Shown: positions 1-64,000 of the stretch, one piece after another | Layout of the letters: each line of letters begins with the position of its first letter | Position numbering within the stretch: the stretch's first letter is position 1 | From: Acetatifactor sp. | Lineage (GTDB): Bacteria > Bacillota > Clostridia > Lachnospirales > Lachnospiraceae | Direction: 5' to 3' | Length of the DNA stretch: 64,000 nt | NCBI GenBank assembly: GCA_029055435.1 | Contig: JAIDDH010000074.1 | Span: forward strand, 1 to 64,000 | The notes under the pieces: model-generated | What the model saw: only the letters and a program-made list of their open reading frames with translations | Database searches by the model: none | Told to the model about the DNA's origin: nothing | Program-made: the position numbers and the translations under genes

Positions 1-65
1 GTGTTATAGTTAATACAATATAATTTTTACTGTATTTACAGGATTTTTTATGGGAGGGAAAAGTT

Positions 66-629
66 ATGGAAGGTACATCAGGAAAAATGTGTCCTGTCTG
101 TGGGCATGCATCGTCGGGCGATGCTCAGTTTTGCGTCAAGTGTGGAGCGAGGATTGCGGCTGCTCCATCGGGAGGGAATGCTGCCCCTGCGCCTCAAAAC
201 GCCGGCAGGAATAATAAGCTGGGAATAGGAATAGGCGTCGGAGTTACTGCTGCAGTTGCCGCTTTTGCGATAGTGGGAGTAGTGGTGCTATTGTTTATGG
301 TAAATGTCATGCAGGCATCAAATTTAAAAAAGGAATTGATGCGGGACTGGACGAGAGTGGAAGGTGAGGATGGCGCTTATATTCTCTGTATATTGGATTT
401 CACGGAGGATGAGATTGAATATCGGCTGGAGACAGGATATAGCTGGATGAACACTACGGTCGCGAACTATGATTACAAAGTGGTGAACAAGAACACAATA
501 AAAGTGTTGAGATACGGTAACAAGTGGGAGACCATTACCGTGGAATTTAATAAGGATAAAACAATGATGACGGTAAGGCCTGCGCTGACAAGCGTTGACA
601 GCGTGGAGTACTGGTTTAATCTGGATTAA
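66..629 (+). CDS. zinc-ribbon domain membrane protein
   Basis: N-terminal CPVCG...CVKCG zinc ribbon followed by one hydrophobic TM segment; ORF with upstream ggaggg RBS. Confidence 0.8.
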   Translation: MEGTSGKMCPVCGHASSGDAQFCVKCGARIAAAPSGGNAAPAPQNAGRNNKLGIGIGVGVTAAVAAFAIVGVVVLLFMVNVMQASNLKKELMRDWTRVEGEDGAYILCILDFTEDEIEYRLETGYSWMNTTVANYDYKVVNKNTIKVLRYGNKWETITVEFNKDKTMMTVRPALTSVDSVEYWFNLD

Positions 630-766
630 ATAAAACAGGAATTATTTTGTATATTACAGGTATATTTTCCCAATCTTGTCCATATACTGTTACAAATGCA
701 GTTTCACTGCGCAAAGAGCGCAGTCTGCATCCAGACAGATCTAAACATAGCAAAGGAGGCAGATAT

Positions 767-1006
767 ATGGCAAGAGGACAACGCAAGAGCATCGAGGAGA
801 AAATCGAGGCGAAGCAGGAGCTCATCGATGCGCTGCTCACGAGAGTGGAGTCGGAGAAGAGGGAACTGGCGGAGCTTCTGGAGGAGAAGCGGCGCAGAGA
901 GCTGGAGGCGGTCAGCGATATGATTGGCGATTACGGGCTGGCTCCCGAGGAAGTGGCTCAGGCGCTGCAGCAGTTCGTGGAGAGCCGAGAGGAGGCCGCA
1001 TCCTGA
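767..1006 (+). CDS. small charged coiled-coil protein, hypothetical
   Basis: ATG at 767 preceded by aaaggaggc RBS; the longer ORF start at 647 is unlikely. Confidence 0.6.
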   Translation: MARGQRKSIEEKIEAKQELIDALLTRVESEKRELAELLEEKRRRELEAVSDMIGDYGLAPEEVAQALQQFVESREEAAS

Positions 1007-1017
1007 ATCCTTCAAAT

Positions 1018-1064
1018 AAAATACCCCCGCAGGAGCGATATCACGCTGCCTGCAGGGGTATTTT
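1018..1064. terminator. bidirectional intrinsic terminator between convergent genes
   Basis: AAAATACCCCCGCAGG...CCTGCAGGGGTATTTT stem with A/T tracts on both sides. Confidence 0.85.
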
Positions 1065-1095
1065 AATGTCTCAGGAGTCTTTTGTTGGAGCTCCA

Positions 1096-4000
1096 TTATT
1101 TCAGATTTTTCTGCGCGGTGGAGAGCATCAGTTTAATGCGGTTTAACTGGTTTACCTCGCTGGCGCCGGGGTCGTAGTCGATAGCCACGATATTAGACTC
1201 AGGATAGGTCTTTCGTAACGCCTTGATGACGCCCTTGCCCACCACATGGTTGGGCAGGCAGCCGAAGGGCTGGGTGCAGACGATATTGGGCACGCCGTCG
1301 TGGATCAGCTCCACCATCTCTCCCGTGAGGAACCATCCTTCGCCGGTCTGGTTTCCGATGGAGACAATGGGTTTTGCGAATTCCACAATCTCACGGATGG
1401 GAGTGGGCGGCGTAAAGTGTTTGCTCTTTTTGAATTCATCCGTCGCTGCGCCCCGGAGCAGATGTTCGATGGCCCAGATTCCAAGGGATGACACGCGGGC
1501 GGCTTTCTTGCTGGTGCCCAGATGCTCTGCTTTGTATATCTGATTGTAGAAGCAGTAGAGCATGAAATCTATCAGATCGGGTACCACAGCTTCTGCGCCC
1601 TCGCTCTCCAAAAGCTCTACCAGATGGTTGTTGCCCGCGGGGGAGAATTTCACCAAAATCTCTCCGACGATACCCACCCTCGGTTTCTGGATATCCAACA
1701 GCGGAATGGCGTCAAACTCCCGGATCATCTGGCGGCATAATTTATAAAATTTGGTGAGTTTAATACGCTTGGCAGATACAAAATCCTGCGCAATCTTCAG
1801 CCATTTCTGATGGACTGCCTCCACGCTTCCCGGAGTGGCCTCATAGGGTCTCATGCGGTATACGCAGCGCATGAAGATATCGCCGAACTGCGCTCCCACG
1901 GCGGCCCGAAGCAGCAGATCCGCATTCAGGTGAAAGCCGGGATTGGTCTCGATACCGGCCAGATTCAGAGAGATGACCGGAATCTGCGGCATATCCGCTT
2001 TCTCCAGAGCGCGACGGATAAAGCCCACATAGTTGGTGGCCCGGCACCCGCCGCCGGTCTGAGTCATGATGATGGCGGTTTTATTCAGATCGTATTTGCC
2101 GGAGAGCAGCGCTTCCATAATCTGCCCGACCACCAGAAGGGAAGGGTAGCAGGCGTCGTTATTTACATAGCGCAGCCCCATGTCCACGGAATGTTTATTG
2201 TCATTGTCCAGCACCTCAAAATGGTAGCCGCAGGCATTAAATGCAGGCTGCAGAACTTCAAAATGAATGGGCGACATCTGAGGACAGAGGATGGTGTAGT
2301 CCTTCCGCATCTCTTCGGTGAAGGGAACCTTCACAATGGCGGAGGAGTGAAGCTCTCTCTTTCTATTCTTCTTTTCCCGCACGGCGATGGCCGAAAGCAG
2401 GGAGCGGATGCGGATTCTGGCCGCACCCAGATTGTTTACTTCGTCAATCTTTAAGCAGGTATAAATCTTGTCGGAGCCCGAGAGGATGTCATTTACCTGA
2501 TCGGTGGTGACGGCATCCAGTCCGCAGCCGAAGGAATTGAGCTGGATCAGATCCAGATTATCCACGGTCTTCACATAGCTGGCCGCGGCGTAGAGTCTGG
2601 AGTGATACATCCACTGGTCTGACACGATGAGAGGTCTCTCGGGACATCCAAGGTGAGAGACGGAGTCCTCCGTGAGCACGGCGATATCGTAGGAGGTGAT
2701 AAGCTCCGGTATGCCGTGGTTGATCTCAGGGTCGATGTGGTAGGGGCGGCCGGCGAGAACGATTCCCCGTTTGCCGGTCTCCTTCAGGTATTGAAGGGTT
2801 TCCTCGCCCTTTTTCTGCATGTCTCTGCGCGCCTGCGCAAGTTCCTCCCAGGCCTTGCGGCATGCGGCTGCAATCTCCTTTTTGGGAATCTCGGAGAATT
2901 CTTTGGTCAGTGCGTCGGTGACGGTGTCCACATCCCGGAAGGACATAAAGGGATTGCGGAAAATGATGTCGCCGGCGGCAATCTCCTCCACATTGTTCTT
3001 GATATTCTCCGAGTAGGAGGTAACAATGGGGCAGTTGTAATGATTATTTGCCTCGTCAAACTCATTGCGCTCATAGAAGAGAGCGGGGTAGAAAATAAAT
3101 TTTACATTTTGTTTAATGAGCCAGGACACATGGCCGTGAGCCAGCTTTGCCGGGTAGCACTCGGATTCGCTGGGGATGGACTCAATGCCCAGCTCGTAGA
3201 TCTTGCGGTTGGAGCTGGGAGAGAGAACCACACGGTATCCCAGTTCCGTGAAGAAAACATGCCAGAAAGGATAGTTCTCATACATGTTCAGGACTCTGGG
3301 GATGCCTACTACGCCCCGGGGAGCTTTGTCGGCGTCCAGAGAGCTGTATGAGAAAATTCGATTCAGCTTATATTCAAATAAATTGGGCACATTGTTGGCG
3401 TTTTTCTTGCCGCCGATGCCGCGCTCGCAGCGGTTACCGGAGATATACTGGCGTCCGCCGGAAAACTTGTTGACAGTGAGACGGCAGCTATTGGTACAGC
3501 CTTTGCACTTGGCCATGCTGGTCTCAAATTGCAGGGCGCAGAGCTTTTCGTAGGAGAGCATGGTGGTCTCATATCCGTCCTCGTATTTATCTTTTGCGAT
3601 GAGGGCCGCGCCGAAAGCGCCCATGATGCCCGCGATGTCCGGACGGATGGCCTCACAGCCCGCGATTTTCTCAAAGCTTCTGAGAACCGCGTCATTGTAG
3701 AAAGTACCTCCCTGAACCACGATATTGCGGCCCAGCTCCGAGGCGTCGGACACCTTGATGACCTTGAAGAGTGCGTTCTTGATGACGGAGTAGGCCAGAC
3801 CCGCGGAGATATCCGCCACGGACGCGCCCTCCTTCTGAGCCTGTTTTACCTTGGAATTCATGAACACGGTGCAGCGGGTTCCCAGATCGATGGGATGCTC
3901 GGCAAAGAGTGCTGCCTTGGCAAAATCCTCCACGCTGTAATTCAGGGATTTGGCAAAGGTCTCGATAAAGGAGCCGCAGCCGGAGGAGCAGGCCTCGTTG

Positions 4001-5331
4001 AGCTGCACGCTGTCCACAGTCTGATTCTTGATTTTAATACACTTCATATCCTGTCCGCCGATGTCCAGGATACAGTCCACCTCCGGGTTGAAGAAGGCGG
4101 CGGCATTGTAGTGAGCCACGGTCTCCACCTCACCGTCGTCTAATAAAAAGGCGGCCTTCATCAGCGCCTCGCCATAGCCGGTGGAGCAGGAGCGCACGAT
4201 TTTGACGTCTGCGGGAAGCTTCTCATATATTTCTTTCAGGGAGCGGATGGCGGTGTTTAAGGGACTGCCGTCATTGCCCGCATAAAAGGAATAGAGGAGC
4301 TGGCCGTCCTCGCCCACCAGCGCGATTTTGGTGGTGGTAGAGCCTGCATCTATGCCCAGGAAGGCATTGCCCTTGTAGGAGGCAAGGTCTCCGGTGGCTA
4401 CATGATGTGCCCCGTGGCGCGCCTGAAAAGCCTCATAGGCGGCCTCGTCTTCAAACAGGGGCTCCATGCGTTCCACCTCAAATTCCATCTTGATATCGGA
4501 GGAGAGCTTGCCGACCATTTCCTCCATGGTATAGCATACCTCTTCCTTTGCGTTCAGGGCAGAGCCGATGGCAGCAAAGAGATGAGAGTTGTCGGTGTCG
4601 ATGATATGCTCCTCGTCCAGATTTAAAGTGCGGATGAACGCGGCCTTGAGCTGATCCAGAAAGTGCAGAGGACCGCCCAGAAAGGCCACATGACCGCGGA
4701 TGGGTTTACCGCAGGCAAGGCCCGAGATAGTCTGATTCACCACTGCCTGAAAAATGGAGGCAGCCAGGTCTTCCTTGGTCGCGCCCTCGTTGATCAGGGG
4801 CTGGATATCGGTTTTTGCAAACACGCCGCAGCGGGCGGCAATCGTATATAATGAACGGTAATTTTTGGCATATTCGTTCAGACCCGATGCATCCGTCTGA
4901 ATCAGGGAAGCCATCTGGTCGATGAAAGACCCTGTGCCGCCGGCGCAGATACCGTTCATTCGCTGTTCCACGTTTCCGCCCTCGAAATAGATAATCTTGG
5001 CGTCCTCGCCGCCCAGTTCGATGGCGACATCTGTCTTCGGAGCCAGCTCCTGCAGGGAGGCGGCCACGGCAATCACCTCCTGGGTGAAGGGAACGCCCAG
5101 ATGATTTGCCAGCGTCAGACCGCCGGAACCGGTGATCATGGGATGCAGGGAGAGATTCCCAAGCGCCTCGTAGGCCTCCTGTAAAAGGGCGGACAAAGTC
5201 TCCCGAATATTGGCGTAATGGCGCCTGTAGTCGGAAAACAAAATAGTATGCGTTTCATCTAAAATTGCGATTTTGACAGTGGTGGAACCGATGTCAATAC
5301 CGAGAGCTGCATGCTTGTTGGAATAATCCAT
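1096..5331 (-). CDS. 2-hydroxyacyl-CoA dehydratase activase-like protein (two BadF/BadG/BcrA/BcrD ATPase domains plus DUF2229-like C-terminus)
   Basis: 1411 aa; repeated [10 protein letters not shown] / [10 protein letters not shown] ATPase motifs and GG(T)G(S)F motifs; C-terminal region resembles the activase-related family. Confidence 0.9.
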
Positions 5332-5374
5332 AAAAACATCCTTCCTTAAAAATATGACTCAAAAAATATGATTC

Positions 5375-5397
5375 ATAATGACATTCTCAGTCATTAT
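5375..5397. promoter_or_regulatory. candidate operator palindrome upstream of the activase-like gene
   Basis: Perfect 8-bp inverted repeat ATAATGAC-attctca-GTCATTAT, 44 bp upstream of the minus-strand start at 5331. Confidence 0.4.
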
Positions 5398-5564
5398 ACG
5401 CTAATAAATATCAAATTGCAACGAACAAAATATTAAAGAATCCGGATAGGAAGATAAAAACTTTCTAAAAAAATATTTGTCGGTTTACTTATGTAATGGC
5501 TCATGTTAAAATAGGAAGAATAATGGCATACTAAAAATAGAAACAACAAAGGGCGTGAAATAAT

Positions 5565-6464
5565 ATGCAGAAAAACAATGGAATCAGCAATTTTGAGCGG
5601 AAGTTCGGCAAATATGCCATTCCCAATCTATCACTTATTCTGGTAATGTGCTATGTGGCAGGTTACGTCCTCTTTCTTGTGAACCCAAACTTTATGAACT
5701 ATCTGACTCTGGATCCCTATCAGATCCTGCACGGTCAGATATGGCGCGTGTTTACATGGATTATCAGCCCGCCGTCAGATTTGAGCGTATTTACGCTGGT
5801 TATGTTGTTTTTTTATTACAGCATCGGCACCAGTCTGGAGCGCACATGGGGGACCTACCGTTATAATGTCTATATCTTCGGCGGCATGTTGATTACCGTG
5901 ATTGCCAGCTTCTTGTGCATGGGTGTGTGTTATCTTTTGTTTGGAGCATGGCTCGAGATGCAGGGAGCGGTATCTTTCTTTTCTTTCGGTGCATGGATGT
6001 TCAGCACCTATTACATCAATATGTCCATTTTTCTGGCTTATGCCGTCACTTATCCCGAACATCAGGTGCTTCTGATGTTTGTGATTCCCGTGAAGGTAAA
6101 GTGGCTGGGCATTATCTATGGCGTGATGCTGGTGATAGGTATGGTACAGAGTTTTATGGCGGGGCTTTCGTATCATCCGGCCTATTGGTTCGGCGTGGTT
6201 GCTATAGGCGCATCTCTGATTAATTTCCTGATTTTCTGGATTCAGAGCCGCAGACTGTCCTATTTAAATCCCAGGCAGATCAAGCGCAAGGTTCATTTTC
6301 AGCATCAGGTGAGGGAGGGCGTGAGGCAGTCCGGGCATAAATGCTGTATCTGCGGCAGGACGGAGCAGGATGACCCGGCGCTTGAGTTCCGCTATTGTTC
6401 AAAATGCGCGGGCAATCATGAGTATTGTCAGCAACATTTGTTTACACACGAACATAAAGTCTGA
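5565..6464 (+). CDS. rhomboid-like integral membrane protein with C-terminal Cys-rich zinc-binding tail
   Basis: Multi-TM protein; C-terminus CCICGR...YCSKCAGNHEYC. No obvious rhomboid GxSG motif. Confidence 0.65.
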   Translation: MQKNNGISNFERKFGKYAIPNLSLILVMCYVAGYVLFLVNPNFMNYLTLDPYQILHGQIWRVFTWIISPPSDLSVFTLVMLFFYYSIGTSLERTWGTYRYNVYIFGGMLITVIASFLCMGVCYLLFGAWLEMQGAVSFFSFGAWMFSTYYINMSIFLAYAVTYPEHQVLLMFVIPVKVKWLGIIYGVMLVIGMVQSFMAGLSYHPAYWFGVVAIGASLINFLIFWIQSRRLSYLNPRQIKRKVHFQHQVREGVRQSGHKCCICGRTEQDDPALEFRYCSKCAGNHEYCQQHLFTHEHKV

Positions 6465-6509
6465 AAATTGCCTGATATATCTTATGAAGTCTTATGAAGG
6501 GAGAGGGGC

Positions 6510-7259
6510 ATGGAGCGGGAGATTTTATTTGCGCAGACTCTGGAGCGTGTCCGCAGGCTGGCCGGAGAGCAGGGAAATTGTGTCAGCGAGGAGCAGGTGA
6601 AGGAGGCGTTTTCGGAGCTTAGCCTGAGCGAAGAGCAGTTGCAGCTGGTATATGATTATCTGATTCAGCACAAGGTGGGGATCGGGCAGCCGGTGGCTCC
6701 GGAGGACTATCTCACGGAGGAGGAGCGGGACTATCTCCAGGATTATCTGGATGAGCTTGCAGCGCTCCCTGTATACACCCCGGGGCAGATCGAGGCTTAC
6801 ACGATCTCGGCTATGGCGGGGGATGTGCAGGCCCAGAAAAAGCTCACGGAGGTCTATCTGAAGGATGTGGCGGAGATTGCGAAGCTCTACGCCGGACAGG
6901 GTGTGCTTCTGGAGGATTTGATCGGTGAGGGCAATGTGGCGCTGGCTTTCGGTGTGGGAATGCTCGGCAGTCTGGAGCGGCCCGAGGAGGCGCAGGGGAT
7001 GTTAGCCCGGATGATGATGGACGCCATGGAAGAGCATATCGCGGAGAATGCGGCGAGCCAAAAGGCTGACAGGAAGGCTGCGGAACATGTGAACAAGGTG
7101 GCGGATTCAGCCCGGGTCATGGCGGAGGAGCTTCGCCGGAAGGTGACGGTGGAGGAGCTTGCGCAGGAGACAGGCATGAGCGAGAAGCGCATCCGGGAGG
7201 CCATGCGCATGTCGGGATTTCAGATTGAGGATTTGACGGATGAACCAGACAATTTATGA
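6510..7259 (+). CDS. sigma-70 region 2/3-like protein, no obvious region 4
   Basis: Stretch AGQGVLLEDLIGEGNVALAFGV is similar to sigma-70 region 2; TVEELAQETGMSEKRIREAMRMSG is similar to region 3. Confidence 0.6.
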   Translation: MEREILFAQTLERVRRLAGEQGNCVSEEQVKEAFSELSLSEEQLQLVYDYLIQHKVGIGQPVAPEDYLTEEERDYLQDYLDELAALPVYTPGQIEAYTISAMAGDVQAQKKLTEVYLKDVAEIAKLYAGQGVLLEDLIGEGNVALAFGVGMLGSLERPEEAQGMLARMMMDAMEEHIAENAASQKADRKAAEHVNKVADSARVMAEELRRKVTVEELAQETGMSEKRIREAMRMSGFQIEDLTDEPDNL

Positions 7260-7659
7260 GGATTATAAATACTGTATGCAGGATGTGTCCAGCCTGTATA
7301 TCGGCAGCAAATATACTTTTTCAGAGCTTCTGGCGGAGGAGACGGTTCCGTTTAAATTCCAGCTTTTAGTGGAACGCTATATTCTGCCGGAGGCGGACCC
7401 GGAGGACACTCTGGAGTCCCATCTGTATTATCTGGAGGGGAAAAGTTTTTTGGTAAAGATTTACAGGCAGCTGAAAGCCCGGGTGAAGGTGAATCTCATA
7501 CAGACGAAAAAGGGACTTGGAGGCAGGGAAAAGAAGGCGTACACCACGAAGCTTCTGCCGGTGGAACAGCTGGTGAAGCTGTCTGTGGAGGAGAAGGAGC
7601 AGATGGGGCTGGTGGTGCAGGAGCTTGTGCTGAGCAAGCTGGCGCTGATGGGATTTTGA
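7240..7659 (+). CDS. hypothetical protein, overlaps the upstream sigma-like gene
   Basis: ORF overlaps the 3' end of the preceding gene by 20 bp, suggesting translational coupling. Confidence 0.65.
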   Translation: MNQTIYEDYKYCMQDVSSLYIGSKYTFSELLAEETVPFKFQLLVERYILPEADPEDTLESHLYYLEGKSFLVKIYRQLKARVKVNLIQTKKGLGGREKKAYTTKLLPVEQLVKLSVEEKEQMGLVVQELVLSKLALMGF

Positions 7660-7690
7660 GAACGAGGATGCAGGAGGGATAGATATCAAT

Positions 7691-10639
7691 ATGGATAAGA
7701 AAATATTTGCGGGAGTGAAAGACTTGGAGAAGCTTTCCGCCTATGAAATGATTGAGCAGAGAGAAATCGCGGACATCGGGAGCATGAGCGTGCTGCTGCG
7801 GCATAAAAAGACCGGAGCCAGGGTGGCTCTGCTTGCAAATGACGACGAGAACAAGGTGTTTTATATCGGTTTTCGCACGCCGCCCGCCGATTCCACCGGC
7901 GTGCCGCACATTCTGGAGCACTCAGTGCTCTGCGGTTCCAGAGAATTTCCGGTGAAGGATCCTTTTGTGGAGCTGGTGAAAGGCTCCCTGAACACTTTTT
8001 TGAATGCAATGACTTATCCCGATAAGACGCTTTATCCCGTTGCAAGCTGTAATGAGAAGGATTTTCAGAATCTGATGCATGTGTATCTGGATGCGGTATT
8101 TTATCCCAATATTTACGAGAAGGAAGCCATTTTCCGCCAGGAGGGCTGGCACTATGAGCTTTCGGAGGACGGCGGTCTGGCCATAAACGGGGTGGTCTAT
8201 AACGAGATGAAGGGAGTCTATTCCTCAGCGGACGATGTGCTGGAGACGGCGGTCATGAATTCGCTGTATCCCCACACGGCCTATGGCGTGGAGTCCGGCG
8301 GAGACCCGGAGGTCATCCCGGAGCTCAGTTATGAGCAATTTCTGGATTTTCACAGAAAGTATTATCACCCCTCCAACAGCTATATCTATCTCTATGGCGA
8401 TATGGATATGGCGGAGCGGCTTCAGTTTATCGACGAGCATTATCTGTCTGCTTTCGATGCGCTGGAGATCAATTCTGAGATTGGGAAGGAGCCTGAGAAC
8501 GGTCCTACCTCCACCGGGATAATCAAGGAGTATCCGCTGAATGAGGGGGAGGATGCTGAGGAAAACACCTATTTCTCGGTCAATTATTCCGTGGGAGAAA
8601 GTACGGATACAGAGCTTTGCACGGCTTTCCAGATTCTGGATTACGCCCTTTGCTCCGCCCCCGGCGCGCCGTTAAAACAGACGCTGGTGGATCGCGGCAT
8701 CGGCAAGGATGTGTACAGCATCTGGGACAATGGCATCCGTCAGCCCTATTTCAGTGTGATTGCCAAGGGAACTTCACTGGAAAGACAACCGGAATTCATG
8801 GATGTGGTGCGGGAGGTGCTGGAGAGGATCGCTTCGGAGGGATTTGACAAAAAGGCGCTTCTGGCCGCATTGAATTATTATGAGTTTAAATACCGGGAGG
8901 CGGATTTTGGCTCCTATCCCAAGGGGCTGATGTATGGTCTGCAGATGCTGGACGGGTGGCTCTACGATGACAGCAGGCCCTTTGCCTATCTGGAGCTGGC
9001 AGAGACTTTTAAGACGCTCAGGGAGCGGGTGGACAGCGGCTGGTTTGAGCAGTTGGTAAAGAGTTATCTGCTGGAGAACAATCACTGCAGTGTGGTGATT
9101 CTGAAGCCAGTGGAGGGACTTTTGGAGCGGCGTGAGGCAGAGCTTGCGCAGCAGCTTGCGGCGAAGAAAGCGGCTATGTCCGAGGCCGAGGTGCAGAGAA
9201 TTGCGGATACGCAAGAACAGCTCAGGCTGTTTCAGGAGACGGAGGACGCCCCGGAGGATCTGGCGAAGATACCGCTGCTTGCCAGAGAAGATCTGAAGAA
9301 GGAGGCGGCTGCGCCGGTGGTGGAGGAGCGGAAGCTGGGAGATACTCTCCTTTTATATCACAATCTTTCCACCAACGGCATCGGTTATCTGCGTCTGATT
9401 TTTAAGTTGGATGAGATTCCCCGGGAGTATTTTTCTTATGTGGGATTGTTAAAGGGGTGTCTTGGGCTGTTAAATACCGAGCATTATGAATATGGAGACT
9501 TGTTTAACGAGATGAATCTGGTCACGGGCGGTATGGCGGCGGTGAACAATACCTACAGCCGCATCGATGACCCGGACGCCTGCAGGGTGACACTGGAGTT
9601 AAAGACTAAGGTTTTCTATGATAATCTGGCACAGGCCATTGCGCTGATGCAAGAGATTATGCTCACCAGTGATTTTACGGATGAGAAGCGTCTGCGGGAG
9701 ATTCTGGCAGAGGGTAAATCCCGTATGCAGGCCCAGATGATGTCCGGCGGCCACAGTGTTGCGGCGGGCAGGGCGCTGTCCTACGGGAGCGTGTCCGGGT
9801 GCCTGAGCGAGGAGCTCTCCGGGGTGCCCTTCTATCGACTAATCGCCCGTCTGGACGAACATTTTGAGGAGGAGAAGAGCAATCTGATCGAGAAGCTGCA
9901 GACGCTGGCCAAAATGATTTTCAGGTCGGAGAATCTCATGGTGGACTTTGTGGGAGCAGAGGAGGCGCTGGAGAAGCTGGAAGCGCCTATAGAAAATCTA
10001 AAACGGGAATTGTATGATTGTGAGGTGCTAAAGGAGGCCTACCGCCCTGAACCCCGGCGCAAAAACGAGGGCTTCATGACAGCCGGACAGGTTCAGTATG
10101 TGTGCCGCGCGGGGAATTTTGCCGAGAAGGGCCTTCCCTATACGGGAGTCCTGCGGGTGCTGAAGGTGATGATGGGCTATGAGTATCTGTGGACGAATGT
10201 GAGGGTAAAGGGCGGCGCATACGGATGTATGTGCAGCTTTGGCCGGACGGGAGAGAGCTATTTCGTGTCCTACAGAGACCCCAATCTGGCCAAGACTCTG
10301 GAGGTCTATGAGAAAGCGGCGGAGACCGTCTCCCGGTATGAAGCGGATGAATCCACCATGACCCGCTATATCATCGGAGCCATCAGCGATCTGGATATGC
10401 CTATGACTCCGGCGACAAAAGGCTTGTATGGCCTGAGCGCATATATGACAGGCCTGAATCAGGAGTTCTTGCAGCGGGAGCGGGATGCGATTCTCTCCGC
10501 TCAGGCGGAAGATATCCGTGGGCTTGCGGCCTATATCCGCGCCTTTATGGAGGACGATTTCTTATGTGTAGTGGGAAATGCCGGAAAATTAAAGTCGGAA
10601 GAAGAAATTTTCATGAAACTTGAGAACCTTTTCGCGTAG
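7691..10639 (+). CDS. M16C-family zinc metallopeptidase (presequence-protease-like)
   Basis: 982 aa; inverted zinc motif HILEH (GVPHILEHSVLCGSREFPVKDPF) and C-terminal M16C features. Confidence 0.93.
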   Translation: MDKKIFAGVKDLEKLSAYEMIEQREIADIGSMSVLLRHKKTGARVALLANDDENKVFYIGFRTPPADSTGVPHILEHSVLCGSREFPVKDPFVELVKGSLNTFLNAMTYPDKTLYPVASCNEKDFQNLMHVYLDAVFYPNIYEKEAIFRQEGWHYELSEDGGLAINGVVYNEMKGVYSSADDVLETAVMNSLYPHTAYGVESGGDPEVIPELSYEQFLDFHRKYYHPSNSYIYLYGDMDMAERLQFIDEHYLSAFDALEINSEIGKEPENGPTSTGIIKEYPLNEGEDAEENTYFSVNYSVGESTDTELCTAFQILDYALCSAPGAPLKQTLVDRGIGKDVYSIWDNGIRQPYFSVIAKGTSLERQPEFMDVVREVLERIASEGFDKKALLAALNYYEFKYREADFGSYPKGLMYGLQMLDGWLYDDSRPFAYLELAETFKTLRERVDSGWFEQLVKSYLLENNHCSVVILKPVEGLLERREAELAQQLAAKKAAMSEAEVQRIADTQEQLRLFQETEDAPEDLAKIPLLAREDLKKEAAAPVVEERKLGDTLLLYHNLSTNGIGYLRLIFKLDEIPREYFSYVGLLKGCLGLLNTEHYEYGDLFNEMNLVTGGMAAVNNTYSRIDDPDACRVTLELKTKVFYDNLAQAIALMQEIMLTSDFTDEKRLREILAEGKSRMQAQMMSGGHSVAAGRALSYGSVSGCLSEELSGVPFYRLIARLDEHFEEEKSNLIEKLQTLAKMIFRSENLMVDFVGAEEALEKLEAPIENLKRELYDCEVLKEAYRPEPRRKNEGFMTAGQVQYVCRAGNFAEKGLPYTGVLRVLKVMMGYEYLWTNVRVKGGAYGCMCSFGRTGESYFVSYRDPNLAKTLEVYEKAAETVSRYEADESTMTRYIIGAISDLDMPMTPATKGLYGLSAYMTGLNQEFLQRERDAILSAQAEDIRGLAAYIRAFMEDDFLCVVGNAGKLKSEEEIFMKLENLFA

Positions 10640-10717
10640 GCGGCGTCTGATATGGTATGGACGGCTGACGTAATACCATATACAGAGACGAAGGTCGGCG
10701 AGAAGGAGGGAACAGTT

Positions 10718-11725
10718 ATGAAAAAGAACAGGAATTTTGGTGTGAGATGGATGGCCGCCGGGCTTGCGGCGGCTGTGATGCTGGGATTTGGGGGCTGCGG
10801 CAGCGGCAGCCCAAGTGGCAAGAACATGTATCTGGCAGAGCCCCAGGCTATGGCTACGAATGATGCGTATTATTCCGAGGAGAGTGTAAATTACGGTTAT
10901 GACGCCATGAATATGGATATGGCGGCCGCGGACAGCATGACGGAAGGATATAGTTCAGCTTCCGTTCAGAAAGCGGATAGCTCCGCATATTTTGATACCA
11001 GGAAGCTGATTAAGACAGTAAATCTGGATGTGGAGACTCAGGAGTTCGACGGGCTGTTGAATTCTCTGGAAGCTCAGGTGGAGCAGCTCGGGGGCTACAT
11101 AGAGAGCATGAACACCTACAATGGCAGCAGATATTCCTATTCCAGCCGGGAGGCGACAAGAACCTCCAATCTGACTGTGCGCATTCCGCAGAAGGAGCTG
11201 AGCGGCTTTGTGGACGCAGTGTCTGCGGCGGGCAATGTAGTCAGCCGTAGCGAGAATGTGGAGGATGTGACCTTATCCTATGTGGATATCGAGAGCAGAA
11301 AGAAGTCGCTGGAGACAGAGCTGGAGCGCCTGCAGTCATTTTTGGAGAAGGCGGAGAGTCTGGAGGATATCATCACTCTGGAGGACAGGATGTCCACTGT
11401 TCGCTATCAGTTGGAGAGCATGGCATCCCAGCTGCGCACCTATGACAATAAAGTGGATTTCGCCACGGTGTACATGAGTATCCGGGAGGTGAAGGAGCTC
11501 ACTCCCGTGGAGGAAGAGACCGCGTGGGAGAGACTGACGGGCGGCTTTATGGAGAGCCTGAAGGATGTGAAGGACGGCTTTGTGGAGTTCTTTATCTGGA
11601 TCGTGGTGCATATCCCCTATCTGGCAGTGTGGGCCGCAGTGATTTTGATCATCGTCGTGGTGATCAAGCTGATTATCCGCAGAAACCGCAGGAAGAAAGC
11701 GGAAAAAACAAAAGTAGAAAAGTGA
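10718..11725 (+). CDS. DUF4349-like lipoprotein
   Basis: Lipobox GFGGCGSG; DUF4349-like core (RKLIKTVNLDVETQEFDGLL...NLTVRIPQKELSGFV) and C-terminal TM. Start at ATG 10718 with ggaggg RBS. Confidence 0.8.
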   Translation: MKKNRNFGVRWMAAGLAAAVMLGFGGCGSGSPSGKNMYLAEPQAMATNDAYYSEESVNYGYDAMNMDMAAADSMTEGYSSASVQKADSSAYFDTRKLIKTVNLDVETQEFDGLLNSLEAQVEQLGGYIESMNTYNGSRYSYSSREATRTSNLTVRIPQKELSGFVDAVSAAGNVVSRSENVEDVTLSYVDIESRKKSLETELERLQSFLEKAESLEDIITLEDRMSTVRYQLESMASQLRTYDNKVDFATVYMSIREVKELTPVEEETAWERLTGGFMESLKDVKDGFVEFFIWIVVHIPYLAVWAAVILIIVVVIKLIIRRNRRKKAEKTKVEK

Positions 11726-11732
11726 GAATGTT

Positions 11733-12650
11733 ATGAAAGAAAATCCCGTATACAGATCCGGTTTTGTGACGTTGATCGGAAGGCCCAATGTGGGCAAATC
11801 CACCCTGATGAATCATCTCATCGGACAGAAGATCGCCATCACTTCCAATAAGCCCCAGACCACCAGAAACCGCATTCAGACCGTGCTGACACTGGAGAAC
11901 GCTCAGATTGTGTTTCTGGATACCCCCGGCATCCATAAGGCCAAGAATAAGCTGGGAAACTATATGGTGAATGTGGCGGAGCACACCTTAAATGAAGTGG
12001 ATGTGATTCTCTGGCTGGTGGAGCCCACCACATACATCGGCGCGGGAGAACGCCATATCATCGAGCAGCTGAAAAAGACAAAGACGCCGGTGATTCTGGT
12101 GATTAACAAGACCGACACGGTAAAGCGGGAGGAAGTGCTCACCTTCATCGATACCTATAGGAAGGAATTGGATTTTCAGGAGATCGTGCCTGTGTCGGCC
12201 CTGAAAGGGGACAACACGGAGGAACTGGTAAAGTGTATCGTGGATTATCTGCCGGAGGGAGAGCCCTTTTACGATGAGGACACGGTAACTGACCAGCCTA
12301 TGCGCCAGATTGTGGCGGAGCTTATCCGGGAGAAGGCCCTGCGGCTTTTGGAGGAGGAGATTCCCCATGGAATCGCGGTCAGTGTGGAGAGCATGAAAGA
12401 GAAAGGTAATATCTGCCATATCGAAGCCACCATCGTGTGCGAGCGGGAGTCCCACAAGGGCATCATCATCGGCAAGGGCGGTCAGATGCTCAAAAAAATC
12501 GGCTCAAAAGCGAGGCCGGATATTGAAGATTTATTGGAAATGCAGGTAAATCTCCAACTCTGGGTGAAGGTGAAGAAGGACTGGAGGGACAGTGATTTCC
12601 TCCTGAAAAATTTTGGATATAACCCCAAGGACGGCATAAGCCGGGAATAA
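11733..12650 (+). CDS. era: GTPase Era
   Basis: GRPNVGKSTLMN, DTPGIH, NKTD G-motifs and KH-domain GKGGQMLKKIGSKAR. Confidence 0.98.
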   Translation: MKENPVYRSGFVTLIGRPNVGKSTLMNHLIGQKIAITSNKPQTTRNRIQTVLTLENAQIVFLDTPGIHKAKNKLGNYMVNVAEHTLNEVDVILWLVEPTTYIGAGERHIIEQLKKTKTPVILVINKTDTVKREEVLTFIDTYRKELDFQEIVPVSALKGDNTEELVKCIVDYLPEGEPFYDEDTVTDQPMRQIVAELIREKALRLLEEEIPHGIAVSVESMKEKGNICHIEATIVCERESHKGIIIGKGGQMLKKIGSKARPDIEDLLEMQVNLQLWVKVKKDWRDSDFLLKNFGYNPKDGISRE

Positions 12651-12707
12651 AATCGCCCCGTATTGCAGACCCTATCAGACATACAGAACAGATAGGGGGA
12701 AGCACTG

Positions 12708-12920
12708 ATGCACACATGGAATTATTGGAAAGAATTTGAGAGTACGGGTAAGATTGAGGATTATTTATCATATAAAGCAAGCTACAGCCAGCGGCCCGGA
12801 GAGGAAGAGGTCGCTGGCTGCAAGTCCGATTATCAGGAAACATTTTCCGGCATGTCGGAGAGCGATGTCGCAGATAGAAAAGGAATGGACGGAAGTATAT
12901 GCAGGAATTCGTACAGGTGA
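12708..12920 (+). CDS. YqzL-like small protein
   Basis: MHTWNYWKEFESTGKIEDYLSYKA resembles the YqzL family; located between era and recO as in Bacillus. Confidence 0.6.
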   Translation: MHTWNYWKEFESTGKIEDYLSYKASYSQRPGEEEVAGCKSDYQETFSGMSESDVADRKGMDGSICRNSYR

Positions 12921-13549
12921 CAGGAATGATCTTAAAACAATCCCCCGCGGGTGAGTATGACAGGCGGGTCTGTATACTCACCCGGGAGCGGGGGAAAATT
13001 TCCGCATTTGCAAGAGGGGCCAGAAAGCCCGGCAGCCGCCTGGCAGCAGCCACCAATCTCTTCGCCTTCGGAACCTTCAGATTATATGTGGGAAAGAATT
13101 CCTACACTGTGACGGAGGCGGAGATTTCCAATTATTTTGAGAATTTGATGACGGATTACGAGGGCGCGTACTATGGTATGTATTTCACGGAGGTGGCAGA
13201 CTACTATGCCAGAGAGAACAATGATGAGAGAGAGCTGCTAAAGCTCTTATATCAGTCCCTTCGGGCGCTGGGGGCAGATTCCCTGCCCAATCCATTGGTG
13301 AAATGCATTTTTGAGCTGAAGGCTATAGCCGTAAACGGAGAGTTTCCGGGAGTACCCCCGGACAGGAATCTGCAGGAATCCACGGTCTATGCGCTGCGGT
13401 ATATCGCCGAGAGCCCGGTGGAGAAGCTTTACACCTTCACGGTGACGCAGGAGGTTCTGGCAGAGCTTGCGCAGGTGGCCTCCGATTATGGGAAACGCTT
13501 TCTGAATCATACTTTCAAAAGTCTTGAAATACTCAAAACTCTGTGTTAA
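12899..13549 (+). CDS. recO: DNA repair protein RecO
   Basis: N-terminal TGMILKQSPAGEYDRRVCILTRERGKISAFARGARKPGSRL typical of RecO; downstream of era. Confidence 0.92.
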   Translation: MQEFVQVTGMILKQSPAGEYDRRVCILTRERGKISAFARGARKPGSRLAAATNLFAFGTFRLYVGKNSYTVTEAEISNYFENLMTDYEGAYYGMYFTEVADYYARENNDERELLKLLYQSLRALGADSLPNPLVKCIFELKAIAVNGEFPGVPPDRNLQESTVYALRYIAESPVEKLYTFTVTQEVLAELAQVASDYGKRFLNHTFKSLEILKTLC

Positions 13550-13612
13550 AATTTGATATAGTCTGTGCAGACACAGGCGGAGGCCGGTAAATTTTATGAT
13601 GAGGGATTTTAG

Positions 13613-14260
13613 ATGAGGGAATTACATAATCGAAAACAGATAGCGGGATGGATGCTCTGCCTGCTTATATTTGCCGGCTGCGGAGTGGCGAAGATACCTG
13701 ACACCGTGTCGGACGCAAGCCTGATCATAGATAAGGACGGCGGTATTACGTCCTACATCGCAGGCGTTTTTGACAGGGACTATTATGATTTGAACGACCT
13801 GAAAAAGATGGCGCAGGAGGAGGTCGCCGCCTACAATACGGCGAACCAGACAGGAGAGCGTGCCCTTGTTGTGCTGAAGGATGTTCAGGTGCCGGAGGCT
13901 GGAGGACAATCGGTGCTTGTGAGCTACAGCTATGACAGCGCAGACACTTATCAGGATTACACCGGTAATCTGTTCTTTTACGGGACGGTTGATGAGGCCA
14001 GGAAAGCAGGCTGGCAATTTGAAGAGCTCAATCAGATGCTCTATGATACCAAGGGCAAAAAGAGTATTGTGTCCAAAGACCTGAGCGCGGCCAACATGGC
14101 GAAGAAGCATGTGATCCTTCTTGCGGAGGGGACGAGAGTGTACTGCCCTTATAAGGTGGCATATATCAGCGAGAGCGCCGAGGCGCTGGACGACGGGAGC
14201 ATCGCGACAGCAGGGGTGCTGCCGACAGAATATCCGGTTATTATTGTGCTTGATAAATAG
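13613..14260 (+). CDS. hypothetical lipoprotein
   Basis: Signal peptide with lipobox LLIFAGCG. Confidence 0.7.
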
Positions 14261-14274
14261 AGGAGGCGAAAAAG

Positions 14275-15663
14275 ATGGAGAAAACATTAGACAAGATTGT
14301 TGCCCTGGCAAAGGCGAGAGGATTTGTGTATCCCGGTTCCGAGATTTACGGAGGACTGGCCAACACATGGGATTACGGCAATCTGGGTGTGGAGCTTAAG
14401 AATAATGTGAAGAAGGCGTGGTGGCAGAAATTCGTCCAGGAGAATCCCCATAATGTGGGTGTGGACTGTGCTATTTTGATGAATCCCCAGACATGGGTGG
14501 CCAGCGGTCATCTGGGCGGCTTTTCAGACCCGCTGATGGACTGTAAGGAGTGCCATGAGCGTTTCCGCGCCGACAAGCTCATTGAGGACTATTGTCTGGA
14601 GGCAGATATCGCTCTGGACGGGAGCGTGGACGGCTGGAGCCAGGAGCAGATGAAAGATTTCATCGAGGAGAAGCAGATTCCCTGTCCCACTTGCGGCAAA
14701 CATAATTTCACGGATATCCGTCAGTTCAATCTGATGTTCAAGACCTTCCAGGGTGTGACTGAGGATGCCAAGAGCACCATTTACTTAAGACCCGAGACCG
14801 CGCAGGGTATTTTTGTCAACTTTAAAAATGTGCAGAGAACTTCCAGGAAGAAGCTTCCTTTCGGTATCGGCCAGATCGGAAAGTCCTTTAGAAACGAGAT
14901 CAGTCCCGGAAACTTCACCTTCCGCACCAGAGAGTTTGAGCAGATGGAGCTGGAGTTTTTCTGTAAGCCAGGGACAGACATGGAGTGGTTCCAGTACTGG
15001 AGAGGATTCTGCCGCGACTGGCTTTTGTCGCTCGGCATCAAGGAGGATGAAATCCGTCTGCGCGACCATTCTCCCGAAGAGCTCTGCTTTTACAGCAAGG
15101 GCACCACGGATATTGAGTTTAAGTTTCCCTTCGACTGGGGTGAGCTGTGGGGCATTGCGGACAGAACCGATTATGACCTGACCCAGCATGCCAATACCTC
15201 CGGCGAGGATATGAGCTATTTTGACGATGAGACCAGTGAGAAGTACATCCCCTATGTGATCGAGCCCTCTCTGGGTGCAGACCGCGTGGTGCTGGCATTC
15301 CTCTGCTCCGCTTACGACGAGGAAGAACTGGAGGGCGGCGACATGAGAACCGTGCTGCGTTTCCATCCGGCGCTGGCTCCCGTGAAGATTGGCGTGCTGC
15401 CTTTGTCCAAGAAGCTGAACGAGGGCGCTGAGAAGATATTTATGGAACTGTCCAAGAAGTACAATTGCGAGTTTGACGACAGAGGGAATATCGGTAAGAG
15501 ATACCGCCGCCAGGATGAGATCGGAACGCCTTTCTGTGTGACATATGACTTTGATTCCGAGACGGACGGCTGTGTCACCGTACGTTTCAGGGATTCCATG
15601 GAGCAGGAGAGAATTGCGATCACCGAGCTGGATGCATATTTTGCGGATAAATTTGTATTTTAA
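14275..15663 (+). CDS. glyQS: glycine--tRNA ligase (dimeric type)
   Basis: 462 aa; class II motifs [47 protein letters not shown]. Confidence 0.97.
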
Positions 15664-15727
15664 GAAATGCCGGGGAGCAGAGGATTCTTTCTGCTCTCCT
15701 TTCGACTGATAGTGAGAGGTTTCGTCT

Positions 15728-18700
15728 ATGGAGATGACTGAATGCTTTCTCGTCCTGGGGATTGAGCCCACAAAGGACGAGCGAATGATCAAAAACGCAT
15801 ACAGAGAAAAGCTTGCCGTGACCAATCCGGAGGACGACCCGGAGGGGTTTAAGCGCCTGCGCGCCGCCTACGAGGAGGCCAGCGTCTATGCAAAGCGCTC
15901 CGACGAGGAGGAAGAATCTCAGGCGGAGCGGGACACCACGCCATCCGGACTCTGGGTAGAGCGGGTGACTGAGATATACACAAGCATTCGTTCCCGCCAG
16001 AATCTGGAGCTCTGGAAGGCACTTTTTGACGACGATATCTTTATGGCGCTGGAGGAAGAGGAAAACTGCAGATGGAAGCTGCTGCGCTATCTGATGGATC
16101 ATTTCCGCCTGCCCACCGCTGTCTGGAAGCTTTTGGACGAGAAGATGAATCTGACTGCGGACGCAGGCAGACTCAGGGAATCCTTCCCTGCGGATTTCAT
16201 CAATTTTGTGGTGAGCCGCTGTGAGAGGGGCGAGGATATTGAGTTTGAGCTCTTTGAGGGCGCGGACGATGCGGACTATGATCTGTTCATCAATTATTAT
16301 GACAGATGCTGGCAGGCGCTGCAGGAAGAGAAGCCGGAGGAGGCCGCAAAACTTCTGGAGGAGGCTGCGGGACTTCATATTTATCATCCCACCATGGAAA
16401 TCTGCAGAGGAAATCTTCTCTATGCCCAGGACAAAAAGAATGAGGCCGGGGCGTTCATGAGAGCGCTGTATGAAAAATATCCGAAGAATGCCATGGTGAG
16501 CTATAATACCGCGGAGATGCTTTGGAAACTGGAACAGCATGACGATGCCGCAGATATTTATCTGAAGCTGAAGGCGGAGAATGACAAGCATTACATGGCC
16601 AATCTGCGTCTCACCGAGTGGTATTACGACAAGGGAGAGTACGCGGAGTCCAAGAAGTGTGCGGAGTCTGTGCTGTCCTCGGGGGCCGACGATTCCTTCA
16701 TGGAGCTTCTGACGAAAGTCAATGCCAAGCTGGAGAAGGATCTGGAGCGGCGTTTCCGCGAAGAGCAGGACTGGGAGGCCGGGCTTGAGCTGTGCTGGTG
16801 CTTCCTGCAGGACGGCAAGACCAGTAAGGGAATCCGGCTTGCCAAGGAGATTGAAAAGTCGGTCACCGCGGAGAAGGAGGCCGAGTACAATGGTCTTCTG
16901 GCCAAACTCTTTGTGGAGGAGGCTGAGTTTGAGGACGCTATTTATATGGCGGGAGTCTGGGAGAAGCTGCTGCAGGAGAAGCTTCTGACGGACGAGAGCG
17001 AGGAGGAGAAAGAGAAAGACCAGGACCGCGTCCGGCAGGCCTACATGATCCGTATGCAGTGCTACAAGAGTCTGGGCTATAAGGAGAAGGAGTATTTTGA
17101 GAAGGCGATAGAGGCGATAGAGGCGGTCGAGACGGGTACGCCCCGGGATATCGGACTCTGGCTGGAGAAGGCTCAGATTTACATGGAGATGGAGGAGTAC
17201 GACAAGAGTCTGGCCCTCACATCCCGTATGATAGAGGAATACCATGTGTATGCGGCTGCGGCCACCGCCATGGAGGTCTACCGCAGGCAGTGGGAAGCGG
17301 GCGGCGTGGTTCAGAATGCCCGTATCTGTATCCAGAATTTCCCCGGATATATCCGCGCCTACGAGCATCTGGGCAGAGTCTATCTGGATCTAAAGGAGAC
17401 TGAGGCTCTGAAGGAGCTCCTGGAAGAAGCCGAGAAAAATGAAATAAAAAGCCCCTATCTGGAGGCTTATCGATATCAGATGACGAAGAAGCCCCCCGAG
17501 GTGGATGTTCTGAACAGACGGCTGGATGAATTCCAGAAGAAGTTTCAGGATAAGCTGGAAGAAGGGGAGATGCTTTACTATGAGACGGGGCTGCCCGTGA
17601 TCACGGAGTATCTCTACTGGTATCCGGGCGCTTATATGCTGCGCAGAAGAGCTTCCTTTCACAAGAGCGGAAGGCAGATGGAAAAGGCGTTGGAGGATTA
17701 CGAGAAGGCTCTGGTCGATGAGCCTGCCAATCCTTATATTCACAACAGTATGAGCCATATCTATGTGCTTCAGGGGAATTATGAGAGCGCGCTGGTGAGC
17801 ATGAAGAAGGCAATTCTCTACGGAGATCTGGAGTGGACCGCCGTATTGTATTACCATATGGCGAGAATCTATATGCTGCTGGGCGACAATGAGCAGGCTC
17901 TTGTCTGGTTTAGATATTATGATAAGACCGCGGGGAAGGATGGCGGACATCTGCGCAATATGGCGGAATGTCTGGCACGTCTGGGTAAGACCGAGGAGGC
18001 CGCCGAGAAGATTGCGGCTTTCTACCGCAAGGAGGATGGCACATTCTACGATGGTTATTACCGCAGCCTGGTCAATGTCTATTACACTGCGCGGGATAAG
18101 GAACAGATGCGCCGGGTGATGGAGGAGTGGAACCGGAAACAGCAGCACAGCACATCTCCTTTCTCTGTGCTGATGCCCAAGAGCATGCGCAGAAAGAAAG
18201 TGGATGAGGAGACCATCGATTATTATGACCGCGCCGGATGGCAGGCCATGCAGGAGGGAGACGGCAAGACGGCTCTCACTCTACTGGAAAAGCGGGTCCA
18301 CCTGGGAGAGCTGAGGGACGGCTCGGGTTCCAAGGAAGGTTTGGAGGATTTGGTCTTTGCCGCTATTTTGTTTGGCGATGAAAAGCTGGGTAAGAAATAT
18401 TCGGCGAAATTGAAGCTCTGGATGAACAAGGCTTCCTTCCGGGCGGTGGACGAGGATTATGACCGTCCCAAGGCGAAGCTCACCAGAGAATTTCTGGCCA
18501 ATTATTACACGGCCTCCGATGAGAAACTGCAGGAGATACTGGACAAAGAGAAAGACTGCACGATCTGCGGGTTCTGTCTGATGCCTCTGTGTCAGGAGCT
18601 GGAGGGTATGCGCCTTCTGTTGCTCATCAGGCAGGGAAAGCGAAAAGAGGCGCTGGAGCGTCTTGCACATAATCTGGAGGTACAGCCTTTCGACGAGTAC

Positions 18701-18736
18701 ATGCTGGCCGTTCAGGCCGTAATCGGATCTAAGTAA
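15728..18736 (+). CDS. degenerate-J-domain / tetratricopeptide repeat protein
   Basis: N-terminal J-like helix pattern (IKNAYREKLAVTNPEDDPEGFKRLRAAYEEA) without HPD; repeated TPR-type helices. Confidence 0.75.
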   Translation: MEMTECFLVLGIEPTKDERMIKNAYREKLAVTNPEDDPEGFKRLRAAYEEASVYAKRSDEEEESQAERDTTPSGLWVERVTEIYTSIRSRQNLELWKALFDDDIFMALEEEENCRWKLLRYLMDHFRLPTAVWKLLDEKMNLTADAGRLRESFPADFINFVVSRCERGEDIEFELFEGADDADYDLFINYYDRCWQALQEEKPEEAAKLLEEAAGLHIYHPTMEICRGNLLYAQDKKNEAGAFMRALYEKYPKNAMVSYNTAEMLWKLEQHDDAADIYLKLKAENDKHYMANLRLTEWYYDKGEYAESKKCAESVLSSGADDSFMELLTKVNAKLEKDLERRFREEQDWEAGLELCWCFLQDGKTSKGIRLAKEIEKSVTAEKEAEYNGLLAKLFVEEAEFEDAIYMAGVWEKLLQEKLLTDESEEEKEKDQDRVRQAYMIRMQCYKSLGYKEKEYFEKAIEAIEAVETGTPRDIGLWLEKAQIYMEMEEYDKSLALTSRMIEEYHVYAAAATAMEVYRRQWEAGGVVQNARICIQNFPGYIRAYEHLGRVYLDLKETEALKELLEEAEKNEIKSPYLEAYRYQMTKKPPEVDVLNRRLDEFQKKFQDKLEEGEMLYYETGLPVITEYLYWYPGAYMLRRRASFHKSGRQMEKALEDYEKALVDEPANPYIHNSMSHIYVLQGNYESALVSMKKAILYGDLEWTAVLYYHMARIYMLLGDNEQALVWFRYYDKTAGKDGGHLRNMAECLARLGKTEEAAEKIAAFYRKEDGTFYDGYYRSLVNVYYTARDKEQMRRVMEEWNRKQQHSTSPFSVLMPKSMRRKKVDEETIDYYDRAGWQAMQEGDGKTALTLLEKRVHLGELRDGSGSKEGLEDLVFAAILFGDEKLGKKYSAKLKLWMNKASFRAVDEDYDRPKAKLTREFLANYYTASDEKLQEILDKEKDCTICGFCLMPLCQELEGMRLLLLIRQGKRKEALERLAHNLEVQPFDEYMLAVQAVIGSK

Positions 18737-18783
18737 GGAAGCGGATTCAAATTATTGAGGAAAAGGATTTAAGAGTATAGGTA

Positions 18784-20469
18784 ATGATAGTAGGAATTGA
18801 TTTGGGTACTACCAACAGTCTGGTGGCGTATTTTACGGAGGAGGGTCCGAAGATCATCCCCAACAGACTCGGGAAAAATCTGACGCCTTCTGTGGTGAGT
18901 GTGGATGAGGAGGGCAATGTATATGTGGGCGAGACTGCGAAGGAGCGCATGAGCCTTTATCCGGCTTCCGTGGCGCAGACCTTCAAGCGCAGCATGGGGA
19001 CGGAGCGCACCTACAATCTGAGCGGTCATCTGTTCAAGCCGGAGGAGCTCTCCAGCATGGTGCTGCGCGCCCTGAAGGAGGATGCGGAGGTCTATCTGGG
19101 CGAGGAGGTGACGGAGGCTGTCATCAGTGTGCCGGCATATTTTGACGACAAGCGCAGAAAGGCCACCAAGCGCGCCGGAGAGCTGGCGGGCCTGAAGGTG
19201 GAGCGCATGATTTCCGAGCCCACGGCAGCCGCTGTGGCTTACGGCTTATATGACAAGAATCAGGACACCCGTTTTCTGGTCTTTGACCTGGGCGGAGGTA
19301 CCTTCGATGTGTCCGTTCTGGAGCTGTACCACAATATTCTGGAGGTTCGCGCTGTGGCCGGGGACAATTATCTGGGAGGCGAGGACTTCACCCAGGAGAT
19401 GGCGAAGCTGTTTCTCCAGAAGACCAAGCTGCAGATATCGGCGCTTTCCGAGAAGGAGCAGGTGCGGCTTTTGAAGGCGGCGGAGAAGGCAAAGCGGGCC
19501 ATAAATGACGAATCCTCCGTCAACATGAGCTTTTTATACAAAGAGGAACTCAAGGAGGCAGTGATTACTGCCAAGGAATATGAGGAGGCCTGCGAGGAGC
19601 TTCTCATGAAGATCCGGGAGCCGGTGAAAAAGAGTCTGGCGGACGCAGGTTTAAAGCTTTCCGACATCGACGAGGTGCTTCTGATCGGCGGCGCGACCAG
19701 GCTTTCCATTGTGAGGGAATTCCTGATCCGTCTGTTCCGCAAATTCCCGGACACGAAGTTAAATCCTGACGAGACGGTGGCGCTGGGAGCCGCGGTGCAG
19801 GCTGCCATGAAGGAGAGGCGCGAGGAGGTAAAGGAGGTCATTCTGACCGATGTGTGCTCCTTTACGCTGGGGACTGAAGTGGTGGTGGAGTATGACGAGG
19901 GCAAGTTTGAGGATGGAAGATTCTGCCCCATCATCGAGCGCAACACCGTGATTCCGGCCAGTCACACGGAGCGCCTTTATACGGCGAGGGACAATCAGAC
20001 CACTGTGCGGGTGCGCGTCCTGCAGGGCGAGAGCCGGTTTGCCAGAAACAATCTGTATCTGGGCGAATTGGAGATTGAGGTGCCCAAGGGTCCCAAGGGC
20101 AGCGAATCCGTGGATGTGACCTACACCTACGATATCAACTCACTTTTGGAAGTGGAGGTCCGGGTGGTCTCCACGGGAATCTCCAAGAAGATGATTATCA
20201 AGGGACAGGATAATCAAATGACGGAGGAAGAGATTAAAAAGCGCATGGAGGAGCTGGCCTATCTGAAGATTCAGCCCAGAGATTTTGAGGAAAACCGTCT
20301 GGTGCTGCTTCGGGCGGAGCGCATGTACGAGGAGGCTCTGGGGGAGCGCAGACAGCGGCTTGACCGCTATATCACGGCATTCGAGGCGGCCTTAAAGAGA
20401 GGCGACCACGATGAGATCCGGGAGACGCGGGAAGAATTGAATGACGTCCTGGAGGATGAGGACGACTAG
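18784..20469 (+). CDS. Hsp70 family protein (DnaK-like)
   Basis: GIDLGTTNSLVA, FDLGGGTFDVSVLEL, LIGGATRLSIVREFL motifs; 561 aa. Confidence 0.93.
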   Translation: MIVGIDLGTTNSLVAYFTEEGPKIIPNRLGKNLTPSVVSVDEEGNVYVGETAKERMSLYPASVAQTFKRSMGTERTYNLSGHLFKPEELSSMVLRALKEDAEVYLGEEVTEAVISVPAYFDDKRRKATKRAGELAGLKVERMISEPTAAAVAYGLYDKNQDTRFLVFDLGGGTFDVSVLELYHNILEVRAVAGDNYLGGEDFTQEMAKLFLQKTKLQISALSEKEQVRLLKAAEKAKRAINDESSVNMSFLYKEELKEAVITAKEYEEACEELLMKIREPVKKSLADAGLKLSDIDEVLLIGGATRLSIVREFLIRLFRKFPDTKLNPDETVALGAAVQAAMKERREEVKEVILTDVCSFTLGTEVVVEYDEGKFEDGRFCPIIERNTVIPASHTERLYTARDNQTTVRVRVLQGESRFARNNLYLGELEIEVPKGPKGSESVDVTYTYDINSLLEVEVRVVSTGISKKMIIKGQDNQMTEEEIKKRMEELAYLKIQPRDFEENRLVLLRAERMYEEALGERRQRLDRYITAFEAALKRGDHDEIRETREELNDVLEDEDD

Positions 20470-20481
20470 GAGGATAAACCA

Positions 20482-23136
20482 ATGCAAAAACGTGGTGTAA
20501 ATGAACTGAGAAGAATGTATCTTGACTTTTTTGAGAGCAAGGAGCATTTGAAGATGAAGAGCTTCTCGCTGGTGCCGCACAATGACAACAGCCTGCTGAT
20601 CATCAACTCCGGCATGGCTCCTTTGAAGCCTTATTTTACAGGGCAGGAGATTCCGCCCCGCCGTCGTGTGACCACCTGTCAGAAATGTGTCCGCACCGGC
20701 GATATTGAAAATGTGGGTAAGACTGCAAGACATCTGACCTTCTTTGAGATGCTGGGAAACTTTTCCTTCGGGGATTATTTCAAGCATGAGGCTATCGCCT
20801 GGAGCTGGGAGTTTCTGACGAAACATGTGGGTATGGAGCCGGAGAGACTCTATCCTTCTATTTACTGTGAGGATGATGAGGCTTTTGATATCTGGACCAA
20901 AGAGATCGGTGTGCCCGCTGAGAAGATCACCCGTTTTTACAGAGATGAGAATGGCGCATGCGATAATTTCTGGGAGCACGGCGCAGGTCCCTGCGGCCCC
21001 TGTTCCGAGATATATTATGACAGAGGCGTGAAATATGGCTGCGGGAAGCCTGACTGTAAGGTGGGTTGTGACTGCGACCGTTTTATGGAAGTGTGGAACA
21101 ATGTGTTCACACAGTTTGAGAGTGACGGAAAGGGCAATTACACAGAGCTTGCCCAGAAGAATATCGACACCGGAATGGGACTTGAGAGACTGGCCGTGGT
21201 GGTGCAGGATGTGGATTCCGTGTTTGACATCGACACCATGAAAGCCATTCGGAACCGCATCTGCGAGATTGCTGGAGTGAGCTATCAGGAGGACGAAGCG
21301 AAGGACGTTTCCATCAGGCTTATTACAGATCATATCCGTTCCTCTACCTTCATGATCAGCGACGGCATCATGCCCTCCAACGAGGGCAGAGGCTATGTGC
21401 TGCGCCGTCTGATCCGCCGGGCTGCAAGACATGGAAGGCTTCTGGGTATTCAGGGGAAATTCCTGGCGGAGCTGAGCCGCACAGTCATCAATGAGTGTAA
21501 GGACGGCTATCCCGAACTGGATGAGAAGAAGGAGTTTATTCTGACTGTGCTCACACAGGAGGAGAATAAATTTGACAGAACCATCGATCAGGGCTTAAGC
21601 ATTCTGGCAGAGATGGAGGAAGAGATGGCTAAGAGCGGCTCGAAGGAGCTCTCCGGGGAGAACGCTTTCAAGCTCTATGATACCTATGGTTTCCCCATGG
21701 ATCTGACGGAAGAGATTCTCGGGGAGAAGGGCTTTACCATCGATCAGGCGGGCTTTGCCCTGTGCATGGAGGAGCAGAAGACCAAGGCCAGAAAGGCCAG
21801 AAAGACCACGAATTACATGGGCGCGGACATCACGGTGTACGAATCCATTGACCCTGCCATAACCACAGTTTTTGTGGGCTATGACAGATTACAGCACAAT
21901 TCCAAAGTCACGGTGCTCACCACGGAGACAGAATTGGTGGAGGCTCTCTCCGACGGACAGGTGGGAACCATTATCGTGGAGGAGACGCCTTTCTATGCCA
22001 CCATGGGCGGACAGAATGCCGACACAGGTGTGATCACTACTGCGGACGGAAGCTTTGAGGTGAAGGATACCGTGAAGCTTTTGGGCGGCAAGGTAGGGCA
22101 TATTGGTGTGGTGACAAAGGGGATGATCAAGGTGGGAGATACGGTTACACTCACTGTGAACGAGACCCAGCGCGCCGACACCTGCAGGAATCACTCCGCC
22201 ACACATCTTCTGCAGAAGGCTCTGCGGGAGGTGCTGGGCAGCCATGTGGAGCAGAACGGCTCCTATGTGGACGGCGAGAGACTGCGCTTTGACTTCAGCC
22301 ACTTCCAGGCCATGACCGCGGAGGAGCTGGAGAAGGTGGAGCGGCTTGTGAACGATAAGATTGCGGAGGCCATTCCCGTGGTCACCGATGTGATGAATAT
22401 TGAGGATGCCAAGAAGACGGGAGCGATGCAGCTTTTCGGCGAGAAGTACGGTGAGACCGTGCGCGTGGTGCGCATGGGCGATTTCTCCGTGGAATTCTGC
22501 GGCGGTACGCATGTGAGCAACACGGCGGCGATAACCGCTTTCAAGATTCTCTCCGAGAATGGTGTGGCAGCAGGCGTGAGACGTATCGAGGCCCTGACCG
22601 GAAACGGTGTGTTTGCCTATTATCGCGGTCTGGAGCAGACTCTGGAGAGCGCCGCGAAGGTGCTGAAGACTACGCCGAATGCCATCGTGGAGAAATGTGA
22701 GCATCTCATGGCGGATATGAAGGCGCTTGCCGCAGAGAACGAGTCTCTGAAGAGCAAGGCGGCCAAGGATGCCCTGGGCGATGTGATGGATCAGGTGACG
22801 GAAGTAAAGGGAGTAAAGCTCCTTGCCACGAGCGTGAGCGGCGTGGATATGAACGGCCTGAGAGATCTGGGAGACCAGCTCAAGGAGAAGCTGGGCGAGG
22901 GCGTTGTGGTGCTCTTATCCGAGCAGGACGGCAAGGTGAATCTGGTGGCCATGGCTACGGACGGTGCGGTGAAGGCAGGAGCTCATGCGGGCAATCTCAT
23001 CAAGGGCATTGCTGCACTGGTGGGCGGCGGAGGCGGCGGACGCCCCAATATGGCCCAGGCCGGCGGAAAGAATCCCGCAGGAATCGGACAGGCCGTGGCG
23101 GAGACAGCCAAAGTGCTTGAGGGACAGCTGCAGTAA
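20482..23136 (+). CDS. alaS: alanine--tRNA ligase
   Basis: MQKRGVNELRRMYLDFFESKEH, editing-domain NHSATHLLQKALREVLG, CGGTHV motif; 884 aa. Confidence 0.98.
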   Translation: MQKRGVNELRRMYLDFFESKEHLKMKSFSLVPHNDNSLLIINSGMAPLKPYFTGQEIPPRRRVTTCQKCVRTGDIENVGKTARHLTFFEMLGNFSFGDYFKHEAIAWSWEFLTKHVGMEPERLYPSIYCEDDEAFDIWTKEIGVPAEKITRFYRDENGACDNFWEHGAGPCGPCSEIYYDRGVKYGCGKPDCKVGCDCDRFMEVWNNVFTQFESDGKGNYTELAQKNIDTGMGLERLAVVVQDVDSVFDIDTMKAIRNRICEIAGVSYQEDEAKDVSIRLITDHIRSSTFMISDGIMPSNEGRGYVLRRLIRRAARHGRLLGIQGKFLAELSRTVINECKDGYPELDEKKEFILTVLTQEENKFDRTIDQGLSILAEMEEEMAKSGSKELSGENAFKLYDTYGFPMDLTEEILGEKGFTIDQAGFALCMEEQKTKARKARKTTNYMGADITVYESIDPAITTVFVGYDRLQHNSKVTVLTTETELVEALSDGQVGTIIVEETPFYATMGGQNADTGVITTADGSFEVKDTVKLLGGKVGHIGVVTKGMIKVGDTVTLTVNETQRADTCRNHSATHLLQKALREVLGSHVEQNGSYVDGERLRFDFSHFQAMTAEELEKVERLVNDKIAEAIPVVTDVMNIEDAKKTGAMQLFGEKYGETVRVVRMGDFSVEFCGGTHVSNTAAITAFKILSENGVAAGVRRIEALTGNGVFAYYRGLEQTLESAAKVLKTTPNAIVEKCEHLMADMKALAAENESLKSKAAKDALGDVMDQVTEVKGVKLLATSVSGVDMNGLRDLGDQLKEKLGEGVVVLLSEQDGKVNLVAMATDGAVKAGAHAGNLIKGIAALVGGGGGGRPNMAQAGGKNPAGIGQAVAETAKVLEGQLQ

Positions 23137-23179
23137 GAAGTTTGGTAATTTGAACCGGGAAATATAATGGAGGAGTCGC

Positions 23180-25087
23180 ATGAAAGAACTCAGGAAGGTG
23201 ATTATAAAGACTTTAATTGCTGTATGGGCTCTGGCAGGCGGCTCCCTTTCCATTATTCTGACCGGATATGTGACGGATGTGCCCCTTGCAAAGTATGCGT
23301 TCACCCTGCTGGAGAATCTGGATGGGTGGGGACTGGAATGCTGCTTTTTGGCACTGGGGATCGGAGCTGTTTTTTATCTGGTGCGGGACCGGCAGAGAAG
23401 TCCCTGGGTCAGCGCGCTTTCGGCAGTGTTTTCCGTCTGCACGGTATTCGGTATCAGCTATGCAAAAACCGCCTCATGGGACTGTATTTTCCTCTTCGGA
23501 AATCAGTTTCTGCTGGCGGTGTTTGTGATGCTGGGGTACTATTTTCTGTATAAGAATGCTATTTTGTTTATCGGTCTGGTGTTTGAGACGAAAAAGGAAT
23601 GGCTGTGTGCGGAGGCACAGAGCAGGCTTGGGCGGATTTTGTTCGAGGAACATTCCTTTCTGGGGCCCTTGCTGTTTCTGCTTGCGACGGGACTTCCCTG
23701 GCTGATTGCCTTTTGTCCCGGGACGCTTCAATGGGATGCCCACGGTCAGCTGTGGATGGCTATGGGAGTGACGGAGCAGACAAGCTACCACCCGGTGTTT
23801 ATTTCTGATTATATGGCGGGCTGTGTGCTGCTCGGGCGCAGATTGTTCCACTCGGATTCCGTGGGTTTGTTTTTCTATACTTTTCCGCAGTTTCTGGCGC
23901 AAAGTCTGGTGTTTTCTTATGTGCTGACCGTGATGAAACGACTTGAAAGCCCTGTTTTGTTCCGGTGGATGGCACTGCTTTTCTGGGGTGTTTTCCCCTA
24001 TTTTCAGATTTGGGGCTTCACCATGGTGAAGGACAGTCCTTATTATATTTCCTTTGTGCTGCTGGCGGCAGTGCTGGCGGAGGTTTTAGCCGGTAATCGA
24101 ATACAGCGGAGGCAGTATGTGCTGCTGGCTCTGGCAGCAGGCGGCATGGTGCTCTCGCGAAATGACGGGAGATATGTGGTGGTTCTGACTCTGCTTGCGG
24201 CTGTCCTGTGTTATCGCAGATATTGGAAGCTCTTTGTGCTGGGGCTCTGTGTCTGTGTGGGGCTGCTTGTGGTGGAGGAGGGAATTTATATGCCCCTTGC
24301 GGGAATCGGCAAAGGGCCTGCGGGGGAGATGCTGTCCGTGCCCCTGCAGCAGACGGCGCGGTATCTGCGGGAGCATTTTGACGAGGTGACGGAGGACGAG
24401 GCAGCCGTGCTGGAGGCGGGATTTGAGGTGGAGCTTTCTGCGATTGCGGACAGATATAAGCCTGAGATTTCCGATCCCGTGAAGGCAAATTTCACGGATG
24501 CCCCCGACAAGGCATATCTGCAAGAGTATTTTCATGTGTGGGCTGCACAGCTTGGGAAACATCCCGACACCTATATTCAGGCCTTTCTGAATCAGATTTA
24601 CGGATATTTTTACCCGGCCTGCCCCAATCACGGGGACTATCTGACGGTGACCTATATCGGCAATTCGGAGCATTGGCAGGACGGTCATATGGACATGGAG
24701 TTTACTGTGAAAAACGGTGTTTTGCGGGAGTTCCTGCGGCATATTATCTACACAGTGGAGAGAATGCCGGTGTTGTCTTTATTTTATGGCTGCGGTGTTT
24801 ATACCTGGTTGCTTTTGGGAGCTGCTATGGGACTGCTTGCCCGCAAAAAGCGCAGGGAGCTGTGTGTCCTGGTGCCGGAATTCAGCGTGCTGCTGATTTG
24901 TCTGGTCTCCCCGGTGAATGGATATCTGCGATATATGATGTCGGTGATGGCGGCGCTGCCGCTCTGGTCGGCATGGTGGTTTTATCAGACCGCGGGACCG
25001 GGAAGGATTGATACGGATGAAAACGGCATGGATGAAAATGATAGGAATGAAGACGATGGGAAGGAAAATGATGGGAATAAAAGATAG
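23180..25087 (+). CDS. polytopic membrane protein (DUF6020-like)
   Basis: 635 aa with many hydrophobic segments; PGTLQWDAHGQ motif region. Confidence 0.7.
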   Translation: MKELRKVIIKTLIAVWALAGGSLSIILTGYVTDVPLAKYAFTLLENLDGWGLECCFLALGIGAVFYLVRDRQRSPWVSALSAVFSVCTVFGISYAKTASWDCIFLFGNQFLLAVFVMLGYYFLYKNAILFIGLVFETKKEWLCAEAQSRLGRILFEEHSFLGPLLFLLATGLPWLIAFCPGTLQWDAHGQLWMAMGVTEQTSYHPVFISDYMAGCVLLGRRLFHSDSVGLFFYTFPQFLAQSLVFSYVLTVMKRLESPVLFRWMALLFWGVFPYFQIWGFTMVKDSPYYISFVLLAAVLAEVLAGNRIQRRQYVLLALAAGGMVLSRNDGRYVVVLTLLAAVLCYRRYWKLFVLGLCVCVGLLVVEEGIYMPLAGIGKGPAGEMLSVPLQQTARYLREHFDEVTEDEAAVLEAGFEVELSAIADRYKPEISDPVKANFTDAPDKAYLQEYFHVWAAQLGKHPDTYIQAFLNQIYGYFYPACPNHGDYLTVTYIGNSEHWQDGHMDMEFTVKNGVLREFLRHIIYTVERMPVLSLFYGCGVYTWLLLGAAMGLLARKKRRELCVLVPEFSVLLICLVSPVNGYLRYMMSVMAALPLWSAWWFYQTAGPGRIDTDENGMDENDRNEDDGKENDGNKR

Positions 25088-26648
25088 AGAAAGCAGACGA
25101 TATCTTCTGATTAATATTTGTTTTGTTCTGGCACTCTGTATCGTGATAGCGCCGCTTCTGGTGCTCGGCGCGTATAATTTTCCCTCGGCGGATGACTGGA
25201 GCTACGGGAGAGACGCCTATAAGGCCCTGCAGGCGGGCGGCGGTGTCGGAACGGTGTTAAAAATCTCCGGTGAGACGGTGGTGAGATATTATGTGGGCTG
25301 GGAGGGGCGTTTCATGAATGCGTTCTTTGCCTCCCTGCAGCCGGGTATCTGGGGAGAAGAATACTATGCGGTAGTGGCATGGCTGATGCTGGGCGGGCTG
25401 ATTTTGGGCGAGATGTTTTTATTTTATGAGTTATTCTGTAAGCTGTTTTGTCAGGATGGCCGCAAAAATCGGGGGCTGTGGCTTCCGGTGGCCGCTTCCA
25501 CATTGATTCTGCAGATACTCTATACCCCCAGCGCCGTGGAGAGTTTTTATTGGTATACGGGAGCGGTGAATTATACTTTTGTGTTCGGATTGTCCATGAT
25601 ACTGATTGCGCTATTTTTAAAATTGGGACTTGGCAGCATAAAAGGCTGGAAGTTCGGGCTGACTGCTACTGTGGCGGGCATTTTGTCTGTGGCGGTGGGG
25701 GGAGACAATTATTCCACCAGTCTGTCCACTGTTTTGTTTATGCTGAGTTCTTATGTATTGCTTCCGGTGTTTTGCGGGAAAGCAGCGGCGTCGGGAAAAT
25801 GGTTTTGCGGAGATCTATTTAAACAGCTCCTGCGCCGGACATGGTATCTCACTGTGCTGACGGGAGGGAGTCTTCTGGCCTGTGTTCTGGCCCCCGGCAA
25901 TGCAAAGCGTCTGGAGGGGAATTTTGGCGGTGCGACCACGGGAAATGCCGTGGAGGCGGTGCTGCAGTCACTGGTGCGCTCTTTTACCAATATCTGGTCA
26001 TGGACTGATGTAAAAATACTGCTGATGATTCTGGTGATTCTGCCCTTTGTGTGGCTGGCTGTGAACAATATGGCGTATGAATTCCGTTTCCCGGGGATTT
26101 TTACCCTGTTTACCTTCGGACTCTATGCCTCTCAGATCACTTCTACTCTCTATGTGGATGGAACCACCGGGGGCGGCAGAGTTGCGGCGATTTTGTACTA
26201 TTCCTATCATGTGTGGCTGGTGGGCAATGTGTGCTATTGGACGGGGTGGTTCTGCAGGAAGAGACAGAAGTGGCCTGTATTTTTGGAAAAGACATTTTCT
26301 GTGGCAGGGCCTTTTGTGCGAAGATTTTTGATTCCCTATTGCGCTGTGGCGGGAATTATTCTGGCGGGGGTGATTTACACCTGTGATTTGAAAGAGATTT
26401 CCAGTTACAGGGCTTACCGCGACTGGCGGCAGGGCTGGGCGCAGCAGTATGCCATCGAGTGGAGGGCGCGGCTGGAGGTGCTCCACGATAAGAACATCAC
26501 GCAGGTGGAGTTTGCGCCGCTGTCCGTGTATCCTGAGACGATGATCTATACAGATCTGCAGGATGCGGATGGCTATATCTGGGTGAACAAGGCCTGCGCC
26601 AATTATTATGACAAAGAGTATATTCATATTGTAAATGCCGCAGAATAA
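25071..26648 (+). CDS. polytopic membrane protein (DUF6056-like)
   Basis: Multi-TM protein with NFPSADDWSYGRDAY and WYTGAVNYTFVF; start placed at ATG 25071 rather than 25008. Confidence 0.7.
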   Translation: MGIKDRESRRYLLINICFVLALCIVIAPLLVLGAYNFPSADDWSYGRDAYKALQAGGGVGTVLKISGETVVRYYVGWEGRFMNAFFASLQPGIWGEEYYAVVAWLMLGGLILGEMFLFYELFCKLFCQDGRKNRGLWLPVAASTLILQILYTPSAVESFYWYTGAVNYTFVFGLSMILIALFLKLGLGSIKGWKFGLTATVAGILSVAVGGDNYSTSLSTVLFMLSSYVLLPVFCGKAAASGKWFCGDLFKQLLRRTWYLTVLTGGSLLACVLAPGNAKRLEGNFGGATTGNAVEAVLQSLVRSFTNIWSWTDVKILLMILVILPFVWLAVNNMAYEFRFPGIFTLFTFGLYASQITSTLYVDGTTGGGRVAAILYYSYHVWLVGNVCYWTGWFCRKRQKWPVFLEKTFSVAGPFVRRFLIPYCAVAGIILAGVIYTCDLKEISSYRAYRDWRQGWAQQYAIEWRARLEVLHDKNITQVEFAPLSVYPETMIYTDLQDADGYIWVNKACANYYDKEYIHIVNAAE

Positions 26649-26723
26649 GGTTGCGGGTTGTCAAGCGATGAGGGATAAATAAGACAGAAATGGATAAATC
26701 CGCGGGAACGGAGAGATAGATTA

Positions 26724-28004
26724 GTGAGCGAGGAATTAAAAGCAGAAGAGTTCGATGAGGGAACAGAAGAATTTGACGAGGAAGAGCAGGAGCGGATGCG
26801 CAGAAGGAGAGAGCGCATTCGCAGGATGAAGCAGGAGAAGGAGCGGCGGCTGAGACTGCAGCGCATCTGTAAGTTTGCGGTACCGGTTGCAGCGGTTGTG
26901 CTTGCCTTTGGCATCGGCGCGCTTGTCCATGTGGTGTCTGCGAAAGGTGCGGCCCAGCCTGAACAGCAGGAGCGCGGAGAAAACATTGGCGAAGAGGAGC
27001 AGGAGACACAGCCTTCCGGACAGCTCTCGGGCCAGATTTCTGAAGGAGACGCCGGAGCAGAGGCTCAGATAGTCCATATCAAAGATATTGCCGGTCAGAA
27101 CGGACAGGTCGGATCAGCGGCGTCCGGAAACGAAGCCGGGCAGAACGATCAGACCGGAGAGGATAATGCGGTGGCTGCTGTGGCATCCGCTAAGGTGTAT
27201 GCCGCCCACACAACGGCACAGACAGCAGCGCCGCCCGATGAGGTCAACAGTAAGTATGCGGTGTTTATTGATTTGGAATCAGGTGACATCCTGGCACAGA
27301 GAGATTATCTCACGGTGATCACTCCTGCATCCATGACCAAAGTACTCACAGTGTTGGTGGCAGCGGAGCAGGTGAAGGATTTGGACGATACCTTCACCGT
27401 GACCATTGATATTACAGATTACAGTTATTCTAACGGCTGCAGCAGTGTGGGCTTTGAAGTGGGAGAGACTGTGACGGTGCGGGATTTGTTTTACGGCACG
27501 ATTCTGCCCTCCGGGGGAGATGCGGCGGTGGCGTTGGCCACCTATGTGGCGGGTAGCCACGAAGCCTTTGTGGAGATGATGAACGAGAAGGCGGAGGAGC
27601 TGGGACTTTCCGACACGGCACATTTTACCAACTGTGTGGGACTGTATGACGAGAATCATCACTGCACGGTTTACGATATGGCCATGATTATGGAGGCGGC
27701 TCTGGACAATGAGCTCTGCCGGGAAGTTTTGAATGCTCGTATCTACACTACCTCCGCCACGAAGGCGCATCCCGAGGGGATTACGATTTCCAACTGGTTT
27801 CTGCGTAAAATCGAGGACAAGGATACCGGGGGAGAAATAGTCTGCGCCAAGACAGGCTATGTGATGCAGTCGGACAGTTGTGCGGTCAGCTATGGTGTGG
27901 ACAAAAGCGGCAGGGGATATGTGTGCGCCACTGCGGGAGCACACAGTTCATGGCGCTGTATCTATGACCATGTGGCCTTATATAAGAAATATGCGCAGGA
28001 GTAG
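26724..28004 (+). CDS. D-alanyl-D-alanine carboxypeptidase (serine-type)
   Basis: SxxK motif (PASMTKVLTVLVAAE), SGGDAAVALA, KTGYV motifs; N-terminal TM. Confidence 0.93.
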   Translation: MSEELKAEEFDEGTEEFDEEEQERMRRRRERIRRMKQEKERRLRLQRICKFAVPVAAVVLAFGIGALVHVVSAKGAAQPEQQERGENIGEEEQETQPSGQLSGQISEGDAGAEAQIVHIKDIAGQNGQVGSAASGNEAGQNDQTGEDNAVAAVASAKVYAAHTTAQTAAPPDEVNSKYAVFIDLESGDILAQRDYLTVITPASMTKVLTVLVAAEQVKDLDDTFTVTIDITDYSYSNGCSSVGFEVGETVTVRDLFYGTILPSGGDAAVALATYVAGSHEAFVEMMNEKAEELGLSDTAHFTNCVGLYDENHHCTVYDMAMIMEAALDNELCREVLNARIYTTSATKAHPEGITISNWFLRKIEDKDTGGEIVCAKTGYVMQSDSCAVSYGVDKSGRGYVCATAGAHSSWRCIYDHVALYKKYAQE

Positions 28005-28050
28005 AAAAACAAATATCTGCGGTAGAATTCAGAAGGATAAATTAAGATTG

Positions 28051-28554
28051 ATGAGGGAAATGGTCGTGGATATTGAATTTAGAAAAATAACAGAGTTCCC
28101 AAGAGGAACCCTGTGTGCTCTGTTGAAGGAGGGTTATTCTTTTGAACCGCGCTTTGAACGTGATTGTTTAGGTCAATGGCAGGAGTTTGACGATTTCTTT
28201 TATGACAATCCGCATATTGCAGAGTTTAGCGGTTTTATGACTGTTCTCAACGATACCCCCATAGGGTTTGTTACTTGGAATCCGACCAATATACCTATAT
28301 CAGCAGAAATCGGACATAACTGTATCGCAGTAAAATACAAGGGTAATGGTTATGGTAAGCGACAAATGCAGGAAGCGGTAAAGCGTATCATTGCACAGGG
28401 GGCAGAAAAAATCCTTGTCACTACAAATGAAATTCTTATACCTGCACAACATACCTATGAAAGTGCGGGTTTTAAATTTGTAAATAAAAACGAAGAACCT
28501 GACAATGCCGAATATGCAGGTATGCGGATTAACTATGAGATAATTGTAAATTAA
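28051..28554 (+). CDS. GNAT family N-acetyltransferase
   Basis: IGHNCIAVKYKGNGYGKRQMQEAVKRI acetyl-CoA binding motif pattern. Confidence 0.85.
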   Translation: MREMVVDIEFRKITEFPRGTLCALLKEGYSFEPRFERDCLGQWQEFDDFFYDNPHIAEFSGFMTVLNDTPIGFVTWNPTNIPISAEIGHNCIAVKYKGNGYGKRQMQEAVKRIIAQGAEKILVTTNEILIPAQHTYESAGFKFVNKNEEPDNAEYAGMRINYEIIVN

Positions 28555-29360
28555 AACGCAATGGAATCCATAAATATGGAATTGAATTTATCAAGCTGAT
28601 CGTAGACGATTCCGTGGCCGCTGTCAGGCAGGGTTATGAGCTTTGAACCGCAGATACCCGCGTGCTGTATTTGAGCAAGTTCCTTGGAAACGATAATATC
28701 TTTATCACCATGAATGATATAAGTGGGGACGTGAACGCATCTGAGATCCGCCCGGCCATCCTCATCGCGCAGGGAAACAGCGCATTTTATCGTACCGATC
28801 CCCGATGCAGATAGGGCGATATCTCTGAACCAGTCGATAACTGCATCCGAATGAGGCGTTGCAAAGAGCTGTTTGCTGAAGTTCAGGCATAGCTGGGGCC
28901 TATCGGTTCCGGCAAGGTTTATCAGATCGTTTACTTCCTGCACAGTTTTTCCATATGGGAAATCGGGGCGCTGCGCAAAACAGGGAGCGGCGGCAGAAAG
29001 CAGAATCAGTTTGCATACGCCGAATCCATTGTAACGGTTCATGTATCTTAAGGCAATCGCTCCGCCCATTGAAAAGCCCGCTAAAATAAAGTTTTTAAGG
29101 CAAAGCTGCCGGACTATCTGAAATATATCCTCAGACATTTGATCATAAGAATATCCACATACAGGCGTATCCGACCTGCCGAAACCTCTTAAATCCACTG
29201 CGATTACACGATATCCGCAATCGGTAAGCAGATTTATCTGATATTCAAAAATCTGATGGGACAGCGGCCAGCCGTGAATGAGGAAAACGGTTTGTTTTCC
29301 TTGAGGATTGTAGTCGTAAACGGCAATTTTAGTCCCGTCATTTGAAGTGATATAATACAT
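28551..29360 (-). CDS. alpha/beta hydrolase
   Basis: HGWPLSH, DLRGFGRS, GFSMGGAIAL nucleophile elbow, catalytic DSGHG. Confidence 0.93.
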   Translation of the reverse strand: MYYITSNDGTKIAVYDYNPQGKQTVFLIHGWPLSHQIFEYQINLLTDCGYRVIAVDLRGFGRSDTPVCGYSYDQMSEDIFQIVRQLCLKNFILAGFSMGGAIALRYMNRYNGFGVCKLILLSAAAPCFAQRPDFPYGKTVQEVNDLINLAGTDRPQLCLNFSKQLFATPHSDAVIDWFRDIALSASGIGTIKCAVSLRDEDGRADLRCVHVPTYIIHGDKDIIVSKELAQIQHAGICGSKLITLPDSGHGIVYDQLDKFNSIFMDSIAF

Positions 29361-29389
29361 AAATCATTCCTGATCCGTTTTCTGCTATT

Positions 29390-30490
29390 TTATGCGGGTG
29401 GATTGATTTGTGTTCGTTTCTGCAGATCCTGACTGTTCAACAGATGTCCGATTGCAAATGCTATAAATCCGGCAGTGATGGCGATTCGGAAAATACCTGA
29501 CAGATATGGCGACGTCCAAAAAGTCGTCACTACCAACATCGGTACCTTGGCGTAGATTGCAACACGAAACAGAGTCCCTGCCGGTATCTTCCGGCGAAGA
29601 AGGGATGTTATCAGCAATGCTACCAGAAAATAGAGTGAAGCACAGCCGAAATACCAAAAAGTTCTTCCCACAAAAAATACGAGAAACATTATGCCATATA
29701 TTACCCATAAAATGGGCATCAGTTTTTCCACTATGATTTTTCTGTTCAGTTCCAAATCATCCCCATAAGCGGTGTAATAATGTTCTACATACGTTCCGTT
29801 TTGAATTAACACGATTTTTTCACTTCCGCCCAAAATCGCTTTGCCATAACCTTGTTCAATTATATGATTAATGTCATCCGGCCTGAATCCGTCGATTTGA
29901 TCCGTCAGATAAATATAGATATATCCGGTATCTTTAACATAATAGTCGTCCTCAAGGGACAATATACCGTTTCGAAGTTCAAATTCCGGCACCCAGTCCA
30001 AAAAGGTATCGGCTCCCCCCCGCGCTATGAAAGTGATAATAAACGCTGCAAGAATACATAAGGTTGATGTTAATGACAGAAGTGTCACAAATCCAATCAT
30101 GCTGCCGGTTTTTACCGTCGCAAGTTTTTCATACCGATGTGGTATAAAGGAATATCCTAACTGTTTCAGGATATTAGGTCTTATGTTTTGGGATGACTTA
30201 ATTTCAGGATATGTGTTGTGTGCGGTACTTGCAGATTCTGCGATTTCCGGTTGTTCATAGCCGGTGGTTTCTATATCTTCCTGTCTATAACCTACGGCCC
30301 CTACATCTTCCGGTCGTCCATATCCCGTCTTTCCTAAATCTTTCGGATTCATGTCGTTTGTGACTCTTGAATTTCCGGACGGTTTGTTATTCCTTGAATT
30401 AATGTAGCCCAGTAAGCCCAAAATACTGATTATAAATGCTAAAGTACTCACAAAATTTTTTATTTCATCGTACATAAACCAACTCTCCAC
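29390..30490 (-). CDS. hypothetical membrane protein
   Basis: N-terminal TM, GYGRPEDVGAVGYRQEDIETTGYEQPE repeat-like segment, several C-terminal TMs. Confidence 0.65.
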   Translation of the reverse strand: MESWFMYDEIKNFVSTLAFIISILGLLGYINSRNNKPSGNSRVTNDMNPKDLGKTGYGRPEDVGAVGYRQEDIETTGYEQPEIAESASTAHNTYPEIKSSQNIRPNILKQLGYSFIPHRYEKLATVKTGSMIGFVTLLSLTSTLCILAAFIITFIARGGADTFLDWVPEFELRNGILSLEDDYYVKDTGYIYIYLTDQIDGFRPDDINHIIEQGYGKAILGGSEKIVLIQNGTYVEHYYTAYGDDLELNRKIIVEKLMPILWVIYGIMFLVFFVGRTFWYFGCASLYFLVALLITSLLRRKIPAGTLFRVAIYAKVPMLVVTTFWTSPYLSGIFRIAITAGFIAFAIGHLLNSQDLQKRTQINPPA

Positions 30491-30617
30491 TGCGTGTTAA
30501 TATAGCTGACATAATAATTATTGTAACATAAGGAATGTGATTCGCATAGCTATTTTTGGCAAGCAGGCAGATACTTTACAAATGGATGCAGAAAAGATAT
30601 GATAGCAGTATCGTGAA

Positions 30618-31535
30618 ATGAGAGATTTATGTATGGGGGCTATAAGAAAAACAGGATGGGAGCAGAAGGAATTGGAGCACAATGTAAATACGATGCCGAC
30701 GCATATCAGAGTGCGCGGGGCAAGAGTACACAATCTGAAAAATGTTGACGTAGATATCCCGCTGAACAGGATTGTCGGGATAGCAGGGGTGTCCGGTTCC
30801 GGGAAATCTTCTCTGGCACTGGGAATCCTGTATGCGGAGGGCTCTAGGCGATATCTGGAAGCGCTCTCTACATATACAAGAAGGCGTATGACGCAGGCAG
30901 AAAAAGCACAGGTGGATGAGGTGCTGTACGTCCCTGCCGCCCTTGCGCTGAGACAACGGCCCGGTATTCCCGGCATACGCAGCACTTTTGGCACGGGGAC
31001 AGAGCTTTTGAATAGTCTGCGTCTGATGTATTCGAGACTCGCTGAGCATCGCTGCCCGAACGGGCACTATGTAAAGCCCTCCCTGAATGTTGCGGCGGGG
31101 CAGGAGCTTGTATGCCCGGAGTGCGGCGGGCACTTTTTTGCGCCAGGCGCGGAGGAACTGGCTTTTAACAGTCAGGGCGCATGCAGGCGTTGTGACGGGA
31201 CAGGGATAGTTCGGACAGTGGATGAATCGACGCTTGTGCCGGACGAGTCTCTTTCTATCGACCAGGGTGCCGTCGCTCCGTGGCAGACATTGATGTGGTC
31301 TCTTATGAAAGATATTGCTCGTGAAATGGGTGTTCGGACAGATGTGCCCTTTAAGGACCTTACAGAAAAAGAACGGGATATTGTATTCCACGGGCCCGCG
31401 GTTAAGAAAAATATCATCTACCAGAACAAGACCAGCGGAGCTGCGGGAGATATGGATTTTACTTATTTTAATGCAACCTATACCGTGGAAAATGCGCTAT
31501 CCAAGGTGAAGGATGAGAATGGGTTAGTCTGTTAA
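30618..31535 (+). pseudogene. UvrA-like excinuclease ATPase, 5' fragment interrupted by the mobile element
   Basis: IRVRGARVHNLKNVDVDIP, Walker A GVSGSGKSSLAL; stops 12 bp past the insertion junction. The 3' part is at 39410-41086. Confidence 0.92.
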
Positions 31536-31604
31536 GGACAGAGAAAATAAAGATACTGAAAAAGCCGATAAACAGGGCATTTTCGGGGAAAGGAGCAAAT
31601 CTCT

Positions 31605-33299
31605 ATGTCAATCAAAATCACAGCACTTTATGAAAGGCTCTCACGAGATGATGAAATGCAGGGCGAGAGCAACAGCATCAAAAACCAAAAAGAATACCTT
31701 GAGGACTTCGCAAGAAAGAACGGTTTCCGAAATATCCGACACTTTACGGACGACGGAGTAAGCGGCATCACATTCGAGCGTGAGGGATTCCAAAAAATGA
31801 TTGCCGAGGTTGAGGCGGGAAATGTTGATACGGTAATCGTGAAAGATATGAGCAGGTTCGGACGGAACTATCTGAAAGTCGGTTTTTACACAGAGATGTT
31901 GTTCCCCGAAAAAGGCGTGCGGTTTATCGCTATCAATAACGGAGTGGACAGCGAAACGCAGGGCGAGAATGATTTTACCCCGTTCCTCAACATCATGAAT
32001 GAGTGGTACGCAAAGGACACTTCCAAGAAAATCCGCACCATGTTCAAGGCGAAAATGCAGGAGGGGAAAAGAGTTTCCCCAAGTGTTCCCTACGGTTATC
32101 TCCGTGATCCGCATGACAAGCAGCACCTAATCATTGATGAAGAACCCGCAAAGGTTGTCAGACGGATATATCAGATGACGGTTGAGGGGCATGGAAAACG
32201 TGACATAGCAAGGGCACTGACAGCGGATAAGATACTCATTCCTGCCGCTTATGCAGCGGAGCATTGCCCCGAAAATAATCACAGTCATGGATATGCCAAT
32301 CCCTATGAATGGTCTTGCACCGCAATAAGTTATATCCTTGAAAAGCAGGAATACATGGGGCATACTGTTTTAGGCAAGACAGTGACGGATAATTTCAAGA
32401 CCAAAAAGCGCAGGAAAGCAAAACCCGAAGAACTGATGATATTCAAGAACACCCATGACGCAATTGTTGACGAGGAAACATGGAACAATGCGCAAAGGTT
32501 AAAGAGGACTGTCCGCAGGGAAGTCAAGAATGGAACTTATAAGAACCGTCTGACAGGCTTGCTCTATTGTGCCGATTGCGGGGCAAAACTAACCTACCGC
32601 AGTCCCAACGCAACGCACCGTCCCGACGGAAAGACTTATGACAGCGACAATGCCTTTATATGCGGCAGTTACCGCAGTCTGCACCGAGATTGCACCATGC
32701 ACTATATCAAGGTGTCAGTGGTTGAGGAACTAGTAAAAAAGGCAATCCATACCGTCAGCAGTTTCGCCATAGAAAACGAGGAAGAATTTATAAGGCGTTT
32801 GGAGGTGCTTTCAGACTTCCAAGTGGAAACAGCCATAAAGGAAAATAGAAAGGCTCTTTCCACCTCTGAAAGGCGTGTAAAGGAACTTGACGAACTTATC
32901 AGAAAACTCTACGAGGGCAACGCAACGGGGAAGATACCCGACAAGCATTTTGAAAGGCTCTTAGCGGAATATGACAGCGAACAGGGCGAGCTGGAGGGCA
33001 GGATAGAGGAAATCAGAAACAGCATTGCAGAATATGAGAGGAACACCGTCCGCACCGACAAATTCATGGAGGTTGTGAGGAAATACCAAGACTGCGAAGA
33101 AATCACAACGCCAATGCTCAACGAGTTTATCGAGAAGATTGTCGTGCATGAGGCGGACAAAAGCGGAGGCAGGCTGAACAGGAAACAGAAAGTTGACATT
33201 TATTTTAACTTTGTCGGACAGATTGACTTATCCGAACCGATCACGCAGGAGGAAAGCACAGACAAGCCGAAAGGGAAGAAAAAGGCAAAAGTTTCATAG
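31605..33299 (+). CDS. large serine recombinase (resolvase domain, recombinase domain, zinc beta-ribbon, DUF4368-like C-terminus)
   Basis: ALYERLSRDDEMQGESNSIKNQ catalytic region; CADCGAKLTYR zinc ribbon; coiled coil; C-terminal NRKQKVDIYFNFVGQIDL. Confidence 0.96.
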   Translation: MSIKITALYERLSRDDEMQGESNSIKNQKEYLEDFARKNGFRNIRHFTDDGVSGITFEREGFQKMIAEVEAGNVDTVIVKDMSRFGRNYLKVGFYTEMLFPEKGVRFIAINNGVDSETQGENDFTPFLNIMNEWYAKDTSKKIRTMFKAKMQEGKRVSPSVPYGYLRDPHDKQHLIIDEEPAKVVRRIYQMTVEGHGKRDIARALTADKILIPAAYAAEHCPENNHSHGYANPYEWSCTAISYILEKQEYMGHTVLGKTVTDNFKTKKRRKAKPEELMIFKNTHDAIVDEETWNNAQRLKRTVRREVKNGTYKNRLTGLLYCADCGAKLTYRSPNATHRPDGKTYDSDNAFICGSYRSLHRDCTMHYIKVSVVEELVKKAIHTVSSFAIENEEEFIRRLEVLSDFQVETAIKENRKALSTSERRVKELDELIRKLYEGNATGKIPDKHFERLLAEYDSEQGELEGRIEEIRNSIAEYERNTVRTDKFMEVVRKYQDCEEITTPMLNEFIEKIVVHEADKSGGRLNRKQKVDIYFNFVGQIDLSEPITQEESTDKPKGKKKAKVS

Positions 33300-33464
33300 G
33301 AAAAATGGGAAAGGCTATGACGGTAACGGTTATAGTCTTTTTTCTTGCAGTTATAGACGGGCAAAATGAAGTGAAAAAGTGTCAGCAGTAAAATATAGCA
33401 CTCAAGGCATTAAATGCGAAATTTGACCGCCACAGAGTGCTATAACGGTATCATGTGGGGCAGG

Positions 33465-33722
33465 CTATTCTTGAATGTCCAATCCTTCAAAGAAATCGTC
33501 ATAGGTGCAGTCATATATTTTGCGTAATTCCATGAGGACGCTAATCTTGATATTCAGTTCGCCGTTCTCATATTTTGCGTAAGTGGAGCGACCAATATCA
33601 CAGCCACGCTGCTGTAATAAAGCACAGAGTTTTTCTTGTGAAATATTGTGCTTTTCGCGGAGGGCTTTTAGATTGCTGCCGATGTTCCTATCTCTCCGTA
33701 ATTTCTGTTCCATTTGTATCAT
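33465..33722 (-). CDS. XRE family transcriptional regulator
   Basis: HTH: IGSNLKALREKHNISQEKLCALLQQRGCDIGRSTYAKYENGE. Confidence 0.9.
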   Translation of the reverse strand: MIQMEQKLRRDRNIGSNLKALREKHNISQEKLCALLQQRGCDIGRSTYAKYENGELNIKISVLMELRKIYDCTYDDFFEGLDIQE

Positions 33723-33858
33723 CCCTTCTTAGACCAATATTGAGGTCAATACCATTGTAAGAATTTTTCAGTAAAAATATTGTCCGTGATACTGGTCAGA
33801 ATGAAAAAGGAATGATAGAATAACATTTATAATACAAATTTAGAAATGTAGCAGAGGA

Positions 33859-34305
33859 TTGGGTGAAAATATGGAACTGGTCAGAACAGGGGCAAGAGAG
33901 GTCAAATTTTATTTAGACATAGCTTTCATTTCTCAATATGAACTTGATTTTGAAACATTTGAAAAGAGAAAGCCATTTACTGCAAAAATCGTTGATGATT
34001 TGCTGAACCTTGCAAATGAGAAATATGGGTTAGATTTTGATGAATATGACACGCCTAAAGCAGTCTATGTTGCAGAGGATCGTGTGGTAATGGTTTTTGA
34101 AAAAAGAAATCAGGATTACTTTGAAACAGAGGAAAATGAGGAACTGGAGATTATGAAAGGCATTAGAGAAATATTCCGTTTTCTGCCAGACGAAAGGATA
34201 TACTTTGAGAAAATGGAGATTGAGGAAAAAAGAAAGCTGTTAGAAGAAATAAGGAATGACGACAATATGACCTATATCAGAGAAAATTTTATGATGTACG
34301 ATTGA
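33859..34305 (+). CDS. hypothetical element-encoded protein
   Basis: 148-aa ORF with uninterrupted coding character. Confidence 0.6.
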   Translation: MGENMELVRTGAREVKFYLDIAFISQYELDFETFEKRKPFTAKIVDDLLNLANEKYGLDFDEYDTPKAVYVAEDRVVMVFEKRNQDYFETEENEELEIMKGIREIFRFLPDERIYFEKMEIEEKRKLLEEIRNDDNMTYIRENFMMYD

Positions 34306-34320
34306 CAAGGAGGTAAGGGA

Positions 34321-34578
34321 ATGGATTTTATTGCTGGTTTTTTCGGGTGGTTGATAATAGCTTATTTTGCATCAATTCCGTTTATATGGATATGGGTGTT
34401 CTATCATAAAATTAAATGCCGAAAAATAGAGGAATGTAGCAACAGAAAATGTAAGTATTGGCAACATTGTGAGCATAACTATGTCGAGCGTAAGAAAGAC
34501 GAGTTAGAGTTAAGAAAGCAGATGTTGTTACATAGTTTAGGATTAACGGAAGAAGATTTGGACAAAGAATATTCCTAA
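34321..34578 (+). CDS. small membrane-anchored protein with Cys cluster, hypothetical
   Basis: N-terminal TM; CRKIEECSNRKCKYWQHCEHNY; RBS aaggaggtaaggg. Confidence 0.65.
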   Translation: MDFIAGFFGWLIIAYFASIPFIWIWVFYHKIKCRKIEECSNRKCKYWQHCEHNYVERKKDELELRKQMLLHSLGLTEEDLDKEYS

Positions 34579-34608
34579 AAGGAATACGATACGGGGAGAG
34601 GGCATATA

Positions 34609-34682
34609 TTTACAGTCATTATGTGGAAGTATGTTTGCAATCATAAGTGGCATTATGTTTACATTCATTATTTGGCAGATAT
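34609..34682 (+). repeat. three imperfect ~24-25-bp direct repeats
   Basis: TTTACAGTCATTATGTGGAAGTATG / TTTGCAATCATAAGTGGCATTATG / TTTACATTCATTATTTGGCAGATAT in tandem; followed by 2x atatcaatccat. Confidence 0.6.
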
Positions 34683-34815
34683 ATCAATCCATCATATCAA
34701 TCCATTCTTAAGAAAAATTCATTGGAATTATGTATGCTCATATGATAAACTAATGAAGTTGCATAATTTAACAAATCAAAAAAGTTATAGTAATGACTTA
34801 CTGGGAGGTATGTAT

Positions 34816-35355
34816 ATGAGGAAGAATAAAAAGATAGTTATATTAACAGGTATTTTTCTAATGACCTTGAGTATTGTTGCTTGTGGGCAAGTAAAAGAAG
34901 ATGAATTTACTATAAATCAGCAGGAAAGCGATATACAAACTGTTGAGAGTACAGATTCAGAAATAAAAGGAGATGATACCGTAACCACAGAGGAATCTTC
35001 TGCAAATCAGCAGGAAAACAGCACACAGACGGTTGAGAGTATAAATCCAGACACATTTCCTGTTGGAGAATATCATGATGATATGGGTTCTCAGTTGATT
35101 ATCTCCAAGGTTGATGACAAAAACTATACTATAGAATACGGAATATACAAATTAATGTATACGGAAAATGCAGTTGGAAGTTATGATGTCAATACTGGAA
35201 TATTATCTTTTTCTGGAACAGATATCAGCACTGAAAGCACATTATCTGCGGACGTGACAATCCAAGGGAATAATCTGATAGTTACATTAACAAATTCTGA
35301 ATTTCCAGACTGTCCGACAGGAACAGTTTTTGAATTTGAACCTAGTCAACCATGA
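34816..35355 (+). CDS. lipoprotein, hypothetical
   Basis: Lipobox LSIVACGQ; internal repeat NQQES..QTVES / NQQEN..QTVES; start placed at ATG 34816. Confidence 0.7.
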   Translation: MRKNKKIVILTGIFLMTLSIVACGQVKEDEFTINQQESDIQTVESTDSEIKGDDTVTTEESSANQQENSTQTVESINPDTFPVGEYHDDMGSQLIISKVDDKNYTIEYGIYKLMYTENAVGSYDVNTGILSFSGTDISTESTLSADVTIQGNNLIVTLTNSEFPDCPTGTVFEFEPSQP

Positions 35356-35410
35356 TAAAAATATTTGGTTTCTATAAGGAATTGTAAAAAACTGAAAATT
35401 GTTTACCTTT

Positions 35411-35451
35411 AGGTAGCGATTATCTTAACAGAAAATCAGCTACCTTTTTTA
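35411..35451 (+). terminator. intrinsic terminator
   Basis: AGGTAGC ... GCTACCT followed by TTTTT. Confidence 0.7.
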
Positions 35452-35497
35452 TTACCAGTAACTATCAACTTATCACAGAAAGAATGAGGTATCGGAA

Positions 35498-35839
35498 ATG
35501 ATTGAGAACAAGCAGGAAGTCAGTAAAGATTTAGAAAAAGCATTACAGGCATTGGAGCAGGCAAAACAGCGTGTAGCAAACGAAAAGAAAAAACAGAACG
35601 AGAAGAAACGCAAAGCCGAGAACCACCACAAGTATATCATGGGTGGCATTATCGTGAAGTATTTCCCCGACTGTTACAACTTTGACGAGGACGAGTTGAA
35701 CCGTATATTATCAGTGGCATTACAGACAAAGGAGTGTCAGCAGATTATATCTAAAATCAAGTCGGAAAGCCGAGAAACCACTCCCCCACAATCCACTGTC
35801 CCCAATGCCGAAAATGAAAGCGAGGGCGATACGGAATGA
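35498..35839 (+). CDS. DUF3847-like protein
   Basis: NEKKRKAENHHKYIMGGIIVKYFPDCYNFDEDELNRIL; typical neighbour of MobA/MobL. Confidence 0.75.
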   Translation: MIENKQEVSKDLEKALQALEQAKQRVANEKKKQNEKKRKAENHHKYIMGGIIVKYFPDCYNFDEDELNRILSVALQTKECQQIISKIKSESRETTPPQSTVPNAENESEGDTE

Positions 35840-35876
35840 CGAGGGCAACGGAACTGAAAAGCCGAGGTAACGTATT

Positions 35877-36083
35877 CACCCCGTTTACGGGGTGCGCACA
35901 GATATACCACCAGAGGTGGTATGTGCGCTCTCCGAGGGGCAAGTTTCACTTGCATGGACTCTTGCAGAGGGCGTTGTCTGTCTTGCGACAGCCAAAAGGG
36001 GAAACGACAATTCCCCTTCGCAAGCTGCGCTTGCTACCCTTTAGTGAACTTTGCGTTCAGACAAAAGCCAAAGTGCGGCTTTT
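35877..36083 (+). repeat. array of eight consecutive stem-loops (candidate oriT structure or structured RNA)
   Basis: Stems read directly: 35877-35894, 35894-35928, 35939-35953, 35959-35969, 35978-35991, 35996-36018, 36020-36034, 36063-36083. Confidence 0.75.
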
Positions 36084-36103
36084 ATCTGCCCACAAAGTCT
36101 ATG

Positions 36104-36113
36104 AGTGCGCCCC
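36104..36113 (+). other. candidate oriT nick region
   Basis: ATGAGTGCGCCCCA resembles the RSF1010/pIP501/pGO1-type MOBQ nic consensus (TAAGTGCGCCCT); ~25 bp upstream of the relaxase start. Confidence 0.55.
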
Positions 36114-36136
36114 ACTACCCTGTCGGCAGAATGTAG

Positions 36137-37720
36137 GTGTTGTATATGGGTAGTGTCACGAAACAGGCAAGCACACGTTTTTCCATAGTCAAGCGGAGCA
36201 AGGGGCAGTCAGCGGTTGAGAAAGCGTCCTATATCAGCAGGAGCATTCTTGTGAGCGAATATGACGGGCAGACCTACCGCCCCAAATACCATGAAGATTT
36301 AGTACACAGTGAAATCTCTCTCCCACCCAATGCGCCCAAAGAATATGCAGACCGAGCCACCTTATGGAACGCTGTTGAACTGTCAGAGAAAGGGCAGAAA
36401 TCACAGCTTGCAAGAATGTTAAAAGCGTCACTCCCCAACGATTGGAGTTATGAGCTTGCGGAGGAAGTCGTGAGGGATTATGTGCAGCGGAATTTTGTTG
36501 ACAAGGGAATGTGTGCGGATTGGGCGATCCATGACAGCGAGAACGACAAAGGACAGCGTAATCTCCATATCCATGTTTTACTAACCATGCGCCCTATCAC
36601 TGAAAACGGGGAATGGGGAGCAAAGACCAAAAAGGTTTACATCTTTGATGAAAATGGGGAGCGTGTTCCCCTTATTGACAAAAAGACAGGTCAGCAGAAA
36701 GTGGATAATCGTAACCGCAAACAGTGGAAATGTCAGACCGTAGAAAGCACTGATTGGAACAGCCAAGAAAACGCCAAGATGTGGCGGAAAGATTTAGCCG
36801 ACACAATCAATGCCACCAATGAGCGGTTGGGGATTGATGTCCATTGGGAACACCGTTCTTTTAAGGAACAGGGAATAGATAAAGAGCCGACGATCCATAT
36901 CGGGGCAACTGCCAATGCTTTAGAGCGCAAGGGCATACAGACCGAGAGGGGAAACATTAATCGGGAAATCGTCAGGCGCAACATGATGTTGGAACAGGCA
37001 AAGGCAATGCTTGAACTTGCCAAGCAGGAAGTACAGAGCATACAGTATGCCAAGATTAGAAATGCGGCAGTCAGCGTGAAGAATGAAGTCCTTGAAATGA
37101 TTGCGAAAGTGGCGAAACGTAAAGGCAGACTTGATTTGCCGATTGTCAGCGGAAAGCACCTAAGAAAAATATCCGACAGAACCGCCTTGCAGTCAGCCGA
37201 CAATGCAGAGAAGTTTATCACCACAAGGAAGATAGACAGTTTTGAGAGCCTTGCGAAATTCACAGCAGATATGGAACAGAAATACGGACAGCTTGACAGC
37301 GTACATTTATCAAAGGGGCAGAAACTAAGCCGACTAAAGGAACTGTCAAAAATGTATGCCCTTTATGAGCCATACCGCACCACCTACAAAGAGAGCCAGT
37401 CACTAAAAGGAATTGCAAAAATGAAGTTTGACAAGGAACATAAAGAGAGCCTTGCCAAATATCCCGAAAAGCGTGAGCGGTTGCAGAACCTTTTGGAGCA
37501 GGGCGAGAAGATAACACCGAAACAGTGGAAAGCGGAAATACAATCCTTGCAAAGTGAGTATGACAGTATCAGCAGAGAAAAGTCAAGGACTGCCACAGAG
37601 TTAGCGTATGCCGAGGTAATCAGCTATAACAAGAAAAACCTTGAAAGGGAACTTCAGAACGAGAGCCGACAGCATAACAGGCAACAGAGCAGGACTAAGC
37701 GGAGGGAGGAAGAAATTTAA
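36137..37720 (+). CDS. MobA/MobL family relaxase
   Basis: SIVKRSKGQSAVEKASYISRS; HIHVLLTMRPI histidine motif; GTG 36137 or ATG 36146 start. Confidence 0.93.
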   Translation: MLYMGSVTKQASTRFSIVKRSKGQSAVEKASYISRSILVSEYDGQTYRPKYHEDLVHSEISLPPNAPKEYADRATLWNAVELSEKGQKSQLARMLKASLPNDWSYELAEEVVRDYVQRNFVDKGMCADWAIHDSENDKGQRNLHIHVLLTMRPITENGEWGAKTKKVYIFDENGERVPLIDKKTGQQKVDNRNRKQWKCQTVESTDWNSQENAKMWRKDLADTINATNERLGIDVHWEHRSFKEQGIDKEPTIHIGATANALERKGIQTERGNINREIVRRNMMLEQAKAMLELAKQEVQSIQYAKIRNAAVSVKNEVLEMIAKVAKRKGRLDLPIVSGKHLRKISDRTALQSADNAEKFITTRKIDSFESLAKFTADMEQKYGQLDSVHLSKGQKLSRLKELSKMYALYEPYRTTYKESQSLKGIAKMKFDKEHKESLAKYPEKRERLQNLLEQGEKITPKQWKAEIQSLQSEYDSISREKSRTATELAYAEVISYNKKNLERELQNESRQHNRQQSRTKRREEEI

Positions 37721-37800
37721 TGGAAATGTGATAGAAATATAAGCGTGATAGTGGTATTATATTAACGGCAGAAATAAAGAGTTTAGGAGATATTAGTAAA

Positions 37801-38565
37801 GTGAAAGATTGGTTTACAGTCGAAAAGATTGATACTGATACATTTGCAATCAGTGAGTATGGACATTGGGAGGAAACCCATTGTTATTTGCTATGTGGTA
37901 CTGAAAAGGCAGTTTTAATTGACACTGGTTTAGGAATTGCGAATATTAAAAAGATTATTGACAGTTTGACAACACTTCCCATTATGGTTATAACAACACA
38001 TATACATTGGGATCACATTGGAGGACATAAATATTTTGATAATATTGCGGTCTATGAAACAGAAAAAGATTGGTTGTCTGTCAAATTTCCGATACCATTA
38101 CAAGAAGTAAAGTACAATCTTATGTGCAAGCCCTGCGAATTTCCACCGAATTTTGATATAGCTAATTATCAAATTTTTCAGGGAATACCACAAAGGATTT
38201 TAGGGGACAGAGATTGCATAGATTTAGGAAATAGGAATTTGACTGTCATTCACACACCCGGACACTCTCCGGGGCATTGCTGTTTCTATGAGCCAGAAAG
38301 AAAGTATTTATTTTCGGGCGATTTAATATATAGCGGTTGCCTTGACGCTTTTTATCCAACAACCGACCCATTCCTTTTTTGGCAATCAGTTAAAAAAGTG
38401 AAATCTTTGGAGATAAAGCGACTTTTGCCTGCACACCATCAGCTTAATATTTCAGTTGGCATAATTGGGAGGATTGAGAAAGCCTTTAGCGAATTATCCG
38501 ACAAGGGATTGTTAATGCAGGGGGCTGGTATATACGATTTTGAAGATTTTCAAATTCATATTTGA
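37801..38565 (+). CDS. MBL-fold metallo-hydrolase
   Basis: THIHWDHIGGH, HTPGHSPGHCCFY, FSGDLIYSG motifs; GTG start. Confidence 0.93.
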   Translation: MKDWFTVEKIDTDTFAISEYGHWEETHCYLLCGTEKAVLIDTGLGIANIKKIIDSLTTLPIMVITTHIHWDHIGGHKYFDNIAVYETEKDWLSVKFPIPLQEVKYNLMCKPCEFPPNFDIANYQIFQGIPQRILGDRDCIDLGNRNLTVIHTPGHSPGHCCFYEPERKYLFSGDLIYSGCLDAFYPTTDPFLFWQSVKKVKSLEIKRLLPAHHQLNISVGIIGRIEKAFSELSDKGLLMQGAGIYDFEDFQIHI

Positions 38566-38615
38566 ATGAAAAACACTTTCACAGGTCAGAAAATTGATTG
38601 TTGGAGGAAAAGCAC

Positions 38616-39029
38616 ATGGAATATAAAGAAAATGCGTTACACTATGAGGATTATTGCAGGTTAAGGGAGAGTGTTGAGTGGTTGCTTTTTTCAAAAGAGC
38701 AGACCCAAAAAGCTCTTGACAATAGTCTGTACACAATAATTGCAGTTGATGATAATCAGACTGTTGGAATGGGACGATTGATTGGTGACGGAATGTACTA
38801 TATGATAGCTGATATTGTGGTACAGCCGAATTATCAGAGACAGGGTATTGGCAATAAAATTGTCAGTATGATAATTGAATATGTCGATAAGACAACACCA
38901 GTCGGCGGACGTTCCACTATACAGTTGATTGCAGAAAAAGGAAAAGAAACATTTTATGAGAAAATGGGATTTAAAATAATCCCACATGAATTTTGTGGTT
39001 CTGGTATGAGGAAAGTCATTCGTAAGTAA
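38616..39029 (+). CDS. GNAT family N-acetyltransferase
   Basis: VVQPNYQRQGIGNKIVSMIIEYV acetyl-CoA motif; C-terminal FYEKMGFK. Confidence 0.92.
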   Translation: MEYKENALHYEDYCRLRESVEWLLFSKEQTQKALDNSLYTIIAVDDNQTVGMGRLIGDGMYYMIADIVVQPNYQRQGIGNKIVSMIIEYVDKTTPVGGRSTIQLIAEKGKETFYEKMGFKIIPHEFCGSGMRKVIRK

Positions 39030-39090
39030 GATGTGATTTAACAGCTAACAATTATCACAATCACAACAGAATAAGTATCACAGCGTCAGA

Positions 39091-39123
39091 GCGTATAGAA
39101 AATCAGTCTATGCGCTTTTTTTC
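39091..39123 (+). terminator. intrinsic terminator
   Basis: GCGTATAGA-aaatcag-TCTATGCGC-TTTTTTT. Confidence 0.75.
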
Positions 39124-39140
39124 ATGTAAAGGAGCAGAGA

Positions 39141-39317
39141 ATGAAGAAAGCAGACAGCACCAAGAGGGCGCAGGAAAAGCGCAGGGGATTTACTAAGAAA
39201 ATAGGCAACACCACCTATGACGTATCATTTCATTACAGCCGACAGAGCAGGGAAAGCATGAACGATAAAATTATCCGTCTGATAGAAAACGATATGCAGG
39301 GCATGAAAAAGAACTGA
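39141..39317 (+). CDS. TnpW-like transposon-encoded small protein (58 aa, below the track cutoff)
   Basis: MKKADSTKRAQEKRRGFTKKIGNTTYDVSFHYSRQSRESMNDKIIRLIENDMQGMKKN; RBS aaaggagcagaga. Confidence 0.75.
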   Translation: MKKADSTKRAQEKRRGFTKKIGNTTYDVSFHYSRQSRESMNDKIIRLIENDMQGMKKN

Positions 39318-39409
39318 ATATGTGTATTGCGGGAGTGCTTGAAAACACTGGATTTTCGGGCATTTTTTAATATCTTTCATTATGTCCTTGACAAATCGTT
39401 CTGAAGGGG

Positions 39410-41086
39410 ATGAAGCGGGTAGAGAAGTTCCTGAGGCAGGGCGTGTGCCCGGACTGCGGCGGAACCAGACTCTCAGAGGAGGCTCGGGCAGCAAGGCTTC
39501 GCGGAATCTCGCTTGCCGAAGCCTGCACAATGACGCTTTCTGATTTGTCTGCGTGGGTGGAAGGCGTACCGGATTCTCTGCCGGAGGAAATGCGGCCTAT
39601 GGCGGAGAGTATCTGCGAATCTTTTCAAAGCGCGGCAAAACGGCTGACAGATTTGGGACTTTCCTATCTCACGCTGGATCGTGCCGCATCCACGCTGTCC
39701 ACGGGGGAAAGACAGAGAATGCAGCTTGCAAGGGCGGTCAGGAACCGCACGACAGGCGTATTGTATGTGCTCGACGAGCCGTCTATCGGTCTGCATCCCT
39801 CCAATATGGAAGGATTGACGGGTGTCATGCATGACCTCCTGCAGGATGGCAACACAGTGATTCTGGTGGATCATGATACGCATGTGCTCTCCGAAGCGGA
39901 CTGGCTCATAGAGCTTGGGCCGGAGGCCGGAGCGGGCGGAGGTACGATCATTGCACAGGGAAATCTGAATGATGTGGAGAAACATCCTGACTCCCGGATC
40001 GGCGGATTCCTCACAGGAGAGAGGGTGATTGATGTAGGAAATCATATTCCCTCGGAGCGGATGTTTGAATTGGGTACAATCCATCTGTCCACTTCTGAAA
40101 TCCATACCGTGAAACCACTGGAAGTGGATTTCCCGAAAGGGCGGCTGATTGCTGTGACGGGAGTTTCCGGTTCCGGGAAGACGACGATGATTTTGGAAAG
40201 TCTGATTCCTGCATTGGACGCGCTCATAAAAGAAGAAAAACTCCCGGAGCATGTGCGCCTGGTTTCAGCGGATGGCATCCGTCAGGTGAAGTTGATTGAC
40301 GCGACGCCAATCGGGGTGAATATCCGTTCCACGGTGGCGACCTACGCCGATGTACATGATGAATTGCGTAAGATATATGCGAGAACGCCGGACGCAAAGG
40401 AAAGAGGATATAAGGCGGGAGATTTCTCTTATAACACGGGTAAGCTGCGCTGTCCGGTCTGCGACGGCACAGGCTCTATCAGTCTCGATGTGCAGTTTTT
40501 ACCGGATGTGGAAATCACCTGCCCGGATTGCGGCGGCTCACGGTATGCGCAGGAAGCAGGACTGATCCGGCGGATTTCAAAAAAGGGCGGTACATATACG
40601 CTTCCCGAAATTATGGATATGAGCATCGATGAGGCTCTGGATGCCTGTGTAGATATGCCGAATGTAGAGCGGAGGCTTTGGGTGCTGCATGATCTCGGTC
40701 TCGGATACCTGACACTGGGAGAAGAAACGCCGAGTCTGTCCGGCGGGGAGGCACAGAGGCTGAAGCTGGCAGGCGAGATGGGAAAAGGGCAGTCAGACTC
40801 TGTATTTGTCTTTGATGAACCGACCATCGGTCTGCATCCTCTGGATGTGGAGACGCTTTTACAGGTATTTCAGAGACTGATTGAAAACGGAGCGACAGTC
40901 ATTGTGATCGAACATGATCTGGATGTTATCCGCAATGCGGATTATGTGATCGATATGGGGCCGGGAGGCGGCAGTCACGGCGGAAGGGTCATCGCAAAGG
41001 GGATGCCGCAGGAGATTTGCGATGACAGGGATAGCTTGACTGGGAAGTATTTAAAACGGTATATGGAGAAGGATATTTTGCATTGA
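39410..41086 (+). pseudogene. UvrA-like excinuclease ATPase, 3' fragment
   Basis: KRVEKFLRQGVCPDCGGTRLSEEARAARLRGISL continues the 5' fragment; LSTGERQRMQLARAV, Walker A GVSGSGKTTM, SLSGGEAQRLKLAGEMG. Confidence 0.92.
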
Positions 41087-41122
41087 TAAAATACAGATAA
41101 GAAAACCGAGAGGGAAATTATT

Positions 41123-41983
41123 ATGAAGCGCCTTATGAGTCCGAGAATCATGCTTATTATTTCAATGACAGTGTTTGGTACACTGGGGCTGTTTGTGAGA
41201 AATATTTCTGTATCTTCCGGCGAGCTTGCTCTATATCGGGCAATTCTCGCGGCATTGCTGATAGCGGCGTTTTTATTTATCACAAAACAAAAAATTCCAT
41301 TCAGGGAAATCAAAAGAGAAATCCCTCTTCTTTTGCTGTCAGGCGTGGCTATGGGATTTAACTGGATATTGCTCTTTGAAGCGTATAAGTACACTACGGT
41401 TTCCGTTGCGACGCTCAGCTATTATTTTGCTCCCGTCATTGTGACGGTGGCTTGCCCCATTCTATTCAAGGAAAAGATGTCGGCAAAGCAATGGATATGC
41501 TTTTTTATGTCCACACTTGGTATTGTATTGATTACAGGTCTTGGGGATCTGTCAGCCCGGAACAATCATTTTATCGGTATCCTTTTTGGGCTGGGTGCTG
41601 CCTGTCTTTATGCAACTGTTGTTCTGTTTAATAAGTTTATTAAGAAGGTCGAGGGTATACACCGGACATTTCTGCAGTTTATTGCTGCAATTCTTGTCCT
41701 GATCCCCTATGTGGGATTCACAAGCGGAGTGACGCTTTCTGGTCTTAACAGTACAGGCTGGGTCTGCCTGCTGATTGTGGGCCTTGTCCATACCGGCGTG
41801 ACTTACTGTCTGTACTTTTCCTCGCTCAGAGAACTTCCGGGGCAGAAAGCTGCTATATTGAGCTATATCGATCCGCTGGTGGCAGTTCTTGTGTCTGTCC
41901 TGATTTTGGGAGAAGACATGACTGCCATGCAGATAATTGGAGGTGTTATGATTTTAGGTTTTACTTTATGGAATGAAACATAA
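41123..41983 (+). CDS. EamA-family DMT transporter
   Basis: 286 aa, ~10 TM; VFGTLGLFVRNISVSSGELALYRAILAALL and second EamA half. Confidence 0.9.
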   Translation: MKRLMSPRIMLIISMTVFGTLGLFVRNISVSSGELALYRAILAALLIAAFLFITKQKIPFREIKREIPLLLLSGVAMGFNWILLFEAYKYTTVSVATLSYYFAPVIVTVACPILFKEKMSAKQWICFFMSTLGIVLITGLGDLSARNNHFIGILFGLGAACLYATVVLFNKFIKKVEGIHRTFLQFIAAILVLIPYVGFTSGVTLSGLNSTGWVCLLIVGLVHTGVTYCLYFSSLRELPGQKAAILSYIDPLVAVLVSVLILGEDMTAMQIIGGVMILGFTLWNET

Positions 41984-42044
41984 TGTAACTATTGACATTA
42001 CATCAAGAGGGTGATATGATGCGAATGTAACGAACAATATTACA
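41984..42044 (+). promoter_or_regulatory. sigma-A promoter flanked by duplicated operator palindromes
   Basis: TTGACA(41992)-17 bp-TATGAT(42015); TGTAA-N9-TTACA at 41984-42002 and again at 42026-42044. Confidence 0.75.
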
Positions 42045-42102
42045 ACAAGATGCCATGAGGGCGTAAATTCGCATATTCAGCGATGTAGAGAATGGAGGGG
42101 TA

Positions 42103-43068
42103 ATGGTGGCGCAGCATATATTATATGGCAGGAAAAAACCGACTACATTTCAAACTTTTTTGTGCGGGACTCCCGCCAGGGATTATGTGTTCCAGCAGAC
42201 GCCATACATGGAACAGATCAAACAGGCAGCAAAGCTGCTCAAAGAAGCGGATTATATTCTGATCGGAGCGGGGGCAGGCCTGTCTGCGGCGGCCGGACTC
42301 ACAATGGGAGGTGCCCGCTTCACAGAGAATTTTAAGGAGTTTATTGACAAATATGGCGGTCCTTACATGAAGGACATGTACAGTGCCGGATTTTATCCCT
42401 TTCCCACAGAAGAGGCAAAATGGGGGTATTGGTCAAAATGCGGCATGGTGAACCGCATTCTGCCCGGCGCTCTGCCTTTATACGAGAAAGTATACAGACT
42501 TGCAGAGGGGAAAAAGCATTTTGTCCTGACCACAAATGTTGACCATCAGTTTTTTCTCGCCGGCTTTGATGAGGCAAAGGTTTTTGCAACTCAGGGGGAT
42601 TATGGACTGATTCAATGTCAAAGGGGATGCCATCCCAAAACATATGATGCGCTAAAGCTGTTTGGGCAGATGGATCAGGCCAGAGAGGACTGTCAGGTGC
42701 CGTCTCACATGGTTCCCAAATGTCCGGTATGCGCCGGACCGATGGAAATGAATCTGCGCAGCGACCAGTATTTTGTGGAGGATGAGGCGTGGCATGAGGC
42801 GGAGCGGCGATTTGGGGAATTTTTGAGGGAATGCGAGGATAAAAAAACCGTGCTGCTGGAGCTGGGAGTGGGATTCAATACGCCTACAATCATCCGTTTT
42901 CCCTTTGAGAAGCTGATGAGGGAGCATGGAGACATGTCCCTGATACGGCTTAATCTGGACGAAGCTGTTGTGCCGGAGGAGTTCGGGGAGCGTGTGGTTG
43001 GTATCAATGAAGATATGGCAGTGAGTATCGAGGATTTGCTGAAGGCATTTGATTTATGTGACAGATAG
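42103..43068 (+). CDS. SIR2-family protein, class M (SirTM)-like
   Basis: LIGAGAGLSAAAGLTMGG; TTNVDHQF; FATQGDYGLIQC (Gln at the usual catalytic His position); Cys pairs. Confidence 0.88.
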   Translation: MVAQHILYGRKKPTTFQTFLCGTPARDYVFQQTPYMEQIKQAAKLLKEADYILIGAGAGLSAAAGLTMGGARFTENFKEFIDKYGGPYMKDMYSAGFYPFPTEEAKWGYWSKCGMVNRILPGALPLYEKVYRLAEGKKHFVLTTNVDHQFFLAGFDEAKVFATQGDYGLIQCQRGCHPKTYDALKLFGQMDQAREDCQVPSHMVPKCPVCAGPMEMNLRSDQYFVEDEAWHEAERRFGEFLRECEDKKTVLLELGVGFNTPTIIRFPFEKLMREHGDMSLIRLNLDEAVVPEEFGERVVGINEDMAVSIEDLLKAFDLCDR

Positions 43069-43077
43069 GCGGGAATA

Positions 43078-43947
43078 ATGAAACAGAGGGCAACGATGAC
43101 ACAAAATAAAGAACAGGAAAAAAGGCTGGATTATCTGCTTGAGGTATTTAAGGAAGATTCCGTGCAGTATAAGGATTTAGAGGTGGGAGAACGCTATGAG
43201 GACAAGAGGATGGCTCTCCGTTCTCTCATGAATATACGCATGCCGCGGTATATGTCAGAGGAGGTGCTGAAAGTACAGGATAAGTTCCTGACTGAGGAGG
43301 CACAGGAGAAAGGGATTGTCACGCCGGCAGAGATTCCCGACGTGAGGGAGCAGTATGGATATAGTAATCCATATGCGGATAAGCTGTCCATCTGGCAGGG
43401 GGACATCACGAGACTTTCCGTGGACGCCATTGTGAATGCAGCCAATTCACAGATGCTAGGCTGCTTTGTGCCATGCCATAAATGTATTGACAATGCCATC
43501 CACAGTGCGGCGGGTATCAGGCTGCGCGCTGAGTGCGGACATTATATGAACCGCAAAAAGATGCAGGCCGGACGGGGATACGAGGAGCCTGTCGGACAGG
43601 CCATGCTGACAAAGGGATATAATCTGCCCGCAAAATATGTTATTCATACAGTGGGGCCGATAGTCGGGTATCAGTTGACCAATGCTCTGCGGAAGGACTT
43701 GGAGAGCTGTTACCGCAATGTGCTCAAATGCTGTGTGGAGAATGGAATCCGTACAGTGGCTTTCTGCTGTATCAGTACGGGTGAGTTCCATTTCCCGAAT
43801 GAAGAGGCGGCGAAGATTGCGGTAAAGACAGTCACAGAGTTTCTGGCGGAATATGGGGAGAAATTTGACCGTGTTATCTTTAATGTATTTAAGGACAAAG
43901 ATAGGGAGATTTATGAAGAGGAACTTAAATACATTTTACAGTGCTGA
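43078..43947 (+). CDS. macrodomain protein-ADP-ribose hydrolase (zinc-macro type)
   Basis: WQGDITRLSVDAIVNAANSQMLGCFVPCHKCIDNAIHSAAG; YVIHTVGPI; CCISTGEFHFPNEEAA. Confidence 0.93.
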   Translation: MKQRATMTQNKEQEKRLDYLLEVFKEDSVQYKDLEVGERYEDKRMALRSLMNIRMPRYMSEEVLKVQDKFLTEEAQEKGIVTPAEIPDVREQYGYSNPYADKLSIWQGDITRLSVDAIVNAANSQMLGCFVPCHKCIDNAIHSAAGIRLRAECGHYMNRKKMQAGRGYEEPVGQAMLTKGYNLPAKYVIHTVGPIVGYQLTNALRKDLESCYRNVLKCCVENGIRTVAFCCISTGEFHFPNEEAAKIAVKTVTEFLAEYGEKFDRVIFNVFKDKDREIYEEELKYILQC

Positions 43948-44092
43948 AAGAAGCAGCAAAAAGGCCTGCTATCATTATAATGCCGTCCATTCTTATAATC
44001 AAATCGGGTAAAGGAGCAATAAACCTATTCACTCCCATTACAACTAAAGTAACAATCAAAATGCATACACTTATAATTTGTACTTTTTTCAT
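43925..44092 (-). CDS. small two-TM hypothetical protein
   Basis: MKKVQIISVCILIVTLVVMGVNRFIAPLPDLIIRMDGIIMIAGLFAASFSTVKCI; RBS-like gaagggaag upstream. Confidence 0.5.
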   Translation of the reverse strand: MKKVQIISVCILIVTLVVMGVNRFIAPLPDLIIRMDGIIMIAGLFAASFSTVKCI

Positions 44093-44260
44093 GTTTACAC
44101 TTCCCTTCAAACTTCAATGCATACTGCATTTATAATCTTCCTCCATATTTTATCATATTTTAGGGGGAATTGGAAATGCCTGATTATTTAAAATGAAGAT
44201 ATTTTACAAGACGTATTTCAAAATAAGCGGTAGAATGACTGTGACAAGGGGGAAACTCAC

Positions 44261-45103
44261 ATGAAAAAAGAGATGCGAACTGTTGTATATGATGATGAGT
44301 TGAGACTTGAAGCCTACCGTTTTGAGGGAATTGTGCAGCCTTTTCCAAACCATTTTCACGAATATTATGTCATAGGGTTTGTGGAGGATGGCGCACGTGA
44401 GCTTTCCTGCAGGAACAGGGAATACGCCATAGAGAAAGGCAGCATCGTACTTTTCAATCCGGGGGATAACCATGCCTGTGTGCAGAGTGACGGCGGGACA
44501 TTTGATTATCGGGGATTAAATATTTCAAAAGAAACTATGCTTGAGTTGGCGGAGGAAGTTACCGGGAAACGGGAGCTGCCGGGATTTTCTAAGAATGTTA
44601 TCTATGATGAGGAGGCTGTCTGTTATCTGCGCCCGCTGCATGAGATGGTCATGAAGGGGGCCGGTGATTTCGGAAAAGAGGAAAATCTGCTTTTTCTGAT
44701 TTCACTGCTTATTCAGAAATATGGACAGCCCTTTGAAAGCTGCATCCCGGAGTGCAGGCAGGAGATAGAGAGGGCCTGCGAGTATATGGAGCAGCACTTT
44801 GCGGAACGAATTTATCTGAATCAGATATGCCGCTATGTGGGGCTTAGTAAATCAACATTGCTCCGTGCTTTTACGAAGTCAAAGGGAGTCACACCGTACC
44901 GCTATCTTGAGACAATCCGCGTCAATGAGGCGAAAAAGCTATTGTCGGAGGGGATAATGCCAGTGGAGACAGCCATAAGGACCGGATTTTCAGATCAGAG
45001 CCATTTTACAAATTATTTTAATCAGTTCATAGGGCTTGCGCCGGGCATCTACCGTGAAATATTCTCTGAAAGGGACGGAGAGGGTGGGCCGCATGAAAAG
45101 TAG
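44261..45103 (+). CDS. AraC family transcriptional regulator
   Basis: N-terminal cupin-like FPNHFHEYYVIGFVEDG; C-terminal double HTH ending GFSDQSHFTNYFNQFIGLAPGIYR. Confidence 0.95.
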   Translation: MKKEMRTVVYDDELRLEAYRFEGIVQPFPNHFHEYYVIGFVEDGARELSCRNREYAIEKGSIVLFNPGDNHACVQSDGGTFDYRGLNISKETMLELAEEVTGKRELPGFSKNVIYDEEAVCYLRPLHEMVMKGAGDFGKEENLLFLISLLIQKYGQPFESCIPECRQEIERACEYMEQHFAERIYLNQICRYVGLSKSTLLRAFTKSKGVTPYRYLETIRVNEAKKLLSEGIMPVETAIRTGFSDQSHFTNYFNQFIGLAPGIYREIFSERDGEGGPHEK

Positions 45104-45983
45104 TAAATCAGTCGGACATCTGGCGGCGCTGTTCACGATTATCATATGGGGGACGACATTCATATCAACTAAGATACTGCTTGTGGAGTTCAGACCTGTG
45201 GAGATTCTGTTTTTCCGTTTTGTCATGGGATTTGCGGCGTTGTTTCTGGTCTGTCCGCGCCGGTTGAAGGCAGTAAGCCGCAGACAGGAGATTACTTTTG
45301 CATTGGCGGGACTGTGTGGAATATGTCTGTATTATCTGCTGGAGAACATTGCTCTTACATATACGATGGCTTCCAATGTGGGTGTCATCATATCGGTTGC
45401 ACCGTTTTTTACGGCGATACTGTCACATCTGCTCATAAAGTCGGAGGGGAAGCTGCGGGCAAGCTTTGTCCTTGGATTTGTGGTGGCAATGGCTGGTGTT
45501 GCGCTGCTTGGTTTTAACGGTTCCAGACTGGAACTGAATCCTATGGGGGATATACTGGCAGTCTGCGCGGCTTTTGTATGGGCATGTTATTCCATATTGA
45601 CAAGGAAAATCAGCAGCTTTGGATATCCGGTTATTCTCACCACACGCAGGACATTTTTTTACGGCATCCTTTTCATGGTTCCGGCGTTATTCTTTTTTGA
45701 GTTTGAGCCAGGATTGGAACGGTTTGCAGATGTGACATGTCTGCTCAATATCCTGTATCTGGGCATTGGGGCATCCGCACTCTGTTTTGTCACATGGAAT
45801 TTTGCAGTGAAGACTCTGGGAGCGGTCAGAACCAGCGTTTACATTTACATGGTTCCTGTCATAACGGTGGCGACATCCGTGTTGATACTGAAAGAACCGG
45901 TGACATGGAGTTTGATTGCGGGAACGGCTCTGGCAGTGACAGGGCTTTTCTTATCTGAATACAATGGGAGAAGTGAGAGGTGA
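45093..45983 (+). CDS. EamA-family DMT transporter
   Basis: HLAALFTIIIWGTTFISTKILL; two EamA halves; start placed at ATG 45093. Confidence 0.9.
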   Translation: MKSSKSVGHLAALFTIIIWGTTFISTKILLVEFRPVEILFFRFVMGFAALFLVCPRRLKAVSRRQEITFALAGLCGICLYYLLENIALTYTMASNVGVIISVAPFFTAILSHLLIKSEGKLRASFVLGFVVAMAGVALLGFNGSRLELNPMGDILAVCAAFVWACYSILTRKISSFGYPVILTTRRTFFYGILFMVPALFFFEFEPGLERFADVTCLLNILYLGIGASALCFVTWNFAVKTLGAVRTSVYIYMVPVITVATSVLILKEPVTWSLIAGTALAVTGLFLSEYNGRSER

Positions 45984-45989
45984 ATAAAG

Positions 45990-46085
45990 ATGGATTTACA
46001 GAATGAAAAATGCGTTATAGTAATCGACGGCGGAGCTAAAAAGAAGGTCAACAAATTAACCGGAAGCATGGCGTTGCTCAGATAA
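45990..46085 (+). pseudogene. truncated N-terminal remnant (possibly DUF2000-like)
   Basis: MDLQNEKCVIVIDGGAKKKVNKLTGSMALLR* with RBS-like gagaggtg; stops after 31 codons. Confidence 0.3.
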
Positions 46086-46086
46086 A

Positions 46087-46419
46087 TCAGATCCTGTTTT
46101 GGGCTCCCCATTCACACATTCCGTCCAGAATAGGCATCAGAGATTTCCCACGCTCGGTGAGACTGTATTCCACTTTGGGGGGAATCTGAGGATATTCCTC
46201 CCGATGGATCAGTCTGTCGGCTTCCAGCTCTTTCAGGGTGGAGCTTAAGGTCTTGTAAGAGATATTGCCGATATATTTTTTCATCTCGTTAAAACGGACT
46301 ATCCCAAACTCCATTAAGGTGTAAAGGATAGTCATTTTATATTTTCCGTTGATCAGCGATAAAGTATAGCTGAAACCTGTGTCATTCAAACATTCCTGTG
46401 ATATGCAGCGCTTTTCCAT
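46087..46419 (-). CDS. HxlR family transcriptional regulator
   Basis: LSLINGKYKMTILYTLMEFGIVRFNEMKKYIGNISYKTLSSTLKELEADRLIHREEYPQIPPKVEYSLTERGKSL; start placed at MEKRCIS. Confidence 0.94.
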   Translation of the reverse strand: MEKRCISQECLNDTGFSYTLSLINGKYKMTILYTLMEFGIVRFNEMKKYIGNISYKTLSSTLKELEADRLIHREEYPQIPPKVEYSLTERGKSLMPILDGMCEWGAQNRI

Positions 46420-46438
46420 TTTACACTTTCCTTTAGGT

Positions 46439-46465
46439 AAGTATCGCACTTCAATGTGCGTACTT
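46439..46465. promoter_or_regulatory. candidate HxlR operator palindrome
   Basis: AAGTATCGCAC-ttcaat-GTGCGTACTT just upstream of the hxlR-like start, in the divergent intergenic region. Confidence 0.6.
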
Positions 46466-46532
46466 GTATTTTGTTTAGTTCCTGTTAATATCATAGTATG
46501 AACGATAAAACAAGTCAAGGGAGAGTGTATCT

Positions 46533-47078
46533 ATGAGTAAAAAAATTGTTGTAATTACAGGAAGTCCGAGAAAAAATGGAAACAGTTTTGCCATGACGGA
46601 TGCTTTTATCAAGGCAGCGCAGGACAAAGGCCATACGGTTACCCGGTTTGATGCCGCCATGAAAACGGTGGGAGGATGCCATGCCTGTGAGACCTGTTAT
46701 AAGAGCGGCAAGGCCTGTTCCTTTGATGATGATTTCAATGAGATTGCTCCTGCTATTTTAGAGGCGGATGGAATTGTCTTTACTACGCCGGTTTATTGGT
46801 ATTCCATTCCAGCGCAGATAAAAGGCGTGATCGATAAACTGTTTTCTTTCTGCGTTGCAGGCAAGGATGTGGCAGGAAAGGAGTGCGCGCTGATCACATG
46901 TTGTGAAGAGGAAGATTTGTCTGTCATGGATGGCGTGCGCGTTCCGATTGAGCGTTCGGCTGCGTTATTAAAATGGAAAATGGTTGGGGAGGTTCTTGTC
47001 CCGGGTGTTTTGAATGCCGGTGAGATTGAAAAAACGGATGGCTGCAAGCAGGCTGCGGAATTGGCAGACAAATTTTAA
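46533..47078 (+). CDS. flavodoxin-fold NAD(P)H-dependent FMN reductase
   Basis: VVITGSPRKNGNSFAMTDAFIKAA; FTTPVYWYSIPAQIKGVIDKL. Confidence 0.93.
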   Translation: MSKKIVVITGSPRKNGNSFAMTDAFIKAAQDKGHTVTRFDAAMKTVGGCHACETCYKSGKACSFDDDFNEIAPAILEADGIVFTTPVYWYSIPAQIKGVIDKLFSFCVAGKDVAGKECALITCCEEEDLSVMDGVRVPIERSAALLKWKMVGEVLVPGVLNAGEIEKTDGCKQAAELADKF

Positions 47079-47099
47079 GATGCAGTGGAGGACTGATAT

Positions 47100-47648
47100 T
47101 TGAGTAAGAAGATTATCGTTTTGAACGGCAGTCCCCGTAAAAACGGCAACACTGCCGAATTGATCAGGGAATTTACAAGAGGGGCAGAAAGCGCGGGAAA
47201 TACCGTGACGGAATTCTTTCTGGACGGCATGAACATAAACGGTTGTAAAGGATGTTTTGGCGGAGGGAAAAACCCGGACAGTCCTTGCGTACAGAAGGAT
47301 GACATGGAAAAAATCTATCCGGTCTATAAGCAGGCAGACATTGTGGTACTGGCGTCGCCGCTTTATTACTGGACAATCAGCGGGCAGTTGAAGACGGCAT
47401 TTGACCGCCTGTTTGCTGTCGCAGAATGCGACCCGGATTATAGGAACCCTCATAAAGAAAGTATTCTGCTGATGGCGGCGGAAGGGCATGGATTTGAGGA
47501 AAGCCTGTATTGGTATGACCGGCTTGAGAAACATCTCGGCTGGAACAGTCTCGGGAAGGTTCTGTGCGGCGGTGTGATGGCCGTAGGAGATATCAAAGAC
47601 CGGCCGGAACTGATAGAGGCTTATAACCTTGGAAGATCAATCAGCTGA
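47100..47648 (+). CDS. flavodoxin-fold NAD(P)H-dependent FMN reductase
   Basis: IIVLNGSPRKNGNTAELIREFTRGA; VLASPLYYWTISGQLKTAFDRL; TTG start. Confidence 0.93.
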   Translation: MSKKIIVLNGSPRKNGNTAELIREFTRGAESAGNTVTEFFLDGMNINGCKGCFGGGKNPDSPCVQKDDMEKIYPVYKQADIVVLASPLYYWTISGQLKTAFDRLFAVAECDPDYRNPHKESILLMAAEGHGFEESLYWYDRLEKHLGWNSLGKVLCGGVMAVGDIKDRPELIEAYNLGRSIS

Positions 47649-47655
47649 AACTGGA

Positions 47656-47688
47656 AGAGAGAAACCGATTGCGTTTCTCTCTTTTTTT
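47656..47688 (+). terminator. intrinsic terminator at a convergent gene junction
   Basis: AGAGAGAAAC-cgattgc-GTTTCTCTCT-TTTTTT. Confidence 0.85.
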
Positions 47689-48217
47689 AACCTTTTACAT
47701 ACTGCAAAAACTCCGGAGTTTTTGACCAGTATTTTATACCCCAATTCTCAAAATTCCATTCTTCCATGTATGCGTTGCACTCAAAATCAATATAGTACAA
47801 TTCATCATTTTGCACAACAAAATTTGTCGGGAAATAGTCTATATTGGTATGAGCGGCATATAGCAAATGACACATATCGCGCAATTGGTCAACATAAGCA
47901 GATTTCATCTTATCCTGCAGAATTAATTCGTAAATGGTATCGCCGTCAATAAATTCTTTTAGTATGCGTTCATTTTTGAGATCGATATCAATCATGGCAG
48001 GAATTTTTATTCCGATTTCCCTGAGGCGATTATAATCATTTAATTCCGCCTCAATCTTATTTCCAAACTGGTAATAATCACATGGTTCATGGTGGATTTG
48101 TTTGAGAACGTATTTTTGGGTGCCGTGGCTTGCCAGATAAGAATATCCCCCTTTTCCCTTCCCTAATAATCGGAGTATTTCATATTCTTTTTCATTTACA
48201 GCCATTTTCCTGTCCAT
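47687..48217 (-). CDS. small protein kinase-like (RIO/Bud32-type) protein
   Basis: LLGKGKGGYSYLA glycine loop, YVLKQI lysine, ...FPTNFVVQNDELYYIDFECN catalytic/metal loops. Confidence 0.8.
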   Translation of the reverse strand: MDRKMAVNEKEYEILRLLGKGKGGYSYLASHGTQKYVLKQIHHEPCDYYQFGNKIEAELNDYNRLREIGIKIPAMIDIDLKNERILKEFIDGDTIYELILQDKMKSAYVDQLRDMCHLLYAAHTNIDYFPTNFVVQNDELYYIDFECNAYMEEWNFENWGIKYWSKTPEFLQYVKG

Positions 48218-48290
48218 AATAGCCTCCTGAATTCCTGCTTACCAATATTATTATAAGCTATTTTTAGCAGGAACACAATTTGTCAGATAC

Positions 48291-48318
48291 TTGACATATG
48301 CGGGCGATACCATATAAT
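48291..48318 (+). promoter_or_regulatory. sigma-A promoter for the MATE gene
   Basis: TTGACA-16 bp-TATAAT. Confidence 0.8.
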
Positions 48319-48380
48319 GCTATATATCGGCTCATTGAACGGCTGGATCAGACAATGCCGGACAGAGGAGGAGATAATCG

Positions 48381-49730
48381 ATGAAAAATGTAAAAGAGAA
48401 TTCTTTTTTGGAGGGGTCAATATTCGGGGCTTTGATTCGATTTGCGGTGCCGGTGCTCGGTGCGCTTATCCTACAGGCGGCCTACGGTGCGGTGGATTTG
48501 ATGGTGGTGGGATGGTTTGGAGACGCGGCCAGCATTTCCGCAGTGGGAACCGGAAGCGGTTTTATGCAGATGGTGACATTTATTATTACCAGTCTTGCCA
48601 TGGGCTCTACCGTGGTAATTGGCCAGCACATAGGGGAGCAAAAACCCGAGGAGGCCGGGAATACAGTGGGAACCACCATCCTGCTCTTTGCCGGGATTGG
48701 GGTGGTAATGACGGTGGTGCTGGAGCTGTTTGCCGGGAAGATTGTGGGAATACTGCAGGTTCCTGCCGAATCTGTGGATAAGACCATCCTTTATTTGCGT
48801 ATCTGTTCAGCGGGAATCCTGGTGATTATCGCCTATAATGTAATCAGCGGTGTTTTGCGAGGGGTGGGAAACGCCAATCTCCCATTTCTCTTTGTGGGAA
48901 TTGCCTGTGTAGTGAATATTATAGGGGATTTGCTTTTGGTGGGCGTATGCAGATTGGATGTGGCGGGCGCCGCGCTGGCAACGGTTCTGGCTCAGCTCGT
49001 TTCTGTGGTGCTGTCGGCGGCGATTATCCGAAGACAAAAGCTTCCCATCTCGTTTTCCTTTGCGCAGTGCAGGATTTATGCAAGGGAGCTGAAACTGGTT
49101 TTGCGTGTGGGCGTACCCATTGCCATTCAGGAAACCATGGTGCAGATTTCATTTCTCGTGGTCAATACTATTGTAAACCAGATGGGGCTTATGCCCTCGG
49201 CAGGATATGGGATTGCCCAGAAGATTATCTCCTTCATTATGTTGGTGCCATCTTCGGTGATGCAGAGTGTATCTGCCTTTGTGGCACAGAATATAGGAGC
49301 AGGACAAAAGGAACGGGCGTGGAAGGGCTTCCTCACCGCCATGGGTACCGGATGTGCTGTGGGAGTAGTCATTTTCCTTGGAGGATTTTTTGGAGGTAGC
49401 GCGATGTCCGCCGTCTTTACCGATGACATGGAGGTTATCGCCCAAAGTGCGGATTATTTAAAAGGATTTTCCATAGATTGCATTTTGACCTGTGTGCTGT
49501 TCAGTAGTGTTGGTTATTTTAACGGGCGTGGAAGGAGTATCCCTGTGATGCTTCAGGGACTTTCTTCCGCTTTCTGTATCAGAATTCCGGTCTCGATTTT
49601 TATGTCGCGGCTCCCGAATGCTTCCCTGATACTGGTGGGGCTGGCGACGCCGATCACCACTATTTACGGAATACTCTTTTTTGTGATATGCTTTATGATA
49701 CTGAAACAGAAAGAGAAGAGACGGATATGA
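48381..49730 (+). CDS. MATE family efflux transporter
   Basis: 449 aa, 12 TM; MATE-type sequence IRFAVPVLGALILQAAYGAVDLMVVGWFGDAASISAVG. Confidence 0.96.
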   Translation: MKNVKENSFLEGSIFGALIRFAVPVLGALILQAAYGAVDLMVVGWFGDAASISAVGTGSGFMQMVTFIITSLAMGSTVVIGQHIGEQKPEEAGNTVGTTILLFAGIGVVMTVVLELFAGKIVGILQVPAESVDKTILYLRICSAGILVIIAYNVISGVLRGVGNANLPFLFVGIACVVNIIGDLLLVGVCRLDVAGAALATVLAQLVSVVLSAAIIRRQKLPISFSFAQCRIYARELKLVLRVGVPIAIQETMVQISFLVVNTIVNQMGLMPSAGYGIAQKIISFIMLVPSSVMQSVSAFVAQNIGAGQKERAWKGFLTAMGTGCAVGVVIFLGGFFGGSAMSAVFTDDMEVIAQSADYLKGFSIDCILTCVLFSSVGYFNGRGRSIPVMLQGLSSAFCIRIPVSIFMSRLPNASLILVGLATPITTIYGILFFVICFMILKQKEKRRI

Positions 49731-50473
49731 CTTTTGGAGAAAAGATACAAAAGCTGAGAAAAGAAAACGGATTGTCTCAGGAAGAATTGGCCTGTCAATT
49801 AGGAGTTTCACGGCAGGCTGTCAGCAAATGGGAGTGTGACAATGGTTATCCTGAGACGGAGAAGATTGTCCGCATGGGCAAATTGTTCCATGTCTCCATG
49901 GATTATCTTCTCAATGAGGAAGATTTACAAAGACAGGAAATCAATCATGATGATGGGGGAATCCATGTCAGCCGGGAAATGGCAGAGGGATTTCTTGAAT
50001 ATCAAAAGAGAAGATTGTGGAAGATAGGCATTGCGGTCGGACTGTTTGTCGGCAGTTTATCCCTCTCTTTCTGGGATGCGGAAATCAGCATGATCCTGTT
50101 CATGGCGCTGATTATTCTGGGAATCGTGCTCCTGTTTTCCGTAAAGATGGCGGACAATCCATATCGCAGGCTTTGGACAGAGCGCTTATCTTTTGATAAA
50201 AACGTAAAATCCGAATTATCCTCCGCCTATGCCGGCAAAAAGAAATCGGCTCAGATGCTCAATCTGATTGGTATTGCTTTGATTGCCATAGGTTTTTTAC
50301 TCTGCCCGCTGTTGGTCTCGGTGGAAATGGATGTCCTGGATAATATTGTTTTGGCCTGCGGGATGGTGATGGCCGGGATCGGGCTGTTTTTATGTGTGTA
50401 TATGTCCGGAATGATCCGGGCGTACCGACTGCTTATTATGAACGAAGAACGGCATGGAAGCTCTGTTGTCTGA
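49727..50473 (+). CDS. XRE family transcriptional regulator with C-terminal TM segments
   Basis: FGEKIQKLRKENGLSQEELACQLGVSRQAVSKWECDNGYPETEKI; overlaps the MATE stop codon. Confidence 0.94.
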   Translation: MTFGEKIQKLRKENGLSQEELACQLGVSRQAVSKWECDNGYPETEKIVRMGKLFHVSMDYLLNEEDLQRQEINHDDGGIHVSREMAEGFLEYQKRRLWKIGIAVGLFVGSLSLSFWDAEISMILFMALIILGIVLLFSVKMADNPYRRLWTERLSFDKNVKSELSSAYAGKKKSAQMLNLIGIALIAIGFLLCPLLVSVEMDVLDNIVLACGMVMAGIGLFLCVYMSGMIRAYRLLIMNEERHGSSVV

Positions 50474-50562
50474 GACTGTTCTATTATATGTTATTCTTAT
50501 TAAGAAGGTAAATAAAAGCCGGATATAAGGCAGAAATAATTTGCAGACAGCACAATTTGATG

Positions 50563-51020
50563 TTATAATCTGCTCATAGAATTCCTCTGTGGAAGTGGAG
50601 GAGCGTTTTATGCTGTTGAAGGAAGTGTTGAAGGAAGAGCGCACGGAGGGCAGAGCAGAAGGCCGGGCAGAAGGTCGGACAGAGGGTAAAGCTGAAGCCA
50701 TTCTTTTGCTATTGCAGGAAATTGGAGCCATACCGGATGAACTGACGGAGAAAATCATGAACGAAAAGAATCTGACTGTGTTAAACGAGTATTTAAAGTA
50801 TGCGGCCAAGGCAGAGTCCATAGAAGACTTTGCGCATAAATTCGCATAGAAAAGGCTGTGTGCAGGAAATTCGAGAGTAGTAGTCTTACGTCGGGCTTTA
50901 CAGATGTATCATGTAAAGTCTGTATCTTTATTATCATAAGGCCCATTCGGGCGGAGTATCAGAGACTAAATAAATTTTTACTATATATCAAAGCAGAGGA
51001 ATTCTATAAGCAGATTATCA
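50563..51020. repeat. 28-bp inverted repeat pair flanking a degraded Rpn locus
   Basis: 50563-50590 TTATAATCTGCTCATAGAATTCCTCTGT; 50993-51020 GCAGAGGAATTCTATAAGCAGATTATCA (reverse complement, 25/28). Confidence 0.7.
50589..50849 (+). pseudogene. C-terminal remnant of Rpn-family nuclease/transposase-like protein
   Basis: LLKEVLKEERTEGRAEGRAEGRTEGKAEAILLLLQEIG... typical Rpn C-terminus; no PD-(D/E)XK core. Confidence 0.65.
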
Positions 51021-51355
51021 TTTTTTATGATGAGAGCTATTTTCAATCTTTTTGGGATAGAACGGGGCCGGAGCAGTTCTGGACACCGGTAAGACAGGGG
51101 AATTCTTTTTGCGGGAGCCGCAATATTGCCACATCGCTTTCCGAAATCTGTTATCATGAGAAAATAGTTTCCGAGCAGGAGGTATTTGAAGAAGATTTAT
51201 GGTTTTATGGCGATGTGCCAGCTTCCGAATAATTATAAAATTTTTATATCTGACGCAGGAGCATGAGAATGTTAAGAAAAATCCGGAATATGCCGATAAC
51301 ACTATTAAATAGTGTGAAAATTTGCATTGATTTCACATAGGAACGGGAGGCATAT

Positions 51356-53935
51356 ATGCTGGAATTTCAGGAAGGATTTTTTGAGCAGGAGGTTCGCAAC
51401 GGATTCTATATAGACACTACAATGAAAACCGTTTGGGCCGCAGAACTGGAGATGTTGCAGAAAATTGCAGAGATTTGTGACAGACATGGCTTGAAATGGT
51501 ATGCGGCTTATGGCACTTTGCTGGGAGCCATCAGACATGAGGGATTTGTGCCATGGGATGACGACATGGATATCTGGGTAAAAAGACCGGATTACAATAA
51601 GCTCATGAAATTACTGCCCAAGGAATTGCCGGAGGGATATCGTGTCAGAAGTCCTTTAACTGATGAGGGATATGAACAGTATCATACATGTGTAAACAGC
51701 GGAAGTGGTATCAGCATTGCAAAAGAGTGGCTTGAACAGTTCCACGGATGCCCTTTTACGGTGGGACTGGATATCTTTCCGCTTGACTATATGCCAAGGG
51801 ATGCGAAAGAGAGGCAATTACAGGAAAATCTCTTAGCTATGGCTGGAAGAATTGCTCAGTTAGCTAAGAATATCGGGCGCGGAGATTATGACGGGGAGGA
51901 TGAGGAGAGTCAAAATCAAAGAAAAGGTTTTCAGGAAGAAATCAGGGAAGGTATTGCGTATCTTGAGGAAAACTGCAAATTAACGCTGGATCATCAGCTT
52001 TTAGAAGATGAAAATTGGGATGCCCTCTCATCTGAACTCTGGAAGTGGGGTAACTATATTGCCATGATGTATAGTGAGGATGAGAGCGATTATATCGTAG
52101 AATGGCTTGATTACATCCAGTATGGTAAGACAAGGATTTTCCCTAAAGCATGGTTTGAGGATGGTTACAGCGCACTGTTTGAGGGATTTATGCTTCCGAT
52201 ACCTGCAGAGTACGACAATATAATGAGGAACATTTATGTGCATCCTCTTGTATATCAAAAGAAAACAGGTATGCACGAGTATCCCTATTATGCAAGACAG
52301 CTTCGGCAGCTTAGGGAGTATGTAAAGGGCATTGAACAGCGCGCATTTGATGTGGGAATTGTAAAAATCGAGGACATCGAGTTGGAGGATGTCCCCACAG
52401 AAATTCCTCAGGAATGGCAGCCATATACATTAAAAGAAGACGGGACGCGCAAGCGTATTATTTTAAGTGCAAATGATGCGGTATTTTATGCCAGACATGG
52501 TCAGCAAGCGTTGGATAAGCTCGAGCAGACTTTAAATGCCTTTGAGAAAGCAAAGGAATCGGTTTTGTTATGGTGGAGGCCGCATCCTGTAATGAAGAAG
52601 ATTTTGGATGAGGTGTCCCCTGAATTGGGAACAAGGTATCAGCGAATTCTGGAGGGATACAAGACTGCAGGATGGGGTATTTGTGACGAGTCGGATAATG
52701 TTGACCGGGCAGTGAAGAACTGCGACGCATATTACGGTGACATGAATGCGATTCTTCAGCCGTTTCAGGACACGGGTAAGCCCATTATGCTTTCAACTAT
52801 AGAGCCTTCTGCAAATAATGAGGATAGAGTGAACGAGTACAGGACATTTTTAAGTATTGCGGATTATGTGGAGGATGGGGATAAAATATACTTTGCCAAC
52901 ACCAATTACAATGCGCTGGTGATAGCCGATAAGGTGAATGGGAAAGTTGAACGGATTATTCCTTTTGATGAATTGGCGCAGAATGTCCGAAATATACATA
53001 TACGATGTGTGAGAAAGGGAAATAAAATATGTTTCCTTCCTGCGGCAGCGCCGTTTGCACATATATATGACATGGATGATAATACTCTTCTTTGCTGCAG
53101 ATTCTTAAGCGAGGATGAGGAAAGACCTTCTAAGAAGACTACTAGATATAATGTATGGAGTTATTTTGATGGAACCGGTGAAGTCTATCTTCTTCCATGC
53201 GCTGGAGAGCAGGGCGTGTGGAGATGGAATGTTGACGATAACACCTTTGAGAGAGAGGAATGGTGGGACGAATTACAGGTTTGCGGATATGTGAGCCATG
53301 GGAGCGTGGACGAGGAATCTTTCTATACTTTAAAGCTTCCTTCAAATTGTTTGTGGATTACCAATGTCAGAACTAAGAAAGTGGAACGTTATGAATTGCC
53401 GGATGCGAATGCAGTTGCTATAACATATGGCGGCGGAAACTTTTGGTATACATTTGCAGATAATTTGAATTGTATTGTGTGCTGGAATCCGGTCAATGGT
53501 GTTGTGGACAGATATCATATAGACTGGACGGGGAGAAAAAAGTATGATGATTTTGTAAAATGGTATTATTTCGAAGGGAATTTATATCTATTCTCATATG
53601 CGGCTCAGACATTGTATCGTTTTGAGCCGGATAAGAGAGAATTGACTTGTGTTTATGAGTCTGATTGCACCAGAGGAAATTTCTTCATGCATGAAGTGGA
53701 ACCGTTTATTCGTCATGTGGGAAATGAGCTGATTTGTCTGATGAAGAATGCCGGGGAGATTGTACGGGTTAATCTGGAGACAAACGAGGTTGTAAGGGAA
53801 GTCGTGAACCTGACGTTGGATGAAAGCGCTAAGGAATATGAGCAAAAGCTTCTGATTGCCAGCAAGGGAGTCCTGCTTGAGGAAACGGATGAAATGACTC
53901 TGGATACCTTTTTGAGATTTTGTCCGGAAAGTTAA
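51356..53935 (+). CDS. LicD-domain protein fused to a phosphotransferase/GT-like middle segment and a propeller-like C-terminus
   Basis: GLKWYAAYGTLLGAIRHEGFVPWDDDMDIWV is LicD; long C-terminus with repeated beta-rich blocks; 859 aa. Confidence 0.85.
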   Translation: MLEFQEGFFEQEVRNGFYIDTTMKTVWAAELEMLQKIAEICDRHGLKWYAAYGTLLGAIRHEGFVPWDDDMDIWVKRPDYNKLMKLLPKELPEGYRVRSPLTDEGYEQYHTCVNSGSGISIAKEWLEQFHGCPFTVGLDIFPLDYMPRDAKERQLQENLLAMAGRIAQLAKNIGRGDYDGEDEESQNQRKGFQEEIREGIAYLEENCKLTLDHQLLEDENWDALSSELWKWGNYIAMMYSEDESDYIVEWLDYIQYGKTRIFPKAWFEDGYSALFEGFMLPIPAEYDNIMRNIYVHPLVYQKKTGMHEYPYYARQLRQLREYVKGIEQRAFDVGIVKIEDIELEDVPTEIPQEWQPYTLKEDGTRKRIILSANDAVFYARHGQQALDKLEQTLNAFEKAKESVLLWWRPHPVMKKILDEVSPELGTRYQRILEGYKTAGWGICDESDNVDRAVKNCDAYYGDMNAILQPFQDTGKPIMLSTIEPSANNEDRVNEYRTFLSIADYVEDGDKIYFANTNYNALVIADKVNGKVERIIPFDELAQNVRNIHIRCVRKGNKICFLPAAAPFAHIYDMDDNTLLCCRFLSEDEERPSKKTTRYNVWSYFDGTGEVYLLPCAGEQGVWRWNVDDNTFEREEWWDELQVCGYVSHGSVDEESFYTLKLPSNCLWITNVRTKKVERYELPDANAVAITYGGGNFWYTFADNLNCIVCWNPVNGVVDRYHIDWTGRKKYDDFVKWYYFEGNLYLFSYAAQTLYRFEPDKRELTCVYESDCTRGNFFMHEVEPFIRHVGNELICLMKNAGEIVRVNLETNEVVREVVNLTLDESAKEYEQKLLIASKGVLLEETDEMTLDTFLRFCPES

Positions 53936-53948
53936 AGGGAAAAATCCA

Positions 53949-54374
53949 ATGCTTGAATTGATTCAAAAAGTGTTAAACGAATATGACAAGGTTTTTCTGA
54001 TTGCTGACAAATCCGTTTATGCAGGGAGTGACTGGGAGCGCTTCTGCAATGTAATACAAGCAATGGAGAAAAAGCCGGAACAAGGAGAGCTGTTTAAGAA
54101 GGTACTTCTTAAGAAGATTCTTCTTATTATAGAGGAAGGGGTTGAATATGATCTGAGTTTTCCCCATGTGGTACTGTCACATCAGGAAACATGGGATCTT
54201 TGGAAATTGTATATGACTTATGAATTTTCAGATCGGTTTTCAGTTTTTCCCGATGGCGGACAATATGGTACAGTTTTCGGCTATTCAGATGCAGGAATCT
54301 TGACGGAGCAGGAAGCTGTAATGGCTATTTTGGGATATAGGAAGGGTATTGAGGATGGACAAATTACATTATGA
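53949..54374 (+). CDS. hypothetical glycan-locus protein
   Basis: 141-aa ORF overlapping the downstream GT9-like gene. Confidence 0.6.
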   Translation: MLELIQKVLNEYDKVFLIADKSVYAGSDWERFCNVIQAMEKKPEQGELFKKVLLKKILLIIEEGVEYDLSFPHVVLSHQETWDLWKLYMTYEFSDRFSVFPDGGQYGTVFGYSDAGILTEQEAVMAILGYRKGIEDGQITL

Positions 54375-55578
54375 GGAAATGAAGTCCAATCTTAACGAAT
54401 TGATAAGACAAAATGCCATACAGGGAACGCGTATATATTTGTTTGGACATTGCAACGCAACCGAAGAATTGGTCGATTTGTTGTTGGAAAAGGGCTTTAT
54501 GGTTACGGCCATATTGGATAATAATACCGATAAGCATGGAAATGTTTATCGCAATATACCGATTAAGGCGCCCGAGGAAATATTGTCTGAGAAAGACAGC
54601 ACGATTGTGTGTATTGCCGCAAGAGCATATGCGGCAATGGCTGCACAGTTAAGGCGGATGGGATATACTGGACCGGTGCGCAAGCTGGTTGATTATAACA
54701 GTTATGCCGAGTATTCGCTGGAGGAAGAAACCATAACCCGGATGAATGAAAGAAGAAAGCGGGGCAGTAAGCGTTTGGAATCCTTAAAAGCAAAGTATAG
54801 GGATTGTTTTCGCATTCTCTGCCCTTTTTCCGCTTTGGGAGATATATACATAATGATGTCGTATCTCCCTCATTTTATGAGAAAAAGAGGGATTGAGAAC
54901 TGCGTTGTGGGGGTTATCGGAAACGGATGCGCCAAAGTGGTACGTCTGTTTGGTTCATATCAGGTGGAGACGTTTGCCCAAAAGGACATGGATGAGGTAA
55001 TACAGGCCGCGCTATATGAGGGGGATGAAGGAACCTTTATCCCGCATCAGGACAGGCCGTATGTGGTTAATCTTTCCAAGGCAATGTATTTTAAGCCGAT
55101 TACTTTGGAACAGATGTACTGCTGCGGCGTGTTTGGTCTGCCGGAGGATACCAGGCCATATGCTCCGGTATGCTTTGCGGAGTACGGAAAACTTGAGACA
55201 ATGCAGGAGGGCAGAGCTGTTATTCTGTCTCCTTACGCCAAATCCGTTACGGCTTTACCGGCTTGTGTTTGGGAGCAGATTGTTGTATACTATGTGAGTA
55301 AGGGATATCAATGTTTTACAAATGTATCGGGTGATGAGAAACCATTACCCGGTACTGCTGCGATAGCGCCTTCCATTGCAGAAATGAAATCAGTGGTGGA
55401 GCGGGCAGGGACGTTTGTGGGGATACGCAGTGGACTGTGTGATGTCATCAGAGATGTGAATGCCAAAAAGATTGCGCTTTATCCTGATTATAATTATTCT
55501 GATACACCTTGGAAAGCGATTGATATATATGCGTTGGACGGATGGACTAATATTGTCGTGAAAGGGGAGGACGCATGA
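54349..55578 (+). CDS. N-terminal Rossmann-like module plus GT9-like glycosyltransferase
   Basis: RIYLFGHCNATEELVDLLLEKGFMVTAILDNN; FRILCPFSALGDIYIMMSYLPHF; AVILSPYAKSVTALP. Confidence 0.65.
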   Translation: MRMDKLHYEEMKSNLNELIRQNAIQGTRIYLFGHCNATEELVDLLLEKGFMVTAILDNNTDKHGNVYRNIPIKAPEEILSEKDSTIVCIAARAYAAMAAQLRRMGYTGPVRKLVDYNSYAEYSLEEETITRMNERRKRGSKRLESLKAKYRDCFRILCPFSALGDIYIMMSYLPHFMRKRGIENCVVGVIGNGCAKVVRLFGSYQVETFAQKDMDEVIQAALYEGDEGTFIPHQDRPYVVNLSKAMYFKPITLEQMYCCGVFGLPEDTRPYAPVCFAEYGKLETMQEGRAVILSPYAKSVTALPACVWEQIVVYYVSKGYQCFTNVSGDEKPLPGTAAIAPSIAEMKSVVERAGTFVGIRSGLCDVIRDVNAKKIALYPDYNYSDTPWKAIDIYALDGWTNIVVKGEDA

Positions 55579-55946
55579 AGGACAAGATAATAATGTCAAC
55601 CTTGCCCAAGACATGGATTTTTGATTTGGACGGTACGCTTCTAAAACATAACGGATACAAACTGGACGGGAAGGACAGTATTTTGCCCGGAGTAAAGGAA
55701 TATTTGGATTCCATCCCGCAAGATGACAGATTGATCATACTGACTTCGAGAACGGAAGAATATCGGGACAGTACGATCTGCTTTCTTGAGGATGAGGGCA
55801 TTCGTTATGATGAGATATTGTTTAACATGCCGTTTGGCGAAAGAATCGTGGTAAACGATCGAAAACCATCGGGACTTGAAACGGCGGTTGCCTTTAATAT
55901 TGACAGAGACCGTTTTGAATTGCCTGATATAGAAAGAGAAAGATAG
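55575..55946 (+). CDS. HAD superfamily phosphatase
   Basis: WIFDLDGTLLKHNGY motif I; IILTSRTEEY motif II; VVNDRKPSG. Confidence 0.85.
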   Translation: MKDKIIMSTLPKTWIFDLDGTLLKHNGYKLDGKDSILPGVKEYLDSIPQDDRLIILTSRTEEYRDSTICFLEDEGIRYDEILFNMPFGERIVVNDRKPSGLETAVAFNIDRDRFELPDIERER

Positions 55947-55964
55947 AATTATTGAGGAGATAGT

Positions 55965-57488
55965 ATGGATTACATTATTGTTCAGGCAGGGGGTAAGGGA
56001 ACCCGATTAGAATATTTGACCAGGAATAAGCCCAAGGCATTGGTGCCGGTGGAAAATCTGCCCATGCTGTTTCACTTGTTCCAGAAATATCCGGACAAGA
56101 AATTTGTGATTATAGCGGATTACAAGAAGGAAGTGCTTCACGAATATCTGGAGTGTTTTGCCAAAGTGATTTATCAGATTGTGGACGCAGGCGGCACGGG
56201 AACCTGTGCCGGAGTAAAGCAGGCGATTGATTTGATTCCGGAGGGTGAGCCCTTCATGCTGGTGTGGTCAGATCTGATTCTGCCCCCGGCTCTCGAGCTG
56301 CCCGAAGGATATGAGACAGCAACCCGGGATGGGGCAACAGCGGATTATGTGGGCATTTCGACTACTTTCCCCTGTAGGTGGAGTTACTCGGAGGGGCGGT
56401 TTTATGAGGAAAAATCTTATGAACACGGCGTGGCAGGATTTTTTCTGTTCACGGATAAGAGCAAGCTTCAGGATGTTCCGGAGAGTGGGGAATTAGTGAG
56501 ATGGATGCAGGAGCAGCAGATGATTTTTCAGGAGCTTTCTCTCGCCGGAACCAAGGAATTTGGTCTGCTGGAGGAATATCAGAAACTGCAGCAGGAGAAA
56601 TGCCGTCCTTTTAACAGGATAACGATTACAGATGATATGGTGATCAAGGAAGGGATTGACGAACAAGGCAGAAAGCTTGCTGTCCGGGAATGCCGGTGGT
56701 ATGAGAAGGCGAAAGAAAACCATATTACGATTCTGCCTGAAATCTATGCTACGAATCCTTTGAAGATGGAGCGTATCCGGGGGAAAAATATTTATGAATA
56801 TGATCTTCCGTATGACGATAAGAAAAAGATTTTGGAGAAGCTTGTCGGTTCATTGAAGCAGCTGCACGAGACGGAAAAAATTCCAACGGACACGTTCAGT
56901 TTAAAGCAAGCTTATTACAATAAGACGATGGACAGAATCAACAGTATTCGCGATCTGGTGCCGTTTGCCAATTGTCAGGAAATTACTGTCAATGGGAAGA
57001 AATGCAGAAATGTGTTTTACTATAAGAGAGAGCTTGGACAGATGTTAGAGCGGCTGAATTGCAGGGAGTTTTGTTTTATTCATGGTGACTGTACCTTCTC
57101 CAACATGATGCTCAGAGAAGACGGAACCCCGGTGCTGATCGACCCCAGGGGATATTTTGGATTTACTGAACTGTATGGCGACCCGCTTTATGACTGGGGT
57201 AAGCTTTATTACTCCCTTGTGGGCAATTATGACCGCTTTAACCTGAAGGATTTCAGGCTTTCGATAAATGAGCGGGACGTAACGCTCGAGATTGCTTCCA
57301 ATCATTGGGAGGACATGGAGCAGGATTTCTTTGCTTTAACCGGCGCAGAACCGTGGGAAATCAAACTGATTCATGCGGTTATCTGGCTGTCGTTAACTAC
57401 CTATGCATGGCAGGATTATGACTCAGTCTGCGGCGCTTTTTATAATGGTTTATACTATTTGGAGGATTGCTATGATCAGCTATTTTGA
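55965..57488 (+). CDS. nucleotidyltransferase fused to APH/choline-kinase-like phosphotransferase
   Basis: VQAGGKGTRLEYLTRNKPKALVPV; C-terminal FIHGDCTFSNMMLREDGTPVLIDPRG. Confidence 0.88.
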   Translation: MDYIIVQAGGKGTRLEYLTRNKPKALVPVENLPMLFHLFQKYPDKKFVIIADYKKEVLHEYLECFAKVIYQIVDAGGTGTCAGVKQAIDLIPEGEPFMLVWSDLILPPALELPEGYETATRDGATADYVGISTTFPCRWSYSEGRFYEEKSYEHGVAGFFLFTDKSKLQDVPESGELVRWMQEQQMIFQELSLAGTKEFGLLEEYQKLQQEKCRPFNRITITDDMVIKEGIDEQGRKLAVRECRWYEKAKENHITILPEIYATNPLKMERIRGKNIYEYDLPYDDKKKILEKLVGSLKQLHETEKIPTDTFSLKQAYYNKTMDRINSIRDLVPFANCQEITVNGKKCRNVFYYKRELGQMLERLNCREFCFIHGDCTFSNMMLREDGTPVLIDPRGYFGFTELYGDPLYDWGKLYYSLVGNYDRFNLKDFRLSINERDVTLEIASNHWEDMEQDFFALTGAEPWEIKLIHAVIWLSLTTYAWQDYDSVCGAFYNGLYYLEDCYDQLF

Positions 57489-58059
57489 GAAACAGTTAAA
57501 AGAGATTGATGAATCGATTCACTCGCTGGACGAGAATGCTTTTAAACGGTGGGTAAAGGAAGCCGTGGACACGATTGATTCCGGACACAAGATTGTGGTC
57601 TCCGGCCTGGGGAAAAATGTTCCTATCTGTGATAAATTCGTGGGCTCCATGATATCATTGGGAATGGATGCTTATTTTCTACATACGAACTCCGCTGTCC
57701 ACGGGGATATGGGTATTGTCAAAGATGGCGATATGGTCATCATCCTCACCAAGAGCGGTGAGACGTCCGAGTCGGTATATCTGGCCAATCTGCTTATGGA
57801 GAGAAAGGTCAATATGTGGCTGCTCTCCTTCGTGCGTGAGAGCACATTGACAAAGCTGATTCCGAATCATATCATCATGGATTTGAAGCATGAGGGGGAT
57901 TTGTGGAACATTATGCCAAATAATTCTACAACATTGAACCTGATTGTGCTGCAAGGGCTTGCCATGCAGATTGCGAAAGAACGGAATATGGATATTGCGG
58001 AGTTTAGGCGCAATCATCCGGGCGGGCACATCGGTAAAGTGCTGAATGAAGAAAAATAA
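57472..58059 (+). CDS. SIS-domain sugar isomerase
   Basis: IVVSGLGKNVPICDKFVGSMISLGMDAYFLH; ILTKSGETSESVY; C-terminal HPGGHIGKVL. Overlaps the upstream gene. Confidence 0.92.
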   Translation: MISYFEKQLKEIDESIHSLDENAFKRWVKEAVDTIDSGHKIVVSGLGKNVPICDKFVGSMISLGMDAYFLHTNSAVHGDMGIVKDGDMVIILTKSGETSESVYLANLLMERKVNMWLLSFVRESTLTKLIPNHIIMDLKHEGDLWNIMPNNSTTLNLIVLQGLAMQIAKERNMDIAEFRRNHPGGHIGKVLNEEK

Positions 58060-58089
58060 CAAGAGAAAAATTTCCTAAAAGGAGCCGAT

Positions 58090-58554
58090 ATGGGTGTTTG
58101 GAGGCAGTTAGCGCAGGCCTGGAAGGGGAGTATTCAATGGAAGGGGCTGAGACGTAAATATGGAATCGGGAAAGATGGTATTATTGTCTTCCTGATAGAA
58201 CAGGATGATGAGTTAAATCAGTATGCCTTTGAATATGCCGGTGATTTAATGGAATTGAAGCATCAGAGCAGCATATTCATGATAACGCCGTATGAGGATG
58301 TGTTCGATCAAATACCGGATTTGGACGGCTCGGTCATCAAAATAAAAATCAGTTCCGGACAATGTGAGTGCATAAAGAAATATTATCAGCTTGTGAGGTT
58401 TTCAGGGAGCGTGTATTTCATCTCTGCCGTATGGCCGGAATCAAACTGGGCGGAACATATACTTGGCAAGCATGGTGTGGATAAAGAAGATTTGGTTTGC
58501 TTAGGAATTTATGCGCTGCGTATTTTGCCGCGAAAGGGAGAAAAGCGGGCATGA
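58090..58554 (+). CDS. hypothetical glycan-locus protein
   Basis: 154-aa ORF with ATGA overlap to the next gene. Confidence 0.6.
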   Translation: MGVWRQLAQAWKGSIQWKGLRRKYGIGKDGIIVFLIEQDDELNQYAFEYAGDLMELKHQSSIFMITPYEDVFDQIPDLDGSVIKIKISSGQCECIKKYYQLVRFSGSVYFISAVWPESNWAEHILGKHGVDKEDLVCLGIYALRILPRKGEKRA

Positions 58555-59852
58555 TTTATGAAAGCTGGGGAAGACGGACCAGAAAACATATCAAACATCT
58601 GGTTAATAGCGGAAAAGTGTCTGCGGACAATACGGTCATTATCTTTGGAGCGGGCGAGTCGTCCAAGGAAGCAATGGATATTCTGAGGGAGTTCGGCATC
58701 AAAATAAGCAGGATTGTAGATAATGATGTGCGGAAACAGGGAAAGTATTGCTCCGGTGTTGAAATAGAAGATCCTGTTGTAATTAAGGAACAGTGGCAGG
58801 ATGGAATGATTGTGTTGTTCTATTCATACTATCATGCAGACGAGATGGCAAGCCAATTAAAAGGCTACGGATTAAAGGAAAATAGAGATTTCTTTTCGCT
58901 TGTAAGATATGAGTTTATGCAAAATACAGTCTGGAAGCAGACTTACAGGGTATTGCAGGGGTTAAAGCTGTATAATAAGCTGCGGAAGAAGTATCCGGAT
59001 TGTGAAAAGATTTTGCTTTGTCCGTATACAGGTACAGGCGATGTATACTTGATTGGCGGAATGCTGCAGCAATATTTGGAGCAGCAAGACATACACAAAT
59101 ATGTGTTTATCGTAGTAAGCACGGCCTGCCGCAAAATCGCACAGCTATTCGATATTCAGAATATTGAACAGTTGCAGGGGGAAATGGCAGATTACATAGT
59201 AAAGGCCAATGTGTTTTGTCCCGACAGATGCGATGTGCTGGTGCTCAATGACAGCTGGGTGAGTGTATATACCAATCCGACGGAGCGTCTGCGCGGTTAT
59301 AAGGGTTTAAATTTTACCGCTGTGTTTCGGAACATTGTGTTCCAAATTAAAGGGGATTTGAAATTAAGCTTTCCCGATTGGAGGAGAAATACAGAAGAGG
59401 CCCAGGCCTTTCTCAAGGAGCATCATATGATTCAGGGAAGGACGGTCATTTTGGCGCCTTATTCCAATACCTTATCGGAGTTTCCCAATCGGATGTGGGA
59501 GCAATTAGTAGTATCTCTGCATGAAAAAGGATATGTGGTGTGTACAAACAGCTGTGGTCCCAAAGAGCCGCCCATCAAAGGGACGGAGGGAGTTTTCTTT
59601 CCTTTGAGCATTGCGGCTGCTGTTGTCAGCCTTGCCGGAGGATTTATAGGGGCAAGGTGTGGATTGTGCGATATTATCAGTTCCGCAAGCGCGAAGAAAG
59701 TGATTATATATGACAAGGACAGTTATTTTTATCAGGCAACAACCAAGGCGTATTTCAGCCTGAATGATATGGGATTGTGTCAGGATGCGATAGAGCTGGA
59801 TTATGTAGGTGACATCGATTCCGTTGTCGGACAAGTGCTTGCCAATTTTTAA
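58551..59852 (+). CDS. N-terminal Rossmann-like module plus GT9-like glycosyltransferase (paralogue of 54349-55578)
   Basis: TVIIFGAGESSKEAMDILREFGIKISRIVDND; KILLCPYTGTGDVYLIGGML; TVILAPYSNTLSEFP; GGFIGARCGLCDIISSASAKKVIIY. Confidence 0.65.
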   Translation: MIYESWGRRTRKHIKHLVNSGKVSADNTVIIFGAGESSKEAMDILREFGIKISRIVDNDVRKQGKYCSGVEIEDPVVIKEQWQDGMIVLFYSYYHADEMASQLKGYGLKENRDFFSLVRYEFMQNTVWKQTYRVLQGLKLYNKLRKKYPDCEKILLCPYTGTGDVYLIGGMLQQYLEQQDIHKYVFIVVSTACRKIAQLFDIQNIEQLQGEMADYIVKANVFCPDRCDVLVLNDSWVSVYTNPTERLRGYKGLNFTAVFRNIVFQIKGDLKLSFPDWRRNTEEAQAFLKEHHMIQGRTVILAPYSNTLSEFPNRMWEQLVVSLHEKGYVVCTNSCGPKEPPIKGTEGVFFPLSIAAAVVSLAGGFIGARCGLCDIISSASAKKVIIYDKDSYFYQATTKAYFSLNDMGLCQDAIELDYVGDIDSVVGQVLANF

Positions 59853-59899
59853 GAGATTGAATACTACGATAGAAAATATATGTCAAAAGGAGAGGGAAA

Positions 59900-61129
59900 A
59901 TGGGAGAGAAATTGGAGGTAAAACTGGACGTAAAGAGGTCGATCCATGTTATCAATGAGCTGCCGCATTATTATGAATTGCAGGACATGTTTGATTTCTG
60001 CGCAAAATATGAGAATTTATATATATATGGAACGGCCTATGAACAGGAAATGCTGCTTAAATATTTTGATATGTCAGGGATTAAAATTGACGGATTTGTC
60101 GTTACTCAGGGAGAGGAGGACGAGAGGGAGTTCGTCTATCGGCAACTGCCTGTCAGGAATATCCACGATGTGATGAAGGAAAAAGGCGCAGGGGTGATTT
60201 TGGCTATTTCAGAGAAATACTTTGGCTCTATCATTCCGATGTTCCGAAGGGAAGGATTTACGGATTATTTCCGGATGTCGGAATATAATAAGGCGGCGAT
60301 TGCTTATAATGTCCGGAGGCGGCCGAAGGAAGAGTATACGCTGGAGGTAAATGTTTCGGATCATTGTAACCTTTCCTGTCAGATGTGCGACCATTATTCC
60401 CAATTATCCAAGGAAAGATTCCTTGATATAGAGCAGTTTGAAAAGGATATGAAGCGTCTGGGTGAATTGTTTGACCATAAGATTGCCTGCATAACCTTGC
60501 TGGGGGGAGAACCCACGCTCAACAAAAATTTGATAAAGTGCATAAAAGTGGTCAGGGAGTCGTTTCCTGACTGCCAGTTAATTATACTCACCAACGGAGT
60601 ATTGCTGTTAGATTGGGAGAACTATCCGGAAGGCAATCTGTGGCAGGCTTGCAAGGATTATAAGGTAGATATAACCGTGACAGTCTATCCGATTAATCTG
60701 AAGTATGAGGAGATGGAGAGAAAGGCGAAAGAGTATGGCATAAATTTGAAGATGTCATCTGACATTCATGCCGTGACTCCTACCAAGATGGTAAAGGTTT
60801 CGGATAAGCATGTGATGAAGCCGGACAAGTCAAGTCCGAACTATCTTGGAATAGGATGTTTATATTATAATAAATTTAATGTGCTGAAAAACGGTCGGAT
60901 ATATATGTGCCCGGTGGCTGCCCACAGCGGTATATTGAATGAAAGTTTTGGACAGAATTTTGAGCTTACAGATAAGGATTCGATTGACATCTACAAGGTC
61001 AACAGTTGGGAAGAAATTACAGAATTCGGATGCCATGCCATTCCGTTCTGCAGCTATTGCGATTTGAGGAACTGGCATCATGATTCCAACTGGAAAGCAA
61101 GTTCTAAAACGATAGACGAATATATTTAA
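59900..61129 (+). CDS. radical SAM protein with N-terminal Rossmann-like module and Cys-rich C-terminus
   Basis: NVSDHCNLSCQMCDHYS (CX3CX2C), LLGGEPTLNKN; C-terminal CLYYN...MCPVAAH...CSYC. Confidence 0.9.
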   Translation: MGEKLEVKLDVKRSIHVINELPHYYELQDMFDFCAKYENLYIYGTAYEQEMLLKYFDMSGIKIDGFVVTQGEEDEREFVYRQLPVRNIHDVMKEKGAGVILAISEKYFGSIIPMFRREGFTDYFRMSEYNKAAIAYNVRRRPKEEYTLEVNVSDHCNLSCQMCDHYSQLSKERFLDIEQFEKDMKRLGELFDHKIACITLLGGEPTLNKNLIKCIKVVRESFPDCQLIILTNGVLLLDWENYPEGNLWQACKDYKVDITVTVYPINLKYEEMERKAKEYGINLKMSSDIHAVTPTKMVKVSDKHVMKPDKSSPNYLGIGCLYYNKFNVLKNGRIYMCPVAAHSGILNESFGQNFELTDKDSIDIYKVNSWEEITEFGCHAIPFCSYCDLRNWHHDSNWKASSKTIDEYI

Positions 61130-61142
61130 GGAGGCGGTACGG

Positions 61143-61952
61143 ATGCAGGCGGTTACCCTTAACAATGGCGTGGAAATGCCTCAGATTGGATTAGGAACAT
61201 TTGCGTTGAAGGAGCAGGCTATCGTAAGCGCATTGCAGACGGGATACCGCATGCTCGATACGGCGTGGCAGTATGGCAATGAGGAAGAAGTGGGCAATGC
61301 GGTGCGCCACAGCGGCATTGAGCGTAAAGACATTTTCATTACGACCAAGTTGTGGACGGACCATATACGGCAGCATACGGTCCGGGAGGCATTTGAGGAC
61401 AGCTTGAGGAAGCTGCAGACAGACTATGTGGATTTGTATCTGATTCACTGGCCTGCGGAAGGCTTTGATGCTGCATGGAAGGTAATGGAGGAGTTATATG
61501 CAGAGGGCAGGGTCAGAGCCATCGGAGTGAGCAACTGCCACGTGCAGCATTTGGAGCTTTTGGCAAAGGTATCAGATATCGTGCCGGCGGTGAATCAGGT
61601 GGAGTCGTCCCCGCTGTTTAATAATGAGGCTCTGATTCAGTATTCACGAGACCGGGGGATCGTGCCGGAGGCATGGTGTCCTTTAGGAGGTTCGGGCTGT
61701 TATAAGCGGGTATTGGAGAACCCTTTGATTATGGATATGGCTCACCGCTATAACAGGACGGAGGCACAGATTGTCTTAAGATGGCATATCCAGCGTGGAA
61801 TAGTCATCATCCCCAGATCATCCGATGGGGAGCGCCAAAGGAAGAATATAGATGTGACAGACTTTGAACTGACAGCGGAGGATATGGCTGTCATCGCGGG
61901 GATTGACACAGGAAGGCGTGTAGGCGCCAATCCCGACACCTTCAATTTCTAA
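61143..61952 (+). CDS. aldo/keto reductase
   Basis: VEMPQIGLGTFAL, MLDTAWQYGNEEEVG, VDLYLIHWP, IPRSSDGERQRKNI. Confidence 0.95.
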   Translation: MQAVTLNNGVEMPQIGLGTFALKEQAIVSALQTGYRMLDTAWQYGNEEEVGNAVRHSGIERKDIFITTKLWTDHIRQHTVREAFEDSLRKLQTDYVDLYLIHWPAEGFDAAWKVMEELYAEGRVRAIGVSNCHVQHLELLAKVSDIVPAVNQVESSPLFNNEALIQYSRDRGIVPEAWCPLGGSGCYKRVLENPLIMDMAHRYNRTEAQIVLRWHIQRGIVIIPRSSDGERQRKNIDVTDFELTAEDMAVIAGIDTGRRVGANPDTFNF

Positions 61953-61970
61953 TGATGAGGAACAGGTAAA

Positions 61971-63227
61971 ATGGTCGAATATGAGAGAAGGGAATTGTAT
62001 TACAGACTTGGCAGGATGCATGATGAGGGTGTATTCTCAAAGGCTTCCATAGTGGTGTGTTTCGGATTCAATTATTTTGCCAAGTGTATTGTGGCATTTT
62101 TGCTGGGGGCGGGAGTTGAGCAGTCAAAAATACATATTGTAGATAATTATGCGACAGGTGAATACAAGGGAGTAAATGTGCAAAGACCGGATGAGGTGTT
62201 GGAGCCCTTCAATGCCGATGCGGTAATTCTGTTAGCATCGTCTTACAATAAAGCAATGACAAAGCAATTGAAAAAGTTGGGCTATCGCAGGAAACGGCAG
62301 ATATTTGAGATTTTAAACAATGCATCAAAATTTTATAAGCTCGGAAGCCGTATCAAAGTGACCCATCCTGATATGTATAATAAGATTTTGAGTAATATGG
62401 TTTTTCCCATTTATAAGCATACACATGCTGATTTATATCAGAAGATGCAGCAGAATAGTAAATTTAAAGATATTCACAAAGGTGAGCGCTGCTTTATTAT
62501 GGGAAATGGTCCGTCGCTGAAGACCGTTGATTTTTCACTATTGGAAAATGAGATTGTCTTTGGTGTCAACCATATTATGAAAGTGCCCGGGTGGGAAAAT
62601 GCTCATATCAATTATTGGACATGCACAGATGGCGACTATCTTGGAATTTGGACGAATGCATTATATACCTTTTATCAGGAAGTGCAGAAGCTGCAGGGAA
62701 AGGGAGTATCCTGTTTTATACCATTTGAGGCAGAACAATATTGTAGATTGCATGGCTTGGATGCAGTGTTGGATCTGAATTATATCAATGCACAGGAACA
62801 ATATACGAGTATTGATCAGAAAATGAACATTCGGGATATAGACTTAACCCGATTTATGATGCAAGGCTTTAATGTCGTTCTCACAAGTATTAATATAGCG
62901 ATTTATATGGGCTTTTCAGAGATTTATCTGCTTGGCTGCAATCAATCCAATTTGAAGGGGGAACTTTTGTATTATTTGGATAATTGTGACATTGACAGTC
63001 ATGCATTTGAAGGGCGTAACAGTGAGGCGAGTGTCGTTCTGAAAAGAAAAGTAAAAACGCAGGGGATATTGTCTGAAATCAAAGTGGAGCTCACACAGAT
63101 TATACAATTTGGTCTGTTGTATGATTATTGTAAAAGGAATGGGGTTAAACTGGTTAATTTGTCCCATCCGACATTGATTGAAAATGTTCCTCAGGATACC
63201 CTTGAAAATGTATTGAAAGAGAAGTAA
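61971..63227 (+). CDS. N-terminal Rossmann-like module plus DUF115 (MptE/Maf-like) protein
   Basis: GERCFIMGNGPSLKTVDFSLLENEIVFGVNHI; EIYLLGCNQSNL; HAFEGRN. Confidence 0.8.
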   Translation: MVEYERRELYYRLGRMHDEGVFSKASIVVCFGFNYFAKCIVAFLLGAGVEQSKIHIVDNYATGEYKGVNVQRPDEVLEPFNADAVILLASSYNKAMTKQLKKLGYRRKRQIFEILNNASKFYKLGSRIKVTHPDMYNKILSNMVFPIYKHTHADLYQKMQQNSKFKDIHKGERCFIMGNGPSLKTVDFSLLENEIVFGVNHIMKVPGWENAHINYWTCTDGDYLGIWTNALYTFYQEVQKLQGKGVSCFIPFEAEQYCRLHGLDAVLDLNYINAQEQYTSIDQKMNIRDIDLTRFMMQGFNVVLTSINIAIYMGFSEIYLLGCNQSNLKGELLYYLDNCDIDSHAFEGRNSEASVVLKRKVKTQGILSEIKVELTQIIQFGLLYDYCKRNGVKLVNLSHPTLIENVPQDTLENVLKEK

Positions 63228-63260
63228 TATAGGTAAATCAAGGAGGTTGTCAGATAATTT

Positions 63261-63920
63261 ATGAAGATAGTAGCTTTTGAACCGATTAAATTGAATTCAC
63301 AGAGATTGCCGGGAAAAAACAAACTTCCGCTGGCGGGCAGACCGCTTTGCTATCATCTGACAAATGCATTGCTGCAGGTTCCTGAAATCGATGAAGTATA
63401 TGTCTTTTGCAGCAGCGAGGAAGTTATGGATTATGTTCCCGAAGGGACAAAATTTTTGAAGAGGGACAGCTATTATGACGGAGACAGCGTGAAAAGCTTT
63501 GAATTGATTGGAAAGTTTATTGATTCTGTCGATGCGGATATTTATGTGTTTGCCAATACGACATCCCCTTTCCTGAAAGCGGATTCTATTTCAAATGCTT
63601 TACGGCATGTGATTGACGGCGAATATGATTCAGCAGTTACAGTGCGTGAATTTAAGACCTTTGCGCTGTATCAGGGTAAGCCTCTCAATTATGATATCAA
63701 TGATATCCCTAAGACTCAGGATATAGAACCTGTTTACGTGGAGACGAGCGGGGCATATATTTTCAAAAAGGAGATTTTTACGGAGCATCGCAGAAGATTA
63801 GGATTTCATCCTTATTTACAGATTGTGGACGAGATAGAGGGCGTTGATATCGATACAAAAGAAGATTTTGATTATGCTGAAACTTTGGCGAGGCTGGCTG
63901 ACCGGGAGGCGCTGTCATGA
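63261..63920 (+). CDS. acylneuraminate cytidylyltransferase-family protein
   Basis: FEPIKLNSQRLPGKNKLPLAGRPL; DIYVFANTTSPFLKADSI; EIEGVDIDTKEDFDYAE. Confidence 0.9.
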   Translation: MKIVAFEPIKLNSQRLPGKNKLPLAGRPLCYHLTNALLQVPEIDEVYVFCSSEEVMDYVPEGTKFLKRDSYYDGDSVKSFELIGKFIDSVDADIYVFANTTSPFLKADSISNALRHVIDGEYDSAVTVREFKTFALYQGKPLNYDINDIPKTQDIEPVYVETSGAYIFKKEIFTEHRRRLGFHPYLQIVDEIEGVDIDTKEDFDYAETLARLADREALS

Positions 63921-64000
63921 TATTGAGCGTTTCTTTATTCTCGTGTAAAGTGGACAGGGAAGTATATATAAGCAAGCTGAAGGCAAATGGGATAAATATG
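63917..64000 (+). CDS. start of a further glycan-locus ORF, truncated by the window end
   Basis: ATGA overlap with the upstream stop; MILSVSLFSCKVDREVYISKLKANGINM... open to the edge. Confidence 0.5.
   Translation, partial: MILSVSLFSCKVDREVYISKLKANGINM

Follow-up and report, generated by a model that had tools for sequence, protein, structure and literature searches.

In the leading region of the F plasmid, single-stranded DNA promoters (Frpo) and ssi sites are hairpins that act on the transferred strand and enter the recipient first. The nic site of the plasmid pSK41, which we take to be experimentally established, reads CCCGTAAGG/GCGCACTTAT-GCGAACG-TTC-CGTTCGC in the same sense as its MobA/MobL gene, a slash marking here and below the position of the cut. 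The MOBQ nic consensus is NWACCNNTAAGTGCGCCCTYNN (PMC3832669), and the origin of transfer (oriT) of RSF1010 comprises about 38 bp (PMC5789077). Few integrative mobilizable elements have an oriT with a mapped nick (PMC5704250). The single-strand origins (ssos) of rolling-circle plasmids and sso1 of ICEBs1 are intergenic, about 200 bp long and form several stem-loops, three in ICEBs1 sso1, on the strand that becomes single, adjoining the relaxase gene (PMC4595007). Next to the oriT of the mobilizable island SGI1 lies a conserved non-coding region which gives rise to an RNA with mapped transcripts, sgm-sRNA (PMC9299015).

The window analysed here, a stretch of 64,000 nucleotides from Acetatifactor sp. 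(Lachnospiraceae), contains an element of about 7.9 kb that comprises genes for a large serine recombinase, an HTH protein, a DUF3847-like protein and a MobA/MobL relaxase (mobA) as well as cargo genes. The element appears to interrupt a UvrA-like ABC-ATPase gene, the halves of which (from 30618; up to 41086) read through as SKVKDE followed by GMKRVEKF, with junctions at about 31519 and 39406. Its main features are:

31519 to 39406, no strand assigned: integrative mobilizable element, approximate extent, sitting in the UvrA-like gene, the halves of which suggest its boundary
31605 to 33299, plus strand: large serine recombinase of the DUF4368 type (Pfam)
35498 to 35839, plus strand: gene of a DUF3847-like small protein, the cassette partner (PF12958, E 1.3e-4, under the gathering score)
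36146 to 37720, plus strand: mobA, a MobQ/MobA_MobL relaxase gene (PF03389, E 1.4e-71)

The relaxase scores 197.2 bits against the NCBIfam MobQ model NF041496, just under the cut-off of 200, and by sequence it matches a single PDB entry, the staphylococcal nicking enzyme 4HT4 (E 6.9e-15), which is NES of pLW1043, a MOBQ relaxase (PMC6856555). Together with the Pfam match, this places a cognate MOBQ relaxase near the oriT. In nearly every relative that was read, a DUF3847-like ORF stands before the cassette; a search of open-licence papers found no literature on DUF3847 together with a relaxase. Near the element's right boundary, a small ORF (39141-39317, beginning MKKADSTKRAQEKRRGFTKKIGNTTYDVSFHYSRQ) without NCBIfam match occupies the place where the related element L083 has a TnpW-family gene, and a terminator-like stem, GGTAGC with GCTACC followed by a T-run, lies upstream of the DUF3847 gene (35411-35450).

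Between the DUF3847-like gene and mobA, a preliminary description had listed eight hairpins, and every listed arm is indeed present in the sequence where it had been placed. That these hairpins are real and far above chance is confirmed: compared with dinucleotide shuffles under RNA parameters, the 321-nt region reaches z-scores of -5.2 on the plus and -7.4 on the minus strand, with none of 100 shuffles as good, and the window and ten segmented relatives range from -4 to -12 with RNA and DNA parameters. The hairpins are, however, two objects and not one, an oriT formed by H1 and H2 (35877-35928) and a DNA hairpin array formed by H3 to H8 (35939-36098):

35877 to 35894, minus strand: H1, CACCCCG and CGGGGTG, at the 5' end of the predicted transferred strand (T-strand), beginning at nic
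35893 to 35903, minus strand: predicted nic, 5'-ATCTGTGCGC/A-3', cut between 35894 and 35893
35904 to 35922, minus strand: inner inverted repeat of H2, ATACCACC-AGA-GGTGGTAT, predicted relaxase recognition hairpin with the nic spacing of pSK41
35922 to 35928, minus strand: outer 3' arm of H2, TGTGCGC, complementary to the nic core
35939 to 35953, minus strand: H3, GCAAGT-TTC-ACTTGC, optional module found in most close relatives
35959 to 35969, minus strand: H4, CTCT-TGC-AGAG, with the loop GCA on the T-strand
35974 to 35995, minus strand: H5, TTGTCTGTC-TTGC-GACAGCCAA, covarying
35996 to 36018, minus strand: H6, AAGGGGAA-ACGACAA-TTCCCCTT, covarying
36020 to 36034, minus strand: H7, GCAAGC-TGC-GCTTGC, variable module, in relatives swapped for unrelated hairpins or nearly lost
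36034 to 36051, minus strand: conserved T-strand motif AAGTTCACTAAAGGGTAG, between H8 and H7
36048 to 36098, minus strand: H8, long imperfect hairpin with two 22-nt arms of 82 % complementarity; the eighth hairpin as first described is present but is only its tip

An ORF of 105 codons across the region (35836-36153) had been suspected to be an artefact, rightly so: its variable sites fall on the three codon positions as 21/21/20, compared with 20/8/63 for mobA in the same loci. It was rejected as a protein for want of a codon signal, and its reading frame differs in distant relatives.

H1 and H2 very probably constitute a MOBQ oriT, nic included. The nic site lies at the junction of the two hairpins, where the preliminary description had not seen it. 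Read in the sense of the relaxase gene, the window has CGTTTACGGGGT/GCGCACAGAT-ATACCACC-AGA-GGTGGTAT, and the layout is that of pSK41, i.e., nic, spacer, inverted repeat and relaxase gene; in both, the distance from repeat to cut is 10 nt and the repeat lies 5' of nic on the nicked strand. Because position, spacing and orientation agree with pSK41, the nicked strand is predicted to be the minus strand, 5'-ATCTGTGCGC/ACCCC. The resemblance in relaxase family, nic sequence, 5' inverted repeat, spacing and orientation to the relaxase gene extends to the NES-type plasmids pSK41, pGO1 and pLW1043 and to the RSF1010 oriT; a search of the plasmid collection for the RSF1010 oriT sequence and accession did not find it. 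In contrast to the window, the stretch of pSK41 that was read holds no comparable array between repeat and gene, and the RSF1010 oriT spans about 38 bp. Within the nic core TAAGTGCGC/CCT, GTGCGC is invariant in the window and its near relatives, and four class-level relatives (L116, L118, L125 and L127) carry exactly both the full core and the pSK41 nic, ATAAGTGCGC/CCTT. The window itself has the variant ATCTGTGCGC/ACC, with an A instead of the consensus C after the cut.

Other candidates were discarded. A plus-strand nic at H2, TGTGCGC/TCTCC, conflicts with pSK41, in which nicking falls on the strand antisense to the relaxase gene. Another nic-like string, GAGTGCGCCCC, stands on the plus strand just behind H8 (36103-36113); it varies in close relatives and is absent in distant ones, and a nic within it at 36105 was dropped on these grounds (absent in L083, L079 and L060). 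A repeat that might mask the start codon (36113-36120 with 36148-36155) is not maintained in relatives.

Eighty relatives of the relaxase, mostly from Lachnospiraceae, were fetched. Close relatives show paired changes, such as CTCT with AGAG becoming CTCC with GGAG, or CTGTC with GACAG becoming CTGCC with GGCAG, and whole hairpins are gained, lost or swapped as units. In 11 divergent elements, segmented by hand (L100 and L102 imperfectly in H2) and non-independent as samples, stem sequences are largely replaced while 563 of 603 pair cells are Watson-Crick; G.T accounts for 7 cells and A.C for 8. Arms pair with their own partners at 85–100 % in H1, the inner part of H2, H5, H6 and the inner part of H8, compared with an average of 40–64 % when arms are re-dealt, and none of 1000 reshuffles reaches the own value. 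The 11 distinct H1 stem sequences in 18 segmented elements are all perfectly complementary (re-dealt arms average 44 %, 0/1000), H5 has 13 distinct stems (0/1000), H6 is Watson-Crick in 85/85 pair cells of the 11 elements (0/1000), and the inner stem of H8 has seven distinct sequences (0/1000). H4, one of the hairpins first listed, is weak taken alone, yet it is kept by covariation, with 44/44 pair cells Watson-Crick and an invariant TGC loop in 11/11 segmented elements. H3 stands in the window as listed but is missing in distant relatives and in L003, L006, L022, L026 and L044. By hand-segmented elements and arm reshuffles, pairing is maintained by compensatory change across Clostridia.

The same arrangement turns up in searches by pattern. 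The 5' arm pattern of H2 matches in 11 of 392 genomes of the order, with none from the reversed control pattern among the matches listed for the same genomes; the nine new loci have the same architecture of small ORF, H1, H2 and array, and a MobA/MobL-type ORF is listed in all of them except L105. When 391 genomes of the class were searched with a covariance model of H1 and H2, 18 gave matches. When 28 of its loci were read back, 27 carried a MobA/MobL relaxase match, and on 21 distinct model matches none of 500 reshuffles reaches the own pairing of H1 and H2.

Among the 81 fetched relaxase loci, 19 lack the exact 5' arm of H2, some being contig ends and some chimeras; L002 and L063 retain only H7-H8 or H8. 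In these two, and in L090, L094 and L096, the head or tail of the array is joined to unrelated sequence, as if at a recombination breakpoint. L083 (NZ_CP085731.1, 27247-38284) is a related clostridial-type element on a plasmid, with the array present in this copy and aph(2'')-IIa and aac(6')-Im (aminoglycoside resistance) in the annotation of NZ_CP085731.1. Related elements also occur on NZ_CP070578.1, NZ_CP070596.1 and NZ_CP070545.1, the hosts across this set being Klebsiella pneumoniae and Citrobacter freundii with their plasmids. In the window, within 35993-36042, the C-rich CCCTTT that follows H7 is similar to the 3' arm of H6 and varies along with H6 in relatives (CCCCC where H6 has GGGGG); this co-change suggests that an alternative pairing or a third strand may be involved.

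The position of the array follows the nic and not the gene. When 200 nt on each side of the nic site were scored with DNA parameters, the 20 loci having the relaxase gene on the 3'-OH side gave a median z of -6.30 on that side, against +0.41 on the other. Five loci, each from a different genome (L131, L133, L136, L122 and L130), have the nic-array cassette turned round with genes of the same two kinds flanking it, giving the order small ORF, array, H2-nic-H1 and relaxase in the T-strand sense, with the relaxase gene on the T-strand 5' side. The array nevertheless stays on the 3'-OH side in the three that were scored (z -5.55 in L131, -3.95 in L122 and -2.78 in L130), the 5' side of L122 being also somewhat structured (-2.85). 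The T-strand motif AAGTNCAC-n-RGGGGTAG, 5' of nic and between H8 and the inner hairpins, is present in most array-bearing loci, the opposite-orientation L122 included; its regular expression missed L131 and L130, where GTTCACAGGGGT and GTACACAGGGGT are seen by eye, and it is absent from L119 and L124, the hairpins of which are different. As L115, L121 and L128 possess the nic while the array is missing, the array is not universally needed.

Which strand folds can be approached through stability. Under DNA parameters, the T-strand folds more stably in 11/11 elements, mostly because of H8 (9/9) and H5 (9/11), and stem-loop structure, a hallmark of sso and ssi sites, is found on the transferred strand. 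The conserved internal loop of H8 reads C.A, G-C, T.C, T.C on the plus and T.G, G-C, G.A, G.A on the minus strand. Mismatch cells favour the minus strand by 41 to 13, though distinct states number only 16 to 10, which is not significant (p = 0.33), and the count of G.T against A.C alone leaves the strand undecided. On the T-strand the H4 loop is GCA in 11/11 elements; GNA triloops are unusually stable in DNA. The share of G.T pairs, about 1 % of cells (7/603), is below that expected of RNA helices. We regard it as probable that H3 to H8, which lie at the 3' end of the T-strand, the last to be transferred, act as single-stranded DNA of that strand.

A best explanation can be offered, with confidence a little better than even, in which a MOBQ oriT is joined to a single-strand origin of a new kind, where synthesis of the complementary strand would start. 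By homology, MobA would bind the inverted repeat of H2 and nick the minus strand between 35894 and 35893. The T-strand would begin with H1 and leave 5' first through the DUF3847 gene; the last part to reach the recipient would be mobA, followed by H8 to H3 and finally by H2 with the 3' end (for a general scheme of the process, see PMC5714925). Once single-stranded, H8 to H3 would fold into a row of DNA hairpins around AAGTNCAC-n-RGGGGTAG. This row would most likely serve as an sso, recruiting host primase or RNA polymerase, with the complementary strand primed there; sso1 of ICEBs1, beside its relaxase gene, is a precedent (PMC4595007). As priming would adjoin the 3' end, one primer could copy nearly the whole T-strand, and it would act only after nearly complete transfer or displacement. 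The suggestion of the preliminary description that the region is an extended oriT or a single-strand origin for the transferred strand is thus the reading that the data support, with the nic now located and the minus strand as the predicted transferred strand.

An array that does not prime, next to the same oriT, could be a structural cap protecting the T-strand 3' end from exonucleases, an end-of-transfer mark, or a relaxosome platform (e.g., for the DUF3847 protein) helping second cleavage and recircularisation. The hairpins do adjoin the H2 repeat on the 3'-OH side, and modules that come and go while pairing counts for more than stem identity would suit such a role; a pure cap, however, needs neither a conserved unpaired motif nor an invariant H4 loop, and MOBQ oriTs such as that of RSF1010 function with about 38 bp (PMC5789077), which makes this a rather unlikely account. 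Less likely still is a structured RNA, be it a plus-strand 5' leader of mobA, akin to the multi-stem regulator of mobA first proposed, or an independent minus-strand small RNA needed for mobilization. Strong folding on both strands under RNA parameters and the sRNA encoded beside the oriT of SGI1 (PMC9299015) speak for it, and the SGI1 region resembles ours in being conserved, non-coding and adjacent to the oriT of a mobilizable island. Yet sgm-sRNA is a transcript, while polarity here follows the nic; a mobA leader is disfavoured because in the flipped loci the array keeps to the 3' end of the T-strand and not to the side of the relaxase gene, so that a leader there would contain its opposite strand or none of it. 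G.U pairs are almost lacking, only about 10–40 nt separate the DUF3847 stop codon from H1, and an Rfam search of the region gave no model match up to E = 1.

Palindromes that act while the DNA is double-stranded, whether by forming cruciforms or as barriers or terminators that insulate mobA transcription, would account for the perfect palindromy, in which G.T and A.C exceptions are about equally rare, and for terminator-like stems in some relatives (L090). Such a role is nonetheless very improbable given an order and polarity fixed relative to nic, mismatch cells leaning to one strand, and most stems having no T-tract after them. The recombination substrate that had also been considered finds no direct support. 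On balance, sso activity of the array remains somewhat the better bet.

Compared with the ssos of rolling-circle plasmids and ICEBs1 sso1, to which it is alike in intergenic position, length of about 200 bp and multiple stem-loops next to the relaxase gene, the array differs in standing immediately 5' of the nic of a MOBQ element, in its larger number of hairpins and in stem sequences that are free to change. The plasmid collection yielded no similarity to plasmid ssos or other plasmid families. Nor is the CS-6 motif (TAGCGt/a) conserved, being seen by eye only in L079/L104-like elements; not every sso type has CS-6. From the Frpo and ssi hairpins, which also lie on the transferred strand, the array differs in that it would enter last. 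No description of it appears among the listed titles and abstracts of open-licence papers on oriT, stem-loops and ssDNA, an absence that is no proof of novelty. As a tentative proposal, at somewhat less than even confidence, it may represent a new class of ssDNA element, widespread among clostridial MOBQ elements, defined by structure and tolerant of sequence, whose interchangeable hairpin modules surround a single short motif and which primes the trailing part of the T-strand, or protects it, by a route different from that of known sso or ssi sites.

Little work has addressed the way in which the mobilizable elements of gut Clostridia restore the second strand once they have been transferred. 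The region provides an exact nic prediction and a compact candidate for strand conversion, for which the array-less and flipped relatives are natural controls. Klebsiella and Citrobacter plasmids carry a relative that has aminoglycoside resistance genes. The region would also be a case where covariation marks single-stranded DNA and not RNA.

Follow-up and report, generated by a model that had tools for sequence, protein, structure and literature searches.

One Rossmann-like module on four different enzymes of a glycan locus in Acetatifactor sp.

Genes and enzyme domains of the locus

The window, i.e., the whole stretch of DNA analysed here, covers positions 1 to 64,000 of contig JAIDDH010000074.1 of Acetatifactor sp. 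and belongs to a 3.47-Mb genome. Four proteins, named A, B, C, and D, are identified by their ORF start coordinates (54349, 58551, 59900, and 61971, respectively). The positions of all four ORFs were confirmed; the likely ATG of B lies at 58551, within an ORF opening at 58497. All genes described below within the window lie on the + strand.

Upstream of A lies a gene for a LicD-family phosphotransferase (51356..53935; PF04991, 3.6e-36) with a C-terminal extension of ~500 residues, a portion to which homologues exist in other loci with modules. It is followed by a gene for a small protein of 141 aa (53949..54374) with unassigned function and no Pfam match, which pairs with the downstream GT9-like gene. 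Indeed, its homologues sit directly upstream of A-type genes in relatives, and its cluster is present in 42 of the 62 A-type loci. Protein A itself (54349..55578) consists of a Rossmann-like module (aa 26-106) and a GT9-like transferase. The next genes encode a small HAD phosphatase (55575..55946; weak HAD matches), a conserved neighbour of A with homologues in 53/62 A-type loci, and a nucleotidyltransferase-APH-type kinase fusion for sugar activation (55965..57488; PF00483, 1.1e-7; PF01636, 3.5e-7), found in 29/62. A SIS-domain sugar-phosphate isomerase of the KpsF/KdsD type without CBS follows (57403..58059; PF01380, 9.8e-11); its match to TIGR00393 (1.1e-28) stays under the cut-off of that family. 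Another small protein, of 154 aa (58090..58554), shows a conserved pairing with B-type GT9-like genes: homologues occur in other loci immediately upstream of B-type genes, and the cluster is present in 18 of the 62 A-type loci.

Protein B (58551..59852) again combines the module with a GT9-like transferase, while protein C (59900..61129) carries the module (aa 36-120) on a radical SAM enzyme (PF04055, 6.3e-10). After an aldo/keto reductase (61143..61952; PF00248, 3.1e-48), protein D (61971..63227) joins the module (aa 27-105) to a DUF115/MptE-like (Maf/CstII-like) transferase (PF01973, 3.7e-8). A CMP-ulosonate synthetase-like cytidylyltransferase (63261..63920; PF02348, 5.1e-18) is the last gene in the window. 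Past the window, the locus extends to the contig end (70453) with genes for Rpe-CBS, a DAHP-synthase-like protein, KdsC, a second DUF115 protein with two N-terminal modules, CMP-transferase-RraA, and KDO8P synthase. The KDO8P synthase at 69011 (TIGR01362, 398.7 vs. a cut-off of 314) and KdsC at 65732 (TIGR01670, 124.3 vs. 106.95) pass the curated NCBIfam cut-offs. The locus encodes two CMP-ulosonate pathways, which probably supply the donors for its two DUF115 transferases, the only DUF115 proteins of this genome.

The C-terminal identities proposed in the preliminary description (GT9-like, GT9-like, radical SAM, and DUF115) were upheld. The C-terminus of B has a GT-B heptosyltransferase-type fold, with a Foldseek match to WaaC (2gt1, E 4.1e-7, prob 1.00). 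Protein A was assigned as GT9-like through its alignment to B. In contrast to GT9 heptosyltransferases such as WaaC, the window proteins carry an extra N-terminal module and miss the PF01075 cut-off (A: E 0.29, 10.9 vs. 22 bits). For D, the PF01973 score of 33.8 bits is below the cut-off of 34.6, and its DUF115 identity rests on the homologue at 66296 (54.6 bits) and on the fold, as a model of mean pLDDT 71.9 matched CstII (1ro8) in Foldseek with E 1.2e-5 and prob 1.00. Maf flagellin glycosyltransferases share with D the DUF115 domain, an N-terminal Rossmann-like domain, and a CstII-like core (PMC11339370). The window DUF115 proteins are, however, only remotely similar to them and lie on a contig without flagellin. 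CbMaf, a DUF115 enzyme, uses CMP-KDO and CMP-Neu5Ac, and the role of the N-terminal Rossmann-like domain in Maf enzymes has been described as unclear (PMC11339370).

Homology, fold, and conservation of the module

The four proteins were described as sharing one N-terminal Rossmann-like module. As the pairwise identity of the modules to A is only 18-24%, homology was tested by leave-one-out profile HMMs. These gave 44 bits for A, 40 for B, 21 for C, and 41 for D, while the best of 1000 shuffles reached 7.5-11 bits. Searches of the own genome agreed. The module of D alone retrieved B (as the 58497 ORF, E 0.0015) and A (0.009), with no other good matches. The profile built from A, B, and D retrieved C (0.028) and then the 66296 protein (0.097), before noise at 2.1; these were the only two matches above noise in the 3.47-Mb genome. 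The second DUF115 protein at 66296, just outside the window, thus supplies a fifth copy. The reversed proteome of the loci gave 0 matches with the module profiles. The four N-termini are therefore homologous over ~85 residues, and C is, by its sequence scores, the weakest member of the set. Convergence of unrelated Rossmann folds, to which the low identity and the commonness of such folds might point, is extremely improbable, since the own-genome searches reach only the modules of this locus before noise and ahead of every dehydrogenase; chance resemblance is refuted by these searches for A, B, and D, the numbers for C being weaker.

Sequence searches of the PDB with the module profile returned chance-level matches only, and none for D, so the folds were compared. 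B (AlphaFold2 model, pLDDT 88.6) and D have the same predicted secondary structure in the module, beta-alpha-beta-beta-alpha-beta-alpha over residues ~27-105, and their models share one Rossmann-like fold rather than unrelated ones. The structural matches of the B module are Rex and 3nkl (Foldseek); taken together, Rex, CoA_binding, NeuD/PglD-N, and 3nkl are the closest structural and profile relatives of the modules. Characterised members of this Rossmann superfamily bind nucleotides; Rex, for instance, senses NADH.

The fold is not new, and the module groups with the NeuD/PglD N-terminal, Rex, CoA-binding, and Methyltransf_14 domains. Fifty-one of 110 modules match the NeuD/PglD family TIGR03570 at E<=0.01 and 14 match PglD_N (PF17836), the best family matches being well under the curated cut-off of 160.8 bits. 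Both NeuD/PglD and the modules occur in a glycan context, but the modules are found without the left-handed beta-helix acetyltransferase domain and on many other enzymes instead. The fold of the Rex NAD(H)-binding/CoA_binding domain (PF02629) is shared as well (Foldseek prob 1.00; profile matches to 7e-8), although the modules often do not have the GxGxxG motif, and the winged-helix DNA-binding domain of Rex was not found in A, B, C, or D. Methyltransf_14 (PF08484) is matched by 18/110 modules, including A (2.7e-5; 24.5 bits, above the cut-off of 23.5). B falls just under it (1.9e-4; 21.7 bits), and C and D gave no match. Methyltransf_14 is the C-terminal domain of sugar C-methyltransferases, whereas the window modules are joined to GT9-like, radical SAM, and DUF115 domains and not to a cognate SAM methyltransferase.

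Conservation was followed in 215 modules, where the first Gly is kept at a frequency of 0.97, the second Gly at 0.67, and an Asp/Glu closing strand 2 at 0.75. Pocket residues vary among partner classes. The GxG loop is nearly absent from GT9-like modules (0.05) and absent from LicD modules (0.00), and only B keeps it among the four window copies. In 59 orthologues of A, F32-G33-H34-C35, D57-N58, K62, R92, and Y94 are invariant and lie along the ligand-binding edge of Rossmann domains. It is very unlikely that the modules are degenerate, non-functional remnants hitch-hiking with shuffled enzymes. The low overall identity and the loss of the nucleotide loop in some classes would fit such remnants, but in these orthologues conservation of the module (0.64) comes close to that of the catalytic domain (0.69), the pocket residues are invariant, and many partner classes retain the module.

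Partners and spread of the module

The module is much more widespread than the window alone reveals. The four-sequence profile matches 87 of 299 genomes of the same family. The window, its continuation, and 40 stretches from relatives, 42 in all, contain 210 module proteins; 31 stretches carry three or more, and the density is as high as 12 per 20 kb. The genes neighbouring the modules are glycan genes; copies of the module gather in glycan loci and are not randomly scattered. A broader profile of 110 rows matched 253/399 genomes, but this figure was rejected as a prevalence because it includes short proteins of 210-235 aa found phylum-wide, whose length and profile matches suggest Rex.

At least 18 enzyme classes, fused at either end, were found as partners. 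They include GT2, GT4, GT9-like, WbsX, RgpF, LicD, DUF115, FkbM and TylF methyltransferases, two radical SAM types, TupA ATP-grasp, cytidylyltransferase-like, NKWYS, and DUF4422 proteins, among others. The proposal that a single module is attached to mechanistically unrelated enzymes within one glycan locus is supported. The module is N-terminal in 108 cases and C-terminal in 76, and the unexpanded four-sequence profile by itself reaches 45 C-terminal copies. Relatives also carry a small membrane-anchored single-module protein. In a module tree built on just 82 columns and poorly resolved, partner class required 68 changes vs. 123 when shuffled, and locus 164 vs. 172. Since modules track partner class and hardly the locus, most fusions look old on these sequences, and the idea that modules of one locus are recent mutual copies was rejected.

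The unusual feature is the deployment of the module and not its fold. It had been suggested that such a system may not have been described. The fold is known; as for the pattern, Pfam and NCBIfam detect part of the modules only, and a literature search found no paper describing it, which is weak evidence as most subscription papers lay outside its coverage.

Possible roles of the locus and its module

How sequential cytosolic glycosylation enzymes locate one acceptor protein is the question touched by these data. A module that recurs in such islands on 18 or more enzyme classes offers a direct handle on it, and could be a component shared along an assembly line for protein glycosylation. It is also a sequence tag for uncharacterised glycan enzymes, including a radical SAM family.

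Of 32 genomes that bear modules, 17 have a flagellin gene no more than 20 kb from one, where 1.9 would be expected (P about 1e-13). The own genome has five flagellin genes, and both of its DUF115 proteins are encoded in this locus. Moreover, module clusters almost never contain a flippase or polymerase: just 1/32 and 0/46 loci have a polytopic membrane protein (8 or more helices) within the module block or next to it, which also disfavours a Wzx/Wzy or ABC capsule locus. Cytosolic protein (flagellin) glycosylation islands are therefore favoured over capsule loci. With about even confidence, we read the locus as a cytosolic glycosylation island of a flagellated Lachnospiraceae bacterium. Its target would most likely be flagellin or some other exported protein, and docking of the enzymes is our best guess for the shared module. 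A Rossmann domain of the NeuD/PglD-N and Rex type would have been attached repeatedly to almost all the enzyme classes that these islands contain. The DUF115 proteins at 61971 and 66296 would transfer 3-deoxy-ulosonic acids from CMP, the activated acids presumably being made by the neighbouring KdsA/KdsC/KdsB-like genes. In favour of this stands the CstII-like fold of D, near a KDO8P synthase and a KdsC whose scores exceed the cut-offs of their families, and the locus suggests that gut Lachnospiraceae use ulosonic acids as decoration. The GT9-like pair A/B may transfer sugars that the SIS/HAD/NTP-transferase-kinase cassette activates, while LicD may add a phospho-alcohol.

As for the module, for which carrier recognition or scaffolding had been suggested, it could dock successive enzymes on one protein or complex as a shared acceptor or partner. 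In an extended form, put forward only tentatively, the promiscuous module would tag all these enzymes for docking to the acceptor (flagellin) or to a shared hub, such as the small membrane-anchored single-module proteins of relatives. Glycosyltransferases, methyltransferases, radical SAM enzymes, LicD, and nucleotide transferases would thereby be gathered into a single cytosolic assembly line for glycosylation. The variation of pocket residues by class speaks against docking, as does the own genome, which has no small membrane-anchored module protein at the threshold used, so that a membrane-anchored hub common to all such genomes was rejected in its case. The main alternative is a small ligand in the Rossmann pocket. 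Each copy would then sense a nucleotide-type molecule (NAD(H), CoA, or a nucleotide sugar) and tune the attached enzyme, a possibility which we judge clearly less likely than not and which agrees with the nearest relatives of the module, the conserved Gly and Asp/Glu positions, and the invariant pocket of the A orthologues. It is weakened by the loss of GxG in GT9-like and LicD modules and from all window copies except B, and one ligand sensed by LicD, radical SAM, and GT2 enzymes alike is hard to explain.

The island reading also competes with a wall or capsule polymer locus of LicD, CDP-ribitol-type, and GT9 genes, in which the module is unconnected to flagellin; this is a minority reading in our judgement. 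It is consistent with LicD at 51356 and with the CDP-ribitol-type neighbours of many A-type loci, IspD/TarI-like, TarJ-like, and Rpe genes being found in 12-26 of the 62. The flagellin genes of the own genome are on other contigs, with none on the contig at whose end this locus stops, and in several A-type loci the distance to flagellin is at least 100 kb. The missing step could be supplied by export genes located elsewhere in the genome. Protein glycosylation, in turn, is favoured over this polymer by module blocks nearly devoid of polytopic membrane proteins and by a flagellin linkage well above chance.

Homology of the modules and their partner domains

The four ORFs of interest, A (54349..55578), B (58551..59852), C (59900..61129) and D (61971..63227), were found at the positions first reported. 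In the alignment of their N-termini (about 85 residues), G22, G38, Y83 and G94 (first-module numbering) are invariant, and the other modules are only 18-24% identical to that of A. As Rossmann-like stretches are common, a non-circular test of homology was made. In leave-one-out HMM searches, the left-out copies scored 44, 40, 21 and 41 bits (A, B, C and D), and the best of 1000 shuffles 7.5-11 bits. Used as the sole query against the whole genome of the same assembly, the D module returned B and A ahead of noise. An A+B+D profile returned C, the weakest member, followed by a fifth copy that belongs to a second DUF115 protein (at 66296, just past the window), both ahead of noise. The structure comparison proposed as a check for unrelated folds gave an identical strand and helix order in the AlphaFold2 models of B (pLDDT 88.6) and D (71.9). 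These searches and models bear out the preliminary description of one N-terminal module common to the four ORFs, whose homology is practically beyond doubt.

The downstream domains (GT9-like, GT9-like, radical SAM, DUF115) also held. In structure searches of the models, the C-terminal part of B is folded like heptosyltransferase WaaC (E 4e-7), and the B module retrieves Rex and 3nkl, a small Rossmann domain. A can be aligned to B over its length, and C is a radical SAM protein. The model of D matches the CMP-sialic acid transferase CstII in fold (E 1.2e-5); the same resemblance has been reported for the DUF115 flagellin glycosyltransferase Maf, in its central domain (PMC11339370).

Spread, fold and possible role of the module

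The module is real, and its spread is broader than the preliminary description had it: the suggested profile of the four N-termini matches 87 of 299 same-family genomes, the named relatives being Lachnospiraceae such as Sporofaciens, Schaedlerella, Butyrivibrio and Oribacterium. Across 42 stretches (40 from relatives, the window and its continuation), 210 module proteins were found, with at least three in 31 stretches and up to twelve per 20 kb. The non-module sequence clusters into 25 partner groups, including GT2, GT4, WbsX, RgpF, LicD, FkbM, TylF, two radical SAM types, cytidylyltransferase-like, Caps_synth/Gly_transf_sug, TupA, TIM barrel, DUF4422, NKWYS, TOD1 and Epimerase_2 (named by Pfam), as well as GT9-like and DUF115. 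The module is N-terminal in 108 proteins and C-terminal in 76; 45 C-terminal copies were already reached by the original profile, and neither the original nor the expanded profile matched reversed proteins. Most fusions look old, since the module tree (82 columns, little resolved) follows partner class and shows next to no grouping by locus.

Pfam covers part of the family, with 18 of 110 modules matching Methyltransf_14, 14 PglD_N, 5 C2185-like_N and 5 CoA_binding. A NeuD/PglD model weakly matches 51 of the 110, and any given Rex model up to 13 modules. The fold and superfamily are therefore already known; it is the deployment on many enzymes that is apparently undescribed so far.

Of 215 modules, nearly all have the first loop glycine, two thirds retain the second (it is lost in the GT9-like and LicD lineages), and three quarters have an acidic residue closing strand 2. 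Among 59 A orthologues, these positions show no variation but carry different residues (F-G-H-C, D-N-x3-K, R-x-Y), and conservation of the module almost equals that of the catalytic part. The pocket is thus under selection, though not obviously for one dinucleotide. Ligand sensing would account for this conserved pocket. Docking on a common acceptor or partner is favoured, with roughly even chances, since it would explain why otherwise unrelated enzymes all carry the module; sensing is the less probable role.

Many module loci also encode members of a small protein family in which a hydrophobic N-terminal segment precedes a single module; no member was found in the genome of the same assembly. 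Examples in stretches from relatives (L056:11523-12017, L078:6660-7154, L080:11840-12319) are about 160 aa long, with a hydrophobic N-terminus, an 'NQWL..K.EGK' stretch and one Rossmann module. This family is a candidate membrane hub for the module enzymes.

Genomic context and probable acceptor

Nucleotidyltransferases, NDP-sugar dehydratases/epimerases, LicD, glycosyltransferases, aminotransferases and NeuB neighbour the modules, and the locus is very probably a glycan island. Polytopic membrane proteins (at least 8 helices predicted by a simple hydropathy count) lie in module blocks of 1/32 family loci and 0/46 A-type loci, i.e., relatives' loci with an A homologue; a looser setting counts 10 helices in the window's MATE-like protein and 9 in the EamA-like one. 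In 17 of 32 genomes with modules, a flagellin gene and a module are no more than 20 kb apart, where random positions would give 1.9. This near absence of polytopic proteins and the excess of flagellin argue for cytosolic protein glycosylation by module-bearing islands, in which flagellin would often be the acceptor. A protein or flagellin acceptor is somewhat favoured overall, and flagellin is the likeliest one in many loci. Nine A-type contigs, which illustrate rather than measure linkage as all were picked among flagellin-bearing ones, place flagellin 10-32 kb from A in six and at least 100 kb away in three. The reading is drawn from relatives and may or may not extend to the genome itself, where the island is cut by the contig end and all five flagellin genes are on other contigs.

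In relatives, A is accompanied by a conserved small upstream protein and, among 62 A-type loci, by a HAD phosphatase (53), a KpsF-type isomerase (32) and a nucleotidyltransferase-kinase fusion (29). The set makes sense as a pathway for activating some sugar phosphate. Two small uncharacterised proteins (53949-54374 and 58090-58554), each directly upstream of a GT9-like module protein, overlap or nearly touch the downstream gene, and this pairing recurs in relatives. The C-terminal part (about 500 residues) of the LicD protein at 51356-53935 is also present in other module loci and has no convincing Pfam match.

Putative ulosonic-acid genes at and past the window end

The stretch continuing the locus (L005) encodes, in order, a fusion of Rpe with CBS, a DAHP-synthase-like protein, KdsC, the two-module second DUF115 protein, a fusion of a cytidylyltransferase with RraA, and a KDO8P synthase. 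With KDO8P synthase, DAHP-synthase-like protein, KdsC and two cytidylyltransferases, L005:3261-9862 (contig 63261-69862; window 63261-63920) represents, in a Lachnospiraceae genome, a Kdo-type pathway outside Gram-negatives. A search of the genome for homologues of the DAHP-like synthase found none besides the KDO8P synthase. The genome has only two DUF115 proteins, both in the island; together with two synthases and two cytidylyltransferases, this suggests two CMP-linked 3-deoxy-ulosonic acids, each with one DUF115 transferase. Such use by DUF115 proteins is plausible by analogy, as Clostridium botulinum Maf accepts CMP-KDO and CMP-Neu5Ac (PMC11339370).

The ribulose-phosphate epimerase at L005:3917-4909 is fused to a pair of CBS domains similar to the KpsF/KdsD ones, and CBS is missing from the SIS isomerase at 57403; this looks like a transfer of the regulatory portion to a different enzyme. 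The RraA-like aldolase domain fused to a cytidylyltransferase (L005:7713-9014) is an unusual fusion. Elsewhere in the window, the region 31605-37720 contains a serine recombinase (31605-33299) and a MobA/MobL relaxase (36137-37720) and resembles a mobilizable element that has integrated.
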